A stretch of DNA of 64,000 bases. It comes from Lutibacter oricola. Lineage in GTDB: Bacteria > Bacteroidota > Bacteroidia > Flavobacteriales > Flavobacteriaceae. The notes beneath the pieces were generated by a model. That model did no database searches. It was given only the letters and a program-made list of their open reading frames with translations, and was not told where the DNA came from. The stretch covers positions 744,001-808,000 of the forward strand of contig NZ_FNNJ01000001.1 in NCBI RefSeq assembly GCF_900106565.1, read 5' to 3'. This document shows, one piece after another, positions 1 through 64,000 of this stretch. Each line of letters starts with the position of its first letter. The first letter of the stretch is position 1. The position numbers and the translations under genes were made by a program.

Positions 1-266
1 AGCTATTAGTAAGTGTAGGGGTTTCATATGTCTTTTTTTTGGGGTTTATACAATTGTTTAATAAAAAACGATTGTATATCAAATATACCTCTTTGTTTGC
101 TCGAAATAACGATGAAGTAGACGAGTGGAGGATAACTATAGGCGAGATACAGTTAAGTGTCGATGAATAGCAAATGATTACCGATTAAGGAAAAAGTATC
201 AATTGCTGTATCGATGAAATTGAATAAAGAATTAGTGCTATTTAAAAATTATTTTTTACAAGAAAA
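1..266. other. Left-edge non-coding stretch
   Basis: AT-rich DNA at the window edge. I see no open frame with coding character, no RNA gene and no repeat here. It may hold the 3' flank of a gene lying outside the window. Only the terminator that follows it is a recognisable element. Confidence 0.5.
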
Positions 267-306
267 TAAAAGAGCCGTTTTATCATGTTGATAAACGGCT
301 CTTTTA
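267..306. terminator. Bidirectional intrinsic terminator
   Basis: An A-run, then AGAGCCGTTT(T)ATCA, a short loop, TGATAAACGGCTCT and a T-run. The arms match except for one bulged T. It lies just past the stop of the minus-strand NHL/LRR gene and would end that transcript. The symmetry lets it also stop plus-strand transcription from the left. Confidence 0.85.
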
Positions 307-322
307 TTATGATTTTTAATTT

Positions 323-2596
323 TTACTGTTTAATAAATTGAGAGGTAGATAAATTATCGTTAATTCCTATTATTTTTATAAAGTACAATCCGCTTGGTAG
401 GTTTTGAATGTTTACATTTTTCATTTCGCTTATTAAAACAATTTGGCCTTGAGTATTGTAAATAGTAACTTTTTTAATTGGAGTATTAATATTCAATATT
501 TCTGAAGCTGGATTAGGGTAAATACCTATTTGAGCAGTTTCAAAATTGCTGGTTCCCAGCGTTCCACATTCAGCTTCAGTTTCAATAAATGTATTTGCAG
601 CGTCTTTGTTAGTCCAATTATTAGTACTGTAAGTAGAATCATCTACGTAAATACAATTTAAATTAGGAGTGCTAGAACTAGAGAAATTAGCATCGGTAAT
701 TAAGGTGTTATTTCCGTTTCTAAGATCTATAGTAGTTAAAGGTTCGTTTTGACTACAGTCAAGTATTTCTAATAATACATTTTTGGTTAAATCAAGAGAT
801 TGCAGTTTATTACGATCGATATCTAATTTTTTTAAAGATTCGTTAGCTGATAGATCTATTGTTGTAAGTTCATTAATAATACATGCTAGGCTTAATAAGT
901 TAATGTTTTTAGATATATCTAATGTAGATAGCCCATTATTAGCACAGGAAAGATATTGCAGAGAAACATTTTTAGTAACATCTAAAGTTGTTAAAGGGTT
1001 ATGACTAGTGTTTAAATTTATAAGAGCTGTATTAGTTGAAAGATCTATACTGGAAATATCATTTTGGTCTATAGTAAGTTGAGTAAGTAATGTATTCGCA
1101 GAAACATTTAAACTAGTAATATTATTAGAACCACAACTCAGATTAGTAAGTAGAGTGTTTGCTGAGATATCTAAACTACTAATATCATTAGCTCCGCAAT
1201 TAAGGTAAGTAAGTAATGTATTTGCAGAAACATTTAAATTGGTAATATCATTACCATTGCAACTTAGGTTAGTAAGTTGCGTATTTGTCAAGACATCTAG
1301 ACTAGTAATATTGTTATATCCACAATTCAGATTAGTAAGTGACGTATTAGCTGAAACATCTAAACTTGTAATGTCATTAAAAGAACAATAGAGTTTATTA
1401 AGTAGCGTGTTAGCTGAAATATCTAAAGCACTAATGCTATTAGAATCACAATATAGTTCGTTAAGTAATGTGTTAGTTGAAACATCTAAACTGGTTATGT
1501 TATTATAAGAACAACTAAGTTTAATTAGTTTTGTGTTTTTTGATACGTCTAAACTAATTAAATTATTACTGTTACATACCAAACTGTAAATTTCTGTAAA
1601 ATATTCAATACCTGTTAAATCGGATATGTTATTATTTGGTATATATATTTCTCCGTTAAAAGAGTTTGCTTCAGAAACTTGTATTTCATCGTCTCCGTTT
1701 ACATTTATTAAACCATAGTTAAGTAAATAATCTTTAAATATTGTATCAGGAATATTCACAATATCATTAGGACTCGCTGCTGGAAGTAAAGCATCATCAT
1801 AAATTTTTGTTACAGTACCATTACCAATATTGGTAACGTACATATTACCTAAATTATCTATTTCAATTAATCTAGGTTCATCTAAAGATGTTATTACAAA
1901 ATCTGATATAGCTTCAGTTGTTGGATTGTATTTCATAATTTTGTTTTCAACAGGAAACGAATTATACGAAGTAAAATAAACTTCATCTGTTGGAGAAACC
2001 GCTACACCTCTAATATTTGTAATATTACTAGCAACAGTTGTTTTGGTTCCAGTAGGTGTTATTTTAAATAATTTTCTATCATTCCTATCTGCTACATATA
2101 AATTTCCATTTGAGTCAAAAGCAATACCTTCAGGAGTAAATAAACCTGTAGTATAATCAGTTGTAGTTAAATTAGCATTAATTTGAATTACTTTTCCTGA
2201 TGTTTCCGAAGAAAAATATAATAAGTCATTATAAATTGCTAATCCGTAAGGCGAGTTTCCGTTAGGAAAGGTAGATATATAATCGCTTTTAATTAAAGTG
2301 TTAGTATTAATAACAGAAATCTTATTTAAAAAAGGCTCTGCTATATATAAATTATTATTGGCATCAAAAACCATATCATTTGCATATCCTCCGGCAGTTG
2401 CAATTTCAACTTTGGTTCCGTTAGAAAGTAAATGGTAAATTTTTCCAGAGTCATGTTCAGAAACATAAATCTCATTGTTAAGGTTTATTGCAATACCTTC
2501 TAAAGAAGTAAATCCAGAAGAGTATTCTGTAATTGTTTGGCTTAAAGCCACATAATTTGTTAGGACTAAACAAATTATAAGGGTAATTTTTTTCAT
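323..2596 (-). CDS. Secreted NHL-propeller / leucine-rich-repeat protein with T9SS sorting domain
   Basis: 757 residues. Residues 1-19 form a Sec signal peptide ending ALSQ. Residues 20-270 show repeated GIAxxxxNxLYVAD-type blades, as in NHL/SMP-30 beta-propellers. A linker with IPDTIFKDYLLNYG leads to about 13 leucine-rich repeats of 21 residues from about 349 to 622, of the form LDVSANTxLTxLxCxxNxIT. Residues 686-757 are a Por-type sorting domain (YPNPASEILNI, GLYFIKI), so the protein is predicted to cross the outer membrane by T9SS and be surface-anchored or released. The role is probably adhesion or binding; no catalytic site was recognised. It stands alone, with a TAnnTTTG box at 2718-2725 on the same strand. 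Confidence 0.85.
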   Translation of the reverse strand: MKKITLIICLVLTNYVALSQTITEYSSGFTSLEGIAINLNNEIYVSEHDSGKIYHLLSNGTKVEIATAGGYANDMVFDANNNLYIAEPFLNKISVINTNTLIKSDYISTFPNGNSPYGLAIYNDLLYFSSETSGKVIQINANLTTTDYTTGLFTPEGIAFDSNGNLYVADRNDRKLFKITPTGTKTTVASNITNIRGVAVSPTDEVYFTSYNSFPVENKIMKYNPTTEAISDFVITSLDEPRLIEIDNLGNMYVTNIGNGTVTKIYDDALLPAASPNDIVNIPDTIFKDYLLNYGLINVNGDDEIQVSEANSFNGEIYIPNNNISDLTGIEYFTEIYSLVCNSNNLISLDVSKNTKLIKLSCSYNNITSLDVSTNTLLNELYCDSNSISALDISANTLLNKLYCSFNDITSLDVSANTSLTNLNCGYNNITSLDVLTNTQLTNLSCNGNDITNLNVSANTLLTYLNCGANDISSLDISANTLLTNLSCGSNNITSLNVSANTLLTQLTIDQNDISSIDLSTNTALINLNTSHNPLTTLDVTKNVSLQYLSCANNGLSTLDISKNINLLSLACIINELTTIDLSANESLKKLDIDRNKLQSLDLTKNVLLEILDCSQNEPLTTIDLRNGNNTLITDANFSSSSTPNLNCIYVDDSTYSTNNWTNKDAANTFIETEAECGTLGTSNFETAQIGIYPNPASEILNINTPIKKVTIYNTQGQIVLISEMKNVNIQNLPSGLYFIKIIGINDNLSTSQFIKQ
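721..1552 (-). repeat. Tandem 63-bp leucine-rich-repeat array inside the T9SS protein
   Basis: About 13 consecutive in-frame units of 63 bp, each encoding a 21-residue leucine-rich repeat. The central units are most alike (LDVSANTLLTNL and close variants) and the outer units diverge. This pattern fits expansion by slippage or unequal recombination, so copy number may differ between strains. Confidence 0.85.
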
Positions 2597-2717
2597 AAAA
2601 TTGTTTGTATTAATACATTAATATTTAATGCTATTGCATAAAAAAAATAACCTTAGGAGAACAGTGAGGGATAATCTATCTTTTGAGTATTATATTTTTC
2701 AATAACAATTAGCAGGG

Positions 2718-2725
2718 CAAAAATA
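2718..2725 (-). promoter_or_regulatory. Putative -7 box of the NHL/LRR gene
   Basis: The minus strand reads TATTTTTG, a match to the Bacteroidota -7 consensus TAnnTTTG, about 120 bp upstream of the start. No clear TTG element at the usual 19-21 bp spacing was seen. Confidence 0.4.
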
Positions 2726-2751
2726 GATAATTTTATAAGTATTTAAAAATA

Positions 2752-3279
2752 TTACTCTTCGTAAGAATGTTTATAAGGTTTGCCACTTATAATTTTTAAT
2801 AAATCAGCTTCAATAGTTTCTCTAGGGTATTCAACAAGCCTACCAATTTCTTCATTATTTTTAAATATAATAATGGTAGGTACTCTAATTATGTTGAAAC
2901 CTTTTTGTAAGCTTTTTGGAGCCTTTTTTTTGCGGTTAACAGTAACCATTTCTAAATTATTGAAATTAAATTCTGTAGCTTCTAGTACTTTGTAAAATAC
3001 AGGTATTTGTTCTTGGCTATCTCCGCACCAAGTACCCATAAAAGTTTTAATTTTTACTGAATTTATTAAGGGTTTTAGTTGTTTAATAATTTCTTTGTTT
3101 GGCGTATAATCATTATAACTAAAATCGAACCAGTCTTTATGTGGTTCAACTAAAAAATTACTTTTTATGGCAATTCCAATTAAATCTCCATCATTATTAG
3201 TTGTAGCTTTAGTTGTTTTTTTCTGAATTTTACAGCTAATTAATAAAGTTAGCAGACTTAATAAAAGTAAATTTTTCAT
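2752..3279 (-). CDS. Thioredoxin-like lipoprotein
   Basis: 175 residues from the start chosen here. Residues 1-16 are a lipoprotein signal peptide (LISC, lipid-modified Cys16). A thioredoxin fold follows with WCGDS at 84-88, where the second cysteine of the usual CxxC is a serine, and a cis-proline region VPTIIIF. A single active cysteine suggests a monothiol role (disulfide isomerisation or thiol transfer) or a non-redox function. An open frame extends upstream to 3333, but that extension lies inside the gpmI terminator hairpin and would bury the signal peptide, so the ATG at 3279 is preferred. The protein probably faces the periplasm. Its partner is unknown. Confidence 0.8.
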   Translation of the reverse strand: MKNLLLLSLLTLLISCKIQKKTTKATTNNDGDLIGIAIKSNFLVEPHKDWFDFSYNDYTPNKEIIKQLKPLINSVKIKTFMGTWCGDSQEQIPVFYKVLEATEFNFNNLEMVTVNRKKKAPKSLQKGFNIIRVPTIIIFKNNEEIGRLVEYPRETIEADLLKIISGKPYKHSYEE

Positions 3280-3312
3280 AAAGTGATTATTTTTATTTAT
3301 TGAAATGTAACC

Positions 3313-3352
3313 AAAAAAAATGAGAATATACACTAGTATATTCTCATTTTTA
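3313..3352. terminator. Bidirectional terminator downstream of gpmI
   Basis: A-run, TGAGAATATAC, loop ACTA, GTATATTCTCA, T-run: a perfect 11-bp stem with A/T flanks that extend it. It lies between the stop of gpmI and the start of the thioredoxin-like gene on the minus strand, so it ends gpmI transcription. Confidence 0.88.
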
Positions 3353-3379
3353 AAATATAGTTTTTATTTATATCTACAA

Positions 3380-4897
3380 CTAGATTAATGAATGTCTAGT
3401 CATTGCTTCTGGTTGTTCTATTCCCATTAATTTTAAAATTGTTGGAGCAATATCACCTAAAACACCGTCTTCTACTTTTGTAATATCTTTGTCTACTACA
3501 ATAAAAGGTACTGGGTTTGTTGTGTGAGCTGTGTTAGGACTTCCATCAGGGTTTTTCATTGTTTCACAGTTACCGTGATCTGCAATTACAATTGTTGTGT
3601 AATCGTTATCTGATGCAGTTGTAATAACATCTTTTACACATTCATCTACAGCTTCACAAGCTTTAATTGCAGCTTCCATAACACCTGTATGTCCAACCAT
3701 ATCTCCATTGGCAAAGTTTAAACATACAAAATCTACATCACCTTTTTCTAATTCAGGGTTAATAGCATCACGAATTTCATAAGCACTCATTTCTGGTTTT
3801 AAATCGTATGTTGCCACCTTTGGAGATGGGCATAATAATCTTTTTTCACCTTTAAATTCTGCTTCTTGCCCTCCAGAGAAGAAAAATGTTACGTGAGGAT
3901 ATTTTTCAGTTTCTGCAATTCTAATTTGTTTTTTATTTGCATTTTCTAAAACTTCACCTAAAGTATCTACAAGGTTATCTGTATTATAAATTACATTAAT
4001 TCCTTTGTATGTTTCATCATAATTAGTAATTGTAACATAGTGTAAAGGCAATGTTTTCATACCAAACTCTGGGTAATCTTGTTGTGTAAGTACTTCTGTA
4101 AGCTCACGACCTCTATCTGTTCTGTAGTTAAAGAAAATTACTACATCATCTTCACTAATTTTTGCTTTTGGTGCTCCGTTTGCATCAGCCATAATAATTG
4201 GCTTAATAAACTCATCAGTAATATCATTAGCATAGCTTTTTTCAATACTTTCAACAGCGTTTGTAGATAATTCACCAGTTGCGTTAACCATAGCATCGTA
4301 TGATGTTTTAACACGTTCCCAACGCTTATCTCTATCCATTGCATAGTAACGACCAGTTACTGAAGCTAATTCTCCAGTTGTTTTAGCCATATGCTCTTGA
4401 ATATCGTTAATAAAGTAAGCTCCAGATTTAGGGTCGCAGTCTCTTCCATCAGAAAAAGCGTGTAAATAAACGTTTTCTGCATTGTTTTCAGCAGCAACAT
4501 CTAATAAACCTTTTAAATGATCTATATGTGAGTGAATACCACCATTAGAAACTAAACCTAATAAATGTATGTTTTTATTGTTTTCTTTAGCATAAGAAAT
4601 TGCATCTAAAAGAACTTTTTCTTTTCCTAAAGTTTTTTCTTCAACAGCCATATTTATTCTAACTAAGTTTTGGTATACAATTCTACCAGCACCTAAATTC
4701 ATATGTCCAACTTCACTGTTACCCATTTGACCAACAGGTAAACCAACATGTTCTCCATCAGTTCTTAAACTTGCGTTAGCATATTTAGTATATAAACTGT
4801 CTATATATGATGTTTTTGCATTAAAAATAGCAGAAACTTCTGGCTCTTGAGTTATTCCCCAGCCATCTAAAATCATTAAAATTACTTTCTTATTCAT
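3380..4897 (-). CDS. gpmI: 2,3-bisphosphoglycerate-independent phosphoglycerate mutase
   Basis: 505 residues, the usual length for the family. It interconverts 3- and 2-phosphoglycerate in cytosolic glycolysis and gluconeogenesis using two Mn ions. The alkaline-phosphatase-superfamily metal motif DGWG starts at residue 11, and GQMGNSEVGHMNLGAGR contains the phospho-acceptor Ser61. Further metal-site motifs are GRYYAMDRDKRW, ADHGNCE and NTAHTTNPVPF. It is a single-gene unit closed by the hairpin at 3313-3352. Two overlapping TAnnTTTG boxes lie upstream at 4928-4943. Confidence 0.97.
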   Translation of the reverse strand: MNKKVILMILDGWGITQEPEVSAIFNAKTSYIDSLYTKYANASLRTDGEHVGLPVGQMGNSEVGHMNLGAGRIVYQNLVRINMAVEEKTLGKEKVLLDAISYAKENNKNIHLLGLVSNGGIHSHIDHLKGLLDVAAENNAENVYLHAFSDGRDCDPKSGAYFINDIQEHMAKTTGELASVTGRYYAMDRDKRWERVKTSYDAMVNATGELSTNAVESIEKSYANDITDEFIKPIIMADANGAPKAKISEDDVVIFFNYRTDRGRELTEVLTQQDYPEFGMKTLPLHYVTITNYDETYKGINVIYNTDNLVDTLGEVLENANKKQIRIAETEKYPHVTFFFSGGQEAEFKGEKRLLCPSPKVATYDLKPEMSAYEIRDAINPELEKGDVDFVCLNFANGDMVGHTGVMEAAIKACEAVDECVKDVITTASDNDYTTIVIADHGNCETMKNPDGSPNTAHTTNPVPFIVVDKDITKVEDGVLGDIAPTILKLMGIEQPEAMTRHSLI

Positions 4898-4927
4898 TTG
4901 GTAATTACATTAATTAATTTGAAGTAT

Positions 4928-4943
4928 CAAATATACAAAGATA
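4928..4943 (-). promoter_or_regulatory. Two tandem TAnnTTTG boxes upstream of gpmI
   Basis: Minus-strand TATATTTG (4928-4935) and TATCTTTG (4936-4943) abut each other 30-45 bp before the gpmI start. Either could act as the -7 element. No -33 TTG was seen at standard spacing. Confidence 0.45.
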
Positions 4944-5117
4944 TGGTGTTAAGTGCTTTATAATTAGACTTTAATTAGACTAAAATTTACTAAAACGATT
5001 GCGATAAAATAAAATGTTAAAAAGGTTAAAGTATTGTTAATGAGTATGGTTTTATGTAACAAGAATTTTGTTTGGTAGTCTTTTAGTATATAACACTTAA
5101 CTTAAAACTATTAAAAA

Positions 5118-5528
5118 ATGAAAAAATCTATCTTATCTATCGTATTACTATTATCAGTTGTATTAGTATCTGCAAAAAGCAATGTAAATGAAACTTTATT
5201 ACCAACAAAAACAGTTTACTCTACTAGTGTAAATGCATTTTGTAAATTAATTCAAATGGGAGACTTTGAAACCGTAAAATCTTTAATTAAAGAAGGTGAA
5301 GATGTAAACAGAAAATCTAATGGTTTAACTCCTTTAATGTTTGCAGCTAGACATAATAAAGCTAAAATTGCAGCTTTACTAATTGAAAATGGCGCGAAAT
5401 TAAAATTAAAGTCTCAAAGAGGTATAACTGCTTTGAAATATGCAGAATTGTCAAATGCTAAAGATAGCTATAAAGTAATTTCTGAAGCAATTTCAAAAAA
5501 CAAAAAATCTAAGAAAAGAAAAAAATAA
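5118..5528 (+). CDS. Small exported ankyrin-repeat protein
   Basis: 136 residues. An N-terminal signal peptide (MKKSILSIVLLLSVVLVSA) is followed by a short spacer and about two ankyrin repeats at residues 42-112 (GDFETVKSLIKEGEDVN, GLTPLMFAARHNKAKIAALLIENGA, GITALKYAEL). The C-terminus is very basic (KNKKSKKRKK). Ankyrin repeats are protein-binding scaffolds; nothing here reveals the partner. Export to the periplasm is predicted. It is a single-gene unit ending at the hairpin at 5551-5580. Confidence 0.8.
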   Translation: MKKSILSIVLLLSVVLVSAKSNVNETLLPTKTVYSTSVNAFCKLIQMGDFETVKSLIKEGEDVNRKSNGLTPLMFAARHNKAKIAALLIENGAKLKLKSQRGITALKYAELSNAKDSYKVISEAISKNKKSKKRKK

Positions 5529-5550
5529 TCTTTTCAACATTGTGTAATAA

Positions 5551-5580
5551 AAAAGAGGCGTTTTGAACGCCTCTTTTTTT
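5551..5580. terminator. Bidirectional terminator between convergent genes
   Basis: A-run, GAGGCGTT, loop TTG, AACGCCTC and seven or more T. A perfect 8-bp GC-rich stem serves the ankyrin gene on the plus strand and the M48 protease gene on the minus strand. Confidence 0.9.
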
Positions 5581-6349
5581 ATTTGCCATATTTTTTAATT
5601 GCTTCTTTAATTTTTTCAATCCTATTTTCAGGGTCAGGATGTGTGCTCATTCTTTCTGGAGTTCGATTTGGTCCGGCAGCAGCTTTTAATATTTGCATTA
5701 CTCCAATTAATTCAGCCGGATTGTATCCTGCATCTATCATAAATTTTACACCTAATTCATCGCTTTCTAATTCATCATCACGACCATAACTCATATTAAT
5801 AACGTTAGCAATAGCAGCTGCACCTTGCGCTGTGCTTGGGTCAAAGCCAACTGCTACACCACTTAAAATACCTTGTGTTAAACCTTGTTTAGCCATACGT
5901 TCTGCAGAATGTCTCCCAACCACGTGACCAATTTCGTGACCTAAAACACCAGCTAATTGATCTTCATTTTTTAATTTTGAAAACAACGCATAGGTAATAA
6001 ATATTTGTCCTCCAGGTAGTGCAAATGCATTTATAGTGTTTGGATCACGTAATAAGTGAAAATCATATCTATAATTTGTTTGTCTAGCAACACTATTATC
6101 TACCAGTTTTTGGCCAACTCTATCAACCATTTTTTGATAGTTTTGATCTGGGTACAAACCGCCGTGTTGTTGTGCCATTTGCGGAGCACTTTGTAAGCCA
6201 ATAGCAACTTCTTCATCCGTTGTCATTGAAATATGTTGTTTTTTACCAGTAAATTCGTTCACTTCACTATTAGAATAATATTTAAATAGCGTAAACAAAA
6301 CAATACCAACACCAATAAGTAATTTTACTTTTGAATTTCCTCTTCTCAT
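5579..6349 (-). CDS. M48 family (Ste24/HtpX-like) zinc metalloprotease
   Basis: 256 residues. An N-terminal hydrophobic segment (about 8-24) acts as a membrane anchor or signal. The catalytic motif HEIGHVVGRH gives zinc ligands His138 and His142 with Glu139, and the downstream ELESDELG carries the third ligand Glu195. NAFALPGG at 107-114 is the family substrate-groove motif. It resembles single-domain periplasmic M48 peptidases (BepA/LoiP-like) rather than multi-spanning HtpX, and may act in envelope protein quality control. It is monocistronic and convergent with the ankyrin gene. Confidence 0.9.
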   Translation of the reverse strand: MRRGNSKVKLLIGVGIVLFTLFKYYSNSEVNEFTGKKQHISMTTDEEVAIGLQSAPQMAQQHGGLYPDQNYQKMVDRVGQKLVDNSVARQTNYRYDFHLLRDPNTINAFALPGGQIFITYALFSKLKNEDQLAGVLGHEIGHVVGRHSAERMAKQGLTQGILSGVAVGFDPSTAQGAAAIANVINMSYGRDDELESDELGVKFMIDAGYNPAELIGVMQILKAAAGPNRTPERMSTHPDPENRIEKIKEAIKKYGK

Positions 6350-6491
6350 TTTTTTTTAATTATGTAAGTGTTGTAAATATAGAAAAATATTTGACTTTTA
6401 AAAATCTATTTTAAATACAGGCAAGCTAACTTTAATACTTAAGAAAATCATAAATAGTAACACGTGTTACCAATATTAGTATTTTATCTTA

Positions 6492-6499
6492 TATATTTG
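6492..6499 (+). promoter_or_regulatory. Putative -7 box of the rhodanese gene
   Basis: TATATTTG matches TAnnTTTG and sits 24 bp upstream of the ATG, so the leader would be short. A palindrome TAACACGTGTTA lies about 20 bp further upstream and could be an operator, though this is unproven. Confidence 0.5.
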
Positions 6500-6523
6500 C
6501 CTCAAAATTAAAAAGTATTAGAA

Positions 6524-6832
6524 ATGAGTTTTTTTGGATTATTTGGTGGAAGTGCCGAGCCTATTGAAGAATATTTAAAAGATGGAGCAGTTGTAATTGA
6601 TGTTAGAACTGTAGATGAATTTAATAGTGGAAATGTAAATGGGTCTAAAAATATTGTGTTAAATACAATACCTGGTAAAATTGCTGAAATTAAAGCAATG
6701 AACAAAAAGGTAATTGCTGTTTGTAGAAGTGGTGCTCGTAGTGGACAAGCAACTTCGTTTTTAAAACAAAATGGTATAGATGTTATTAATGGCGGACCTT
6801 GGCAAAATGTTGCTAAGTTTGTAAATGAATAA
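6524..6832 (+). CDS. Rhodanese-like domain protein
   Basis: 102 residues, a single rhodanese domain with no signal peptide, so cytosolic. It has the DVRTVDEFNSG motif (26-36) and the active-site loop CRSGARS with sulfur-carrying Cys67. Single-domain rhodaneses move sulfane sulfur in thiol, cyanide or persulfide metabolism; the natural donor and acceptor cannot be told here. It is monocistronic, with a short leader and a terminator at 6851-6884. Confidence 0.92.
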   Translation: MSFFGLFGGSAEPIEEYLKDGAVVIDVRTVDEFNSGNVNGSKNIVLNTIPGKIAEIKAMNKKVIAVCRSGARSGQATSFLKQNGIDVINGGPWQNVAKFVNE

Positions 6833-6850
6833 CAGTGTTATAAAAAATAT

Positions 6851-6884
6851 AAAAAAGGGAGAAGTTTTAACTTCTCCCTTTTTT
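6851..6884. terminator. Bidirectional terminator between rhodanese and GSCFA genes
   Basis: A-run, GGGAGAAG, TTTTAA loop, CTTCTCCC and T-run. The perfect stem lies between converging genes and overlaps neither coding region. Confidence 0.9.
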
Positions 6885-6885
6885 A

Positions 6886-7830
6886 TTAGAATATAATTTG
6901 ATGCTGGTTTTTTAAATTATCAATTTTCTGCTCAAGTTTTTCTAAAAACAATTGATGCTGTTTCGAGCTTGTGTTAAATGGTTTGTGTGCCAATCCTTTT
7001 TGAATTGTTTCAACTTCATTCATAATTGAAGTTGTATTTTCATTAACCCAAACATTCTTAAACTGTTCCCAAATATAATTTATAGCCAATTCATTTGGGT
7101 GAACCATATCTTCATTATAAAATCGATAATCACGTAAATCATCTAGCATAATTTCATAAGAAGGAAAGTAAAAGGTGCTATTTCTTTTATCTGTAACTTT
7201 ATTAATTGCAGAAATTAAATGAGCTTTACTAACAGTATTTTCAACAAAACCATCCTTTAAATGACGAACAGGACTTACCGTAAAAATTATTTTTATTGAA
7301 GGGTTTTCGGCTTGTACTAAAGTAATAATGTTTTCTAGAGAAGCGATAATTTCTTCAACAGTAAGTAATTCTTGTAAAAACTTTTTTTGAGGCACTTTAT
7401 GGCAATTTCCAACTATAGAGTCACTTTCAATATGTCTATAAACTCTTGCTGTACCTAATGTAATTACTAGGTGAGTAGTAGTTGCAAGTTGTTTTTTTGT
7501 TGAAGTTATTGCTGTATTTAAATTTTTAAGTATTTCTTCTTCAGAAGTTGCGCTTAAATCGGAGTGTGCATAAAAACAATGCCAACGTTCATTTAAATTA
7601 AATACATCCTTTTCTGAATATACTCTCTCATTAATTGCATTGGTTATTAAGTTTTCAATAGCAATAGGATTAAATAATATACCAAAAGGATTACTAAAAG
7701 TTTGAAACTTGTAGTAATCCAATTTTTTATAGATGTTTTCTGAAAAACAAGAGCCAATTAATAACAGTTTAGAATTATAATCAATTTGATTATGTTCTTT
7801 GTTAAGTTTTATGTTGGTTCTAAAATTCAT
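6886..7830 (-). CDS. GSCFA domain protein
   Basis: 314 residues. The family signature GSCFSENI begins at Gly26, after a short N-terminal strand (FRTNIKL). Other conserved stretches are ITLGTARVYR, VSPVRHLKDG and EDMVHPNE. The GSCFA family (PF08885) is common in Bacteroidota and some proteobacteria and resembles SGNH hydrolases in its GSxF and late DxxHP-like motifs, so an esterase-type activity is plausible but unproven. It overlaps the upstream VOC gene by 4 bp (ATGA), which implies translational coupling in an alaS-VOC-GSCFA operon. Confidence 0.85.
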   Translation of the reverse strand: MNFRTNIKLNKEHNQIDYNSKLLLIGSCFSENIYKKLDYYKFQTFSNPFGILFNPIAIENLITNAINERVYSEKDVFNLNERWHCFYAHSDLSATSEEEILKNLNTAITSTKKQLATTTHLVITLGTARVYRHIESDSIVGNCHKVPQKKFLQELLTVEEIIASLENIITLVQAENPSIKIIFTVSPVRHLKDGFVENTVSKAHLISAINKVTDKRNSTFYFPSYEIMLDDLRDYRFYNEDMVHPNELAINYIWEQFKNVWVNENTTSIMNEVETIQKGLAHKPFNTSSKQHQLFLEKLEQKIDNLKNQHQIIF

Positions 7831-8213
7831 TCAGTAATTTCAATTAAGTTTCCTTCAGGGTCTAAAATAACACTTTCATAATAACCATCTCCTGTAGTGC
7901 GTGGTTCTCCAATAATTTGGTAACCATTTTTTCTAATAATTTCAGTTAATTCATTTACCTTTTCAATACTTCCTGTTGAAATTGCTATATGAGCATACCC
8001 AAAACTATCTGAATTGTTTTTAATTACCTCACTAACTTTTGGTGAGTGCATTAACTCAATTCGTGCACCATTTTCAAAAGATAAAAAATAGGAGCTAAAT
8101 TCTTTTTTTGGGTTGTAATATTTTTTATTAGAAGTTACATCAAAAAACTGTAAATAAAATTCTTTAATTTTTTCTAAATCATTAACCCAAATAGCAATAT
8201 GATCTATTTTCAT
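7827..8213 (-). CDS. VOC (glyoxalase/bleomycin resistance) superfamily protein
   Basis: 128 residues, two beta-alpha-beta-beta-beta modules. The likely metal ligands are His5, Glu53, His75 and Glu125 (GNLIEITE), the typical VOC arrangement, so it is probably a metal-dependent enzyme such as a lyase or isomerase acting on a small thiol adduct or dicarbonyl. The substrate is not evident. It lies 4 bp after alaS and overlaps the GSCFA gene by 4 bp. Confidence 0.88.
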   Translation of the reverse strand: MKIDHIAIWVNDLEKIKEFYLQFFDVTSNKKYYNPKKEFSSYFLSFENGARIELMHSPKVSEVIKNNSDSFGYAHIAISTGSIEKVNELTEIIRKNGYQIIGEPRTTGDGYYESVILDPEGNLIEITE

Positions 8214-8217
8214 TTAA

Positions 8218-10830
8218 CTATGAAATATACTCTTTAGCTTTTTCTAGAGCTTCCTCAATACCAGCAGGGTTTTTACCTCCAGCCGTTGCAAAATTAGGTT
8301 GGCCTCCTCCGCCACCTTGAATTAGTTTACCAAGTTCTCTAACAATTTGACCAGCATTTAAACTTTTTTCTTCAACTAAATTTTTAGAAATATAACAGGT
8401 TAATCCTGCTTTTCCGTTGTTTTCTGTTCCTGCAATCAGGAACAAGTTTTCTACTTGAGTTCCAATTTCAAAAGCTAAGTCTTTTAAACTACCAGCGTCT
8501 AAATCTAGTTTTTTAGCTAAAAAGTTTACGCCATTAATTTCTTCAACTTCATTAATTAATTCGCTTTTTAAGTTTTTAGCTTTATCCTTTAATAAACCTT
8601 CAATTTGTTTTTTAAGTGCTGTATTTTCATTCTGTAAATCAGCAATTGCTTTTTGTGGGTTTTTAGGGTTTTTTAATAAATCTTTTATTTCAAAAAATGC
8701 TCTATTGTTTTCAAAATAGAAATCTTTAGTAGCATCTCCAGTAATAGCTTCAATACGTCTAATTCCTGAAGCAATTGCGCTTTCGCTTACAATTTTAAAA
8801 TGCCAAATGTCGCTGGTGTTTTCAACGTGAGTACCACCACATAATTCAACAGAGTTTCCAAATTGAATTGCTCTTACAGTATCACCATATTTTTCGCCAA
8901 ATAAAGCCATTGCACCTTTATCTTGTGCTGTTTGCATTGGTATGTTTCTAAATTCTTCTAGCGGAATTTTACTTTCTATACGTGCATTTACAAAATCTTC
9001 AACGGCACGTAACTCATCAACTGTTAATTTAGAAAAATGAGAAAAATCGAAACGTAAATTTTTAGAATGAACTGCAGATCCTTTTTGTTCAACATGAGTT
9101 CCTAAAATTTCGCGTAATGCTTGGTGTAATAAATGAGTTGCAGTATGATTGCAATTTGTTCTAAAACGTTGCTTTTCATCTACAACAGCATTAAAAGTTT
9201 GTGTTGGGTTTTTTGGTAAACTTTTGGCAAAATGAATTATTAGATTGTTTTCCTTTTTAGTGTCTACAATATAAATTACGTTTCCATTGTCTACTTCAAT
9301 ATATCCTTTATCTCCAACTTGACCACCACCTTCAGCATAAAAAGGTGTCATATTAAATACCAATTGATATAATTCTCCATCTTTTTTTGAAGAAACTTTA
9401 CGGTAACGAGTAATTTTTACTTTAGTAGCTAAGGTGTCGTACCCAATAAATTCTTCTTCAGTATCTTCTTGTAAAACAACCCAGTCATCAGTTTCTACAA
9501 CAGCAGCAGCTCTAGATCTATTTTTTTGTTTTTCTAATTCTACATTAAAATCAGACTCATTTAAAGTCATATTTTTTTCTGAAAGAATTAAAGCTGTTAA
9601 ATCTATTGGAAAACCATAAGTATCAAATAATTCGAATGCTTTTTTACCAGAAACTTCTGTTCCTTTTGTGTTTTTTATAATACCATCTAATAGTATTAAA
9701 CCTTGTTCAAGTGTTCTTAAAAATGAATTTTCTTCTTCTTTAATTACATTTGTAACTAGTTGTTTTTGAGCTTTAATTTCTGGGAAATTAGCTCCCATTT
9801 GTTTGCTTAAAGTGGTAACTAATTTATAAATAAAAGGTTCTTTTTTGTTTAAGAACGTAAATCCGTAACGAATAGCACGTCTTAAAATTCTACGAATTAC
9901 ATAACCAGCACCATTGTTTGATGGTAATTGACCATCTGCAATTGCAAAAGCAACCGCACGAACGTGGTCTGATATTACTCGAATGGCAATATCAACTTCT
10001 TCATTTTTACCATAATCATTTTCAGTAATTGCTTCAACCTCTCTAATTAGTGGTGTAAAACAATCTGTATCGTAGTTAGATTGTACGTTTTGCATTACCA
10101 TACATAAACGCTCAAATCCCATACCAGTATCTACGTGTTTAGAAGGTAGTTTTTCTAAAGAACCATCAGCTTTACGGTTATACTCCATAAATACTAAATT
10201 CCAAATTTCCACAACTTGTGGGTGGTCCATATTTACCAGGCTTTTACCAGAAATCTTAGCTTTTTCTTCAGCAGAACGAATATCTACGTGAATTTCAGAA
10301 CAAGGTCCACAAGGTCCTTGCGCACCCATTTCCCAAAAGTTATCTTTTTTATTACCGTTAATAATTCGGTCTTCATCAATTAATTCTTTCCAAAAGTCAA
10401 ATGCTTCTTGGTCAAAACCTAATCCATCTTCTTTTGCTCCTTCAAAAACCGATACATACAAACAATCTTTGTCAATTTTTAAAACATCAACTAAAAATTC
10501 CCAAGCCCAAGAAATTGCTTCTTTTTTAAAGTAATCTCCAAAACTCCAGTTACCAAGCATTTCGAACATAGTGTGGTGGTAAGTATCTTTACCTACTTCC
10601 TCTAAATCGTTATGTTTTCCAGAAACACGTAAACATTTTTGAGAATCGGCTACACGTGCATTAGTTGCCTTTTTTTGACCTAAAAAATATTCCTTAAACG
10701 GAACCATTCCGGCATTTGTAAACATCAATGTTGGATCGTTTTTTAAAACCATTGGTGCAGATGGTACAATTGCGTGTTTTTTTGATTCGAAAAAATCTAA
10801 AAACTGTTGACGGATTTCTTGTGATTTCAT
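8218..10830 (-). CDS. alaS: Alanyl-tRNA synthetase
   Basis: 870 residues, full length. It charges tRNA-Ala in the cytosol. The class II catalytic core is at the N-terminus ([30 protein letters not shown]), followed by the tRNA-recognition region with [12 protein letters not shown]. The editing domain carries the zinc motifs HTATHLLH and CGGTH, which remove misattached Ser or Gly. The C-terminal C-Ala domain contains [14 protein letters not shown]. It is the first gene of the alaS-VOC-GSCFA run and is divergent from the M23 peptidase gene. Confidence 0.98.
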
Positions 10831-10884
10831 ACGTTAATTATATGCTAAATAATGACTGTTTTACTGGTATTGTAAAACATTTTG

Positions 10885-10892
10885 TAATTTTG
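10885..10892 (+). promoter_or_regulatory. Putative -7 box of the M23 peptidase-merR unit
   Basis: TAATTTTG matches TAnnTTTG, 70 bp before the M23 start, in the 132-bp divergent region shared with alaS. A minus-strand TATTTTTG at 10940-10947 could serve alaS; the two units would then have overlapping promoters. Confidence 0.4.
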
Positions 10893-10939
10893 TTAATTAT
10901 GCGCCGCAATATAACTAAATACTGTTGCGTTTAAAAATG

Positions 10940-10947
10940 CAAAAATA
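10940..10947 (-). promoter_or_regulatory. Putative -7 box of alaS
   Basis: The minus strand reads TATTTTTG, a match to TAnnTTTG, 110 bp upstream of the alaS start. No -33 element was recognised at normal spacing. Confidence 0.35.
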
Positions 10948-10962
10948 ATATAATTTTAAACA

Positions 10963-11934
10963 ATGGCGAAGGTAAAATATTATTACGATTCTGAAACCTT
11001 ATCTTACCAAAAGATAAAAACTAAAAAGGGACAAAAAATAAGAAGAGTTTTGTTGTCGGTTTTGGCTGCAGTAATTTTTATGTTTCTAGGTTTTGTGGTG
11101 TTAACACCTGTGTTTGAGTCGCCTAAAGAAAAGGAGTTAAAACGAGAATTAGAATTTGTAAAACTAAATGAGCAACTTCATAATAAAAAAATAAAGCAGT
11201 TAGAAACTGTTTTGCACGATATTCAAGAGAGAGATAATAATATTTACAGGTTGTATTTTGAAGTAAATCCAATACCTGAAGAACAACGAAAAGCAGGATT
11301 TGGCGGTGTAAATAGATATAAAGCTTTGGAAGGTTTCGATAATTCGGAAATGATTGCAGATGTTACTAAGAATATGGATATTTTGTCTAAGCAATTATAT
11401 GTGCAATCAAAATCTTTAGATGAAATTGTGAAATTGGCGGAGAATAAAGAGAAATTATTGGCTGCTATACCAGCAATTCAACCAGTTAAAAAAGAAGATT
11501 TAACACGTATGGCGTCTGGTTATGGTTGGCGTACAGATCCATTTACAAAAGCAAGAAAGAAACATTGGGGTATGGATTTTACAGCTCCAACTGGAACACC
11601 AATTTATGCTTCAGGAGATGGTAAAATTATTAGAGCCGATCAAAATTCATCGGGTTACGGAAAACATGTTCGTATAGATCACGGGTTTGGTTATGTATCA
11701 TTATACGCGCATATGAGTAAATACAATGTTCGTAAAGGGCAAAAAGTAAAACGTGGAGATTTAATTGGTTTTGTTGGTAGCACAGGGCGTTCTCAAGCAC
11801 CGCATTTACATTATGAAATTATTAAAAAAGGAACTAAAATAAATCCAATTAATTTTTATTACGGAAATTTATCTCCTAAAGAGTTTGAGGCAATGCAAAA
11901 AGCTGCTGAAATTGAAGGACAATCGCTAGACTAA
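10963..11934 (+). CDS. M23 family peptidoglycan metallopeptidase
   Basis: 323 residues. A basic cytosolic tail is followed by one membrane segment (about 29-50), a coiled-coil stretch (about 55-90) and a C-terminal LytM/M23 domain (about 185-300). Zinc ligands are recognisable in HWGMD (His201, Asp205) and HLH (His281, His283). All appear intact, so the enzyme is probably an active endopeptidase cutting peptide cross-links of peptidoglycan during growth or division, anchored in the inner membrane and facing the periplasm. Its stop overlaps the MerR gene start (TAATG), suggesting coupled translation. Confidence 0.92.
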   Translation: MAKVKYYYDSETLSYQKIKTKKGQKIRRVLLSVLAAVIFMFLGFVVLTPVFESPKEKELKRELEFVKLNEQLHNKKIKQLETVLHDIQERDNNIYRLYFEVNPIPEEQRKAGFGGVNRYKALEGFDNSEMIADVTKNMDILSKQLYVQSKSLDEIVKLAENKEKLLAAIPAIQPVKKEDLTRMASGYGWRTDPFTKARKKHWGMDFTAPTGTPIYASGDGKIIRADQNSSGYGKHVRIDHGFGYVSLYAHMSKYNVRKGQKVKRGDLIGFVGSTGRSQAPHLHYEIIKKGTKINPINFYYGNLSPKEFEAMQKAAEIEGQSLD

Positions 11935-12266
11935 TGTATATAGACTTACCGGAAAAAAGATATTATAAAATAGGTGAAGTGGCCAAAGCTTTTGGTGTTA
12001 ATACTTCGCATATACGCTTTTGGGAAAAAGAGTTTGATATTTTAAAGCCTAAAAAAAATAAAAAAGGGAATAGACTTTTTACACAAGAAGATGTAAAAAA
12101 CTTACAGCTAATTTACCATTTAGTTAAAGAGAAAGGTTTTACGCTTGAAGGTGCTAAAACTAAGATGAAAGAAGGATTTAAAACTACAAAAAGTAATCAC
12201 GATATGATTACAAGATTAGAGCGAATTAAAGCTGAACTAATTAAAATTAAAAAAGAAATTTCGTAA
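11934..12266 (+). CDS. MerR family transcriptional regulator
   Basis: 110 residues. The N-terminal winged helix YYKIGEVAKAFGVNTSHIRFW (about 10-30) is a typical MerR DNA-binding domain, followed by a helical dimerisation segment rich in Lys and Glu. There is no C-terminal ligand-binding domain and no cysteine cluster, so a metal-sensor role is unlikely. It is translationally coupled to the M23 peptidase; this pairing is, to my knowledge, common in flavobacteria, and the target is unknown. Confidence 0.88.
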   Translation: MYIDLPEKRYYKIGEVAKAFGVNTSHIRFWEKEFDILKPKKNKKGNRLFTQEDVKNLQLIYHLVKEKGFTLEGAKTKMKEGFKTTKSNHDMITRLERIKAELIKIKKEIS

Positions 12267-12288
12267 AACAGTAACGAAATACTATTTT
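12258..12288 (+). terminator. Weak hairpin at the end of merR
   Basis: ATTTCGT and ACGAAAT form a 7-bp stem with a 9-nt loop that includes the merR stop codon, followed by a short U-rich tract. It may be a weak terminator separating merR from the LemA operon. Confidence 0.4.
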
Positions 12289-12329
12289 TAGTGTCAAATA
12301 ATAGAATATAAATTTAAAAATAGAATAAA

Positions 12330-12923
12330 ATGAAAAAGTGGTTAATTCCTGTAGGTATAATTGTTGTAGTTGCATTTGCAATCTATAAAATGGCAGTTGG
12401 ATTTTATAATACAGCTGTAGATTTAGAACAAGATAGTAAAACAGCTTGGTCTAATGTAGAAAGTGCTTACCAGCGTAGAGCAGATTTAATTCCTAATTTA
12501 GTTTCAACAGTAAAAGGGTATGCAGCTCACGAAAAAGAAACTTTAGAAGGTGTTATTAAAGCGCGTTCTGAAGCTACAAAAACAACAATAGACCCAACAA
12601 ATATTACTCCAGAAAAAATGGCAGCTTTTCAAAAAGCACAGGAAGGTTTAAGTGGAGCATTGTCTAGATTATTAGTTACGGTTGAAAGGTATCCAGACTT
12701 AAAAGCAAATCAAAACTTTTTAGAGTTGCAAAGTCAATTAGAAGGTACAGAGAATAGAATTAATGTAGAAAGAAATAAATTTAATGAAACAGTTAATAAA
12801 TTTTCTAAACACATTAAAAAATTCCCAAATAATTTTTTGAATGGATTTATAGGGAATTTTAAAGAGATGCCACGCTTTGAGTCAGCTCCAGGTAGTGATG
12901 TTGCTCCAAAAGTAGAATTTTAG
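12330..12923 (+). CDS. LemA family membrane protein
   Basis: 197 residues. One N-terminal membrane segment (about 4-22) is followed by a long helical domain with the LemA signatures TAWSNVESAYQRRADLIPNL and ENRINVERNKFNETV. LemA proteins are anchored helical-bundle proteins of poorly known biochemistry, often encoded next to TPM-domain proteins, as here (2-bp gap to the next gene). A role in membrane or envelope maintenance is an inference from that recurring neighbourhood. Confidence 0.93.
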   Translation: MKKWLIPVGIIVVVAFAIYKMAVGFYNTAVDLEQDSKTAWSNVESAYQRRADLIPNLVSTVKGYAAHEKETLEGVIKARSEATKTTIDPTNITPEKMAAFQKAQEGLSGALSRLLVTVERYPDLKANQNFLELQSQLEGTENRINVERNKFNETVNKFSKHIKKFPNNFLNGFIGNFKEMPRFESAPGSDVAPKVEF

Positions 12924-12925
12924 AA

Positions 12926-13363
12926 ATGTCAAAAGTTGAAGATTTTTTAACTCAAGCACAAGAGCAAGATATAATAAAAGCAATTAAAGTTGCTGAAAAA
13001 AACACATCAGGCGAAATACGTGTGCATATAGAAAAAACAACTAGCAAACCTCCAATGGATAGAGCATTGGAGGTTTTCTATTTACTTGAAATGGAAAAAA
13101 CAGAACAACGAAATGGCGTTTTGTTTTATGTAGCTGTTGAAAGTAAAAAGTTTGCAATTATTGGTGATGAAGGTATAAACTCTTTAGTGCCAGAAAATTT
13201 TTGGGATAGTGAAAAAGAGCTTGTTTTATCTCATTTTGTAAATGGACAAGCTTCATTAGGTTTACAGTTAGCGATAAAAGAAGTAGGAGAAAAATTGAAA
13301 GATTTTTTCCCATACCTATCAAATGATAAAAACGAATTGTCTGACGAAATCTCAAAAGGATAA
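12926..13363 (+). CDS. TPM-domain protein, cytosolic form
   Basis: 145 residues, no signal peptide and no membrane segment. A TPM domain is visible (ISGEIRVHIE-like strand at 27-35, then GVLFYVAVESKKFAIIGDEGIN). TPM domains (PF04536) occur in the thylakoid protein TLP18.3, an acid phosphatase, and in many bacterial membrane proteins of unknown role. It sits between lemA and a larger secreted TPM gene, and is followed directly by the next start (stop at 13363, ATG at 13364). Confidence 0.88.
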   Translation: MSKVEDFLTQAQEQDIIKAIKVAEKNTSGEIRVHIEKTTSKPPMDRALEVFYLLEMEKTEQRNGVLFYVAVESKKFAIIGDEGINSLVPENFWDSEKELVLSHFVNGQASLGLQLAIKEVGEKLKDFFPYLSNDKNELSDEISKG

Positions 13364-14161
13364 ATGAAAAATAACATCAAATTTATTACAGTAATCGTTT
13401 CGTTAATTTTAAGTGTTCAAGTAAGTTTTGGACAAGATTTTATACCTAAAAAACCAAAATTCATACCAGCCGTTGTTGATAGTGTTGGGTTACTTTCAGC
13501 TAGTCAAAAAGCAGGATTAGAGCATAAACTTGAAGTGTATTCTGACTCGACTTCTACTGAAGTTTTTTTAATGATAGTTAAAGATACGAGAGGAGAAGAA
13601 ATAAAATACTATGCGGCACAATTGGGTTATAAATGGGGAATAGGTCAAAAAGGCTTAGATAATGGAATTATTATTTTGCTGGCTGAAGGAGATAGAAAAA
13701 TAGCTATTGAAACAGGCTATGGTATCGAGCATAAATTAACTGACGCGCTAAGTAGAAGAATTATTGAAAATGAAATTATTCCTGAGTTTAAGAATGGAGA
13801 TTATTTTGGAGGGTTAGATAAAGGAACGGATGCTATTTTTGAAGTTTTAAATGGTACTTATAAAAAGAATAACACTAAAGAAAATGAATCAGGCTTTCCT
13901 TTTATACTAATTGTAATTATCATATTTATATTAATTATTATTTTTTCTCGAAAAAACAGAGGGAATGGAGGGAGCGGAGGAAGAGGCTTTAGAAGAAACA
14001 CAGCAACCGATATTTTAGAAACCATAATTTTAAGTGGAGCTGGAAGAAGTAGTGGCGGAGGTTTTGGTAGCGGCGGATTTGGTGGTGGAAGCTCTGGTGG
14101 ATTTGGCGGATTTGGCGGAGGCGGAAGTTTTGGTGGCGGTGGAGCTAGTGGAAGCTGGTAA
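13364..14161 (+). CDS. TPM-domain membrane protein with glycine-rich tail
   Basis: 265 residues. A signal peptide (about 1-23, ending VSFGQ) leads to a periplasmic TPM domain (about 35-165, with VDSVGLLS and DNGIIILLAEGDRKIAIETGYGIE). A membrane segment at about 179-195 is followed by an Arg/Gly/Ser tail (GFGGGSSGGFGGFGGGG type) of about 65 residues ending in GASGSW. This matches the YgcG-like layout. The tail is probably cytosolic and disordered. It is part of the lemA-TPM-TPM unit. Confidence 0.92.
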   Translation: MKNNIKFITVIVSLILSVQVSFGQDFIPKKPKFIPAVVDSVGLLSASQKAGLEHKLEVYSDSTSTEVFLMIVKDTRGEEIKYYAAQLGYKWGIGQKGLDNGIIILLAEGDRKIAIETGYGIEHKLTDALSRRIIENEIIPEFKNGDYFGGLDKGTDAIFEVLNGTYKKNNTKENESGFPFILIVIIIFILIIIFSRKNRGNGGSGGRGFRRNTATDILETIILSGAGRSSGGGFGSGGFGGGSSGGFGGFGGGGSFGGGGASGSW

Positions 14162-14181
14162 TTTATACAACAACAAATTTA

Positions 14182-14778
14182 ATGAAAGAATTTTGGGATT
14201 CACGTTATAGTGAACAAGAATACGCATATGGAACTGAACCTAATCAGTTTTTTAAAAGTGCTTTAGATTCTTATGCTGTAGAAGGTTCAATTTTATTTCC
14301 TGCAGAAGGTGAAGGTAGAAATGCTATTTATGCAGCTAAAAAAGGGTTAGATGTTTATGCCTTTGATATAAGTGAAGAAGGGAAAAAGAAAGCCTTAAAA
14401 CTTGCGAAAAATGAAAAGGTATCAATTAATTATGAAGTAGGAGAACTATTCAACTTGAATTTAATTGATACAAAGTTTAATGCTACTGCGTTAATTTTTG
14501 CTCATTTTCCAACTGATATTTTAAAAGAATATCATCAAAAAATTGCTGATTTAATTAAGCCAAAAGGCATTGTTATTCTAGAAGGTTACAGTAAAAATCA
14601 TACAGGGCACGGAGGTCCTAAAAACCGAGATATGTTGTTTACTAAAGAAATGATTCAGCAACATTTTTCTAATTTTAAAATAATTTCATTAGTAGAGAAG
14701 GAAGTGAAACTTTCTGAAGGAAAATACCATCAAGGTTTAGGAACTGTAATTAGGTTTATTGGCGAAAAAATAAGTTAG
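14182..14778 (+). CDS. Class I SAM-dependent methyltransferase
   Basis: 198 residues. It starts WDSRYSEQEYAYGTEPN, typical of small TehB/UbiE-like methyltransferases. Motif I is PAEGEGRNAIYAAKKG, followed by the acidic ribose-binding position in VYAFDIS. The substrate cannot be assigned. It is 20 bp downstream of the TPM gene and probably the last gene of that operon. It overlaps the convergent outer-membrane protein gene by 4 bp at its 3' end, with no terminator hairpin visible between them. Confidence 0.88.
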   Translation: MKEFWDSRYSEQEYAYGTEPNQFFKSALDSYAVEGSILFPAEGEGRNAIYAAKKGLDVYAFDISEEGKKKALKLAKNEKVSINYEVGELFNLNLIDTKFNATALIFAHFPTDILKEYHQKIADLIKPKGIVILEGYSKNHTGHGGPKNRDMLFTKEMIQQHFSNFKIISLVEKEVKLSEGKYHQGLGTVIRFIGEKIS

Positions 14779-16016
14779 AATATCTTCTTTTTTTGAAACC
14801 AACGTCCGTTTAAACTTAGGTTTAACGATAGCTTGTGAATATTATCAACAATTAAATTATTATCTAAAGTACCTTCTTTTCCGTAAGAATACGTTAGGTT
14901 TAACATAGAAGAGCTGTTTTTTGAGAATGGTAAACCAAGCCCAGCCGATACTCCATAGCTGTCAATTTTTGTGTCTGAAACAGTTAAATATCCAGAATCG
15001 TAATTTGCACCAAATCTATAAGCCACAGTATTCCAATATTTAAAATTGTCTGTAGATGGTTTGTATTCTAAACCAACACCAAAAGTGTTTTGATCGCTGT
15101 AAGTATATGATGAGTTAGATTGGTAGCTGTCGCTCCAAAAACTTTTTCTATAATCTACATTTACAGTTACGTTTTTTATTTGAGATGAAATACCAACACC
15201 AATTTTTAAAGGTAATTCATAATCGTCTATAGATTCGTCCGTTTCAGATAAAACAGATACAGAAGACGTACTGAATGATTTTGTACCTTCAACATCTTGA
15301 CTTCCTTTTAAGGTTGAAGGTAAACTTACTGTTGCTCCAAAAGTAGTTTTACTACCTAGTAGGTTATTTAAAGTATATTGAAATCCTGTTTTTAAACCTA
15401 CACCATTGTAATGGTTGCTTTCTTCAAGTAAAACTTCAGAAGAACCATAGGTAATTATTTGTTCTTGATCTATGGAACCAAAATAAGCCATTAATTGTAA
15501 ACCCACAGAAAAGTTTTTTGTTAATTGATAACCGTGTCCCCAAGAAATTTCACTTATACCTCCAGAACCAATAATGTTAGTATAATAGTCTGCTTGGCTA
15601 CCTTCAATAGGTTGTTCTAAATCTATTTCGTAGCTAACTTTTGTTGTTGGTATTAAGCTAAAACTCATTTTCCATTTTTTAGAAACGGCAAAACCAATAC
15701 CAATGTTTGTAAAGTTAAAATCGTTGTTACTTTGTGTTGTTTGGTAATCTTCTTTGGTAGAAAAAGTATTACTCACTCCAACTTCATATAAAAATAAACC
15801 AGGTGTTAGGGCTGTTAAAGAAGCAGGGTTTAAGTTGTTTAATAGGCGAGAAGAACTATATGCTATTCCCGTATTTCCCATAGCATTTGAATTTCCAAAT
15901 AGCGTTGAGTTTTCTTTACCAATTCCAAAAATTGAATATGGCGAATCAAAATCGCTTTGCGCTAATACTGAAAATGAAATACCGAATATAAATAATATAA
16001 CTAGTTGAGGTTTCAT
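14775..16016 (-). CDS. Outer-membrane beta-barrel protein (FadL/OmpP1-like)
   Basis: 413 residues. A signal peptide ends near residue 19 (SVLAQ). The early region SIFGIGKENSTLFGNSNAMGNTGIAY, followed by NNLNPASLTAL, resembles the N-terminus of FadL/OmpP1/PorV-type barrels, where NPA is conserved. Alternating hydrophobic strands continue to the C-terminus, which ends in aromatic/basic residues. A transport role is possible but unproven. It follows the DUF4270 gene with a 1-bp gap, so the two are probably cotranscribed and may work together at the outer membrane. Confidence 0.75.
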   Translation of the reverse strand: MKPQLVILFIFGISFSVLAQSDFDSPYSIFGIGKENSTLFGNSNAMGNTGIAYSSSRLLNNLNPASLTALTPGLFLYEVGVSNTFSTKEDYQTTQSNNDFNFTNIGIGFAVSKKWKMSFSLIPTTKVSYEIDLEQPIEGSQADYYTNIIGSGGISEISWGHGYQLTKNFSVGLQLMAYFGSIDQEQIITYGSSEVLLEESNHYNGVGLKTGFQYTLNNLLGSKTTFGATVSLPSTLKGSQDVEGTKSFSTSSVSVLSETDESIDDYELPLKIGVGISSQIKNVTVNVDYRKSFWSDSYQSNSSYTYSDQNTFGVGLEYKPSTDNFKYWNTVAYRFGANYDSGYLTVSDTKIDSYGVSAGLGLPFSKNSSSMLNLTYSYGKEGTLDNNLIVDNIHKLSLNLSLNGRWFQKKKIF

Positions 16017-16017
16017 A

Positions 16018-17346
16018 TTAGAATGTTAAATAAGTTAGAATTAGCTTCATTTTAAGGTTAGAATCTTCTGGACTTTCAGAATCGTGAATTAATAATTGAT
16101 TAATACTTTTAGTATTTTCTGGAAATTCTAGCATTAGAGAATAATCTAAGTTGTAAGAACTTGTAAGTATTTCTTCTGTAAAATAACTTACGTCTGCAGT
16201 GTAGTAAATGTTATTATCAAACTCATTATCTGTACTAATAAGTTGGGCATAAACACTATTACCACTATAACTTGTAAGTTGTTGTATTTTTCTGTTTTTT
16301 TTATCAACCACGTAAACAGCTAAAGAATCAATTAAGTTAATTTCGTTATAACTATTTTTATCTGGATACATTTTTAGAACGGCACTAAGCGCAGTTCCAT
16401 CATTTTCTAAATCGTTTAACGATTTTAAGTTAGGAATATCTACTCGCATTGCAACTCCTGTACCCGATTGTAAATACACTTTGTTTGAAGTATTGGAACT
16501 TGAAAGTATATCTTCACTATCAGTTAAAGAGCTTATTTGAGTGGTCGATTTATCGCTAGTTATACTGTTAAAGGTAGTATTTGTACCTGTTAATGTAAAG
16601 TCTAATATGTAGTCATTATCTTCATCGTCATCATCGTCAATAGAGTAAAAAAAACGAATGGCAGAATAATTATAAGTACTACCTGTAGAATATTTAAAGC
16701 CTAAAATTGTATTTGTTTCGTTTTCTGGTACAATAGTAATTCCTCTAAATTCTTTCTCAAGGTCAGATGTGGTTTCAATTTCGTTATTTTTTATTTTATC
16801 AAAAAGAGATTTACCAAACTCATTTTTTAATGTTATTGAAATTGAATCCTTTTTATTTGGATATGGGGTAAAAGAGGCTTCACCCAAAATTTCGCTATCA
16901 AAGTCTAGAAATGAAGTATTGTAAAAATACAAATCATCATCTTCATCATTCGGTTCAAATTTTTCAATTACTTCGTGTATTTTGTAAGTTTGAACTAGAG
17001 TAGTATCTCCATAATAATACCTGTCGTAGTGCATTACTAAGGCTACGGAATCGAACACAGCATCCGTATCAATAGTAAATGTTGAAGGTGTGTATTTTAA
17101 ATAACTTTGAGAAGTTAAATTTCCAAATGTTTCATTTTGCAGCTTTCCTATTAATAATCTACCAGAGTCTGATGTTATTAATGAGTCTGCAATTATTGTT
17201 GAAGCTTCTAAAGTTATGGTATCTGTTTGAAATAGATGTTGATCTGTTTCTAAAAAATCTACACCAACCTCATATAACTTAGAATCATCAGAACAGGAAA
17301 ATAAACTTATTAAGCCTATAAATATTACTATAAAATATTGTTTCAT
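16018..17346 (-). CDS. DUF4270 lipoprotein
   Basis: 442 residues. The N-terminus is a lipoprotein signal with Cys18 (LISLFSC) followed by Ser-Asp-Asp. The body matches the DUF4270 pattern seen in Bacteroidota (VGVDFLETDQHLFQTDTITLEAS, SDSGRLLIGKLQNETFG, FDSVALVMHYDRYYYGD). It contains a very acidic stretch (DDDDDEDNDY). Its function is unknown; it is probably exposed on the outer membrane. It is paired with the following barrel gene. A TAnnTTTG box at 17361-17368 lies just upstream. Confidence 0.85.
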   Translation of the reverse strand: MKQYFIVIFIGLISLFSCSDDSKLYEVGVDFLETDQHLFQTDTITLEASTIIADSLITSDSGRLLIGKLQNETFGNLTSQSYLKYTPSTFTIDTDAVFDSVALVMHYDRYYYGDTTLVQTYKIHEVIEKFEPNDEDDDLYFYNTSFLDFDSEILGEASFTPYPNKKDSISITLKNEFGKSLFDKIKNNEIETTSDLEKEFRGITIVPENETNTILGFKYSTGSTYNYSAIRFFYSIDDDDDEDNDYILDFTLTGTNTTFNSITSDKSTTQISSLTDSEDILSSSNTSNKVYLQSGTGVAMRVDIPNLKSLNDLENDGTALSAVLKMYPDKNSYNEINLIDSLAVYVVDKKNRKIQQLTSYSGNSVYAQLISTDNEFDNNIYYTADVSYFTEEILTSSYNLDYSLMLEFPENTKSINQLLIHDSESPEDSNLKMKLILTYLTF

Positions 17347-17360
17347 TCTACTTTTTTGAG

Positions 17361-17368
17361 CAAAAGTA
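17361..17368 (-). promoter_or_regulatory. Putative -7 box of the DUF4270-barrel unit
   Basis: The minus strand reads TACTTTTG, a match to TAnnTTTG, 14 bp before the start codon, so the leader would be very short. A minus-strand TTTG at 17394-17397 is 25 bp away, longer than the usual spacing. Confidence 0.45.
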
Positions 17369-17553
17369 TTTGATGAGGTGTGTATTTAGGTTACAAAATA
17401 GATAAAGGATTAAAAAGTATAGATGAAGGTGTTAATTAAAAGTTAAATAGCAGTAAATCAGCACGTTTAATTGTTTGTTGATGGATTTGGCTATTTGGTA
17501 GATAAAAAGCTATAGTTTGTCTATTATGTTATTCTCCATTGAATTTAACATTA

Positions 17554-17561
17554 TAGTTTTG
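17554..17561 (+). promoter_or_regulatory. Putative -7 box of the barrel-kelch unit
   Basis: TAGTTTTG matches TAnnTTTG, 21 bp before the ATG at 17583. No -33 element at normal spacing was seen. Confidence 0.4.
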
Positions 17562-17582
17562 TTTCGAAATTAAGAATGGAAT

Positions 17583-18455
17583 ATGACAAATAAGATTTTA
17601 ATGATTTTACTACTTTTTAGTGTTGTAAACGTAGTAGGGCAAGATAGAAACCTTTTTAATATAGAAATTGGAGGTTTACCGGCAAGTTCGGATGCTGTAT
17701 CATTAAAAATGGTAGAAGCTAAATTAAATATTCCAGTTAAGTTGAAGACAGGAGTGCTTATAAACAGCCTTTCATTTTCAAGTTTAAAATTAGATTATGA
17801 AGATTATCAACTTTTAAATACAGATGAGTTGGAAGAGTTTAAGGCGGTATCATATAGTATAGGTTATATGAATAGAATAAATGAAAAATGGAGTTATATG
17901 GTGAATTTTTCGCCTCAAATAGCTTCAAATTTTGAAGCAAGCCTAACTTTAGATGATTTTAATTTTAATGGAGGTGTAATTTTTACAAAAACAAGCAGTA
18001 ATAGTAAATTGAATTTAGGTTTAGTAATAAATTCTGGATTCGGTTTAGCAGTTCCATTGCCAGTAATTAGTTACTCAAAACAAGTTAATGAGCGTTTTTC
18101 TTATGTATTGGGTATGCCAGTTACAAAGGCTGAATATAAGTTTAACAAAAGAAATAAGGTAAGTTTATTTGTAAAGCCGAAAGGATTTATTGCCAACCTA
18201 TCTAACAATATTCAATTTGAAAATGGTTTGGCCAAAAAAGCTAGATATACGTCTATTGTTTCAGGTTTAAGTTTTGGACATCAAATAGACGATAACTGGG
18301 GTATAAATTTTAACGGAGGTTATCAATTGTATTCTAATTATAGCCTTCAAAGTAACGATAGAACAGAATTATATGATTTTAATACATCTAATGGAATATA
18401 CGCAAGCGTAGGCTTGAGTTTTAATTTAATAAACAATAAAAAAAGAAAGAATTAA
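17583..18455 (+). CDS. Outer-membrane beta-barrel protein, DUF6268-like
   Basis: 290 residues. A signal peptide (1-19, ending VVGQ) is followed by amphipathic beta strands throughout (YSIGYMNRINEKWSYMVNFSPQIAS, YTSIVSGLSFGHQIDDNWGINFNGGYQLYSN), ending YASVGLSFNL, a typical barrel closing strand before a short basic tail. I associate it with the DUF6268 barrels of Bacteroidota, at moderate confidence. No enzyme motif is seen. It is 2 bp upstream of the kelch lipoprotein gene and probably cotranscribed with it. Confidence 0.7.
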   Translation: MTNKILMILLLFSVVNVVGQDRNLFNIEIGGLPASSDAVSLKMVEAKLNIPVKLKTGVLINSLSFSSLKLDYEDYQLLNTDELEEFKAVSYSIGYMNRINEKWSYMVNFSPQIASNFEASLTLDDFNFNGGVIFTKTSSNSKLNLGLVINSGFGLAVPLPVISYSKQVNERFSYVLGMPVTKAEYKFNKRNKVSLFVKPKGFIANLSNNIQFENGLAKKARYTSIVSGLSFGHQIDDNWGINFNGGYQLYSNYSLQSNDRTELYDFNTSNGIYASVGLSFNLINNKKRKN

Positions 18456-18457
18456 TT

Positions 18458-19444
18458 ATGAAATTTAAAAACGTATTATTAAAATTTATACCCATATTAT
18501 TAATTGGTTTGGTTGTAAGTTGTAGCGATGATGACGATACAGAATATGGAAACTGGGTAGAAAGTTCATCTTTTGATGGAGACGCTCGGGGTAATTCAGT
18601 ATCTTTTGTAATAGGAGATAAAGGATATTTAGTTGCCGGTTATGATGGAGATGATTATTTAAGTGATGTTTGGGAGTATGATAAAGAAGGAGATTATTGG
18701 GTTCAAAAAGCAGATTTTCCAGGAGTAGCACGTAGTGGAGCTGTAGGGTTTGCAATTGATGGAAAAGGATATTTTGGTACGGGATTTGATGGAGATGATA
18801 AACTAAAAGATTTTTGGAGTTTTGATCCTGTAGCTAATGTTTGGGAACAAAAAGCAGATTTTATTGGAAGCGAAAGGTATGGAGCTGTTGGTTTTGCTGT
18901 TTCAGGAATGGGATATGTAGGAACAGGTTATGACGGAAGCGAATTAAAAGATTTCTATAAGTACAACCCAACTACAGATCAATGGGAGCAGTCTGTTGGT
19001 TTTGGTGGAGACAAAAGAAAAGATGCTGCAGTTTTTGTAATAGGAGACAATGCTTATATGGGAACAGGGCTGCATAATGGAGCTTACGAGAATGATTTTT
19101 ATGTATTTGATGGTACTTCTGAAACTTGGACTAGATTAAAAGATTTAGATGATGACGATGAGGATTATACAATATTATTATCAGGTGGTGTAGGCTTTTC
19201 ATTACAAGGTATGGGATACATTGTAACTGGTGGAGCGAGTGGAGTTTCAACAGCTGTTTGGGAATATGATCCAGTTACAGATACTTGGGATGATAGACCA
19301 GATTATGAAGGTTCTGCAAGACAAGATGCTATAGCTTTTAGTTTTTCAGATAAAGCATTTGTAGCTATGGGTAGAAGTGGAAGTTATTATTTTGATGATA
19401 ACTGGGAATTTAGACCTCTTGAAGAAGAAGATGAAGACGATTAA
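18458..19444 (+). CDS. Kelch-repeat lipoprotein
   Basis: 328 residues. A lipoprotein signal (LIGLVVSC, Cys22) is followed by an acidic spacer and about six kelch-like blades with recurrent GxGYxGTGxDG, LKDFWxFDP and WEQKADF motifs, forming a beta-propeller. The C-terminus is acidic (EEEDEDD). Such propellers bind proteins or glycans; no galactose-oxidase active-site residues are obvious. It is second in a two-gene unit with the preceding barrel and ends at the hairpin at 19478-19514. Confidence 0.87.
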   Translation: MKFKNVLLKFIPILLIGLVVSCSDDDDTEYGNWVESSSFDGDARGNSVSFVIGDKGYLVAGYDGDDYLSDVWEYDKEGDYWVQKADFPGVARSGAVGFAIDGKGYFGTGFDGDDKLKDFWSFDPVANVWEQKADFIGSERYGAVGFAVSGMGYVGTGYDGSELKDFYKYNPTTDQWEQSVGFGGDKRKDAAVFVIGDNAYMGTGLHNGAYENDFYVFDGTSETWTRLKDLDDDDEDYTILLSGGVGFSLQGMGYIVTGGASGVSTAVWEYDPVTDTWDDRPDYEGSARQDAIAFSFSDKAFVAMGRSGSYYFDDNWEFRPLEEEDEDD

Positions 19445-19477
19445 ATTTGTAAGGTAAATTTATATTAAATATTGTAA

Positions 19478-19514
19478 AGGGCTAATGCTATAGTTTTAGT
19501 GTTAGCCTTTTTTA
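19478..19514 (+). terminator. Terminator after the kelch gene
   Basis: GGCTAATGCTA pairs with TAGTGTTAGCC (11 bp including two G.T pairs) across a 6-nt loop and is followed by six T. It lies 36 bp after the kelch stop. A GTG at 19499 that could extend the next gene falls inside this hairpin. Confidence 0.8.
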
Positions 19515-19519
19515 GACTT

Positions 19520-19837
19520 ATGAAACATAAAATAATAGCAATGGTGGTCGTTTTATTAGTTTTGGTAGTGTCCATAAAACTAGTAGTAGCAACAAAAAAT
19601 GATACTAATTATACAATAAAAACATTTCAAATTGAAAAAGGTTGGGGTTATAGTATTTTTAAAGGAAACAATATAATTATTCGTCAAGGTGAAATACCTT
19701 CTATAAAAGAGCGAAAACACTTTTTAAATGAAGAAGATGCATTAAATTGTGGTAAAATAATGTTAAAAAAGCTTACAGAACACCGTTTGCCTAGCGTTTC
19801 TTATGAAGAGCTAGAGCAGAATGGAGTACATTTGTAA
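19520..19837 (+). CDS. DUF4907 family small membrane or exported protein
   Basis: 105 residues from the ATG at 19520. One N-terminal hydrophobic segment (IIAMVVVLLVLVVSIKLVVA) is followed by a compact beta-rich domain with GWGYSIFKGNNIIIRQGEIP. This fits DUF4907, which in flavobacteria is often found near kelch-repeat genes, as here. The function is unknown. An in-frame GTG seven codons upstream lies inside the previous terminator and was rejected as the start. The sensor kinase gene follows after 13 bp, so the three genes may be cotranscribed. Confidence 0.72.
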   Translation: MKHKIIAMVVVLLVLVVSIKLVVATKNDTNYTIKTFQIEKGWGYSIFKGNNIIIRQGEIPSIKERKHFLNEEDALNCGKIMLKKLTEHRLPSVSYEELEQNGVHL

Positions 19838-19850
19838 TTGAATTATTAAA

Positions 19851-20882
19851 GTGTCAAATAGCAAGAGAAATATCAACCCAATAATTATCCATGTTTTATG
19901 TTGGATAGTATTTTTATTAATAAATGTTTCAACATTTTATTTAAGATTTGGTTTTTTACCAGACCATTCTTTTGTTTTTCGTTTTGGGTTTGAAATTTTA
20001 ATTTTTTATCTGAATTTTTCAATTTTAGTTCCAAAATTATTGTTGAACAATAAAGTGGTACTATATGTTGTTACTTCAGGGGTATTTATTGTTTTTGCTT
20101 CTTTTGTTTCGGATACGTTATTTGTTTCAGAATTGGTTGAAAAAGTTAATATTGAAAGAGCTCGACTTCACGGAGACCCTAATGGACCGGTTCGAAAACT
20201 TCATTTTATAATATTTATTCTTTCGTTTGCAATTGGAACAAGTGTTAAGCTAGTTTCGGAATGGTATAAGTCCGAAAAGTTAAAGCAACAAATTGAAAAT
20301 CAAAAAATTAGTGCGGAGATTTCGTTTTTAAAAACACAATTAAACCCTCATTTTTTATTCAACTCATTAAATAGTATTTATTCCTTAGCCAATAAAAAAT
20401 CTGACGATACTACTGAAGCTATTGTAACACTTTCGGAGTTAATGCGATATATGATTTATGAAACTCAAAAAGAGCTAGTGCCTTTGGCAGATGAAATAAA
20501 TTATATTAAAAATTATATAGATCTTCAAAATTTAAGATTGAAAGATTCTAGCGGTGTTAGAGTTAATATTCATGGTAAAATTGATCATAAAATTGAACCA
20601 TTGTTGTTAATCTCATTTATTGAAAACGCCTTTAAATATGGTACAGATTATAACGGTAAAACAGATATTAGAATTTGTATTGAGGTTGTTGATAGTAATT
20701 TAACCTTAGAAGTTTCAAATTATGTTTCTATTCATAAAAGAGACGATCAGAACTCTGGAATTGGGCTTAAAAATGTGAAAAACAGATTGCAATTGCAATA
20801 TCCAAATTCACACGAGTTAAAAATTGAAGAAGAAGACAAAAGATTTTCAGTTAAATTAAAACTAAAGCTTAAAAGCAATTGA
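19851..20882 (+). CDS. LytS-type sensor histidine kinase
   Basis: 343 residues, starting with GTG; no nearby ATG would keep the first membrane helix. Four membrane helices (about 10-30, 44-62, 68-92 and 117-135) are followed by a short coiled coil and a PF06580-type kinase domain (FLKTQLNPHFLFNSLNSIYSLA, phospho-acceptor His167). The ATPase motifs are ISFIENAFKYG and NSGIGLKNVKNRLQLQYP. The stimulus is unknown because no extracellular sensor domain is present. The response regulator gene follows at 2 bp. Confidence 0.92.
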   Translation: MSNSKRNINPIIIHVLCWIVFLLINVSTFYLRFGFLPDHSFVFRFGFEILIFYLNFSILVPKLLLNNKVVLYVVTSGVFIVFASFVSDTLFVSELVEKVNIERARLHGDPNGPVRKLHFIIFILSFAIGTSVKLVSEWYKSEKLKQQIENQKISAEISFLKTQLNPHFLFNSLNSIYSLANKKSDDTTEAIVTLSELMRYMIYETQKELVPLADEINYIKNYIDLQNLRLKDSSGVRVNIHGKIDHKIEPLLLISFIENAFKYGTDYNGKTDIRICIEVVDSNLTLEVSNYVSIHKRDDQNSGIGLKNVKNRLQLQYPNSHELKIEEEDKRFSVKLKLKLKSN

Positions 20883-20884
20883 TT

Positions 20885-21604
20885 ATGATGAAATGTTTAA
20901 TTATTGATGATGAGCCTTTGGCAATTGAGTTATTAGAAGATTTTGTGTCTAAAGTATCTTTTTTAGAATTGGTAAAAAGCTGCTCTAGTGCGTTTGAAGC
21001 TATGGAAGCTATTCAAACAGAAAAAATAGATTTAATATTTTCTGATATTGAAATGCCTGATTTTACAGGAATTGAATTTATAAAATCTTTAGAGCAAAAA
21101 CCATTAATTATTTTTACAACGGCATACTCACATTATGCAGTTGAAGGTTTTAATTTAAATGCGGTAGATTATCTAGTAAAACCAATTCCGTTTCATCGAT
21201 TTATAAAGGCGGTAAATAGAGCTCAAGAGCTATTTAATTTAAAGTTAGAGCAAGAAGAAACTGTAGTAGCAATTCCTGAAGTTGTTAAGCCAAAAGTTGA
21301 TTTTATTTTTGTAAAATCCGAGTATGAAAATGTGAAAGTAAACTTAAGTAAAGTTAAATATATTGAAGGTTTAAAAGATTATATTAAGATATATACAGAT
21401 AAGCCAAACCCAATTTTAACTTTAAACAGTTTAAAAGCTTTTGAAGATAAATTACCAACTAATTTTGTTCGTGTACATCGTTCTTTTATTGTATCTCTAG
21501 ATTATATAGATTCTGTTCAAAGAAACAGAATTGTTATAGAGAAAGTTAGAGTTCCAATAGGTCAAAATTATAAAGACGAATTTCTGAAGCGAATAGAAAG
21601 TTAA
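20885..21604 (+). CDS. LytTR-type response regulator
   Basis: 239 residues. An N-terminal receiver domain has acidic residues IDDE (7-10), phospho-acceptor Asp54 (FSDIEMPD) and Lys in VDYLVKPI. A C-terminal LytTR DNA-binding domain (about 135-239) contains VRVHRSFIVSLDYID. It is the partner of the upstream kinase. The open frame extends to a TTG at 20879 inside the kinase gene; the double ATG at 20885 was chosen. Its targets are unknown, and the adjacent DUF4907/kelch/barrel genes are candidates. Confidence 0.93.
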   Translation: MMKCLIIDDEPLAIELLEDFVSKVSFLELVKSCSSAFEAMEAIQTEKIDLIFSDIEMPDFTGIEFIKSLEQKPLIIFTTAYSHYAVEGFNLNAVDYLVKPIPFHRFIKAVNRAQELFNLKLEQEETVVAIPEVVKPKVDFIFVKSEYENVKVNLSKVKYIEGLKDYIKIYTDKPNPILTLNSLKAFEDKLPTNFVRVHRSFIVSLDYIDSVQRNRIVIEKVRVPIGQNYKDEFLKRIES

Positions 21605-21910
21605 GAGGTTTAGATCTCTATGTAGTGTTGGTAGTGTTTTTTTTATTGAAATACTTATTGCTTATTGAGTTAAAATAGTGATTTTAAAAACTTAAAATTT
21701 GAAATGTTGAATTTCGTAAAACTGTAAAAAAACTTTACTTCAAAATAAAAAAGCAAAAAATAAACACTACATCAAAAAAGTAAACCCAGCAAAATCAATA
21801 GGGGAAGACTATTAACAACTCTCAATATATTTTCTAAAACCTACAAGCTAATAAATATCATACTTGTAGCTAGTATTAGAGAGTAGCTTTGTCATATTAA
21901 AGTTAATGAT
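21605..21910. other. Intergenic region with nested inverted repeat and promoter-like box
   Basis: About 300 bp without a gene. Its right end has nested inverted repeats: ACTCTC pairs with GAGAGT around an inner CTACAAG/CTTGTAG pair (about 21815-21885). A TAGCTTTG box at 21884-21891 matches TAnnTTTG, with a TTG 17 bp upstream, and lies 19 bp before the DUF47 fragment. This probably is the surviving promoter of the decayed gene. The left half shows only AT-rich sequence. Confidence 0.45.
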
Positions 21911-22259
21911 ATGATAAAAATATTTAAAACTTCAAAAAATGTTATTGTTAATATAGATGAGTATTTCGATAATGTTGAATTAGGGATACTAAATTTTAAA
22001 GAAGGAGTAAATAACTATTTAAATGGGAATTCTTCGGCTTTTGAAAATAACCTACATAAAATAGAAGAACTTGAAGGTAAAGCAGATTCTATTATTAAAA
22101 AAAGGAAAAATAATTAATAAAGTAGGTAACAAAATCTACCATATTAATGTTATTCAAAAATTTTATACAGAGCTTGGTATTGAGTTTAAGCGTTACCGTG
22201 TAATAATGAATAGAAAAGGAATTAAACGTATTGAACCAGTTGAATTAGACAGTTTTTAA
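21911..22259 (+). pseudogene. Truncated DUF47 (PhoU-like) gene remnant fused to an unrecognised tail
   Basis: The first 63 or so codons (MIKIFKTSKNVIVNIDEYFD to ELEGKADSI) match the N-terminus of DUF47/TIGR00153 proteins, about 210-residue PhoU-like helical proteins usually paired with a low-affinity phosphate transporter. The frame stops at 22117. A second frame then encodes about 48 residues ending KRIEPVELDSF that look like the C-terminus of another protein I do not recognise. The likely history is a deletion that joined two gene ends. Its end overlaps the convergent NifX-like gene by 15 bp. The DUF47 match is from memory of the family, not a search. Confidence 0.6.
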
Positions 22260-22628
22260 GTAGTCTTCTAATAACTCAGAAATAGCATCAGTTTTAACTA
22301 GTTTGTATTCGAAGCTTCCTTTTTGTAGCGTTTTTCTCATATACTTTCCAACTGCTCTTACCAGTAATAAATCTATATCAACTAAAATGTCTAAAAGTTC
22401 ATCGTGGTTGTGTTCACCGTGTTCGTGCTTATGTCCAATATGGTTGTGTTCATCATTTTCACCACGGAGATGTCCTTCGTTTCTGTCGTGGTCGTGGCTA
22501 TTTGTATTTTTTACATATTTTACAGATTCAATTATGCCGTTATTTATGGTGTAAAAGGCAAATTCAGAAGCTCTTCCGGTTCTTTTTGCAATCGATTTTC
22601 TGTCGTTTGTAGGTAGTGCAATTTTCAT
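22245..22628 (-). CDS. NifB/NifX-type cofactor-binding family protein with His-rich loop
   Basis: 127 residues. The fold of the dinitrogenase iron-molybdenum cofactor family is recognisable at both ends (MKIALPTNDRKSIAKRTGRASEFAFY; LVDIDLLLVRAVGKYMRKTL). Between them, residues 45-75 are a His/Glu/Asp-rich insert with ten histidines, a likely metal-binding loop. No nitrogenase genes are present, so a general Fe-S or metal-handling role is more likely than nitrogen fixation. It is the last gene of the cydA-cydB-small membrane protein run, 5 bp after its neighbour. Confidence 0.82.
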   Translation of the reverse strand: MKIALPTNDRKSIAKRTGRASEFAFYTINNGIIESVKYVKNTNSHDHDRNEGHLRGENDEHNHIGHKHEHGEHNHDELLDILVDIDLLLVRAVGKYMRKTLQKGSFEYKLVKTDAISELLEDYLKTV

Positions 22629-22633
22629 AATGT

Positions 22634-22933
22634 TTATTTTTTATTTAGCTTCTCTTTTAATTTTTTAGCTAGAATTATAGCTAAGGTTCCTCCTAAAAAT
22701 GATACAATTAAATTTATAGTAAGAAGGCTATAATTTATATTTTCTAGTTTAACTATTGATAAAGGATTAAAACCAAGCTTTCCCAAAGACTTAATAAAAA
22801 AGATACTGCCAAAAACACCTGCAATAGTATTGCCTATAATTCCAAAGGAATATTTTTTGAAAATTACCGCTGTAATATTTGCGCCTATTATTCCAACTAA
22901 AATACTTATTAATGAAATTAATGTTGCAGTCAT
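22634..22933 (-). CDS. Small membrane protein following cydB
   Basis: 99 residues from the ATG at 22933. There are about three hydrophobic helices (TLISLISILVGIIGANITAV, GIIGNTIAGVFGSIFFI, LTINLIVSFLGGTLAIILA) and a basic C-terminus (KKLKEKLNKK). The glycine pattern GIIGNTIAGVFG is reminiscent of the small GlsB/YeaQ (transglycosylase-associated) membrane proteins, but the match is weak. The open frame runs 12 codons further upstream into cydB; the shorter start leaves a 10-bp gap and a cleaner first helix. It may be an accessory of cytochrome bd or just a neighbour. Confidence 0.65.
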   Translation of the reverse strand: MTATLISLISILVGIIGANITAVIFKKYSFGIIGNTIAGVFGSIFFIKSLGKLGFNPLSIVKLENINYSLLTINLIVSFLGGTLAIILAKKLKEKLNKK

Positions 22934-22943
22934 AGTTATTTTG

Positions 22944-24017
22944 TTAATGTCCGTAATCCATCTTGTCAATTTTTCCTTTAAGTAATCTTTTTTGAATTAT
23001 AAAATAGATTACAACTAGTATTACACCAACAATTGCCCAATTAAAAGCAATAGATAATCCGTAGTTTTCCGTAGCTGTATTATAAATTGTTAAAGATTCG
23101 TTTATTGTATTTGTTGAAGGTAATATTACCGGAAATAATGATGCTAAAGATGAGGTAATACCACCAATTATTAGCAAGGTTGAAAGTATAAAACCGTGAT
23201 TGTCTTTCTTAATTTTTTTTATGAAAAGCAAACCAAATAACCCGATTAAATAAAGTAAAGGAAATACTATTAAGTATGGTCTTTCAACAAAATTATTTAA
23301 TGAATTTGGATTTACAATTTGCCAAACAATTATAGAAAATACTGTTAATACAATTAAAACAATAGTTAAATTAAAAATAACTGTTTTTAATTTTTTATTA
23401 ATGGAAGCTTCTGTTTTTAAGCGTATCCAAGTAGCGCCGTGAATAGCTAAAGTAACTACAGCAATTATTCCAATAATTAAGGTAAACCAATCTATAACTC
23501 CAGGAGTTTCACTTAAAGGGCTAAAACTACTATCCCATAATGGTAGAAAAAAGTAGTGAGCTTCGTGTAGCGATTTTCCGTTTTCAACACTACCTAAATT
23601 TACACCTCTAACAATGTTTCCTAAAGCAATTCCGAAAAATAAAGCCAATAATAAACTAGATACTCCGAAGGATTTATCCCAAATAGAGGTCCACATTTCA
23701 TTGTTAAACTGACTTCTAAATTCTAAACCTATAGCTCTAAATATAATTAGCCATAACACAATAATTAGCGGAAGGTAAAAACCACTAAATACTGAAGCAT
23801 AAAAAGTAGGAAAGGCCATAAAAAGCATTCCACCTGCAGCAACTAACCAAACTTCATTAGAATCCCAAAATAATCCAGCAGCTTTTGCTATAACTTTTTT
23901 ATCTTTTTCTTTTTTAGCAAAGAATAAGTGAATAATTCCTGTACCAAAATCATAACCATCTAAAACAAAGAAAATAGCTAAAACAAGAGCAATAAGTATA
24001 AACCAAAATAATTCCAT
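22944..24017 (-). CDS. cydB: Cytochrome bd ubiquinol/menaquinol oxidase subunit II
   Basis: 357 residues with eight to nine membrane helices. The N-terminus FWFILIALVLAIFFVLDGYDFGTGI and the WDSNEVWLVAAGG motif are characteristic of CydB. With CydA it forms the bd-type terminal oxidase that reduces oxygen with high affinity without pumping protons. It is 3 bp downstream of cydA. Confidence 0.96.
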   Translation of the reverse strand: MELFWFILIALVLAIFFVLDGYDFGTGIIHLFFAKKEKDKKVIAKAAGLFWDSNEVWLVAAGGMLFMAFPTFYASVFSGFYLPLIIVLWLIIFRAIGLEFRSQFNNEMWTSIWDKSFGVSSLLLALFFGIALGNIVRGVNLGSVENGKSLHEAHYFFLPLWDSSFSPLSETPGVIDWFTLIIGIIAVVTLAIHGATWIRLKTEASINKKLKTVIFNLTIVLIVLTVFSIIVWQIVNPNSLNNFVERPYLIVFPLLYLIGLFGLLFIKKIKKDNHGFILSTLLIIGGITSSLASLFPVILPSTNTINESLTIYNTATENYGLSIAFNWAIVGVILVVIYFIIQKRLLKGKIDKMDYGH

Positions 24018-24020
24018 AAT

Positions 24021-25352
24021 TTAATGTTTTAAAGGTTTTGGACCTTGATGAATGGTTTTACCAACCAATATTAAAAATAACAATCCTAATAGCATATATA
24101 AGGCTACAAAGCCCAAAAGTGTAAACAATGTGTTTCCTGAAGAAACTGTAGGAGAAACTCCTTCACTAGTTTTTAGTAAACCATAAACTAAGTATGGTTG
24201 TCTACCTAATTCTGCAACATACCAACCTGTAAGATTAGCTATGTATGGAAACGGAACTAAAAACATAATTGTCCAAAGTAAAGGTTTTACTGTATGTAAT
24301 TTTCTTTTCCATAATTGGAAAGCTGCCAAAAACATAACCCCAATAAATATAGTTCCTAAACCAACCATAATATGGTATGAATAGTAAAGCGCAGGAATAT
24401 TATCTGGTAATTCTTCTTTTTTAAACTGATCCATTCCTGGAATTTGTCTACTCCAATCTTGGTAAGTTAAAAAGCTTAATATATTTGGAACAGCAATTTT
24501 ATTGTCTAATTTTTTTTCAACCATATTAGGTTGTCCAATTAATACAATTTCTGCTCCAGCGTGTTCTGTTTCAAAAATACCTTCCATAGCAGCAAAACTT
24601 GCAGGTTGAAATTTAGCTACATTTTTAGCATTCCAGTCTCCAGTAGGAAAAGCAACTAATAAACTAGATACTAACCCAAAAATAACACCTGTTTTTAAAA
24701 ACAATTTTCCGTGTTCAGAGTATTTGTTTCTTAATATGTAAAAAGCACCAATACTAGCTACAACAAAAGCAGAGGTAACTACAGAGGCAAATTGATTGTG
24801 TAAAAATGCCGGTAATAACCAAGGGTTTGTAAACAACTCAGAAAAGTTTTCAAGTACAAATTTACCATTGTCTAAAATTTCATAACCTACTGGGTGTTGC
24901 ATCCAAGCGTTTGTGGCTAAAATAAACCAACCACTTGCCCAAGAACCTAGAAAAACTAGAAAACCTGTTAAAAAATGAAGTTTTTGACCCATTAGTTTTT
25001 CACCAAAAATAAAGAGTGCTAAAAAGGAAGATTCTAAAAAGAAGGAAAACATTCCTTCCATAGCCAATGTTTGTCCAATTATACCGCCTGTTAATTCTGA
25101 GAATTTTGCCCAATTAGTACCAAACTGAAATTCCATTGGAATACCTGTAACTACACCCATTGTAAAGTTAATGGCAAATATTTTCATAAAAAATAAGGCA
25201 GCATCATTATACTTTTGAATCTTTGTTTTTAAGAATTTCCACTTAAAAAAAACAATAATTAAAGATAGTCCCATTGTTAATTGTGGGAATATGTAGTGAA
25301 ATGTGATAGTAAATGCAAACTGCAATCTATCGTAGAAAATCATATCTTCCAT
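24021..25352 (-). CDS. cydA: Cytochrome bd oxidase subunit I
   Basis: 443 residues. The haem and quinol-oxidation subunit of cytochrome bd. His19 in FHYIFPQLTMG is the N-terminal haem ligand; QHPVGYE and LPAFLHNQFASVV follow, and GRQPY stands where many CydA have GRQPW. The length suggests the short Q-loop subtype. It heads the operon cydA-cydB-small membrane protein-NifX-like. Expression at low oxygen is expected from the family; no regulator site was identified with confidence. Confidence 0.96.
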   Translation of the reverse strand: MEDMIFYDRLQFAFTITFHYIFPQLTMGLSLIIVFFKWKFLKTKIQKYNDAALFFMKIFAINFTMGVVTGIPMEFQFGTNWAKFSELTGGIIGQTLAMEGMFSFFLESSFLALFIFGEKLMGQKLHFLTGFLVFLGSWASGWFILATNAWMQHPVGYEILDNGKFVLENFSELFTNPWLLPAFLHNQFASVVTSAFVVASIGAFYILRNKYSEHGKLFLKTGVIFGLVSSLLVAFPTGDWNAKNVAKFQPASFAAMEGIFETEHAGAEIVLIGQPNMVEKKLDNKIAVPNILSFLTYQDWSRQIPGMDQFKKEELPDNIPALYYSYHIMVGLGTIFIGVMFLAAFQLWKRKLHTVKPLLWTIMFLVPFPYIANLTGWYVAELGRQPYLVYGLLKTSEGVSPTVSSGNTLFTLLGFVALYMLLGLLFLILVGKTIHQGPKPLKH

Positions 25353-25505
25353 TTTCAGAAAAAAAATTATAGCTGTTTAGCTAATTAGAAAGTGTAAAAT
25401 TACGAATTAAACCAAGAACTTATGTAAGTAAAACTACACTAGTTTTTAAATAAAATGCTCTAGAAGTACTTTACTGCTTGACTTTGTAAGTTTTACGTAG
25501 TAAAA

Positions 25506-25547
25506 AAATAAACCACTTAGTATTTTGCATGACTAAGTGGTTTATTT
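25506..25547. terminator. Strong terminator downstream of der
   Basis: AAATAAACCACTTAGT and ACTAAGTGGTTTATTT form a perfect 16-bp stem with a 10-nt loop. The minus strand ends in a T-run. It lies 22 bp past the der stop and separates der from the cyd operon. Confidence 0.9.
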
Positions 25548-25569
25548 TAAATGTTAAAGTATGTAGTTT

Positions 25570-26871
25570 TTATTTCTTTCTGAAGTAAATAATTATTGGC
25601 ACACCTTTAAAATCGTATAATTCACGTAATTTGTTTTCAACAAAACGTTTGTATGGATCTCTAATGTATTGTGGTAAATTACAGAAAAACACAAACTGAG
25701 GTGTTGGTGTTGGTAATTGCATACAATATTTAATTTTTACAAATTTACCTTTATAAGCTGGTGGCGGGTTTTGTTTCATGAAATCTAACAACGCTTCGTT
25801 TAATTTACTTGTAGGAATACGTTTTTTACGATTTTCAAAAACTTCAACAGCAGATTCTATGGCTTTAAAAACACGTTGTTTTGTTAATGCACTAATAAAT
25901 ACTATTGGTACATCGGTAAAAGGGGCAATTTCTCGTCTAATATAAGCATCAAAATCACGCATTGTATTGGTTTCTTTTTCAATTAAATCCCATTTGTTAA
26001 CTAATACAATAATTCCTTTTTTGTTTTTTTCAGCCAACCAAAATATATTTTCGTCTTGACCTTCAAAACCTCTAGATGCATCTAAAACAAGAATTGCAAC
26101 ATCACAATGTTCAATTGCTCTTACAGCTCTCATTACAGAGTAAAATTCTAAATCTTCTTTTACTTTAGATTTTTTTCTAATTCCGGCAGTGTCAACTAAG
26201 TTAAATTCAAACCCAAAACGGTTGTATTTAGTATCTATAGAATCTCTTGTTGTACCTGCAATATTGGTAACAATATTTCTGTCTTCACCAATTAAAGCAT
26301 TGATAAATGAAGATTTTCCTGCATTTGGCCGACCAACTACAGCAAAACGAGGTAATTCGCTTTCTTCTTCAAATTCGTTTTCTAATTTTAATGCTAAAGC
26401 ATCTAAAAGTTCTCCTGTTCCACCACCGTTAATAGATGATATGGTGTGATATTCTCCAAGTCCTAAATTATAAAACTCAACAGCATCGTTTTCGCGCATT
26501 GCATTATCTACTTTGTTAACAGCCATAAAAACAGGCTTTTTAACTTTACGTAAAATATTTGCAACTTCAGTATCCATTGGCGTAATACCTTCTTCAACAT
26601 CTACAACAAAAACAATAATATCAGCTTCATCTATAGCTAATTCTACTTGTTTTCTAATTTCACCTTCAAAAATATCGTCCGATCCAATAGCGTAACCACC
26701 AGTATCAATTACCGAAAATTCTTTTCCATTCCAATCACTTTTACCATAATGTCTATCACGCGTAACACCACTAACTGAATCTACAATTGCTTGGCGCTGC
26801 TTGATTAAACGATTAAATAATGTTGATTTTCCAACATTTGGTCTTCCTACTATGGCTACAATATTACTCAT
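25570..26871 (-). CDS. der: Ribosome-biogenesis GTPase Der (EngA)
   Basis: 433 residues from the ATG at 26871. Two tandem GTPase domains have P-loops GRPNVGKS and GRPNAGKS, switch motifs DTGGYA and DTAGIR, and base-recognition motifs NKVD and NKWD. A C-terminal KH-like domain contains [18 protein letters not shown]. It is needed for 50S subunit maturation. An open frame runs ten codons further upstream, but [11 protein letters not shown] is the normal family N-terminus. A TAnnTTTG box on the minus strand (26891-26898) would fall between the two candidate starts and the region upstream, supporting the shorter form. Confidence 0.96.
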
Positions 26872-26890
26872 TGATGCTTTTAATTTTTTG

Positions 26891-26898
26891 CAAAAATA
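26891..26898 (-). promoter_or_regulatory. Putative -7 box of der
   Basis: The minus strand reads TATTTTTG, a match to TAnnTTTG, 19 bp upstream of the chosen start at 26871. The longer start at 26901 would place the box inside the coding region. Confidence 0.45.
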
Positions 26899-26990
26899 CA
26901 CTTTTTTATTTTGAATAAACGCTAGTTAACCTGCTGAAAATAGGATATTCACATAATTTAGGTATATTACAACACCTAAAAATAACTTTT

Positions 26991-27500
26991 ATGCAAGAAG
27001 AACGCAATAGTAATATACATTTAAGGCCTCGATTTAAAATGGAATTTGAAGAAAATAAGGAGCAGCTTATTAATAAATTTCATGATAATTTAAATGATGG
27101 TGAATGTAAATATTGTAGTAAAATTGTAGATGGACACATTATAATTGATGTTCCTAAAGAAAATAGTCATTTTTGGTCGCCACAACTAAATATTCAAGTA
27201 GAAAAAGCAGAAGGTGAAAAAACAATTGTAAAAGGGTTATTTGGGCCAAAACCTACTGTTTGGACATTTTTTATGTTTATTCACTTTGCAGCAGCAGTTG
27301 CATTTATTGGTTTTTCTATAATGTGGTATGTAAAATATACTATAAAGCAGGATACTACTTTAGCTATGGTAATGACAATTAGTTTACCTGTTTTTTGGTT
27401 TATTCTTTATTTTTTAGGAAGAATGGGTAAAAGAACCGGCCATAAGCAAATGGACGAACTGCATAGTTTTATGATGAAAACATTGGATAAAAAGCTTTAG
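26991..27500 (+). CDS. Conserved two-helix membrane protein of unknown function
   Basis: 169 residues. The N-terminal half is soluble (about 1-85), with strands VDGHIIIDVP and SPQLNIQVEK. It is followed by FGPKPTVWTFFMF and two membrane helices (about 87-112 and 120-141), then a basic cytosolic tail (GRMGKRTGHKQMDEL). I do not recognise a named family. It lies between the GTPase genes der and era on the opposite strand, ends 1 bp before the era stop, and has no visible operon partner. Confidence 0.7.
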   Translation: MQEERNSNIHLRPRFKMEFEENKEQLINKFHDNLNDGECKYCSKIVDGHIIIDVPKENSHFWSPQLNIQVEKAEGEKTIVKGLFGPKPTVWTFFMFIHFAAAVAFIGFSIMWYVKYTIKQDTTLAMVMTISLPVFWFILYFLGRMGKRTGHKQMDELHSFMMKTLDKKL

Positions 27501-28382
27501 TTAATCATTGTAACCAAAACGTTTTAATTGTCGCTTGTCATTTCTCCAATTTTTATTCACTTTAACATATAATTCAATATGAATTTTTTTATTGAAGAAT
27601 TTCTCTAAGTCTTTTCTAGCTTCAGTACCAACTCTTTTTAGGGCAGCACCTTTATGACCAATAATAATTCCTTTTTGAGTATCACGTTCAACCATAATAA
27701 CCGAACGGATTTTAATAATTTTATCTGTTTCAATAAACTCTTCGGTTTCAATTTCTACAGCGTAAGGAATTTCTTTTTTATAGTGAAGTAATATTTTTTC
27801 TCTAATAGCTTCATTAATAAAAAAGCGTTCTGGTTTATCTGTTAATTGATCTTTAGGGTAAAATGCTGGAGATTCTGGTAGTAATTCTAAAATTCTATCA
27901 AAAACATTTTGAACGTTGAAGTTTTCTAATGCTGAAATTACATGAATTTCTGCATTTGGAACTTTGCTTTTCCAATAGTCTAATTTTTCTTCTACTTGGT
28001 CTTGTGTAGACTTGTCTATTTTATTAAGCAATAATAAAACAGGTATTTTAGAATTAATTATTTTATTGAAAAAATTTTCATCTTTTAAATCCTTTTCTCC
28101 AATTTCAACCATATAAATTAATACATCTGCATCTTCAAAAGCCGATTTTACAAAATCCATCATAGAAGATTGTAACTCGTAAGCTGGTTTTATAATTCCA
28201 GGAGTGTCAGATAAAATTACTTGAAAATCATCACCATTTACTATACCTAAAATTCGGTGTCGTGTAGTTTGCGCTTTAGATGTAATAATAGATAAACGTT
28301 CACCAATAAACGCATTCATTAATGTAGATTTACCTACGTTAGGATTTCCAATAATATTTACAAAACCTGCTTTGTGTGCCAT
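27501..28382 (-). CDS. era: GTPase Era
   Basis: 293 residues. The GTPase domain has P-loop GNPNVGKS (12-19), the effector region TSKAQTTRHRILGI, switch II DTPG and base-recognition motif NKID. The C-terminal KH domain contains IIGHKGAALKRVGTEARKDLEKFF, which binds the 3' end of 16S rRNA during 30S assembly. It is a single-gene unit with a minus-strand TAACTTTG box at 28403-28410. Confidence 0.97.
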   Translation of the reverse strand: MAHKAGFVNIIGNPNVGKSTLMNAFIGERLSIITSKAQTTRHRILGIVNGDDFQVILSDTPGIIKPAYELQSSMMDFVKSAFEDADVLIYMVEIGEKDLKDENFFNKIINSKIPVLLLLNKIDKSTQDQVEEKLDYWKSKVPNAEIHVISALENFNVQNVFDRILELLPESPAFYPKDQLTDKPERFFINEAIREKILLHYKKEIPYAVEIETEEFIETDKIIKIRSVIMVERDTQKGIIIGHKGAALKRVGTEARKDLEKFFNKKIHIELYVKVNKNWRNDKRQLKRFGYND

Positions 28383-28402
28383 AGTATTAACTTATAAAAC
28401 GG

Positions 28403-28410
28403 CAAAGTTA
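28403..28410 (-). promoter_or_regulatory. Putative -7 box of era
   Basis: The minus strand reads TAACTTTG, a match to TAnnTTTG, 20 bp before the era start. Confidence 0.45.
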
Positions 28411-28438
28411 GGGCAATTGAACCTTTTTAACTTACATT

Positions 28439-29629
28439 TTATAAAAAAGTTAATGGTTTAAACGTTTTGTTTAGTATTGTTTTATCATCGACTTGCATCC
28501 AATTTTTAAGAATTGTAGCATAAATTCTTCTAAAATCTACCGAGTATTTTAAATCTCCATTTTCATCTAAATCACTTAGGTTTGGCATTTCATTATAAAT
28601 TCCATTTTTTTTTAGGTTCTTTCCAATAATAAATACATTGTTTGCAGTACCATGGTCAGTACCATTGGCGGCATTTTGTTTTACTCTTCGGCCAAATTCA
28701 GAAAAAGTTAAAATTAACGTATCTTTTAAGGTGTCATTTTTTTCTAAATCTTTAACAAACGCTTCTATAGATTCCGCATAAACACTCAATAATCGTTCTT
28801 GACGACCAATTTGATTAAAATGTGTATCGAAACCACCTAATGATGTATAAAGTACCTTGCAATCTACACCAGAGTTTATAAATTCTGCTGCTGTTTTTAA
28901 CTGGTTTCCTAATGGGTTGTTTGGGTATTCTTGTGTTGATTTGTATGTTTTAGATTTGTTGTAAATGTATTTTGCTGAATTTTCTGCAGCAATCATTGTT
29001 TTGTATAAATAACCTAAATTATGCTCACTTAAATGCTGATCGTTATGGTGTTCGAGCACTTTTTTAAAATAAGGGTCTTGTGCATTGTTAAACAATTGCT
29101 TGGCGTCTTGAATGGCCATTCCGTTCAATTTATTACCTTTCATAACTAACGATAAACTATCGTCTACTTCAATGGCATTATGGGGAGTTTTACCATAAGA
29201 ATCTAAATATCTACCTAACCATCCAGAATTTAAATATTGATCGGAATTACTTGCTGTATGCCAAATATCGGTAGACCTAAAATGCGAACGATTTGGGTTT
29301 GGATAACCTACGTTGTTAATAATGGATAAGTAACCTTTGTCATATAAATTTTTAATAGGAGCTAAGTTTTTATGAAGTCCTAACTCGTCATTTAGTTTTA
29401 AAATATTGTTACCTTTTTGACTAATAGTTGGTCTGTTTTTATAGTAAATGTCATTTCTATATGGTACAACAGTGTTTAAACCATCGTTACCTCCAGAAAG
29501 TTGAACAATTACCAAGCGTTTGTAACCAGCTAGATTTAAATTTAAGTTGTTAAAAGCATTTACAAAACTTGGCACGTAAAATAAGCTACTTGCAAGTGCA
29601 CTATTTTTTAAAAATTCTCTTCTTTTCAT
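28439..29629 (-). CDS. DUF1501 family exported protein
   Basis: 396 residues. The N-terminus MKRREFLKNSALASSLFYVPSF is a twin-arginine-like signal. Family motifs include LVIVQLSGGNDGLNTVVPYRND, SHFRSTDIWHTA, LGGFDTHFNQ and the late TFSEFGRRVKQNAANGTDHG. DUF1501 proteins are related to the alkaline-phosphatase/sulfatase fold and usually lie beside DUF1800 proteins, as here (10-bp gap). The substrate is unknown; an envelope or surface role is inferred from the signal. Confidence 0.9.
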   Translation of the reverse strand: MKRREFLKNSALASSLFYVPSFVNAFNNLNLNLAGYKRLVIVQLSGGNDGLNTVVPYRNDIYYKNRPTISQKGNNILKLNDELGLHKNLAPIKNLYDKGYLSIINNVGYPNPNRSHFRSTDIWHTASNSDQYLNSGWLGRYLDSYGKTPHNAIEVDDSLSLVMKGNKLNGMAIQDAKQLFNNAQDPYFKKVLEHHNDQHLSEHNLGYLYKTMIAAENSAKYIYNKSKTYKSTQEYPNNPLGNQLKTAAEFINSGVDCKVLYTSLGGFDTHFNQIGRQERLLSVYAESIEAFVKDLEKNDTLKDTLILTFSEFGRRVKQNAANGTDHGTANNVFIIGKNLKKNGIYNEMPNLSDLDENGDLKYSVDFRRIYATILKNWMQVDDKTILNKTFKPLTFL

Positions 29630-29639
29630 GTGGTAAATT

Positions 29640-31016
29640 TTAACAAAGTTGGTATTCTGGTAACGACATTAATTGCAGGCAATAATCTTTAGGTTTGTCA
29701 AAAGCAATGTTAGATAATAATACCTTAGCATCTTCACTTAATTTGCCACTTAATAGGTGCTGTTGTATTTGTAATGCATTTAAGTTTGAATAATTAGAGT
29801 TAAACTCCGTTTCATTAACCTCAATTTTTAGATAACTTTTCCGTCTTTTTCTATTTTTTAAATATTGCTCATAGGTATCTTCAAATTCAGAAATACCAGC
29901 TAAAGAAATTACTGCGTTGTTAAAAAGAATAGCAGGTAATTTTAATCTAAGCATTAACGTATTAGTGTCTATCCAACTTTGACCACCTTCCCAGCCTGCT
30001 ACATTAATTGGGTTTAGTAATTGTTGTCCTAATCTTTTTTGAAGGTAAAGCAACTGTTTTTTTGATTTAAATTTATAGGGTGCAACATTGTTAATGCCAG
30101 CAAGTAAGTCTATTGGCGATTTTATTTTTGTACCAATATTTTCTTCATTATAAAACCATTTAGACATAAAAATAAAACGCATTAGTTTTTCAATATTATA
30201 ATTGGGATAAAATACCCTAACCATTTCGTTTATATGGTTTGTGTTAATAGTGGTATTAACAAAATAGCGGTAAATTTTTTCGCATATAAATTGTGCACAT
30301 TGCTTTTGTTCTAAAATTATATCAATAATATCTTCACCATTGAAGTTTCCTTTTTTATTGAAAAACTCTTTTTCTCCAAAATCGTGGTGTCTTTCTCTTA
30401 AAATAAAATCTCCATTTAATTTATGATTCCAGCCAGTAAATGCCTTGGCAGATTCTTTTATGTCTTTTTCAGAATAGTTCCCAACACCTAGCGTAAAAAG
30501 TTCCATTAATTCGCGAGCAAAGTTTTCATTAGGGCTTTGCTTTTTATTCTGTTTGGCGTTTAAATATTTAATCATCGAAGCCGATTTAGAAACCTCTTTA
30601 ACAAAATCTCCAAAATTACCTAGTGCATTTTTTCTTAAAATATTATTGAATTGTTGAATGTGAAATATGTTTTGAGCCTTACAAACAAAATGGTTAGCCC
30701 AAAATAAGGTCATACGTTCTCTAAGTATTTCATTTGGATTAAATATTCTATCTATCCAAGCTACATTTAACTCGATAATTTTTTTTCTGTTTAGTTTTTG
30801 AAGCTCCCTTTTTTCATCTGCATTTAAATTTCGAAAATCTTTATACTTTTTTATATCGTTAAAGCTAGCAATTTTTACAGGAGTACTATTTTTTGAAGTT
30901 TCAAAAAGTTGATTTACCAGTTGTTTTTTGCTTTTTTGCTGAAGTTTAGAAAAATCTTTAGGATTTATTCCAAAACCACCTCTTGAATATAAATGTCGTA
31001 TGTGTTTGGGCTTCAT
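29640..31016 (-). CDS. DUF1800 family protein
   Basis: 458 residues. DUF1800 signatures include HLYSRGGFGINPKDF, RERMTLFWANHFV, NENFARELMELFTLGVGNYSEKDIKESAKAFTGW and VAGWEGGQSWID. No signal peptide is obvious. DUF1800 proteins are widespread in Bacteroidota, Planctomycetota and relatives, and are almost always paired with DUF1501; the biochemical role is unknown. It is the first gene of the two-gene unit. Confidence 0.9.
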   Translation of the reverse strand: MKPKHIRHLYSRGGFGINPKDFSKLQQKSKKQLVNQLFETSKNSTPVKIASFNDIKKYKDFRNLNADEKRELQKLNRKKIIELNVAWIDRIFNPNEILRERMTLFWANHFVCKAQNIFHIQQFNNILRKNALGNFGDFVKEVSKSASMIKYLNAKQNKKQSPNENFARELMELFTLGVGNYSEKDIKESAKAFTGWNHKLNGDFILRERHHDFGEKEFFNKKGNFNGEDIIDIILEQKQCAQFICEKIYRYFVNTTINTNHINEMVRVFYPNYNIEKLMRFIFMSKWFYNEENIGTKIKSPIDLLAGINNVAPYKFKSKKQLLYLQKRLGQQLLNPINVAGWEGGQSWIDTNTLMLRLKLPAILFNNAVISLAGISEFEDTYEQYLKNRKRRKSYLKIEVNETEFNSNYSNLNALQIQQHLLSGKLSEDAKVLLSNIAFDKPKDYCLQLMSLPEYQLC

Positions 31017-31087
31017 ATGTTTACTTTAGAACTTGTTTTTGTTTGACTTTAAAATTACAAAAAAGTTTAATTATAAGTTAAAAAATA

Positions 31088-31118
31088 CTTGCAGCATTAC
31101 AAAAAAGCTGTATATTTG
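31088..31118 (+). promoter_or_regulatory. Promoter of the initiator tRNA gene
   Basis: CTTG at 31088-31091 and TATATTTG at 31111-31118 are separated by 19 bp, matching the Bacteroidota consensus of a -33 TTG and a -7 TAnnTTTG. Transcription would begin just before the tRNA at 31129. Confidence 0.75.
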
Positions 31119-31128
31119 CCATCCAAAT

Positions 31129-31201
<73 letters not shown>

Positions 31202-31214
31202 CTATAAGTAGCAA

Positions 31215-31242
31215 AGCTTCACAGAAATGTGAGGCTTTTTTT
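31215..31242 (+). terminator. Terminator after tRNA-fMet
   Basis: AGCTTCACA, loop GAAA, TGTGAGGCT, then seven T. The 9-bp stem has one T.G pair. It starts 14 bp after the tRNA. Confidence 0.9.
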
Positions 31243-31522
31243 ATGCGAAAAAGAATTAAATCAGGATTTTAATAGTAGTATTTGGATATAAATATTTAAA
31301 TAAACCGAGTAATGCGCTTAGTTATTTATAGTGTAATAATGTACAGCAAAATTTAAAAGTTGATAAAGATAAAAATATAGAAGGAGTTTGTTAACGAACT
31401 AATTTTTTGTTTAATTAATTTAAATTAGCAGTATTTAGCACATATTTAAGATACTTTTAATACATAAGCCAGTATTAAAAGGGGTATCTTTGTTTTCGTT
31501 TTATAAAGTAAAAAAATAACTT
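31243..31522. other. Intergenic region before the alkaline phosphatase gene
   Basis: About 280 bp of AT-rich DNA with no coding frame. TATCTTTG at 31485-31492 matches TAnnTTTG and lies 31 bp before the phosphatase ATG, making it the probable -7 box. No Pho-box-like direct repeat was recognised. Confidence 0.5.
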
Positions 31523-32938
31523 ATGAATAGAAGGAAGTTTTTTAAGAATGGTTCTCTTCTCGCAATTGGCTCATCATTATTAAATCCATTTGATTTAAGT
31601 GCTTCAACCTTAGATTTAGATATAATAGATAAAAATAAAAAAGCAAAAAACATTATTATTTTAGTAAGTGATGGTATGAGTACTGGAACTTTAAATATGA
31701 CAGATTTATACCTTTCAAGAAAAACAGGGAATGGTACAAATTGGCTTCAGTTATATAAAGATAATAAAGTAAGTAGAGCTCTAATGGATATGGCTTCTGC
31801 TAGTTCTATTGTTACAGATTCTGCTGCCGCAAGTTCTTCTTGGGGAAGCGGTTTTAGAATAAATAATGGAGGTATAAATATTGGAACCAAAGGAGAAATA
31901 TACACTCCTTTATGGCAAAAATTTAAAAAAGTAGGTAAAAAAGCAGGTTGCGTAACTACAGTGCCTATAACTCATGCAACACCTGCTGGATTTTGTGTAA
32001 ATAGCAAAAGTAGAAATGACCAAGAAGGTATTGCAGAAAAATATTTAGAACAAAGGTTTGATGTAATGATGGGTGGAGGAGATAATTATTTTTCTTCAGA
32101 ACATAGAAAAGACAAGGTAAATATGTACCACAAATTTGAGGTAGAAGGTTATCAGGTTGTAAAAAACAGAGATGAAATGTTGAAGACAACCAATAAAAAA
32201 CCAATTCTAGGTGTTTTTTATAATGAAGGATTACCTTATACTGTAGATAGAAATAACAGTAAAAATCTTACTCAAAAAGTTCCAACACTAGGCGAAATGA
32301 CTAAGAAAGCCATTGACCATATGAAAAATAGTGAAGAAGGTTTTGTGTTGCAAGTAGAAGCTGGTAAAGTAGATTGGGCAGCTCACGGAAATGATATTGC
32401 AGGATTATTATTTGATCAAACAGCTCATGACGAGGCAATTAAAGTAGCAATGGATTTTGCAGAAAAGGACAAGAACACTCTTGTTATTATTACTACAGAT
32501 CACGGAAATGCAAATCCAGGAGTAATTTATGGTAAAAAGGCAAATAAACAATTTGATAGTATTCAGCATTATAAACATTCTAATGATTGGATTTTGAATG
32601 GCTTAGGAAAAGAAACTTCAATTTCTCAAATAAAGCAAAGAATTGAATATGCAAATAATATTGTAGTAACCACAGAGCAAGCAAATACTCTTTTAGGATA
32701 TTATAATAATTTAAATACAGAAAAGGGACTATACAATCCAAAACATTTACCTTTTAATGAGTTAGCAAAAATTCAAAAACAACACAATTCTGTTGGTTGG
32801 ATTAGTATGCAACATTCAGCGGATTATGTTGAGCTAGCTATGTTTGGTCCAGGAAGTAATTTGTTAAAACCTTTTATTAAAAATACTGAATTACATTATC
32901 TAATGCTTGAAGCTGCAGAAATAGAAAATAATTTTTAA
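31523..32938 (+). CDS. Alkaline phosphatase (PhoA superfamily)
   Basis: 471 residues. A twin-arginine-like signal, MNRRKFFKNGSLLAIGSSLL, predicts export. The metal-binding Asp50 lies in ILVSDGMSTG, and the nucleophile is Ser100 in TDSAAAS. Later metal-site motifs are THATPAGFCV, VEAGKVDWAAHGND, TTDHGNANPG and QHSADYVELAMFGPG. It would release phosphate from organic esters in the periplasm or at the surface. It is monocistronic, with a TAnnTTTG box at 31485-31492. Confidence 0.93.
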   Translation: MNRRKFFKNGSLLAIGSSLLNPFDLSASTLDLDIIDKNKKAKNIIILVSDGMSTGTLNMTDLYLSRKTGNGTNWLQLYKDNKVSRALMDMASASSIVTDSAAASSSWGSGFRINNGGINIGTKGEIYTPLWQKFKKVGKKAGCVTTVPITHATPAGFCVNSKSRNDQEGIAEKYLEQRFDVMMGGGDNYFSSEHRKDKVNMYHKFEVEGYQVVKNRDEMLKTTNKKPILGVFYNEGLPYTVDRNNSKNLTQKVPTLGEMTKKAIDHMKNSEEGFVLQVEAGKVDWAAHGNDIAGLLFDQTAHDEAIKVAMDFAEKDKNTLVIITTDHGNANPGVIYGKKANKQFDSIQHYKHSNDWILNGLGKETSISQIKQRIEYANNIVVTTEQANTLLGYYNNLNTEKGLYNPKHLPFNELAKIQKQHNSVGWISMQHSADYVELAMFGPGSNLLKPFIKNTELHYLMLEAAEIENNF

Positions 32939-33133
32939 TTTTTTTGTTAACGGTAAGTGTGGTTTTTTAATAAAACACCAATAATATTTAGCGTGAGACG
33001 CCTGAATAAGTTGTGGTTTTTTTGAATTGAAAATTGTAACTTGCACGAATTTGAAAACAGCAACATTTGTTGCGTTAAAATTTTAAATACTGTTCTAATT
33101 TAGTGGCGTAAAATAATTATAAAACTTGCAGAA

Positions 33134-33148
33134 CAGAACTTCGTTCTG
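33134..33148 (+). promoter_or_regulatory. Small hairpin directly upstream of the PLP-enzyme start
   Basis: CAGAAC, loop TTC, GTTCTG: a perfect 6-bp stem ending 4 bp before the first ATG. It would cover the ribosome landing region and may modulate translation. There is no T-run, so it is not a terminator. Confidence 0.4.
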
Positions 33149-33152
33149 ATGA

Positions 33153-35246
33153 ATGATGAAAATGAAGATATCTATGACAAATAACATACCTATTGAAAAT
33201 CAATATAAAAGAACCAATTTATTTGAAAAAGAGAATGTTAATTACCTTGTTCGAGTATTAAAAAGATTTAATACTGTTCCTAAGGTAAATAATATTAATA
33301 TTATTACTTCTACAAGTAAACCCAATATATTTAAAATTGTACCTAATGAATCTATAATTATTGGAGCTTCTTTTTTAAAAAAACCTGTTTTAGCATTGGT
33401 TTATTTAAGGTACGGTATTGAATGGCAATTATGGTATAAAGCTTTAAGTGCGGAAAAGAAAGATATTGCTTTATGTGATGTAGCAGCTTTTAAAGTAACT
33501 CGAATTTTTTATGAATTATTACCAAAAGATGATAAAGAAAAGTTAGAGTCTCTAGATTATTTTTTAATTAATTTAATTAAAGAAAAAGCAACTATAGATC
33601 CAGAAACTTTATTAAGTTATAAGGAGATAAATACGTTTCATGGATTAAATAATGATAGTAAGTCTTTTAAAGAATCTTGGAAACCTATTATTGAGAATTT
33701 GGCTAAACCAACCGAGTATTTATTAATGGATGGTGGTGATTTTAGATTAAATATAGATGAAGTTGCATTGTTAAATAAATATGGATGTCGCCCTTTTCCT
33801 AGGCCAGAGGCATTCACTTTCGCATCGTCTACAGCAACAAGTGTATCTAACTTTGCTTTTGATAAAACAGATAAGGTTAGAAGTATTTTAATTAAAAATA
33901 GTTTGAAAAATGGTTTTAAAGATGCAACCATTCAATTTTCTGAACTATTAAAAAATAATCTTAAAAAAATATTTAAATTAAACGAAGAGTGTCAAATAAT
34001 ATTTTCACCTTCAGGAACCGATTCATCTCTTCAAATTGCAGCGATAACTCAAGTAATTTCCAATAAAGATATAACACATGTATTAGTTGCATCTGATGAA
34101 ACTGGTAGTGGAGTACCGGCAGCATTAAAAGGTTGTCACTTCGAAAATAATACAGCTTTAAATTATCCGGTTAATAAAGGAGATTTAATTGAAGGTTTTA
34201 GAGATATCGATTTAATTAAAGTTCCGTTTAGAGATGAAAAAGGAGAATTAAAATCGGCTAATCAATTAGACGATGAAGTTTTTAACGCTATTTCAAAAAC
34301 TAATAAACAAGGAAAGCATATTGTATTGCATGTAATGGATCAATCTAAATTAGGATACCAATCTCCTAGTGAAGAAATGATGCAGAAATTGGAATCATTA
34401 GATAATTTGTCTATGCAAGTTATTGTAGATGCAGCACAGCTTAGATTAGACGCTACAGATATACAAAATTATTTAAATAGAGGTTTTATTGTTTCCGTAA
34501 CTGGAAGTAAATATTTTACTGGGCCTCCTTATTCTGGGGCTTTAATTTTGCCTCAATGTGTTAGTAAATTAATTTCTTCTGTAAAAAAGACATTGCCAAA
34601 AGGAATTACTCAATATTTTAATAGATCAGATTGGCCTACAGCTTGGGGTTGCGCAAATAATTTATCCGAAGGTTATAATTTTGGTTCTTATATGCGCTGG
34701 AATGCAGCTATAGTTGAAATGGATAGATATTTTAAAACTCCTATTTTATATAGAAATATGGGAATTGAAATGTTCTGTAATTTTGTTGAGGACTCTATTA
34801 AAGAAGCTTCATTTTTAGAACCAATTTTTGGAGATGAAGCAAAAACTAACAGTTATAATAGTAAAGATTTTGGTATAAGAAATATTCGTACAATATTTCC
34901 TTTCTTTATTCTTAAAAACAATGAAGTATTACCCGTAGAGAAAGTAAAGAAATTGTACTTATTGTTAAATTCAGATTTATCAGATCAGTTTAAAGATTCA
35001 CCTTTAAAAACTATTAGACTTGCAGGGCAGAAATGCCATATAGGTCAGGCGGTTAATGTTAAATATGGTAACGACATTCAAAGTGCTATTTTAAGAATTA
35101 GTTTAGGAGCTAGAGTTATTTCTGAAAGTTGGGTAAACAGAGATATAAGCCTTTATTTTAGAAATATTGAAATACAAATGAATCAGATTACCGTAATTAT
35201 TAAAAAGATAGAATTAATATTAGATAATCCTGAGCTTTTAAATTAG
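33153..35246 (+). CDS. Large PLP-dependent fold-type I (aminotransferase class V-like) enzyme
   Basis: 697 residues. The C-terminal two thirds show the fold: a phosphate-binding SPSGTDSS (285-292), a PLP-contacting VDAAQ with Asp426 followed by a buried strand IVSVTGSKYF whose Lys453 is the likely Schiff-base lysine, then TGPPYSGALILP. This resembles class V aminotransferases or cysteine desulfurases. Residues 1-220 form an unusual N-terminal region without recognised domain, ending GCRPFPRPEAFTFASSTATS. There is no signal peptide. I do not know a characterised homologue, and the reaction is open (desulfurase, lyase or transaminase). A start at Met8 (33174) is also possible. The gene stands alone and overlaps the convergent serine hydrolase gene by 4 bp. 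Confidence 0.75.
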   Translation: MMKMKISMTNNIPIENQYKRTNLFEKENVNYLVRVLKRFNTVPKVNNINIITSTSKPNIFKIVPNESIIIGASFLKKPVLALVYLRYGIEWQLWYKALSAEKKDIALCDVAAFKVTRIFYELLPKDDKEKLESLDYFLINLIKEKATIDPETLLSYKEINTFHGLNNDSKSFKESWKPIIENLAKPTEYLLMDGGDFRLNIDEVALLNKYGCRPFPRPEAFTFASSTATSVSNFAFDKTDKVRSILIKNSLKNGFKDATIQFSELLKNNLKKIFKLNEECQIIFSPSGTDSSLQIAAITQVISNKDITHVLVASDETGSGVPAALKGCHFENNTALNYPVNKGDLIEGFRDIDLIKVPFRDEKGELKSANQLDDEVFNAISKTNKQGKHIVLHVMDQSKLGYQSPSEEMMQKLESLDNLSMQVIVDAAQLRLDATDIQNYLNRGFIVSVTGSKYFTGPPYSGALILPQCVSKLISSVKKTLPKGITQYFNRSDWPTAWGCANNLSEGYNFGSYMRWNAAIVEMDRYFKTPILYRNMGIEMFCNFVEDSIKEASFLEPIFGDEAKTNSYNSKDFGIRNIRTIFPFFILKNNEVLPVEKVKKLYLLLNSDLSDQFKDSPLKTIRLAGQKCHIGQAVNVKYGNDIQSAILRISLGARVISESWVNRDISLYFRNIEIQMNQITVIIKKIELILDNPELLN

Positions 35247-36271
35247 ATTAATTTATGCTGTTTTCGTAGTATTTTAACAATACGGTTAATTATAATTTCT
35301 GATAGATTCCAATTATAACCTTCAAAATCAGTTGTATTCATAAATTGAACTACAACTGTGTCAATATCTTTATGGTATTCTGCAAGGCTTTGATATCCTG
35401 GAACTAAGCCTCCGTGTTCATAAACGTAAATTGAGGTGTATATTTCCTGTTCACCTTCTTTAAAAACAGAACCATTGTTAAGTGCTCTTAAGAAAATTCC
35501 AACATCTTGAGCTGTAGCTAGCATTCCATATTCGTTAGTTTTAAAATCTTCTTCAACACCAACATAATAGCCACTCATAACGTTTTCTATATCAACTTCA
35601 TTAAGAGAAAAGAATGTGTTTTTTAAGTTTAAAGGAATTAAAATTTTCTCCTTAATGTATTGTTGATGAGTTTTACCTGTAACTTTTTCAATAATTTGGC
35701 GAAGTAATAAATAGTTTGTATTCGAATATTCATAGCCTTTATCTGGTTTAAAACTAGCAGGTAAATCAAGTGCAAATTCGAGTGCATTTTTACCGTTTTC
35801 TTGTTCGTTTTCCCAAAAAGAAGGATTGTTAGTAAAATTTGGAATTCCACTTCGGTGTTGTACCATTAGTTTTAGGCTAATTTTATCTGCATTTTCAATT
35901 CTACCTTTAAGTTCTGGAAAATAATCAGTAAGTTTTTCATCTAATGATAAACGATTTTTATGGGCAAGTTTTGCAATAGAAACAGCAGTGTATAATTTAC
36001 TAATACTAGCAATTTTAAATAATGAGTTAGGATCTGTAGGTGTTTTTTGGTTTCGGTCTTTCCAACCACCAGTATAAAAAGCAGGAGGCTTTCCGGCTTC
36101 ATCTACGTATACAATCATTCCATCAAATCCATAATCAATAGCCTCGTCTACTTGTTCTTGAACTGTATTTGGTAATGGTATTATCCAGGCTTTTACCAAA
36201 ATCCAAGGAACAAAGAATAGAGAAGTTACTGTTCCAACAAGTAATATAATTCTAAATATTAGTTTTTTCAT
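35243..36271 (-). CDS. Beta-lactamase-family serine hydrolase
   Basis: 342 residues. An N-terminal membrane segment or signal (about 6-30) is followed by a class C beta-lactamase/DD-peptidase fold. The catalytic SxxK is SISK (Ser89, Lys92, in FKIASISKLYTAVS), the tyrosine motif is YSNTNY, and the third motif is HGGLVPGYQS. Family members are esterases, DD-carboxypeptidases or D-amino-acid peptidases; the substrate is not deducible. It probably faces the periplasm. It is monocistronic. Confidence 0.88.
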   Translation of the reverse strand: MKKLIFRIILLVGTVTSLFFVPWILVKAWIIPLPNTVQEQVDEAIDYGFDGMIVYVDEAGKPPAFYTGGWKDRNQKTPTDPNSLFKIASISKLYTAVSIAKLAHKNRLSLDEKLTDYFPELKGRIENADKISLKLMVQHRSGIPNFTNNPSFWENEQENGKNALEFALDLPASFKPDKGYEYSNTNYLLLRQIIEKVTGKTHQQYIKEKILIPLNLKNTFFSLNEVDIENVMSGYYVGVEEDFKTNEYGMLATAQDVGIFLRALNNGSVFKEGEQEIYTSIYVYEHGGLVPGYQSLAEYHKDIDTVVVQFMNTTDFEGYNWNLSEIIINRIVKILRKQHKLI

Positions 36272-36429
36272 TATATGGTATTAAATGCTAAATATTTTTA
36301 ATGGGCTTAATAAATTAGTTCGCTATTGTTCGATAATATTTTTGTGTTATATCAAAATGTTTTATAAATAAGCACAAGCCTTTATAAGACTGTAGTTTAA
36401 TTGAAGTGTTACAATTTTTATAAGAATAT

Positions 36430-38760
36430 TTAAATTAACGTATGTTTTTTAGTGGTATGAGAGTTTATTATTTCTAAAAGTAATTTTTTATTTATAGGTT
36501 TAGAAATGTTATCGTTGCAACCAGCTTCAATTGTTTTTTCTTTATCGCCCATTAATACATATGCTGTTTGCGCTATAATAATTACATCTTTGTTAAACTT
36601 TCTAATTTCACGTGTTGCATCGATACCACTTATAACAGGCATTTTAATATCCATTAATATTAGATCTATTTCAGAATGGTTTTTACAATAATCAATAGCG
36701 TCTTGGCCATTGTTCAGAATAATTATTTTTTTAAAACAACCTTCAAGTATAGTTTCTAATAATTTAGAACTAATATCATCATCATCAACAATTAATAGGT
36801 TTAAATTAGTAAAATTAAACTCATTGCTTGGTTGTGGTGTTATTGTTTTTTCTGAATTTTCTTCTTCAATTGTATTTAATGGCAGTGTAAATGTAAATGT
36901 AGAACCTTCGCCTTCTTTAGATGTTACAAAAATTTCGCCTCCAAGCATTTCTACATATGCTTTTGTTATAGTAAGCCCTAATCCTGAGCCTTGAAGGGCT
37001 TTAGAATCTTCAATATCTGCTTGTTCAAAACGGTTAAAAACTGCGTGTATTCTATTTTCTGGAATTCCAATACCTGTATCTTTTACAAAAAATTCTATAA
37101 AATTATTTTTAATTGAATATCCAAAATGTATAGACCCAGATTCGGTGTATTTGATAGCATTTTTAATAAGGTTAGTTAATATACCATGAAGTTTATGTGC
37201 GTCTGTATAAATAATTATTTCTTCTTCTAATAAAGTAGGGTTTATGTATAAGGTTATTCCATTTGATTTTGCATCGGGAAAATGAAAAGAAAAAAGTTCA
37301 TCAAGTTCTGTATTTAAATAAGTTTTGGATAAAGTAGTACTTATTTGTCCTGATTCAATTTTGGAGATATCAATAATATTGTTAATAGTGTTAAGTAACC
37401 TATTTCCACTTTTATTAATAATTTTTGAATATGAATCAATTTGTTCTTTGTCTAAGTTAGATTCATTAAGTAGATCAATAAACCCAAGTATACCATTCAT
37501 AGGTGTACGTATTTCGTGACTCATATTAGCTAAAAATGCAGATTTTAAACGATCACTTTCCTCTGCTCTTTCTTTAGCTATAATTAGTTCTTTTTCTGCA
37601 TTTTTTCGTAAGGTTATATCTCTAAAAATACAAAAATAACCTGTGCTTTCACCACTTTTGTTTACTTGTAAAGTAGTTGTAACTAATAAGGTAAGTATTT
37701 GGTTAGCGTTGTTTTTTATTTCTATTTCGCAAGTTGTTTTTTTACATAAAAGTTGATCTATGGCAGAGTTGTTAAATGGGCTTTTGTTGTTTTTAGAAAT
37801 AATAAAACTATTTAAGTTTTGTCCAATAAGTTTTCCAGAATCAACATTAAATATTTTTTCTGCTGAAGGGTTTGTAAATACAAAAATGTTGTTAGTGTCA
37901 ATAATACAAATACCTTCACCTTGATTTTCTATAAGAGTTCTATATTTTTCTTCACTATCAATTAGAGCTTGTTGTTTTTTTTTGAGTTCTATTTTTTGTA
38001 CTGTACTTATTATTAATGATGGTAATCTAAATAAATAACTATCACTTTTAGTAAGATATTCTGATGCTCCTAATTTTAAAGATTGAACTACTAGTTCTTC
38101 GTTTCCTTGACCAGTTACTAGAATTATAGGCGTTATTAATTTTAGTTTTTGTCTTATAATTTTAATCAACTCCATTGAATTAGTTCCAATTAAGCGATAA
38201 TCCATTAATATTACATCAAATTTTTTATTAGCATTAAGCTTGTCTAACGCTTCTTCGGCGGTAGATACAGCATTAATTAGTAAGTTAGGCGCATATTGGT
38301 GCATATGCCTTTTAGTAAGGTCAATATCATGTATGTTATGTTCAACATACAACACATTTATTGTTTTGGTTTTTTCTATTAAGTTTTGATTAAAATTACT
38401 AATTGCAAACTCAATAATAGAAGGTAATTGCGAAATGTAATCTTGTTTTTTTACAATATAATCATTTGCCCCCATTTTTAATGCTGTGGCAGCTACCTCT
38501 TCATTTCCAGAACCGGTAAGCATTATTATAGCTGTTTTTAATTCCTGTTGTCTAATTTCGGTTAATAAATCTAACCCAATTCCATCAGGCAATTGCATAT
38601 CTAGTAAAGCTATATCGTATAAATTTCCTTTTTGTATAAATTCTTTTCCAATTTTTATAGTAGGCGCTATGTCAATAGTACAATTTGGTATTGTACTTAT
38701 GAGTTCTCTTTTCGTTAAATCAGCATCGGTCGAATTATCTTCCAAAAGTAAAATATACAT
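36430..38760 (-). CDS. Hybrid histidine kinase REC-REC-PAS-HisKA-HATPase-REC
   Basis: 776 residues, soluble. Receiver 1 (about 1-120, LLDMQLPDGIGLD), receiver 2 (about 135-255, LMDYRLIG), a PAS domain (about 265-380, ENQGEGICIIDTNNIFVF), HisKA with FLANMSHEIRTPMNGILGF, an HATPase domain (NLIKNAIKYTESG, DTGIGIPENRI, GSGLGLTITKAYVEMLGG), and receiver 3 (about 650-770, LILMDIKMPVISG). With three receivers and no membrane segment it looks like a phosphorelay hub fed by other proteins. It follows a receiver gene and a multi-PAS kinase gene on the same strand and probably acts with them. Confidence 0.93.
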   Translation of the reverse strand: MYILLLEDNSTDADLTKRELISTIPNCTIDIAPTIKIGKEFIQKGNLYDIALLDMQLPDGIGLDLLTEIRQQELKTAIIMLTGSGNEEVAATALKMGANDYIVKKQDYISQLPSIIEFAISNFNQNLIEKTKTINVLYVEHNIHDIDLTKRHMHQYAPNLLINAVSTAEEALDKLNANKKFDVILMDYRLIGTNSMELIKIIRQKLKLITPIILVTGQGNEELVVQSLKLGASEYLTKSDSYLFRLPSLIISTVQKIELKKKQQALIDSEEKYRTLIENQGEGICIIDTNNIFVFTNPSAEKIFNVDSGKLIGQNLNSFIISKNNKSPFNNSAIDQLLCKKTTCEIEIKNNANQILTLLVTTTLQVNKSGESTGYFCIFRDITLRKNAEKELIIAKERAEESDRLKSAFLANMSHEIRTPMNGILGFIDLLNESNLDKEQIDSYSKIINKSGNRLLNTINNIIDISKIESGQISTTLSKTYLNTELDELFSFHFPDAKSNGITLYINPTLLEEEIIIYTDAHKLHGILTNLIKNAIKYTESGSIHFGYSIKNNFIEFFVKDTGIGIPENRIHAVFNRFEQADIEDSKALQGSGLGLTITKAYVEMLGGEIFVTSKEGEGSTFTFTLPLNTIEEENSEKTITPQPSNEFNFTNLNLLIVDDDDISSKLLETILEGCFKKIIILNNGQDAIDYCKNHSEIDLILMDIKMPVISGIDATREIRKFNKDVIIIAQTAYVLMGDKEKTIEAGCNDNISKPINKKLLLEIINSHTTKKHTLI

Positions 38761-38798
38761 AATATTTAAATTTTATTAAAACCTTAAAATATAGGGTG

Positions 38799-39227
38799 TT
38801 AAACAGGTTTGTTTAAGACTCTCCAATACAGTTCTATTTGACCTGCAACTTCAATAAATTTTTCAAAATCTACAGGTTTTATAATATATGAATTAGCACC
38901 TAATTCATATGCTGTTTTAACGTCAGAGTCTTCAGATGAGGTTGTTAAAATAACCACAGGTACTGTTTTAAAATATTTGTTAGACTTAATTTCTTTAAGA
39001 ACCTCTAAACCGTGAACTTTAGGCATTTTAAGGTCTAGAAGAATTACTATTGGTAATGGATTACCTACTCTCCAATTATTAATGTATTGAATGGCTTCTT
39101 CTCCATCACGTGCTATATCAATAGGGTTTAGTAACTTTTTCATCTTAAACGCTCGTAACGTAAGGTCAAGATCTACTGGGTTGTCTTCAACCAATAAAAT
39201 TGGGTTTGTTAAATTATCTTTTTCCAT
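38799..39227 (-). CDS. Stand-alone response regulator (Rcp1-like receiver)
   Basis: 142 residues, one receiver domain only. Acidic pocket LLVEDNPVDLDL, phospho-acceptor Asp in VILLDLKMPKVHGLEVL, Thr/Ser in VILTTSSEDSD, and Lys in YIIKPVDFEKF. The NPVDLDLTLRAF start is typical of receivers that partner phytochrome-like or multi-PAS kinases. Its start overlaps the end of the upstream kinase gene by 14 bp, so the two are coupled and it is the probable direct target of that kinase. Confidence 0.95.
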   Translation of the reverse strand: MEKDNLTNPILLVEDNPVDLDLTLRAFKMKKLLNPIDIARDGEEAIQYINNWRVGNPLPIVILLDLKMPKVHGLEVLKEIKSNKYFKTVPVVILTTSSEDSDVKTAYELGANSYIIKPVDFEKFIEVAGQIELYWRVLNKPV

Positions 39228-42200
39228 TGTTTTTTCTTTTAGGTATATTTAAATAAAATGTTGATCCAATATTTTGTGTGCTCTTTACAAAAGCATTACC
39301 ATTCATTCTATGCATTGCTTTTTTTACCATTGCTAACCCAATTCCAGTACCAGAATAATCTTCAGCTCTATGTAAGCGTTGGAAAATTTCAAAAATCCTT
39401 TCCTTATATTTCATGTCGAAACCAATACCATTATCTTCTATACTAATTTGCCAAAATTTAGGTTTTTCTTTTAATGAAATAATAATTTTAGGGTCTGGTG
39501 TTCCTTTAGTAAACTTAATAGCGTTTTCTATTAGGTTTCGAAGCGCTATAGATAAGCCTTTTGAATCTACTTCTAGTTCAATATTATCAATATTAATTTG
39601 TAATTGAAAATTTTCTTTATCAAGTTCCATTTTATAAACGGATGTAAGAGCATTTATAAAATCTTTAATATTAATTTTTTCAATTCTCATTTGAGCTCTT
39701 TCAAGTCTAGAATAATCTAAAAGATCGTTAATCAGTTCGTTCATTTTAAGTGCAGAGCTTCTAATATTTGAAAGGAAGTATTTTCCTTCTTCATCAATTG
39801 TGTTTTGATATAAGTCTTGAAGTAGTTTACTGTAGCCATCTATACCTCTTAATGGTGCTTTTAAATCATGAGAAACAGAATATGTAAAGGTTTCAAGTTC
39901 TTTGTTAGTAGTTTCTAGTTGAGCGGTTCTATCCTTTACTTTTTGTTCTAGCTCTGTATTTAATTTATGTATTTTATTCTGAGCTTCAGTTTCTTTAGTA
40001 ATATCATGAGAAGTATATAGTATGTATTTTGTTTTATCTTCTTCTTGAACTATTGGTGTATAAGATGTTTTAGAATGGTAGATTTTATTATTAATATCTA
40101 AAGTTTCAAGATATTTAATTTGTTGATTGGTATCTATTGCTTGTTGATAATAATTTATGGTGTACTCAAACACTTCTTCATTTAAATGGATAACATTTAG
40201 TAGAACGTCTTCTAAAAATTTTCCAACCAAGTCATTATGAGAAACGTTTAACCCAAAAGCTTGTAAAGATTTAATATATGCTGTATTAACTGCTGCAATT
40301 TTGAATTTTTTTCTACCTAAATATTGTGTAAGTAACTGTGCATCCGAAGTGTTATTAAAAATAGCAGAAAGGTTATTCTGAATGTCTCGTAATTTTAATT
40401 CATTCTTTTTACGTTCGGTTATATCGACTTCTGTTACATATATAAGTGGTGGTCTATCTTCAAAAATTATTCGATTTGCATGAGCTAAAACAATAAATGT
40501 AGAGCCATCTTTACGTACGTGCGTTGTTTCAATATGTAAATCTTCACCAGCTAGAATTCTTTTGGAGCGATCTAAACTTAGTTTTTTTGCTTCATCGTCA
40601 TCAATTTCGGCAACGGTATTTCCAATTAATTCTTCCTTAGTGTATCCTAAAGCTTTGCTAAATGCTTTGTTAACATCTGCAATTATAGGTATTCCAGATT
40701 CGGTATTTGGATCCATAACCATGCAATAATCACCGGCTTGTTCAAATAAAGTTTGAAATTTTTTCGCATTAACTTTAATTTCTTTTTCAGCCTTTAAACG
40801 TTCTGTTAAATCTGTATTACTACCAATATATCCAGTTATAATTCCATTTTCATTTTTTAGAGGTGTTGCAGTTCCCCAAACCCAAGTTATTTTGTTGTTA
40901 GGAGTGCAAAAACGATATTCAAAATTCCAAGAATTACCTGTTTTTGCATATTTATACCATAGTTCACTAATTTTATCTCTATCATCTGGGTGTATGGCAT
41001 TAATCCAACCGTTTCCTTTTGCTTGTTCTTCAGTTAAACCAGATAATTCGCACCATTTTTTATTTACTGTTAGGCAATTTCCATTTTCATCAGTTTCATA
41101 AATAGCGGCAGGCGAGCTTTCAAAAATTGCTTGAAATTTTTGTTCAGCTTTTATTTTGTCTGTAATGTCTTGTGTAAATCCAGTACCTCTTATACATTTT
41201 CCTGAGCTGTCAAAAATAAGATCTGCTTTTTCTCTAACCCATTTTATTTCACCGTCATCCATTAAAAGGCGGTGGTTAATATCGTATTTTTCACCACCAT
41301 TTATTGCGGTATTCCACTTTTTATTAACGTATTTTTTATCTTCAGGATGAATACGATTTAAAAAAGTTTCATAAGTTAGGGGTGTTCCAATTGGCAAGCC
41401 GAAGATTCTATAGTTTTCATCGGTCCAAATAAGTTCATTTTGTTTAATGTTTAAATCCCAAGATCCAATTTTTCCAAGTGATTGTGCATTTTCAAGATAA
41501 TATTGCTTTTTTTTAAGGTTTATTTCCGCCTGTTTTTGTTCGCTAATATCAGTTGCTTGTACTAAAATATATTTTAAATTGTTGTTGCTGTCTCTAATTC
41601 CAGTGTATGCAGCTAATGCAGTATGTAGTTTTCCATCTTCAGCATAAAAAGAATCTTCAGTATGAAGTGGAGTGTTCATAGTTGCAGCTTGTAAAACTTG
41701 ATTCTTTATTTTTTCTTTTAGCTTTTTATTTTTTTTCCAAGTTGGAGATTCCCAAAAATAATTACCAATATATTCTTTTTTAATAACACCTTGTACATCT
41801 AATGGAAGGTTGTTTATTTCTAATGTAATTCCTTTAGGTGAAAGAATAGCCATAAATTGAAACTGCTGATTAAAAGCCATATTAAATCGTTCAGCTTGTA
41901 AATCACGCTCTATTTCAATTTTTTTACGGTCTGTAATGTCTTGGACAATACCAAACATTTTAATTGGGTTTTGTTCTGCATCAAATTCTTGATGTCCAGT
42001 AGCCCAAATCCATTTAATTTTATTATTGTCATTTCGTTTAATTCTACATTCAAAATTCCAATCTGTTTTTGTTTCGAGAGCTTTTTTAAACTTAAAATCT
42101 ACTCGCTCTCTGTCTTCTGGAATTACATGTGCTAGAAACATTTCGTAGGTCCATTCGTCAAGCGGTTTTGAGTAGCCAAAAATTTGGTCGTGTTTAAACA

Positions 42201-42456
42201 TTCTCCAAGAGTCAAACTTTTTTAAATCCAATTCCCAGGCTCCAGTTTCAATATTGTTTAGCGCATATTCGAAACGATTTTTATTTGTTATTTCTTCTGT
42301 TTTGGTAGTGTTTTGATTTGAATTATTTTGAGAGCTATTGTTTAATTTTTTTTCACATAGAACTAGCTCTTCTTTAACTTTATTTAATTCAGAAGTTTTT
42401 GATTTTAAAAGTTTTTTTAAAATGTTAATCTCTTCATTAAGTTTCTTTTTGTTCAT
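39214..42456 (-). CDS. Multi-PAS sensor histidine kinase
   Basis: 1080 residues, no membrane helices. An N-terminal coiled coil (about 1-45) is followed by about six PAS domains (beginning near 60, 190, 320, 445, 570 and 700), several with PAC motifs such as GIVQDITDRK, GTGFTQDITD and YIGSNTDLTER. Another coiled coil leads to HisKA (FTYSVSHDLKAPLRGIDGYSKLL) and an HATPase domain (NLIENAIKFTKG, DNGIGFDMKYKERIFEIFQRLH, GTGIGLAMVKKAMHRMNG). The kinase type matches bacteriophytochrome-like kinases, but no GAF-PHY module is present, so the signal is probably cytosolic (redox, oxygen or small ligands). Several PAS domains may bind nothing. It is the first gene of the signalling cluster. Confidence 0.93.
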   Translation of the reverse strand: MNKKKLNEEINILKKLLKSKTSELNKVKEELVLCEKKLNNSSQNNSNQNTTKTEEITNKNRFEYALNNIETGAWELDLKKFDSWRMFKHDQIFGYSKPLDEWTYEMFLAHVIPEDRERVDFKFKKALETKTDWNFECRIKRNDNNKIKWIWATGHQEFDAEQNPIKMFGIVQDITDRKKIEIERDLQAERFNMAFNQQFQFMAILSPKGITLEINNLPLDVQGVIKKEYIGNYFWESPTWKKNKKLKEKIKNQVLQAATMNTPLHTEDSFYAEDGKLHTALAAYTGIRDSNNNLKYILVQATDISEQKQAEINLKKKQYYLENAQSLGKIGSWDLNIKQNELIWTDENYRIFGLPIGTPLTYETFLNRIHPEDKKYVNKKWNTAINGGEKYDINHRLLMDDGEIKWVREKADLIFDSSGKCIRGTGFTQDITDKIKAEQKFQAIFESSPAAIYETDENGNCLTVNKKWCELSGLTEEQAKGNGWINAIHPDDRDKISELWYKYAKTGNSWNFEYRFCTPNNKITWVWGTATPLKNENGIITGYIGSNTDLTERLKAEKEIKVNAKKFQTLFEQAGDYCMVMDPNTESGIPIIADVNKAFSKALGYTKEELIGNTVAEIDDDEAKKLSLDRSKRILAGEDLHIETTHVRKDGSTFIVLAHANRIIFEDRPPLIYVTEVDITERKKNELKLRDIQNNLSAIFNNTSDAQLLTQYLGRKKFKIAAVNTAYIKSLQAFGLNVSHNDLVGKFLEDVLLNVIHLNEEVFEYTINYYQQAIDTNQQIKYLETLDINNKIYHSKTSYTPIVQEEDKTKYILYTSHDITKETEAQNKIHKLNTELEQKVKDRTAQLETTNKELETFTYSVSHDLKAPLRGIDGYSKLLQDLYQNTIDEEGKYFLSNIRSSALKMNELINDLLDYSRLERAQMRIEKINIKDFINALTSVYKMELDKENFQLQINIDNIELEVDSKGLSIALRNLIENAIKFTKGTPDPKIIISLKEKPKFWQISIEDNGIGFDMKYKERIFEIFQRLHRAEDYSGTGIGLAMVKKAMHRMNGNAFVKSTQNIGSTFYLNIPKRKNNGKR

Positions 42457-42666
42457 TGCTTTTTTTTTGGTTGTTCCAATTTTTCGTTAAAAAAATATAA
42501 ATTACATATAAAATGATTTATATATAAAATAGTTCCACAATATAATACTTTTATATTGAATGCTTGATAGTCAAAAAGTTGAAGCTTTATTTGGTAAGCT
42601 CTATGAAGGAGTTTTAATACCCCATTGTGTTATTAAACAATAGGGATTAGGTATGATTAATGTAGA

Positions 42667-43527
42667 TTATCGTTGTACTTCTTTATGATAATTTACCTTA
42701 AATTCTTTAGGAGAAATACCGTGTTTTTTCTTAAAAGATCTATTAAAATTAGAGAGAGAATTGAAACCTGCAGAAATTGAAATTTCATTAATAGACATAT
42801 TAGTTTCAGTTAAAAGTTTTGTTACTACGCCTAGTCGATAATCCATTAAATAACTTGTAAAACTTTGACTAGTTCGCTTTTTAAAATAATGACTAAATGC
42901 AGATTCAGACATATTTACCATTTCTGCAACTTTAGAAAGTTTAATTTCTTGATCGTAATTATTTATAATGTAATTGGTAATTAAAGAGATTCTTCTACTT
43001 TCTCTTTTTTGACTATAATTAGCACTTGGAGGGCTACTTAATACTTTAATATCTTTTGATGTAGATAATATATGTAATATTTCAAGAAATGTTAAAAGCG
43101 ATTTAAAATCAGTATTGTTTTCAATTGATTGAACTTTTTTACTAACAAGTTTTTTAGTAGGGTTCGAAAATGAGATTCCACGTTTTGATAGCTCCAAAAG
43201 TTTCTTAATGTCTTTTGAAACAGAATAGCTCATAATTTTAGAATGCAAAAAGTGTTCTTGAAATTGTATAGTAATAACGCCAGAGTTACTTACAACTTTA
43301 TCAGATTTCCATAAATGCTTTAACTCTGGGCCTAGTAAAGTTAAATCGGTTTCTTCACATTGTTCAACCGAATCTCCAACAGTTCTACTACCTTCAAAAT
43401 TGGTTATTAAAGTCAATTCATATTCATTATGAAAATGCAAAGGATAATCAAATAATGCATTTTTGTGTTTTAAAATCACAAAAGGATCATCAGACTTTAT
43501 TGGTGTTATTTCTTTAATAGATTTCAT
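42667..43527 (-). CDS. AraC-family transcriptional regulator of the PUL
   Basis: 286 residues. An N-terminal cupin-like sensor domain (FDYPLHFHNEYELTLI; LLGPELKHLWKSD) is followed by two helix-turn-helix motifs at about 185-280 (IKLSKVAEMVNMSESAFSHYFKK; SINEISISAGFNSLSNFNRSFKKKHGISPKEF). It is soluble, so it would sense a cytosolic sugar, probably a mannose-containing breakdown product. It is transcribed away from susC with a 229-bp shared control region; regulation of the PUL is inferred from this layout. Confidence 0.9.
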   Translation of the reverse strand: MKSIKEITPIKSDDPFVILKHKNALFDYPLHFHNEYELTLITNFEGSRTVGDSVEQCEETDLTLLGPELKHLWKSDKVVSNSGVITIQFQEHFLHSKIMSYSVSKDIKKLLELSKRGISFSNPTKKLVSKKVQSIENNTDFKSLLTFLEILHILSTSKDIKVLSSPPSANYSQKRESRRISLITNYIINNYDQEIKLSKVAEMVNMSESAFSHYFKKRTSQSFTSYLMDYRLGVVTKLLTETNMSINEISISAGFNSLSNFNRSFKKKHGISPKEFKVNYHKEVQR

Positions 43528-43718
43528 TTAATATGGTAAGTTTTAGGCTGAATCCTTTAATTATGAATTTACTATACAAATTTAATAATTAAAAATTACT
43601 GTGCGTAAATTTAATGAATTGATAATACAATTGCGTGAAATTAAGAAAATGTTAATTATAATTCAATAAATGCACAGTTTTAAACCTAATTTTGTCATTA
43701 TTGTGTTTTGATGATCTA

Positions 43719-43726
43719 TAACTTTG
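43719..43726 (+). promoter_or_regulatory. Putative -7 box of the PUL operon
   Basis: TAACTTTG matches TAnnTTTG and lies 30 bp before the susC ATG. A TTG at 43701-43703 is 15 bp upstream, short of normal spacing, which fits a promoter that needs an activator such as the divergent AraC protein. Confidence 0.5.
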
Positions 43727-43756
43727 AACCATAATTAATAACTTAAAACTTAACTG

Positions 43757-46700
43757 ATGAATAAACAAAATCGAATATGGCTCTTATCTGCTATTTTGAT
43801 TGTTCTTTGTGTAGGAACAATAAATGCACAAATTAATATAGGTGGTGTGGTTACCGATCAACTCGGTTTGCCAATTCCTGGTGCAAATATTTTAGAGAAA
43901 GGAACTACTAACGGAGCAACAACAGATTTCGACGGTAAATTCCAATTAGCTGTGGCTAGTAAAAAATCTAGTATTGAAGTTTCTTTTATGGGGTTTCAAA
44001 CAGCAGTTCTTCAAGTTGGAGACAAAACTACTTTTACAATTTCTTTAAAAGAAGATGTTGCAGCTTTAGATGAAGTTGTGGTTGTTGGGTATGGTTCAAT
44101 GAAAAAAAGTGACCTTACAGGTTCTGTAACTTCTGTAAAAATGGATGATATTCCATCTAAACCTTCAAATTCAATTGATGGGTTGCTGCAAGGTCAAGTA
44201 GCAGGTGTACAGGTAATTACTTCTTCAGATGATCCTGGAGCTGGAGCAACTGTAAGAATTAGAGGTGGAAGCTCTTTAAATGGAGGAAACGATCCTTTAG
44301 TTGTTGTAGATGGTTTTCCTATTGGTTATGCGGGTGATTTAAAACAAATTTCACCTCAAGATATTGCCTCTATGGAAGTGTTGAAGGATGCATCAGCTTC
44401 TGCAATTTATGGTTCTCGTGGTGCAAATGGTGTAATTATGATTACTACTAAAAAAGGAGCCAAGCACACAACCGAAGTTACTGTGTCTCAACAAAACACG
44501 TTTTCAAGCTTTACTTCAGACTTAAATTTATGGAGAGACCCTGTTTTAATGGCTGAATTAAGTAATGAAAGTCGTATAAATGGTGGTTTTGTTCCTTTAT
44601 ATATTGGAACTGAAGATGCAAATGGAGTTTATTACCCATCTTTAGGAGAATTAAAAGACGGTAGTTGGTCGTACAATACAAAATGGGACGATGTTGTGTT
44701 TAGAAGCCCAGTTTCAAACAATACAAACTTAGCTATTCGTAGTCAAACCGATAAAACTCAATTTAGCTTAAGTACAACTCACTTTACACAAGAAGGTGTT
44801 TATATTGAAGATGATTATAAAAAATTAAACATAAACCTAAATGTAATTCATAAATTATACGATGGTAAGGTATCAGTTGGAGGTAATGTAATTTATTCAA
44901 AAGGAGATAGAACTAATAATAGTGATTTAGCTTACTGGAGAAATCCTATTTTCCCTGTTTATGAAAATAACGATCCAACACAGGATTATTTTTTAGCAGG
45001 ATCTCAAGATTATTCTCATCCTATTGCTTTGGTAGAAAATAGAACCAATACTAATGAATTTAAAGATTTTATTGGGTCGGCTTTTGTTGATATTCAATTA
45101 TTACCTTCATTAAAATTAAAAACGCAATTAAACTATAAAACAGGGCAATCTATTACAGATTATTACAACCCTAAAATTTATACAGAAGACGGAACTTTTA
45201 ATAATGGTTCTGGAGGAATTAATAATTGGGATAGTGAAGAAACTGTTGCTGAAACATTTTTAACTTATAATAAAATGTTTAACGAAAAGCATAAGTTTAC
45301 TGCAATGGGAGGTTTTTCATACCAATACTATGAAGCTCGTTCATCAGATTTGAAAGCGTACGATTTTTTAAATGAATCTTTAGGAAACGGTAACTTAGCT
45401 GCAGGTAATCCAGAAAAACAAACTGTAGCCAACGCTTATACAGAAACGGTAATGTATTCTGGTTTAGGTCGTTTCAATTATGTTTATGATGATAAGTATA
45501 TGGCAACATTTACAATGCGTGCCGATGGTTCTTCAAAATTTGGAGATAATAATAAATGGGCTTATTTCCCTTCTGGAGCATTGGGATGGAAAATGCATCA
45601 AGAAGATTTTATTAAAGATTTAGATGTATTTAATGAATTAAAATTACGTGCAAGTTTTGGTATATCAGGTAACCAAGGTATTTCTCCCTACTTAATTAAT
45701 AGTAGATATGGACAAGATCAATACTATGTAAACGGTGGGTGGCAAACTGCTATTGGACCTGGTTATGTTGTAGGTTGGGATAGTCAAACTGGTAAAAAAA
45801 CTTGGGGAGGAATTCCTAATCCTGATTTAAAATGGGAGACTACAAGACAGTTTAACATTGGTGGAGATTTTGCATTTTTTGACAGAAAATTAAAAGTAAC
45901 ATTAGATTATTACAATAAATATACTACAGATTTATTGCGTGAACGTTTATTGTCACCTTCATCTTCATATGATAAAATGTGGGTTAACGATGGTGAAATA
46001 GAAAATCAAGGAATTGAATTAACAATTAACGGAACTATTTTTAAGAATGAAGATTGGAGCTTTGGAGGTTCATTAATGTTTTCAAAAAATAAAAATGAAG
46101 TTGTTAGTTTAGGTAACGAATTATCTTCAGGTTTAACTACAGATGCTTTAACAGGTATAAAATATGAATTTTCTGGAAGTACTGTTGAAGCTTTTCGTGC
46201 CATACCAAATATTTTAGCAGTTGGACAACCAATAAATGTATTCTATGGTTACAGAGTAGATGGTATAGTACAAAGCGAAGCTGAAGGTTTAGCTGCTGGT
46301 TTAACAGGAGATTTAGCTCAGCCAGGTGAGTTTAAATATGTAGATTTAAATGAAGACGGTGTTATTGATGAAGATGATCGTTCTATTATTGGAGATCCAA
46401 ATCCAGATTTTATTGCAAGTTTAAACTTACAAGCTAGTTATAAAAACTTTGATATTTCAATGTTCTTTAACGGTAGTTTTGGACAAGATATTTTTAATAC
46501 CAAAAGTTTTGGTGAAGCAGGAAATATGCCTTTACGTTGGACACAAGATAACCCAACAAATAGTTACCCAAGTTTAAGAGATGGCCGTACAAATTATATG
46601 TCTGATTGGTACATTGAAGAAGGAAGCTTTGTTCGTTTGCAAAACCTTTCTATTGGATATAATCTAAATGATATTGATTTGCCTTGGTTAAAAAGAGGAA

Positions 46701-46840
46701 GAATATTTGTAAATGGAACTAACTTATTTACAATTACAGATTTTAAAGGATACGATCCAGAAATTGGAACTGATGGAATCTACTGGGGTGGATATCCAAA
46801 ATTAAGAAACTGGACTTTAGGTGTAGAATTCACATTTTAA
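43757..46840 (+). CDS. susC-like: SusC-like TonB-dependent outer-membrane transporter
   Basis: 1027 residues. A signal peptide (about 1-24, ending NAQ) is followed by a carboxypeptidase-D-like domain (INIGGVVTDQLGLPIPGANI, about 25-100), a TonB box DEVVVVGYG, a plug domain (LLQGQVAGVQV, VRIRGGSSLNGGNDPLVVVDGFP, ASASAIYGSRGANGVI) and a 22-strand barrel ending NWTLGVEFTF. It imports oligosaccharides of the target glycan with the SusD lid, powered by TonB-ExbBD. It is the first gene of the PUL. Confidence 0.97.
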   Translation: MNKQNRIWLLSAILIVLCVGTINAQINIGGVVTDQLGLPIPGANILEKGTTNGATTDFDGKFQLAVASKKSSIEVSFMGFQTAVLQVGDKTTFTISLKEDVAALDEVVVVGYGSMKKSDLTGSVTSVKMDDIPSKPSNSIDGLLQGQVAGVQVITSSDDPGAGATVRIRGGSSLNGGNDPLVVVDGFPIGYAGDLKQISPQDIASMEVLKDASASAIYGSRGANGVIMITTKKGAKHTTEVTVSQQNTFSSFTSDLNLWRDPVLMAELSNESRINGGFVPLYIGTEDANGVYYPSLGELKDGSWSYNTKWDDVVFRSPVSNNTNLAIRSQTDKTQFSLSTTHFTQEGVYIEDDYKKLNINLNVIHKLYDGKVSVGGNVIYSKGDRTNNSDLAYWRNPIFPVYENNDPTQDYFLAGSQDYSHPIALVENRTNTNEFKDFIGSAFVDIQLLPSLKLKTQLNYKTGQSITDYYNPKIYTEDGTFNNGSGGINNWDSEETVAETFLTYNKMFNEKHKFTAMGGFSYQYYEARSSDLKAYDFLNESLGNGNLAAGNPEKQTVANAYTETVMYSGLGRFNYVYDDKYMATFTMRADGSSKFGDNNKWAYFPSGALGWKMHQEDFIKDLDVFNELKLRASFGISGNQGISPYLINSRYGQDQYYVNGGWQTAIGPGYVVGWDSQTGKKTWGGIPNPDLKWETTRQFNIGGDFAFFDRKLKVTLDYYNKYTTDLLRERLLSPSSSYDKMWVNDGEIENQGIELTINGTIFKNEDWSFGGSLMFSKNKNEVVSLGNELSSGLTTDALTGIKYEFSGSTVEAFRAIPNILAVGQPINVFYGYRVDGIVQSEAEGLAAGLTGDLAQPGEFKYVDLNEDGVIDEDDRSIIGDPNPDFIASLNLQASYKNFDISMFFNGSFGQDIFNTKSFGEAGNMPLRWTQDNPTNSYPSLRDGRTNYMSDWYIEEGSFVRLQNLSIGYNLNDIDLPWLKRGRIFVNGTNLFTITDFKGYDPEIGTDGIYWGGYPKLRNWTLGVEFTF

Positions 46841-46849
46841 TTTCAGAAG

Positions 46850-48388
46850 ATGAAAAAAGCATTTACAATAATAAAAGAATTGAAAATGAGACAAATAAAA
46901 AATATAATAATGGGATTAACCTTGGTACTAGGTTTTGTGTCCTGTGAAAGTTTAGATGTAGAGCCAAAAGGATTCTATTCTGATGAGAATTTCTATAAAA
47001 CAATAGAAGATGCAGAAGCTTCAATGTTATATGCATATGATGGTTTAACGCAGGTAAGCTACGCGCCAGTTACTTATTATTTAACTGAGTTAGCTAGTGA
47101 TAACTGTATTGTAAAACCAGATGAAGGAGCAGATGCTCAAGCGTTTGTAAACTGGGAAGTTACTTCTCAAAATCAATTATTAACTCAATATTACAGATCT
47201 TGCTATATTGCTATTAATAGAGCAAATGCAGTAATTGAGAACGTGGAAGGAAGAGGTTTTAACGAAAATGATGAGAACCGTTTATTAGGTGAAGCCTTGT
47301 TTTTAAGAGCTTACAATCATTTTAACGCTGTAAAAGCATTTGGATTGGCTCCGTTGCAAACGTCATTAATTGATAAGTTAGATGAAACTACAGCTTCTTT
47401 ACCTGCAGATATGCAAGTGGTATACGCGTTTTTAATTAGCGATTTAGAAAGAGCAATAAATTATTTAGAAGTAAATAGAGTTGTTGGTCGAGTAGATAAA
47501 ATTGCAGCACAAGCATTGCTGTCTAAAGTATACTTATTTGCAGCTTCAGCAAAAGAAAGCGGAGTTCCAAAATATGAAACAATTTTAGAAAGTGTAGAAA
47601 ATTTATATGCAAAAGCTGCTCAATATTCAGGAGATGTTTTATTTAATCAAGGTGAATATAGCCACGATTTAAATCTTCAAAATATTTACAATGTTGAAAT
47701 GCCAAACGGACCAGAACATATTTTCATATTATCTATGGATAGTTCAGGAACCGCTGAAGGTGATTATTCTAAATTATCAAAATATTTTATTCCTTGGATT
47801 GGTGGAGCTACAGTTTACCTGAAAAATATAGACGATAGCTTCTCTCCAACACACGATGGTTGGAGCGTTTTTCAAACTACAGATGATTTATTTACAGCTT
47901 ACAATACAGATGATTTACGTAGAAATAATTTATTTGTTTCAGAAGTTTTTGATGAAACAGGAGCTTCTTTAGGAACTACAGGAGATGGTGTTGTTGCTTA
48001 TCCGTTTACAAGAAAGTATATCGACCCTAATTTTGAAGGAGATAAAACAAGCACTCGACCTTATTTATTACGTTATTCAGATATTCAATTAGTATATGCA
48101 GAAGCTGCTGCAAATGCAGAGGGTTTAGTTCAGTATAACAATATTAGAAATAGAGCTGGAGTTAGTGAGTTAGCTGATTTAAGTGGATTGTCAAAAGAAG
48201 AATTTAGACAATTAGTAATTGAAGAGCGTCAAAGAGAATTAGCATATGAAGGAGATCGTTTATGGGATTTAAGACGTACAAATACAGTGCAGGCTAAAGT
48301 AACTCAGGCAGCAGGTTTATCACCAGAGGCAGTAGCGTTTTATCCAATTCCACAACGTGAAATAGATTTAAACCCAAACATTAACTAA
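46850..48388 (+). CDS. susD-like: SusD-like outer-membrane glycan-binding lipoprotein
   Basis: 512 residues as given. A lipoprotein signal ends VLGFVSC; translation from the internal ATG at 46886 would put the cysteine at position 20, which is more typical, so that start is also credible. The body matches SusD/RagB: ENRLLGEALFLRAYNHFNAVKAFG in the TPR scaffold and EERQRELAYEGDRLWDLRRT with FYPIPQREIDLNPN near the end. It forms the surface lid on the SusC barrel and binds the glycan. The gap from susC is 9 bp. Confidence 0.95.
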   Translation: MKKAFTIIKELKMRQIKNIIMGLTLVLGFVSCESLDVEPKGFYSDENFYKTIEDAEASMLYAYDGLTQVSYAPVTYYLTELASDNCIVKPDEGADAQAFVNWEVTSQNQLLTQYYRSCYIAINRANAVIENVEGRGFNENDENRLLGEALFLRAYNHFNAVKAFGLAPLQTSLIDKLDETTASLPADMQVVYAFLISDLERAINYLEVNRVVGRVDKIAAQALLSKVYLFAASAKESGVPKYETILESVENLYAKAAQYSGDVLFNQGEYSHDLNLQNIYNVEMPNGPEHIFILSMDSSGTAEGDYSKLSKYFIPWIGGATVYLKNIDDSFSPTHDGWSVFQTTDDLFTAYNTDDLRRNNLFVSEVFDETGASLGTTGDGVVAYPFTRKYIDPNFEGDKTSTRPYLLRYSDIQLVYAEAAANAEGLVQYNNIRNRAGVSELADLSGLSKEEFRQLVIEERQRELAYEGDRLWDLRRTNTVQAKVTQAAGLSPEAVAFYPIPQREIDLNPNIN

Positions 48389-48401
48389 AAGGATTCGAAA
48401 A

Positions 48402-50096
48402 ATGAAAAAAATATTTAATATATGGCTTATTGTATTAGCAATATTTGCGGTTGCTTGTACAGAAAATCCTCTAGAAGATGTAGAGGGAACTGGTTGGAAA
48501 AAAGAGCGTAACATTGTTTCAATTTTAGTTGAAGGTCAAATAGGTACGGCCGTTGTTAATCGTAATTTTGATGAGGCTAAAATTACAATTTATGCTAAAT
48601 ATGAAAACATAAGCGACATTGCTAATGTTGAAATTAAAAATATAGAACTTTCTTATGGTGCAACAACAGTAAATGAAGTAGGAACAACATTAGATTTTAC
48701 TTCAGGAACTTCAAGTATTTCGGTTGTTTCTGGTGCAGGCGAAACATTAACTTGGGAGGTAACGTTAAACCCATTTAAATCAGATTTAGAAGGTGTTTGG
48801 TACGTTGGAGACGCACGTATGTATTGTGATATGTTTACCTGGGAAAGCTGGGGATGGGAAAAGAACGAAAGCATTTTTGGGTATTTGCCAGAATTAGGTC
48901 CGGAATTAGATAATACAATTTCTTTTACTGTTGAAGGAGCTGATGAAAATGGTAATCCATTTGGAAATTATGAACATAGCGCAGGTAACGATGGAGAATA
49001 TGGAAACTTTGGAGATGAAGGCAAAGGATGGGATTTTAATGAAAGATTCCGTAAAATACCTACAGGTAGTGGAACTTGGTTGCGCGATTTTGAACGTAAT
49101 AAAGTAATTATTACTGATGAAAATAAAGTAGAACACGAATTAGATCTAGAATTGTTGCCTGACAACAAAGTTTCATTAAAGGCTGCATTACCATATTTAG
49201 CAGACCAATTTAATTGGAATGATACAGATTGGAGTTATGAAGAATTGGCTCATATGTCTAACCCAATGTGGTATGTGTTAACAAAAGAATATACTGAGCA
49301 AACAGGTAATAACATTACATCTTTAGGTGTTGCAAATCAAGTTGGAGATGCTTCAATAGATGTTGATAATAAAACAGTAACGGTTAAAATTGAAGATAAT
49401 GGGGCTGATATTTCAGCAATTGAAATTACAGCTTTAGGAACTTCATATGCAGCAACAGCAGATAAGGCAGTTGGAGAAATGTTAGATTTTTCTACTGGTA
49501 ATTCAACTCAAATAACAGTTACATCTGAAGCTGGAGAAGCAGTTGTGTGGACTGTTAATTTAGAAATAGATATAGATGTTAGTGATATTTCAATAGCAGG
49601 AACTTGGACTATTGGAGAAATAGGAATTTACTGTGACTTATTTACCTGGGAAAGTTGGGGATGGGATAAATCTGAATTATTAAACAATTATTTATCTGGT
49701 GCAAGTAAAGAGTTAGATAATGCTATAACATTTGTTGTTGAAGGTAAAAATGGAGATAATCCTTTTGGAACCTATGAAAATAATGCAGGGTCAGATGGTG
49801 AATTTGGAGATTTTGTATCTGATGATGCAAGTTGGCCAGAAACTGATTTCAATTCTAGATTTAGAAAAGTACCAACTGGAGCAGGAACCTGGGAACTAGT
49901 AGGAGAAACTGTTACAATAACTGATGCTTCTGGAACAGAATATGTTTTAACCCTAGAAGTAAAAACTGAAACAGAAATAGCTTTAACAACAGTGTTACCA
50001 TATTATTCAGAATTATTTAATTGGACTGATACCAATTATAGTTATGAAGAAGTAGCGCATATGTCTAATAAAATGTGGTATAACTTAAGTAAATAA
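48402..50096 (+). CDS. SusE/SusF-position surface glycan-binding lipoprotein with internal duplication
   Basis: 564 residues. The lipoprotein signal ends AVAC (Cys19). Two homologous halves follow: about 30-295 and 302-564. Each has an Ig-like strand-rich module (with LSYGATTVNEVGTTLDF or LGTSYAATADKAVGEMLDF) and a second module with YCDMFTWESWGWEK (141-154) or YCDLFTWESWGWDK (410-423), then RFRKIPTGSGTW or RFRKVPTGAGTW, and EELAHMSNPMWY or EEVAHMSNKMWY. The repeat offset is 269 residues. The exposed aromatic motif suggests carbohydrate binding. I recognise no named family. Its position right after susD suggests a surface glycan-binding protein. Confidence 0.78.
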   Translation: MKKIFNIWLIVLAIFAVACTENPLEDVEGTGWKKERNIVSILVEGQIGTAVVNRNFDEAKITIYAKYENISDIANVEIKNIELSYGATTVNEVGTTLDFTSGTSSISVVSGAGETLTWEVTLNPFKSDLEGVWYVGDARMYCDMFTWESWGWEKNESIFGYLPELGPELDNTISFTVEGADENGNPFGNYEHSAGNDGEYGNFGDEGKGWDFNERFRKIPTGSGTWLRDFERNKVIITDENKVEHELDLELLPDNKVSLKAALPYLADQFNWNDTDWSYEELAHMSNPMWYVLTKEYTEQTGNNITSLGVANQVGDASIDVDNKTVTVKIEDNGADISAIEITALGTSYAATADKAVGEMLDFSTGNSTQITVTSEAGEAVVWTVNLEIDIDVSDISIAGTWTIGEIGIYCDLFTWESWGWDKSELLNNYLSGASKELDNAITFVVEGKNGDNPFGTYENNAGSDGEFGDFVSDDASWPETDFNSRFRKVPTGAGTWELVGETVTITDASGTEYVLTLEVKTETEIALTTVLPYYSELFNWTDTNYSYEEVAHMSNKMWYNLSK

Positions 50097-50108
50097 TAGA
50101 TAATTTAA

Positions 50109-50132
50109 TCCACTTGCTTTAATGCAAGTGGA
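50109..50132 (+). promoter_or_regulatory. Intra-operon hairpin between binding-protein and enzyme genes
   Basis: TCCACTTGC and GCAAGTGGA form a perfect 9-bp stem around a 6-nt loop, 12 bp after the stop of the binding-protein gene. No T-run follows, so it is more likely an RNA processing or stabilising element, or an attenuator, than a full terminator. Its last base is the A of an upstream ATG, which argues for the ATG at 50150 as the start of the next gene. Confidence 0.6.
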
Positions 50133-50149
50133 TGTATAATACTTTAGAA

Positions 50150-51685
50150 ATGAATAAAACAAATATAAAATATATGATTAGCTTTTTATTATCTCTAGTT
50201 CTTGTTTTTACAGCTTGTGAAGATGATGATTTAAATGATAAAATAGCTGAGGTTGTTCAAGAAAATAGAGAAATTACTATTACGAACAAAGTTGTTTCGA
50301 CCAACTTTATTGGTAATGGTGTACAATGGGGAGGTTACGATTTAGTGCCAACCTGGTTAGGTGAAGAAACCTTAAGTGAAGCAGATTGGAATACATTGTT
50401 TAATAGAATTGACTTTATGCGACCACCGTTTTTAAGAATTATGACTAATTCTGGTTGGGCGTACGATAATAATGGAGTGTATGATGAAACAACAAAAACC
50501 ACTTCATTATTTAAAATGTTAGACTATGCACAGAGCAGAAATATTGAAATAACTTATGGAGAATGGGGACACCAATCAACGGGAAATATTAGTGATATTG
50601 ATATGAACTGGATAGCTAATTCAGTAAAATTTTTAAACCATTTAGTTAATGAAAAAGGATACACAGTTATAAAAACCGTAAATATAATTAATGAGCCTAA
50701 CGGAAGCTGGGCTTCAACACAAGGAAACTACGATATTTATAGAGATGTTCAGTTAGCTTATATTGCAGAAATGGCAAACTATTCTTTATCTAATGTTAAG
50801 TTAATGGGACCAGATATTGCTGTATTTAATACTGCAAGTCAAACAGAATGGTTTACAAATACTGAAACAGATTTAGGTGATAATGTTGGTTTATATGATA
50901 TTCACGTATATCCAAAGCAACAATTAGTTCGTAATGGTGAGTTTGCAGAAATGTTAAGAGTCTATAAAGAGAATACTCCAGCAGATAAACAAGTTGTTTT
51001 GGGTGAAATAGGTTTTAAATATGATGCTGTAGATGCTGAACTTAAATTAGAAAATGAAGAAGCAATAGAAAATGATCCATTTGCAGGAGAAGATTCTAAC
51101 ATGATGGTTTATAAAGCATTCTATGGAATTGATATGGCAGATGCATTAATTCAATCTATGAGAGAAGGTTTTTCTGGTTCTTTAGTTTGGAATATGGATG
51201 ACGCAATGTATAACAGTCCAGACAATGGAGATTATCAAACAACTATGTTAAAGCGTTGGGGCTTCTGGAATATTTTAGGTGAAGAATTAATAGGCAATGC
51301 TTCAGATGAAGCTATTCGTCCGTACTTCTACCCAGTATCTTTATTAACACGTTATTTCCCTGCAGGAAGTGATATTTACAATGTAGAATTACCGAATAAA
51401 AAAGGAGTTAGAGCTGTAGTTGGTGTAAATAATGGAAAATATACTATTGCACTAGTTAATTCACATTACACAACTTATGAAATCAATTTAAAATCAGAAT
51501 TTATTAGCTCGGTTACTTTAAATAAGTATATGTACAAATCAAATTCAGATGGTTCATTTGTGGGTGAAGTTGATAGTAATGGTTTTGCTGCTCCTTCAGA
51601 AATTGGAATGAATTTGAATTTTGAAATAGGTGAAAAAATGACACTTGAAGGAGAGTCATTTATGTTATTTACAAATATGGATTAA
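50150..51685 (+). CDS. Clan GH-A glycoside hydrolase lipoprotein (first paralogue)
   Basis: 511 residues from the ATG at 50150. The lipoprotein signal ends FTAC (Cys23), followed by acidic residues (EDDD) that in this phylum often accompany surface export. A TIM-barrel domain shows the clan GH-A signature: INEP with acid/base Glu182 and VLGEIGFK with nucleophile Glu286, plus GVQWGGY, YGEWGHQ and WNMDDAMYN. A small C-terminal beta domain (about 415-511) follows. It is similar throughout to the gene at 52791. I cannot assign a CAZy family; GH5-like is the nearest impression. A beta-mannan-cleaving role is inferred from the locus. Confidence 0.82.
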   Translation: MNKTNIKYMISFLLSLVLVFTACEDDDLNDKIAEVVQENREITITNKVVSTNFIGNGVQWGGYDLVPTWLGEETLSEADWNTLFNRIDFMRPPFLRIMTNSGWAYDNNGVYDETTKTTSLFKMLDYAQSRNIEITYGEWGHQSTGNISDIDMNWIANSVKFLNHLVNEKGYTVIKTVNIINEPNGSWASTQGNYDIYRDVQLAYIAEMANYSLSNVKLMGPDIAVFNTASQTEWFTNTETDLGDNVGLYDIHVYPKQQLVRNGEFAEMLRVYKENTPADKQVVLGEIGFKYDAVDAELKLENEEAIENDPFAGEDSNMMVYKAFYGIDMADALIQSMREGFSGSLVWNMDDAMYNSPDNGDYQTTMLKRWGFWNILGEELIGNASDEAIRPYFYPVSLLTRYFPAGSDIYNVELPNKKGVRAVVGVNNGKYTIALVNSHYTTYEINLKSEFISSVTLNKYMYKSNSDGSFVGEVDSNGFAAPSEIGMNLNFEIGEKMTLEGESFMLFTNMD

Positions 51686-51745
51686 TCTAAAAATAACCAA
51701 TTATACAAGATTAGTTTAAGTAAAAATTTAGGAAAATTGAAGAGA

Positions 51746-52789
51746 ATGAATACTATTGAAAAAAATAGCACAGATTTGGTACGTTTAAAAAAATATGAAA
51801 ACAACCCTATTTTTAGCCCAAACCCTGATAATTACTGGGAAAATATTGTAGTTTGTAATCCTGGTGTTTGGTACGAAAATGGAAAATTTTCAATGCTATA
51901 TAGAGCAGCAGGAGATGATAAAGAACATTATATAAGATTTGGTTTAGCCGAAAGTACAGATGGAATAAACTTTACAAGAGTTTCAGATGAGCCTGTATTT
52001 TCACCAAGTATAGATGGACCAGATATGGGTGGAGTTGAAGACCCAAGAATTGTGAAATTTGGTGATGAATATTACATTACATATGCGTATAGACCATTTC
52101 CTCCAGGTCAATATTGGAAATTTGGACACGATGAAATTTTATTGCCAGAATCTGGTGAAGACACGCCATTAGTGTATAAAAATAATATTGCAAATTCAGG
52201 GTTGGCAATTACAAAAGATTTCAAAAATTACAAACGTTTAGGTAGAATTACAACTTCTAATTTAGATGATAGAGATGTAATTTTGTTTCCAGAAAAAGTG
52301 AATGGTAAATTTGTAATGCTTCACAGACCGAAAGAATGGGTTGGTGAAGGTTACGAAACTGATAAACCAGCAATTTGGATTCGTTTTTCAGACGATTTAA
52401 TGGTTTGGGAAGAGCCAAGTACAATGTTATTAGCAGGAAAAGATGGAACTTGGGAAGAGAAAATAGGAGGAAGCACACCACCTTTAAAAACTAAAGATGG
52501 TTGGTTAATTATTTATCACGGCGTTGAAAACGGTGGTTTAGGTTATTATCGTGCAGGTGCAGCTTTATTAGATTTAGAAGACCCAACAAAAGTAATAGGT
52601 AGATTAGATCATTGGATTTTAGAACCAGAACATGATTACGAAATTGAAGGGTATTACAAAGGTTGTGTTTTTCCAACTGGTAATATGATTATAGATAATA
52701 CTTTACACGTATATTATGGTGCCGCTGATAAACATATTGGTTTAGCAACGTGTGATATTAATGAATTATTAGAAGCTTTAAAAAAGTAA
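51746..52789 (+). CDS. GH130 family beta-mannoside phosphorylase or mannosidase
   Basis: 347 residues from the ATG at 51746 (the longer frame begins with TTG). It is a five-bladed propeller with the GH130 signature GGVEDPR, catalytic Asp99. Further motifs are NPGVWYENGKFSMLYRAA, VILFPEKVNGKFVMLHRP and VYYGAADKHIGLAT. The retained basic residues around MLHRP fit the phosphate-using subfamilies, so a phosphorylase making mannose-1-phosphate is more likely than a hydrolase, but the alignment was not run. There is no signal peptide, so it acts in the cytosol on imported disaccharides or short oligosaccharides. Confidence 0.92.
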   Translation: MNTIEKNSTDLVRLKKYENNPIFSPNPDNYWENIVVCNPGVWYENGKFSMLYRAAGDDKEHYIRFGLAESTDGINFTRVSDEPVFSPSIDGPDMGGVEDPRIVKFGDEYYITYAYRPFPPGQYWKFGHDEILLPESGEDTPLVYKNNIANSGLAITKDFKNYKRLGRITTSNLDDRDVILFPEKVNGKFVMLHRPKEWVGEGYETDKPAIWIRFSDDLMVWEEPSTMLLAGKDGTWEEKIGGSTPPLKTKDGWLIIYHGVENGGLGYYRAGAALLDLEDPTKVIGRLDHWILEPEHDYEIEGYYKGCVFPTGNMIIDNTLHVYYGAADKHIGLATCDINELLEALKK

Positions 52790-52790
52790 C

Positions 52791-54341
52791 ATGAACAAAT
52801 CACTCATCCTAATTATAGTAGTAGCCGTTATAGTTTTGTTTGGTAGCTGTACTGCTGAAAAACAAAAAACCGATATAACAATTTCATTTAACAAAACAGA
52901 TCAATTAGATTTCCCTTTTATTGGTCACGGAGTTCAATGGTCAGCATATCCACACGCAGATTCTGAAGATGCAGAATGGGGATTTTTAATGACTGACGAA
53001 AAATGGAATGAATTATATAAGCGTTTAGATTTTGTAAATCCACATATAATTAGGGTGATGGATATTGCTTCTTGGCGTTACTTTAAAGGTATTGACAAAA
53101 ATAATCAACCAATTTTAGATTTTGAAACTCAAGAAGTAAAAAGTCTTTGCAAGTTATTGGACTATTGCCAGAAAAATAATATTGAAGTATTATTTGGTGA
53201 ATGGGGAGCTCCAGGAATGTGGAAATCAGATAAAAAAACAAATCATATCAATTTAGCGAGTGATAGCAGGTGGCACCAAATGATTTCAGAGTATTTGAAC
53301 TTTCTGATTATTGAAAAAGGTTACACGTGTATTAAATATTACAATTTAGTAAACGAACCTAACGGTTATTGGGCATCTACAGATGGAAATTGGGAAGAAT
53401 GGAAAGAAGGTTATCAAAAATTAAATAAAGTGTTGGTTGAAAAAGGGTTAGATAAGTATGTTACAATGTCTGGACCAGATGCGGTAACTCAGTGGGATCA
53501 TCCAACGCATCCAAAAAAGGCACACGATTGGGTGTATTCAACAGTTTCAGACTTAAATGAGATAACTGGTTTATACGATTTTCATATTTATGCAGATCAA
53601 GAGTTGATTAGAACTGGAAATTTTATCGATTATTTAAAACCATTTACTTCAAAAATTAATGCAACCAAAAAGCCTTTGGTTTTAGGTGAATTAGGAATGA
53701 AGTACAGCGGTGATTTAAAAGAAGAAAACCGAAAAAGAGGCGAGGCAGATCCTTTTGCAGGCCCTGATGATTCATCAATGTTTGTGTACGATTATTTTTA
53801 TGGAGTTGATATGGCCGATGCAGCAATACAAAGTATGTTGGCAAGTGTTGGTGGTGCAATTGCTTGGGATGTAGATGATGCAATGCATACTGTTGGAGAT
53901 TTAGGCCAAAAAGATCAATTAAAAAAATGGGGAATGTGGAATATTTTAGCTGAAGAATTTGGTGATTTAGAAGCTGATAAAACTCCTAGACCTTGGGCTT
54001 ATTCTTGGACATTGCTTTGTAATTTGTTTGAACCAAATTCAACAATTTATGAACCACAGTATTCGGTTGAAAATAAGAGTATTCGTGCAGTAGCTTCAAC
54101 ATTAAATAATAATTTTACAACTGCAATTGTAAACCAGTCAAACTCGATAAAAACAGTGAGTTTAAATTCAGAATTAAATACTTCTAAAGATTTGTATTTA
54201 TATGAATATGCTGAAGAAAACAGACCTGTTAATGAAGATGGCTTTCCAATTGTAACAAAAAAAATAAAAGCAGAAAAAGAAATGATTGTTGAGGTTAAAG
54301 CCAATAGTGTAGTTTTTTTAAGCACAATTTTAATAAAATAA
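52791..54341 (+). CDS. Clan GH-A glycoside hydrolase lipoprotein (second paralogue)
   Basis: 516 residues. The lipoprotein signal ends FGSC (Cys20). The TIM-barrel domain parallels the gene at 50150: GHGVQWSAY, FGEWGAPG, LVNEPNGYWAST (acid/base Glu189), VLGELGMKYSG (nucleophile Glu300), DPFAGPDDSSMFVYDYFYGV and AWDVDDAMH, then a C-terminal beta domain. The two share motifs along their whole length but differ clearly, so they probably have different chain-length or linkage preferences. It starts 1 bp after the GH130 stop, so the two are tightly coupled. Family assignment within GH-A is open. Confidence 0.82.
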   Translation: MNKSLILIIVVAVIVLFGSCTAEKQKTDITISFNKTDQLDFPFIGHGVQWSAYPHADSEDAEWGFLMTDEKWNELYKRLDFVNPHIIRVMDIASWRYFKGIDKNNQPILDFETQEVKSLCKLLDYCQKNNIEVLFGEWGAPGMWKSDKKTNHINLASDSRWHQMISEYLNFLIIEKGYTCIKYYNLVNEPNGYWASTDGNWEEWKEGYQKLNKVLVEKGLDKYVTMSGPDAVTQWDHPTHPKKAHDWVYSTVSDLNEITGLYDFHIYADQELIRTGNFIDYLKPFTSKINATKKPLVLGELGMKYSGDLKEENRKRGEADPFAGPDDSSMFVYDYFYGVDMADAAIQSMLASVGGAIAWDVDDAMHTVGDLGQKDQLKKWGMWNILAEEFGDLEADKTPRPWAYSWTLLCNLFEPNSTIYEPQYSVENKSIRAVASTLNNNFTTAIVNQSNSIKTVSLNSELNTSKDLYLYEYAEENRPVNEDGFPIVTKKIKAEKEMIVEVKANSVVFLSTILIK

Positions 54342-54366
54342 TAACCGAAAGGTTAAAGAAATAAAA

Positions 54367-55962
54367 ATGGAATATAATTTAGGAATTGTAGACATAACAG
54401 TATTAGTACTGTATTTTATATTTATAGTTTGGTTTGGAATAAAATCTTCTAAAAAAGGAAGTAATTCAACTAAAGATTACTTTCTTGCCGGAAGAAATAT
54501 GACTTGGCCAATAATTGGGTTTTCATTATTTGCCGCAAGTATTTCGAGTACAACTTTAATTGGAAAAAGTGGTGATGCATATTCTACTGGAATTGCAGTT
54601 TTTAATTACGATTTAGTTTCGGTATTGGTAATGGTATTTTTTGCCATGTTCTTTTTGCCGTTTTATATAAAATCAGGAATTTTTACCATTCCTGAATTTT
54701 TAGAAAAACGTTTCGATAAACGTTCAAGATATTACTTTTCATTCATCACATTAATTGGTTCTACATTTTTAGATGCAGCAGGTGCTTTATATGCAGCTTC
54801 ATTATTAATGAAATTAGTTTTTCCAGCATTATCTATAATGGAACTGTCTGTGATTTTTGCCATAATTGTTGCGGCCTATACAATTCCAGGTGGACTTTCA
54901 GCAGCCATTAAGGTAGATTTAATTCAAGGGATATTATTGTTGGTTGGAACCTTTATACTAACATTTTTAGCAATGCAAAATGGTGGTTTAGACTATCTAA
55001 AAGAGTTACTACTAGCTGATGATACAATGATGAAATTGATAAGACCGAATGACGATTCTTCCGTTCCTTGGCTTGGAATGATAGTTGGTATACCTATACT
55101 CGGCTTTTACTTCTGGGGAAACAATCAAATGTTGGTGCAACGTGTGTTAACGGCAAAATCTGTAGACCACGGTAGAAAAGGTATTTTATTAGTTGGGTTT
55201 TTAACAGTTTCGTTAATCTTCATTATTATTTTTCCAGCTGTAATTGGGAAACATTTATTCCCAGGGTTGCCAAAAAACGATATGGTGTATCCTAAATTAG
55301 TTATTGAGCTAATGCCAACCGGATTATTAGGCCTAATGTTGGCGGCAATGGTAGCGGCATTAACATCATCTTTAAGTGCATTGTTAAATTCTGTAGCAAC
55401 ATTATTTACAATGGACTTTTATATAAAATTTAAGAAAAATACATCGCAAAAAGAACAAGTGTACGTTGGTAAGATTGTATCGGTAGTAGTACTAGTTTTG
55501 GCAGTATTATGGGTGCCATTTATTGCAATGTTCGATTCTTTATTAAAATATTACCAAGAAATGCTCACGTACATTGCTCCACCAGTTGTAGCAGTATTCT
55601 TTTTAGGTGTTTTTTGGAAACGTATTAATAAACACGGAGCTTTTTGGGGATTAATGGGTGGTGCATTTGCAGCAGTTACAACGGTATTAGCAAAAGTGTT
55701 TTTTGAATATGAATTATTGGGAGATATTCACTTTTTATTAAAAGTTCCCTTCTACTTTGTGTTTAGTGCTGTTATAATAATTGTTGTTAGTTTAGTATCG
55801 AAACCTGATGATGAAAAACAAATAGCAGATTTTATTTGGACTAAGAAAATTTATAGAGAAGAAACTGAAGAATTGAAAGGAGTTCCAATCTATAAAAACT
55901 TTAGAGTTTGGTCTGTAATTTTAATAGTATTCTGTTTCTTGGTTTTATACATTTATCAATAA
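54367..55962 (+). CDS. Sodium:solute symporter (SSS family), sugar type
   Basis: 531 residues, about 13-14 membrane helices. It has the SSS features: TKDYFLAGRNMTWPIIGFSLFAASISSTTLIG at the first helices, IPEFLEKRFDKRSRYYFS, and AAMVAALTSSLSALLNSVATLFTMDFY near the sodium-site helix. It resembles SGLT-type sugar transporters. In the PUL it would move mannose-containing mono- or oligosaccharides over the inner membrane with sodium, which suits a marine host. Confidence 0.93.
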   Translation: MEYNLGIVDITVLVLYFIFIVWFGIKSSKKGSNSTKDYFLAGRNMTWPIIGFSLFAASISSTTLIGKSGDAYSTGIAVFNYDLVSVLVMVFFAMFFLPFYIKSGIFTIPEFLEKRFDKRSRYYFSFITLIGSTFLDAAGALYAASLLMKLVFPALSIMELSVIFAIIVAAYTIPGGLSAAIKVDLIQGILLLVGTFILTFLAMQNGGLDYLKELLLADDTMMKLIRPNDDSSVPWLGMIVGIPILGFYFWGNNQMLVQRVLTAKSVDHGRKGILLVGFLTVSLIFIIIFPAVIGKHLFPGLPKNDMVYPKLVIELMPTGLLGLMLAAMVAALTSSLSALLNSVATLFTMDFYIKFKKNTSQKEQVYVGKIVSVVVLVLAVLWVPFIAMFDSLLKYYQEMLTYIAPPVVAVFFLGVFWKRINKHGAFWGLMGGAFAAVTTVLAKVFFEYELLGDIHFLLKVPFYFVFSAVIIIVVSLVSKPDDEKQIADFIWTKKIYREETEELKGVPIYKNFRVWSVILIVFCFLVLYIYQ

Positions 55963-55971
55963 ACTTAAATT

Positions 55972-56850
55972 ATGAAAAATATAAAAAATATATTGTTTAT
56001 TGGGTTAGTTTTAATTACAATGAACACGTATTCACAAGATAAGAATTTTCATATTTATTTATGTTTTGGACAATCTAATATGGAAGGTTCTGCAACTATT
56101 GAGGAGCAAGATAAAGTTGGTAACAAACGTTTTAAGGTGTTACAATCTTTAGATTGTGATAATTTAGGATATAAAAAGAATGAGTGGAGAACTGCAACAC
56201 CGCCTTTAAGTCAGTGTTATGTTGGTTTATCTCCAGCTGATTATTTTGGTAGAACTATGGTGAAAAACTTACCAGATTCAATAAAAGTTGGAGTGATAAA
56301 TGTAGCTGTTGGAGGGTCTGATATTAGAATGTTTGATAAAGACTTGTACAAAGATTATTTAGAAACTTACCCAGAAGATTGGTTTACAAAAAAGATTGAT
56401 GATTATGGTAGAAATCCATATAGGCACTTTATTACTTTGGCAAAAGAGACTCAAAAAGTTGGAGTAATAAAAGGAATATTATTACATCAAGGTGAAACGA
56501 ATCAAGATGATGAAAATTGGCCAAAATATGTAAAGGCTGTTTATGAAAATATGCTGAAAGATTTAAACTTGAATGCTAAAGATGTTCCATTATTAGCTGG
56601 TGAAGTAGTTCACGAAGAACAAAAAGGAGTTTGTGCTAGTATGAATCCAATTATTAATAAACTTCCTGAAGTTGTGCCAACAGCTTATGTTATTTCATCA
56701 AAAGGTTGTGAGGTTAGAGACGATATGGTTCACTTTAACTCGAAAGGAGTTAGAGAATTAGGAAAGCGCTATGCTGAAAAAATGCTAGAGCTAAAAGGAA
56801 TTTTTTGTAATACAAAGAAAAAATCTTGTTGTCCTTCAAAAATTAAGTAA
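55972..56850 (+). CDS. SGNH-type carbohydrate esterase (sialate O-acetylesterase-like, DUF303)
   Basis: 292 residues. A signal peptide (about 1-21, ending YSQ) is followed by the block I motif FGQSNMEGS with nucleophile Ser35, a glycine/asparagine block (INVAVGGSDIRMF; LLHQGETNQDD), and the terminal DxxH motif with Asp251 and His254. The fold matches PF03629 esterases, which include acetylxylan and related deacetylases. In this PUL it probably removes acetyl groups from mannose units. The C-terminus is Cys/Lys rich (CNTKKKSCCPSK), which is unusual. It is predicted periplasmic. Confidence 0.88.
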   Translation: MKNIKNILFIGLVLITMNTYSQDKNFHIYLCFGQSNMEGSATIEEQDKVGNKRFKVLQSLDCDNLGYKKNEWRTATPPLSQCYVGLSPADYFGRTMVKNLPDSIKVGVINVAVGGSDIRMFDKDLYKDYLETYPEDWFTKKIDDYGRNPYRHFITLAKETQKVGVIKGILLHQGETNQDDENWPKYVKAVYENMLKDLNLNAKDVPLLAGEVVHEEQKGVCASMNPIINKLPEVVPTAYVISSKGCEVRDDMVHFNSKGVRELGKRYAEKMLELKGIFCNTKKKSCCPSKIK

Positions 56851-56865
56851 TATGTAATTAGGTTT

Positions 56866-56908
56866 AAAAGTATTGATGCAATTTAATTTTTGTGTTGATA
56901 CTTTTTTT
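56866..56908 (+). promoter_or_regulatory. Hairpin in the leader of the GH2 gene
   Basis: AAAAGTAT and ATACTTTT form an 8-bp stem over a long, wobble-paired interior and are followed by a T-run. It sits between the esterase stop and the GH2 start and could be a weak internal terminator or a processing site. The TTG start of the longest GH2 frame is inside it. Confidence 0.35.
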
Positions 56909-56920
56909 AATTTTAAAAGT

Positions 56921-59509
56921 ATGTTTTATAAAAGTATCTATAATCTAAAATTTGTTGTTTTATTTTTGATAATTTCTTCTTGCAACCAATCTCCAAATGT
57001 CATTTCTAAGAAGCTGAATGTTGGTTGGGAGTTTAAATCTGTTCAAGATTCAATTTGGATGAAAGCATCTGTGCCAGGAACAGTACATACCGATTTAATG
57101 GCGAATGGAATTATTGAAGATTCATTCTATAGATTAAATGAAAAAAATCAGCAATGGATTGATAAGCAAGATTGGGAATATAAAACTACATTTTTAGTTG
57201 ATGAGCACCTTCTTAAAAAGGACAAAATTGAACTTAATTTTGAAGGATTAGATACCTATGCAAATGTATATGTAAACGATTCTCTTATTTTGAAAACCGA
57301 AAATATGTTTATCGGTTATACTACAGATTGCAAACAATATTTAAAAGAAGGAAATAATGAATTAAAAATTCTATTCGATTCACCTATAAAAATAGGGCTT
57401 AAAAAAAGAGCTAAATTGGGTTATCAATTACCAAATGCAGTAAATGATCAGTCCGAAAATGGAGGCTTGGGTAAAAAGCAAGTATCTATTTTTAATAGAA
57501 AAGCTGGTTATCATTTTGGTTGGGATTGGGGTCCACGTTTGGTTTCTAGTGGTGTTTGGCAAGATGTAAATTTGAATGCTTGGGATAAAGCAAGTATTAG
57601 CAATGTACACATTCAGCAAAAAAAACTATCTAGTGAAACCGCAAATTTATTAGCAGATATAAAAATTGAAGCTACAGAAAGTTTTGAAACGCCATTACTT
57701 ATTAAAGTAGATTCAGAATTAATTTACGAGAAAAAAATTGAGCTCAAAAAAGGAATAAACAATATTAAAATACCTTTTAATATTGACAGTCCAGAATTAT
57801 GGTGGACTAATGGACTCGGAAATCAAAAATTATATACTATTTCGGTTGAATTAAAAAAATGGAAACAAACTTTAGCTGTTAATTCAAATAAAATTGGATT
57901 AAAAACTTTAAAAGTAGTTCAAGAAAAAGATACTGTTGGAGAAAGTTTTTATTTTGAATTAAATGGAGTTCCTGTTTTTATGAAGGGAGCAAATTATATT
58001 CCTCAAGATGTATTTTTAAGTAGAGTTTCTGTTAAAGATTATGAAGAAACCATTCAAAATATGGTAGATGCAAATTTCAATATGATTCGAGTTTGGGGAG
58101 GTGGAATTTATGAGAAAGAAATTTTTTACGATTTATGTGATAAAAATGGAATTCTAGTATGGCAAGATTTTATGTTTGCCTGCGCAATGTTTCCTGGAGA
58201 TGAAGCCTTCTTAGAAAATGTAAAAAAAGAAGCCGAATACAATGTAAAGCGCTTACGAAACCACACAAGTATTGCACTTTGGTGTGGTAATAACGAAAAT
58301 CTTACAGCTTGGAAAAATTGGGGTTGGATTCCACAAACCTTAAATAGCCAAGGTCAAGAAGTAGTAGACAAAGTTTGGAAAGGTTATACTGATGTTTTTC
58401 ACGAAATATTACCAGAAGTGGTTGAAGAATTTGATAATGATACGTTTTATTGGGCATCGTCACCAACATCTGCAAGAGGTGTAGATGCTACTTTAACTTC
58501 GGGCGATTATCATTATTGGGGAGTTTGGGGACAAAAATCACCATTCTCAACTCTTAATGAATTTATTCCTCGATTTATGTCGGAATATGGGTTTCAATCG
58601 TTTCCAGAATTTGAATCTGTAAAGAAATTTACGGTAGAAGAAGATTGGGATATTTATTCTGAAGTAATGAAATCACATCAGCGTCATTTTTCCGGAAATC
58701 AAAATATTGAACATTATATGAAGCCTTTGTATAAAGACCCAAAGAATTTTGAGTCTTATTTATACGTAAGTCAGTTATTGCAAGCTCGTGGAATGCAAAT
58801 TGCTATTGAAGCTCACCGTAGAAATATGCCTTATTGTATGGGAACATTGTATTGGCAAATTAATGATTGTTGGCCAGTTGCTTCGTGGTCTAGTATAGAT
58901 TATTATGGAAATTGGAAAGCTTCACACTATAAAGTGAAAGACTTGTACAAACCAATTAAATCAATGTTTTTTAAGACAGAGAATGAAATAGAATTACATA
59001 TTATTTCGGACGAATTGGAAGAAAAAACAGCAAAATTAAAAGTGTCTGTAATGGATTTTAAAGGCGTTATATTAAACACTTTTGAAAAGGAAATTGAAAT
59101 AAAACCAAACTCAAGTAAAATCTATTTTAATAATGATTTGGTTAAGTTAGTTTCAAAATACAACAAATTTAATATCTTTATATTTGCAGAGTTAGTTGGT
59201 CTAGAAAATAATGTGTTTGACGAAAGTATTTACTTTTTTGAAATGCCAAATAAATTAGAATTAACAAAACCAACAATAGATATTACTGTTTTAAAAACAT
59301 CAAGTAAAAAGGTTGTTGTTGAAGTTAAAGCAGACGTTTTAGTAAAAGATATTTGCTTTACTGCTCCATTTTCAGGAAGATTTTCAAATAATTATTTTGA
59401 TATGATTCCAAATAAAAAGTATAAAATAGAATTTATTTCAGAAGAAGAATTAAGCCCAAAGAAATTAAAAGAAAACTTAGAGATATTGTCGTTAATTGAT
59501 ACCTACTAA
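56921..59509 (+). CDS. GH2 family beta-mannosidase-like lipoprotein
   Basis: 862 residues from the ATG at 56921. The lipoprotein signal ends ISSC. The order is an N-terminal jelly-roll (WEFKSVQDSIWMKASVPGTVHTDLM), Ig-like domains, a TIM barrel, and C-terminal beta domains. The acid/base Glu459 is in LWCGNNEN and the nucleophile Glu555 in RFMSEYGFQSFPEF, both typical of beta-mannosidases of GH2; AWDWGP-like FGWDWGPRLVS supports this. It releases terminal beta-mannose from oligosaccharides, probably in the periplasm. The longer frame starts with TTG inside a hairpin and hides the signal peptide. Confidence 0.93.
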   Translation: MFYKSIYNLKFVVLFLIISSCNQSPNVISKKLNVGWEFKSVQDSIWMKASVPGTVHTDLMANGIIEDSFYRLNEKNQQWIDKQDWEYKTTFLVDEHLLKKDKIELNFEGLDTYANVYVNDSLILKTENMFIGYTTDCKQYLKEGNNELKILFDSPIKIGLKKRAKLGYQLPNAVNDQSENGGLGKKQVSIFNRKAGYHFGWDWGPRLVSSGVWQDVNLNAWDKASISNVHIQQKKLSSETANLLADIKIEATESFETPLLIKVDSELIYEKKIELKKGINNIKIPFNIDSPELWWTNGLGNQKLYTISVELKKWKQTLAVNSNKIGLKTLKVVQEKDTVGESFYFELNGVPVFMKGANYIPQDVFLSRVSVKDYEETIQNMVDANFNMIRVWGGGIYEKEIFYDLCDKNGILVWQDFMFACAMFPGDEAFLENVKKEAEYNVKRLRNHTSIALWCGNNENLTAWKNWGWIPQTLNSQGQEVVDKVWKGYTDVFHEILPEVVEEFDNDTFYWASSPTSARGVDATLTSGDYHYWGVWGQKSPFSTLNEFIPRFMSEYGFQSFPEFESVKKFTVEEDWDIYSEVMKSHQRHFSGNQNIEHYMKPLYKDPKNFESYLYVSQLLQARGMQIAIEAHRRNMPYCMGTLYWQINDCWPVASWSSIDYYGNWKASHYKVKDLYKPIKSMFFKTENEIELHIISDELEEKTAKLKVSVMDFKGVILNTFEKEIEIKPNSSKIYFNNDLVKLVSKYNKFNIFIFAELVGLENNVFDESIYFFEMPNKLELTKPTIDITVLKTSSKKVVVEVKADVLVKDICFTAPFSGRFSNNYFDMIPNKKYKIEFISEEELSPKKLKENLEILSLIDTY

Positions 59510-59530
59510 ATATTATAAAACATAACTAAT

Positions 59531-60502
59531 ATGAAATTGAATTATCCAATTAAATTTAACCCCATTTTAAAAGAAAGAATTTGGGGTGGAGAAAAACTAA
59601 TTACAACGTTTAAAAAAAAATCTGAGAAAGCTAACATCGGCGAAAGTTGGGAAATTTCAGATGTAGAAGGAGATGTTTCTATAGTTTCTAATGGAGCTTT
59701 AAAAGGTAAAAGTTTAAGAGATTTAATAAAAGAATTTAAAGGCGAATTTATAGGAGAAAAAGTTTATAAACAATTTGGAAATGAATTTCCTATTCTAATT
59801 AAATTTATTGATGCAAAAACACCACTATCTATTCAGGTTCACCCAGATAATGAATTAGCAAAAGAGCGTCATAATTCATTTGGAAAAAATGAAATGTGGT
59901 ATATAATGGATGCTGATAAGGACGCTAATTTAATTGTTGGTTTTAATAAAGAAGTTTCTCAGCAAGAATATGTAAAGGCGTTAGATGAAGGTAAAGTTTT
60001 AGAAATTTTAAATTCAGAAGAAATAAAAACAGGAGATACATTTTATATTCCTACAGGTAGAGTTCACGCAATTGGAGCAGGAACTGTTTTAGCTGAAATT
60101 CAACAAACAAGCGATATTACTTATCGAATTTATGATTATGAGCGTGTTGATGCAGATGGTAATCAGCGTGAGTTACATACTGAGATGGCATTAGACGCTA
60201 TAGATTATAAATTATACGATAATTATAAAACAGCTTATAAAGTAAGAGAAAATCAATCTGTCGAGTTAGTACATTCTCCATATTTTAAAACAGATATTAT
60301 TGAGTTAAAAGGAGAACTTGAAAAAGATTATAGTAAACTAGATTCGTTTGTTATTTACATGTGTGTTGAAGGGGCTTTGGAAGTTGATTGCAACGGAGAA
60401 AAAATTCTAATGGAAAAAGGTGAAACTATTTTATTACCAGCAGCTATTAATAGTGTTAATTTAAATTCGGATTTAGCAACAATACTAGAGGTTTATTTAT
60501 AG
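59531..60502 (+). CDS. manA: Mannose-6-phosphate isomerase, type I
   Basis: 323 residues, cytosolic. It converts mannose-6-phosphate to fructose-6-phosphate. The cupin metal site includes IQVHPDN (Gln102, His104) and GRVHAIGAGTVLAEIQQTSDITYRIYDY. It resembles the short ManA form of Firmicutes and Bacteroidota. As the last gene of the PUL it channels the released mannose to glycolysis and strongly supports a mannose-containing substrate. A sugar kinase gene is not in the locus and must lie elsewhere. Confidence 0.95.
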   Translation: MKLNYPIKFNPILKERIWGGEKLITTFKKKSEKANIGESWEISDVEGDVSIVSNGALKGKSLRDLIKEFKGEFIGEKVYKQFGNEFPILIKFIDAKTPLSIQVHPDNELAKERHNSFGKNEMWYIMDADKDANLIVGFNKEVSQQEYVKALDEGKVLEILNSEEIKTGDTFYIPTGRVHAIGAGTVLAEIQQTSDITYRIYDYERVDADGNQRELHTEMALDAIDYKLYDNYKTAYKVRENQSVELVHSPYFKTDIIELKGELEKDYSKLDSFVIYMCVEGALEVDCNGEKILMEKGETILLPAAINSVNLNSDLATILEVYL

Positions 60503-60535
60503 GATTTTTATTTTATAATTACATAAAGTATATAG

Positions 60536-60565
60536 AAAAGACATAAATTAGTTATGTCTTTTTTT
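60536..60565 (+). terminator. Terminator of the PUL operon
   Basis: AAAAGACATAA, 5-nt loop, TTATGTCTTTT and further T. An 11-bp stem 33 bp after manA marks the end of the PUL transcript. Confidence 0.87.
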
Positions 60566-60617
60566 ATGTTTTAAACTATAGTTTAGCCTATTTTATTGGT
60601 GTAAATAATTTGTTTAA

Positions 60618-60829
60618 TACCAGGGTATTATCGGTTTTAGAAAGTGTCGGTTTGTAAATGATAATACTGTAGCTGATAAAACTATGGAAACTACCATAAG
60701 TGGATTTAACTCACAAGCGGATATAATATGTGTATAGCTGTTTCTCCTACTAATAATAGTATAATTATTGGTGGAGTTAGAGGTTCATTTACAGGAAGCT
60801 CAACATTATATTTCTTTAATCGACAATAA
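60618..60829 (+). pseudogene. Frameshifted coding remnant
   Basis: Frame 1 from about 60618 to a TAG at 60735-60737 encodes residues ending ETTISGFNSQADIICV. A second frame, 60728-60829, continues with AVSPTNNSIIIGGVRGSFTG and STLYFFNRQ, then a stop. Together they read like one protein C-terminus, rich in beta strands and broken by one frameshift. I do not recognise the family. It fills most of the 468-bp gap between manA and the next gene. Confidence 0.35.
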
Positions 60830-60894
60830 TTAACCATTCATCGATACTTAGATTTTACTAATCTAATTTTAAGTTTTAGGCTATTATCTCGCCA

Positions 60895-60902
60895 TATATT
60901 TG
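60895..60902 (+). promoter_or_regulatory. Putative -7 box of the small secreted protein gene
   Basis: TATATTTG matches TAnnTTTG, 69 bp before the ATG at 60971. A TTTT at 60874-60877 is 17 bp upstream. Confidence 0.5.
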
Positions 60903-60970
60903 CAGTGTAAATAACAACAAAGTTAGACACTTATTTAACAAAATATATAAAACATTAAAAACTTAAAATC

Positions 60971-61543
60971 ATGAAAATTTCAAAATTATTTATCGCAGCT
61001 GTTTTGTTTATCGCAACTTCAAATGCTTTTGCTCAAGACACAGAAAAAGATTCTCATTCTTTAAAATTAGGTGTTCCACAAGTAGCTTTATTAGATATCG
61101 AATCTACAGTAGCTAAAGCAATTTCATTAAAAGCAACTGCACCAACAGAAGCAGGAGAAAAAGTAGAATTCAACCAATCTAATAGTGATTTATGGTTAAA
61201 CTACTCTTCAATAGTAGGTAATGAATCTTCAAGAGCAATTACGGTACAAATTACAGATGGTGATGTACCAAGCGGAATTGACTTAACTGTATCTGCTAAT
61301 AAATACGAAGGAGATGGAGAAGGAACAATGGGAGAAATTGCTGAGAAAAGTATTGTGTTAAACAACAAAAAAGCAACAAACATTATTAAAGGAATAGGAA
61401 GTGCTTATACTGGAAATGGCGCTAAAAATGGACATAACTTAACCTACAGAATAACTCAAAGCGAAGATAAAGATGCGTATGCAAATTTAAACTTCGATGA
61501 GTCAACAACACTAACAATTACTTATACATTATCTGATAACTAA
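60971..61543 (+). CDS. Small secreted beta-rich protein of unknown function
   Basis: 190 residues. The signal peptide is residues 1-21 (FIATSNAFAQ). The mature protein is acidic, rich in Ser, Thr, Asn and beta strands (SLKLGVPQVALLDIES, SDLWLNYSSIVGN, SRAITVQITDGDVPSGIDLTV), ending in TTLTITYTLSDN, a strand that may complete a beta-sandwich. It has no cysteine, no lipobox and no T9SS domain. It looks like a single Ig-like or pilin-like subunit, but I cannot name a family. It is a strong single-gene unit with its own promoter and perfect terminator. Confidence 0.75.
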   Translation: MKISKLFIAAVLFIATSNAFAQDTEKDSHSLKLGVPQVALLDIESTVAKAISLKATAPTEAGEKVEFNQSNSDLWLNYSSIVGNESSRAITVQITDGDVPSGIDLTVSANKYEGDGEGTMGEIAEKSIVLNNKKATNIIKGIGSAYTGNGAKNGHNLTYRITQSEDKDAYANLNFDESTTLTITYTLSDN

Positions 61544-61593
61544 TAGAAAGTAAATAGATTGAATTAATAAATAGATTTTTAACAAAAGGGTAG

Positions 61594-61624
61594 AAAAAGC
61601 CGTTGCAATTGCAACGGCTTTTTT
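61594..61624. terminator. Bidirectional terminator
   Basis: AAAAAGCCGTTGC, loop AATT, GCAACGGCTTTTT: a perfect 13-bp stem between the small secreted protein gene and the convergent peptidase gene. Confidence 0.92.
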
Positions 61625-61627
61625 GTG

Positions 61628-62509
61628 TTAGTTATAATGAGTTTTTCCACAGCACTTTTTAAATTTTTTACCACTATTACAAGGACACGGACTGTTGCGG
61701 CTTATTTTTGTTTTTGCTGTGTTTAAATTTCGAGCAGACATATCTTGATTGAAAACCTTTTCTAATAAATTGTATAATTCAGGATGTTTACGTTCTAACA
61801 GTTTGGGACGTTCGAAAAAATATTCACTTGCTACAGAGAAAAATTCAGCTTTGTTAGTTCCTCCATAAGGGTTAATGTCAGATTCTCCATCATAAATTTC
61901 ATCAATTTTTTTGTTTATTAAATCAATCCAAGGTATGGCATATTGCTTTTCCATAAGTAACGATGGAATACCATCAATTACACCGCCAGTTTTATCTATT
62001 AAATGAACAAACTCGTGAATAGCTGTATTTTTTTTGTCTGATTCATTTTTAAATCCGTGCTGTAAAGCTTCTTTAGAAAGTATCATAATTCCTTCCATAT
62101 AACCACTTCCAACCATTCCTAAAATACGTCTATCTTCACCTTCTGTTTCAAACTCTTTATTGAAAGCATTTGGGTAAATTAAAACTTCGTTAATGTTGGT
62201 GTATTTCCAATTGTTAAAACCAAAAATTGGAATTATTGCACTAGATGCTACTAAAATTTTATCGGTAATATTAACTGTAGTTTCAATTCCTGTTATTCTA
62301 CAATTCAGTAAAAATTCTTGAACTTTAAACTCAAATCTATTTTTTTCTTCTGAAGAAAGCGCATTATAAAAAGTAATTTTTTGAGTTAAAATTGATCTCC
62401 ACTCTTTTGGAAAAGGCTTTGTTGGTGAAATCCATTTAGCTTTGTTTTTTCGTTTCCAAACATAAAAAACCAAACCACTTAATACTATAAATGTTATTAT
62501 TGGAACCAT
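61628..62509 (-). CDS. MtfA/M90-type zinc peptidase with C-terminal SEC-C motif
   Basis: 293 residues. An N-terminal membrane segment (1-18) is followed by a domain with the catalytic HEFVH (His165, Glu166, His169) and a later AEFFSVASEYFFERP that likely supplies the third ligand, as in MtfA/DgsA-like peptidases. The tail, residues 269-293, is a SEC-C-type zinc motif (SPCPCNSGKKFKKCCG). MtfA is known as a cytosolic Mlc-interacting peptidase, but no mlc gene is seen here. SEC-C motifs bind zinc and ribosomes or SecB. It follows the dus gene after 20 bp. Confidence 0.88.
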   Translation of the reverse strand: MVPIITFIVLSGLVFYVWKRKNKAKWISPTKPFPKEWRSILTQKITFYNALSSEEKNRFEFKVQEFLLNCRITGIETTVNITDKILVASSAIIPIFGFNNWKYTNINEVLIYPNAFNKEFETEGEDRRILGMVGSGYMEGIMILSKEALQHGFKNESDKKNTAIHEFVHLIDKTGGVIDGIPSLLMEKQYAIPWIDLINKKIDEIYDGESDINPYGGTNKAEFFSVASEYFFERPKLLERKHPELYNLLEKVFNQDMSARNLNTAKTKISRNSPCPCNSGKKFKKCCGKTHYN

Positions 62510-62529
62510 ACTATTTGTTATCTAATATT

Positions 62530-63480
62530 TTAAAAACCTTCATTGTAAAATATTTCTTGAACTGCTTTTTCATAATTTTTAATGTTCTTAGCTTTTTTTA
62601 TTTTTTTTAAAGCTTTTGGTGTTTGTTCAAATAAAGGAATAAAGTATTCCCATAAATGGTACATTTTCAAAAGAATATGAGTTGCTCCAGATAAAGACTC
62701 ACTGTATCCTTTATATAAAGTATTATGAAATTGATGCAACATCTCCAATTTGTTTTCTGGATACTCGAAAGTATTATTTTTAATCATCAAAGGTAAAAAA
62801 GGGTCAGCAATAAGGCCTCTACCAATCATCCAATGGTCTATTGAAGGAAAACGCTCTTGCATTTCGTTAAATTTTGCAACAGAAGTTATATCTCCATTAT
62901 AATACAGTTTGTGTTTAGTGTTTTCAACACATTGCTGAAAAGCATCTAAATTAACGCCGCCTTTGTATAATTGTTTTCCTATGCGAGCGTGAATTGCAAT
63001 GTTTTTTAAAGGATATTTATCTAAAATTGGAAGTGTTTTTAAAATTTCTTCAGCATTTTCGTAGCCTAAACGCATTTTCATAGAAACTAAAATATCACTT
63101 TCAATATGAACTTTATTTAAAATAGTATCAATTTTTTCTGGGCTATTAATTAATCCAGAGCCCATTCCGCATTTTGTAACCATTGGGTAAGGGCAACCAA
63201 GATTCCAATTTAACTCTTTGTAGCCAAGTTGTTTTACAAAATCTGCAACAAATAAAAACTCGTCTGCATTATTTGTAATTATTTGCGGTATAACTTCTAA
63301 ACCAATATTGTTTTCGGGTAAAATGTCACGCTCATAAGCAGCTTTTATTTTTAGTTTCCCGTTAAGCCTTATGTAAGGAGAATAAAAAGTGTCGATACCT
63401 CCAAAAATTTTATTTTGGGTATTTCTAAATTTAAAATCTGTAAAACCTTGTAAAGGAGATGATAATAATTTGTAGCTCAT
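62530..63480 (-). CDS. dus: tRNA-dihydrouridine synthase
   Basis: 316 residues, an FMN-binding TIM barrel. The N-terminal SPLQGFTDFKFRN is the FMN-site motif; NLGCPYPMVTKCGMGSGLI holds the catalytic Cys96; VSMKMRLG, IHARIGKQLYKG and WMIGRGLIADPFL are further FMN and phosphate contacts. It reduces specific uridines in tRNA D-loops with NADPH. The closest impression is the DusC-like group; the exact position is not determined. It is the first gene of a two-gene unit with the peptidase. Confidence 0.93.
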   Translation of the reverse strand: MSYKLLSSPLQGFTDFKFRNTQNKIFGGIDTFYSPYIRLNGKLKIKAAYERDILPENNIGLEVIPQIITNNADEFLFVADFVKQLGYKELNWNLGCPYPMVTKCGMGSGLINSPEKIDTILNKVHIESDILVSMKMRLGYENAEEILKTLPILDKYPLKNIAIHARIGKQLYKGGVNLDAFQQCVENTKHKLYYNGDITSVAKFNEMQERFPSIDHWMIGRGLIADPFLPLMIKNNTFEYPENKLEMLHQFHNTLYKGYSESLSGATHILLKMYHLWEYFIPLFEQTPKALKKIKKAKNIKNYEKAVQEIFYNEGF

Positions 63481-64000
63481 TGTTGTTGAAATTCTCCATC
63501 GTTTTGGAAAAGTTCAAAATTAACCAAAAAAAAGCATATAGAATCTATTGCTTAACAGCACATGAAATTGATTATTTAATATTAGAAAGTTGATGAAACC
63601 TTATTGTCAAAATTTAATTGCTGATTCAATTTTTAATAAACTCTAAATTATTTTGGATATCGTATATTTTTTATAGGTAAAACACAAATAAAAAACATTG
63701 ATTTCTTTTGTAAGTAATCATCATATTCATTTTGTTTTTATAAATAGAAAAACTAAAGAAGTTATATGTAGTTGTTAAAATGTTAAAAAGCTGTAATATT
63801 TTTGTGCTTTTTTTAAAATATTGAAATGTTTTTAGCTCTTTTATGTAATATGTTTAAAGTAGAAATATATTGAATTTTTGGTTGTGAAAAATTAGAATTG
63901 TTGAGTAAATACGAATAATAATATTTTGTAAAAAACATTAAAATGTAATAATAACTAAGAATATGTGAAAAACTTCTTTGGGTATCGTATATAAATAATA
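63481..64000. other. Right-edge non-coding stretch
   Basis: 520 bp of very AT-rich DNA without a credible coding frame. Minus-strand TAATTTTG at 63515-63522 matches TAnnTTTG and may be the dus promoter. The string GG(A/G)TATCGTATAT occurs twice, at about 63655 and 63980. The next gene presumably begins beyond the window. Confidence 0.5.

Follow-up and report, generated by a model that had tools for sequence, protein, structure and literature searches.

Which polysaccharide is the target of a Lutibacter oricola locus in which two related hydrolase genes enclose a phosphorylase gene, and do these hydrolases fit a known family? The question was addressed in a window of 64,000 nucleotides, meaning the whole stretch of DNA analysed. 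Both open reading frames are intact, GHA1 at 50150..51685 and GHA2 at 52791..54341, each on the plus strand and each encoding a lipoprotein; a second in-frame ATG for GHA1 lies at 50132, 18 bases upstream. As the original prediction had noted, they flank a GH130 gene (51737..52789, plus strand; PF04041, E 2.3e-57), with gaps of 51 bases on the GHA1 side and 1 base on the GHA2 side. BLASTP aligned the two proteins over nearly their full length with 38% identity (166/436, E 4e-88), MAFFT gave 39% identity, and the seven motifs said to mark a shared scaffold occur once each in GHA1 and in GHA2. The Glu of NEP and the Glu of LGE, the putative acid/base and nucleophile, fall at 182 and 286 in GHA1 and at 189 and 300 in GHA2; scaffold, motifs and Glu positions are all as had been claimed. 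Furthermore, Arg96, Asn181-Glu182, His252, Tyr254, Glu286 and Trp347 (GHA1 numbering) are invariant in 92 of 92 aligned relatives, and because these catalytic-type residues are identical throughout, the resemblance between GHA1 and GHA2 is far beyond chance.

A genome search found only these two copies of the family in L. oricola. The tree of relatives, together with gene order, supported an old duplication around the GH130 gene, in line with the paralogy first proposed. For the conservation count and the tree, L015 was dropped as a duplicate of L053, as were fragments shorter than 380 aa; the tree was also built without L021–L024, and matches at E >1e-12 (L010–L013), which are only distant, were omitted too. 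It was obtained by a quick method with SH-aLRT support only, and the program warned of long branches. At least 20 positions are fixed in only one of the GHA1 and GHA2 clades and the lipoprotein signals differ, which supports specialisation after duplication; the suggested split into endo and exo action is unproven. When two or more acidic residues were required between +2 and +6 from the lipoprotein Cys, 29 of 41 GHA1 and 40 of 43 SusD proteins passed, as against 2 of 28 GHA2 proteins; the supposed surface binding proteins passed in only 13 of 41 cases, and the Zobellia GHA1 has one acidic residue only after its Cys. In the window, GHA1 carries an acidic stretch (C-EDDD) and GHA2 has none. Judged from these signals, GHA1 is probably located at the cell surface and GHA2 in the periplasm.

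AlphaFold2 models of GHA1 and GHA2 (mean pLDDT 94.3 and 93.9) predicted a GH30-like barrel with a fused beta-sandwich side domain. In both models the two Glu residues lie at the C-terminal ends of barrel strands 4 and 7: Glu182 of GHA1 follows strand 174–178 and Glu286 closes strand 281–287, with Glu189 and Glu300 of GHA2 placed likewise. This predicted arrangement supports the clan GH-A assignment. The top structural matches were GH30 enzymes, including XynC (3kl0/3kl3) and 4fmv, at 12–14% identity; GH5 mannanases, GH26, GH113 and GH164 were not among the 50 structural matches listed, an absence that excludes nothing.

By sequence, the nearest family is GH5. PF00150 matched 43 of 82 family members at E ≤0.001 (best 2.5e-11) and scored 29.5 bits on GHA2 against a cut-off of 23.5; GHA1 of the window had no match. 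hhalign gave 96.6% against a Bacteroidota GH5 set, close to the 98.0% between GH5 and a GH5_7-like set. GH5 enzymes share eight invariant residues, one of them a His at strand 3. Seven of these have identical counterparts in 92 of 92 relatives, the Arg, Asn-Glu, His-Tyr, Glu and Trp being held in common, whereas strand 3, where GEW stands, has no conserved His, and the fused beta-sandwich is a further difference from GH5. A search of PDB sequences with a profile of the 82 members, accepting hits up to E 10, yielded 14 sequences but no convincing relative among solved structures; the best GH5 match was 5fip at E 0.024, none of the 14 was by name a GH26, GH113 or GH164 protein, and Pfam gave no GH26 match. 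At the family level covered by Pfam, the PDB profile and hhalign, neither protein took a secure place within any characterised GH5 subfamily.

Membership of GH30, despite the fold, was rejected on low hhalign probabilities: 10.4% for GHA1 and 7.8% for GHA2 against the PF02055 set, and 39.2% and 23.7% against the PF14587 set, the positive control of GH30 set against GH30 set giving 99.1%. Against the PF02055 set the wider outgroup reached 67.0% and four intermediate sequences 93.5%. Neither GH30 catalytic domain (PF02055, PF14587) matched any of the 82 members in Pfam, and the lone GH30-side match was PF17189 at E 0.00068. GH39 (PF01229) likewise matched none of the 82; against a GH39 set of only four sequences, hhalign gave 0.6% for GHA1, 0.4% for GHA2 and 44.6% for the outgroup. 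After length filtering, the hhalign sets kept 13 of 30 GH5, 21 of 30 GH30, 4 of 7 GH39 and 5 of 5 GH30_2 loci. Among the families compared, the earlier view that neither protein fits a named family with confidence therefore holds. The two probably belong together in a single, apparently uncharacterised family of clan GH-A glycosidases with a presumed retaining mechanism.

The gene between the pair offered a clue to linkage that the original prediction had missed. The window GH130 is 73% identical (336 aa, 609.9 bits) to the Zobellia galactanivorans protein placed as ZGAL_231. That identity was drawn from synteny, not from the accession's own sequence: on the 5,521,712-base single contig, GH130 is followed by SSF, SASA, alpha/beta hydrolase, TetR and GH16 genes, and since this order fits the alpha/beta hydrolase, TetR regulator and kappa-carrageenase CgkA described as ZGAL_234, 235 and 236 in the accessible portions of PMC5613140 and PMC5698469, the Zobellia GH130 was taken to be ZGAL_231. 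The excerpt available of a phosphorylase review lists zobellia_231 as a beta-1,3-mannooligosaccharide phosphorylase whose physiological function had not been elucidated (PMC8950772). By sequence the window enzyme is of this type; the activity assigned to the type comes from reverse reactions reported by others. Moreover, 33 of 34 clustered GH130s are 65–98% identical to ZGAL_231 and carry Arg at a candidate specificity site, which matches Lys199 for beta-1,2 specificity in BT3780 through a column assigned by exclusion. Beta-1,2-mannoside phosphorylases rank first in NCBIfam (NF052550, 236.2 bits, below the cut-off of 450) and are also the top PDB match (9fj8, 203.1 bits); a beta-1,2-mannan was nevertheless rejected, because ZGAL_231 is far closer and Arg replaces the beta-1,2 specificity Lys. 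No signal peptide was found on the window GH130, so the enzyme is probably cytoplasmic, and a lipobox was present in 0 of 34 GH130s. Because this GH130 is of the beta-1,3 ZGAL_231 type, ordinary beta-1,4-manno-oligosaccharides may not be the right substrate for assays.

The order GHA1–GH130–GHA2 recurs in 28 of 54 loci (53 relatives' loci plus the window; one of the 53, L076, had no open reading frame at E 1e-5). No GH130 was seen in 10 of 42 GHA1 loci, six of them in Sphingobacteriaceae; of the 42, the Z. galactanivorans locus has one, as do 31 of the other 41. Among 397 Flavobacteriaceae genomes, 7 of 7 that bear GHA also have a ZGAL_231-type GH130 (one-sided Fisher p 1e-12, uncorrected for kinship), and 4 of the 11 with this GH130 have no GHA; among 395 genomes of the phylum, at E 1e-60, the two occurred together in 3 of 3. 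In those four GHA-less genomes, GH130 and SSF stand beside two or three genes, which in L188 are sulfatases by Pfam. Arylsulfotransferase-like genes were seen in L040–L042 and L059, and a GH26 gene near the distant relative in L017; L037 carries two GH130s, one of them of the mannosylglucose phosphorylase type. In Zobellia, the run AraC–SusC–SusD–binding protein–GHA1–GH130–SSF–SASA is found in both genomes with GH130 (2 of 9 of the genus). Its GHA1, ZGAL_230 in Z. galactanivorans, is 44% identical to window GHA1; the run shares the window's gene order up to GH130 and its SSF and esterase but, unlike the window, has no GHA2, GH2 or isomerase. GHA1 is the sole glycosidase recognised within the run in both genomes, which makes it the candidate that must feed GH130. 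A literature search for zobellia_230, ZGAL_230 and ZGAL_231 found no report apart from the phosphorylase review.

The remaining genes of the locus suggest a route. A divergent AraC-type regulator (42667..43527, minus strand; HTH_18, E 1.4e-21) is present in 25 of 28 triad loci. It is followed on the plus strand by a SusC-like TonB-dependent transporter (43757..46840; Plug, CarbopepD_reg_2 and TonB barrel), which shares 54% identity with the protein of the Zobellia locus, and a SusD-like glycan-binding lipoprotein (46850..48388; SusD_RagB, SusD-like_3). Next comes an internally duplicated lipoprotein (48402..50096, plus strand), without a Pfam match above cut-off, whose position suggests surface glycan binding and which has a homologue at the same place in 27 of 28 triads. 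Downstream of GHA2, all on the plus strand, lie a sodium:solute symporter (SSF; 54367..55962; PF00474, E 1.3e-76; 27 of 28 triads), a SASA-type carbohydrate esterase, probably periplasmic (55972..56850; PF03629, E 2.3e-36; relatives in 19 of 28), a GH2 of beta-mannosidase type (56873..59509; Glyco_hydro_2_N2, Mannosidase_ig, Ig_mannosidase; 7 of 28) and a class I mannose-6-phosphate isomerase (59531..60502; TIGR00218 manA, 161.8 bits, cut-off 116.2; 5 of 28).

We therefore favour, as reasonably probable, the reading that both proteins act as retaining clan GH-A enzymes and break down a probably acetylated beta-mannan with beta-1,3-mannosidic linkages. Mannose-related genes nearby support it: a GH2 or a GH5 exo-mannosidase relative in 12 of 28 triads, the isomerase in 5. 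The polymer would be held by SusD together with the binding lipoprotein and cut internally by surface GHA1, and SusC may import the fragments. Periplasmic trimming would fall to GHA2, the SASA esterase and, in the window locus, GH2. The SSF symporter is proposed to take up short oligosaccharides, from which cytoplasmic GH130 would release mannose 1-phosphate by phosphorolysis of beta-1,3-manno-oligosaccharides, and the isomerase would lead mannose phosphate towards fructose 6-phosphate.

GHA1 and GHA2 could instead be beta-1,4-mannanases or glucomannanases on a deep GH5 branch, with GH130 just removing an occasional beta-1,3-linked mannose. Their closeness to GH5 (hhalign 96.6%; PF00150 in 43 of 82) would fit, as would the mannosylglucose phosphorylase of L037, the GH26 near the distant relative in L017, and GH5_7-like relatives of exo-beta-1,4-mannosidases in 6 of 28 triads, which hint at beta-1,4 links. 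However, the Zobellia GH130 is accompanied by no other depolymerase, the co-occurrence is with a ZGAL_231-type GH130, and 16 of 28 triads have neither a GH2 nor the GH5 exo-mannosidase relative within the stretch covered; we regard this reading as unlikely. A conventional beta-1,4-mannan locus, as in Muricauda sp. MAR_2010_75, was rejected, as no GH26, GH27 or GH5_26 gene adjoins. That locus resembles the present one in its SusCD pair, GH130 and marine Bacteroidota host, but is described, in the text available, as using GH26, GH5_26, GH27 and a mannosylglucose phosphorylase, none of which is in the window locus (PMC9860051).

Somewhat less likely still is that the pair cleaves some other beta bond of a heteroglycan, for instance an exopolysaccharide or a glycan bearing sulfate or uronic acid, of which beta-1,3-mannose is one component. 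Xylanases and glucuronidases belong to the fold family, and the L188 sulfatases and the arylsulfotransferase-like genes point the same way, yet gene clustering of the 28 triads revealed no recurrent uronic acid-, galactose- or glucose-specific gene, and the genes beside the pair in the window are solely mannose-directed. Finally, surface glycan-binding proteins derived from hydrolases occur in such loci, a precedent for one of the two being a catalytically dead binding protein and the other active; the identity of both Glu and of Arg, Asn, His, Tyr and Trp in 92 of 92 relatives, GHA1 and GHA2 alike, makes this very improbable.

Beyond the favoured beta-1,3-mannan reading lies a bolder version that we hold only tentatively: GHA1 would found a new clan GH-A family with an undescribed endo-beta-1,3-mannanase activity, GHA2 would be its periplasmic oligosaccharide-trimming partner, and beta-1,3-mannan (pure or beta-1,4-mixed, perhaps from red yeasts or algae) would be a common food of marine Bacteroidota. 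Literature searches found no natural beta-1,3-mannan polymer, and nothing relevant on such a mannan or its mannanase beyond the phosphorylase review. The exocellular mannan of Rhodotorula has alternating beta-1,3 and beta-1,4 linkages. As a substrate it found no support in the literature; the Rhodotorula paper retrieved describes an alpha-glucan in its accessible part (PMC12733683). The GH164 beta-mannosidase Bs164 is likewise a beta-mannoside-active clan GH-A enzyme of Bacteroidota, but is a three-domain trimer by the description at hand (PMC7105311), and gave no match in the PDB profile search of the GHA family.

The locus thus gives the beta-1,3-mannooligosaccharide phosphorylase a place in a pathway, with a candidate enzyme for depolymerisation, and so opens a way to identify the polymer in nature. 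Should GHA1 prove to cut beta-1,3-mannan, its specificity would be new, in a family that is itself new or branches deeply; the enzyme could serve in the analysis of marine glycans and would give grounds to re-annotate loci now called cellulase-like or unknown. These findings suggest that marine bacteria of this group feed on a beta-1,3-mannose-containing polysaccharide by means of a new kind of mannan-degrading enzyme.

Sequence comparison confirmed that the two clan GH-A type lipoproteins, GHA1 (window 50150-51685) and GHA2 (window 52791-54341), are paralogues, as proposed in the original prediction, with 38% identity over 436 aligned positions (E 4e-88) and both genes intact. Every motif quoted in that prediction is present in both proteins, and its catalytic Glu positions (182/286 in GHA1 and 189/300 in GHA2) were correct as given. 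The pair forms one family with a predicted fold of clan GH-A type. A third GHA copy was not found in the Lutibacter oricola genome itself. Both genes lie in a locus of ten co-directional genes with a divergent AraC-type regulator ahead. After the regulator the order is SusC, SusD, a putative surface glycan-binding lipoprotein (window 48402-50096), GHA1, the GH130 phosphorylase gene (window 51737-52789) and GHA2, followed by an SSF sodium:solute symporter, a SASA carbohydrate esterase, a GH2 of beta-mannosidase type and a mannose-6-phosphate isomerase. The binding lipoprotein contains an internal tandem duplication, with units about 800 bases apart, and its relatives fall into two size groups, of about 300 and about 560 aa.

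The spread of the pair was evaluated by scanning genome contigs with GHA1 and GHA2 as queries, which gave 53 loci, for the most part from marine Bacteroidota; distant GHA loci were found in Verrucomicrobiota, Armatimonadota, Planctomycetota and one Bacillota bin. The predicted duplication around GH130 was upheld, with the copies before and after GH130 forming two tree clades (43 rows, SH-aLRT 99, and 31 rows, SH-aLRT 87, respectively). Moreover, the order GHA1-GH130-GHA2 was observed in 28 of 54 loci, including two neighbouring ones on a single Saccharicrinis contig, with 0, 1 or 2 genes separating GH130 from GHA2. The two clades and this shared order indicate a GHA duplication older than the dispersal of the locus. 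Fixed differences between the GHA1 and GHA2 clades accompany the duplication.

Several locus versions carry further genes. An arylsulfotransferase-like protein and a short secretion-tail protein lie between GH130 and GHA2 in L040, L041, L042 and L059, with a Pfam check covering the L042 pair (L042:12793-15577). FecR and/or ECF sigma genes occur in L044, L045, L047-L050, L056 and L070, and L050 has an AraC-type gene in addition. In Anaerophaga (L051:8714-11991), the second GHA copy is split in two, with a transposase-domain ORF in between.

GH130 was present in the stretch examined of 32 of 42 GHA1 loci. It was not found in the stretch examined of the other 10, six of which are from Sphingobacteriaceae; in these six, GHA1 is accompanied only by a SASA-like esterase. 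Co-occurrence was also assessed in both directions among 397 Flavobacteriaceae genomes (GHA at E up to 1e-60, GH130 at 68% identity or more). GHA was detected in 7 genomes and GH130 in 11, and all 7 GHA genomes had GH130. The remaining four GH130 genomes (L188-L191), each with an SSF symporter, showed that GH130 is independent of GHA; both GHA and the SusCD pair were absent from the 19-20 kb examined around GH130. In these four, GH130 and SSF adjoin genes that cluster with sulfatase-like ORFs, and Pfam confirmed three sulfatases and the isomerase in L188. GH130 with SSF resembles a module for scavenging oligosaccharides; the polymer-degrading part, GHA and SusCD, appears to have been added to it.

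The identity of the GH130 was approached through the genus Zobellia, where it was present in two of nine genomes. One is Z. uliginosa, whose sequence matches the named locus L053. In the other, GH130 is followed on its 3' side by SSF, SASA, an alpha/beta hydrolase, a TetR regulator and a GH16. According to PMC5613140 and PMC5698469, the Zobellia galactanivorans genes ZGAL_234, ZGAL_235 and ZGAL_236 encode an alpha/beta hydrolase, a TetR regulator and the kappa-carrageenase CgkA, respectively. Counting backwards from this match, the GH130 is ZGAL_231 and its GHA1 neighbour ZGAL_230 by gene order. The review PMC8950772 enters zobellia_231 as a beta-1,3-mannooligosaccharide phosphorylase and calls the physiological function of beta-1,3-mannobiose phosphorylase "unelucidated". 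The window GH130 is of this type, with 73% identity to ZGAL_231 as placed by gene order. Furthermore, 33 of the 34 clustered GH130s are 65-98% identical to ZGAL_231 and have DDRDVI(L/I)FPEK in common. Unlike the beta-1,2 enzymes, these 33 GH130s carry Arg at the putative counterpart of the specificity lysine.

Signs of other linkages were also found. GH5 exo-mannosidase relatives in 6 of the 28 triads and a mannosylglucose phosphorylase in L037 point to beta-1,4 links, which would make a mixed-linkage mannan a possible substrate. In L022 and L023, distant GHA relatives stand beside a GH5_7-like mannosidase relative, GH2 and four SASA esterases per locus, a gene company that gives a further hint of mannoside substrates.

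Acidic residues after the lipoprotein Cys send Bacteroidota lipoproteins to the cell surface. With at least two acidic residues within +2 to +6 as the threshold, 29/41 GHA1 proteins passed compared with 2/28 GHA2 (Fisher p 8e-8, a value that is too strong because the rows share kinship). SusD passed in 40/43 cases, GH2 in 1/7 and SASA in 2/10; the binding proteins reached only 13/41, and the test is therefore insensitive. The specialisation predicted to follow duplication is borne out in part: lipoprotein signals and fixed residues differ between GHA1 and GHA2, and the division of action is a proposal.

No report of the GHA1/GHA2 proteins or of a beta-1,3-mannanase was found in the open-access literature, to which the search was confined, with subscription papers and CAZy outside its scope; "undescribed" is therefore a bounded statement. 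Activity, linkage, mode of action, location and an acetylated substrate are what we infer for the pair. The most likely reading places GHA1 at the cell surface as an endo-acting beta-mannanase that attacks a beta-1,3-mannosidic polymer, with GHA2 processing the fragments in the periplasm.
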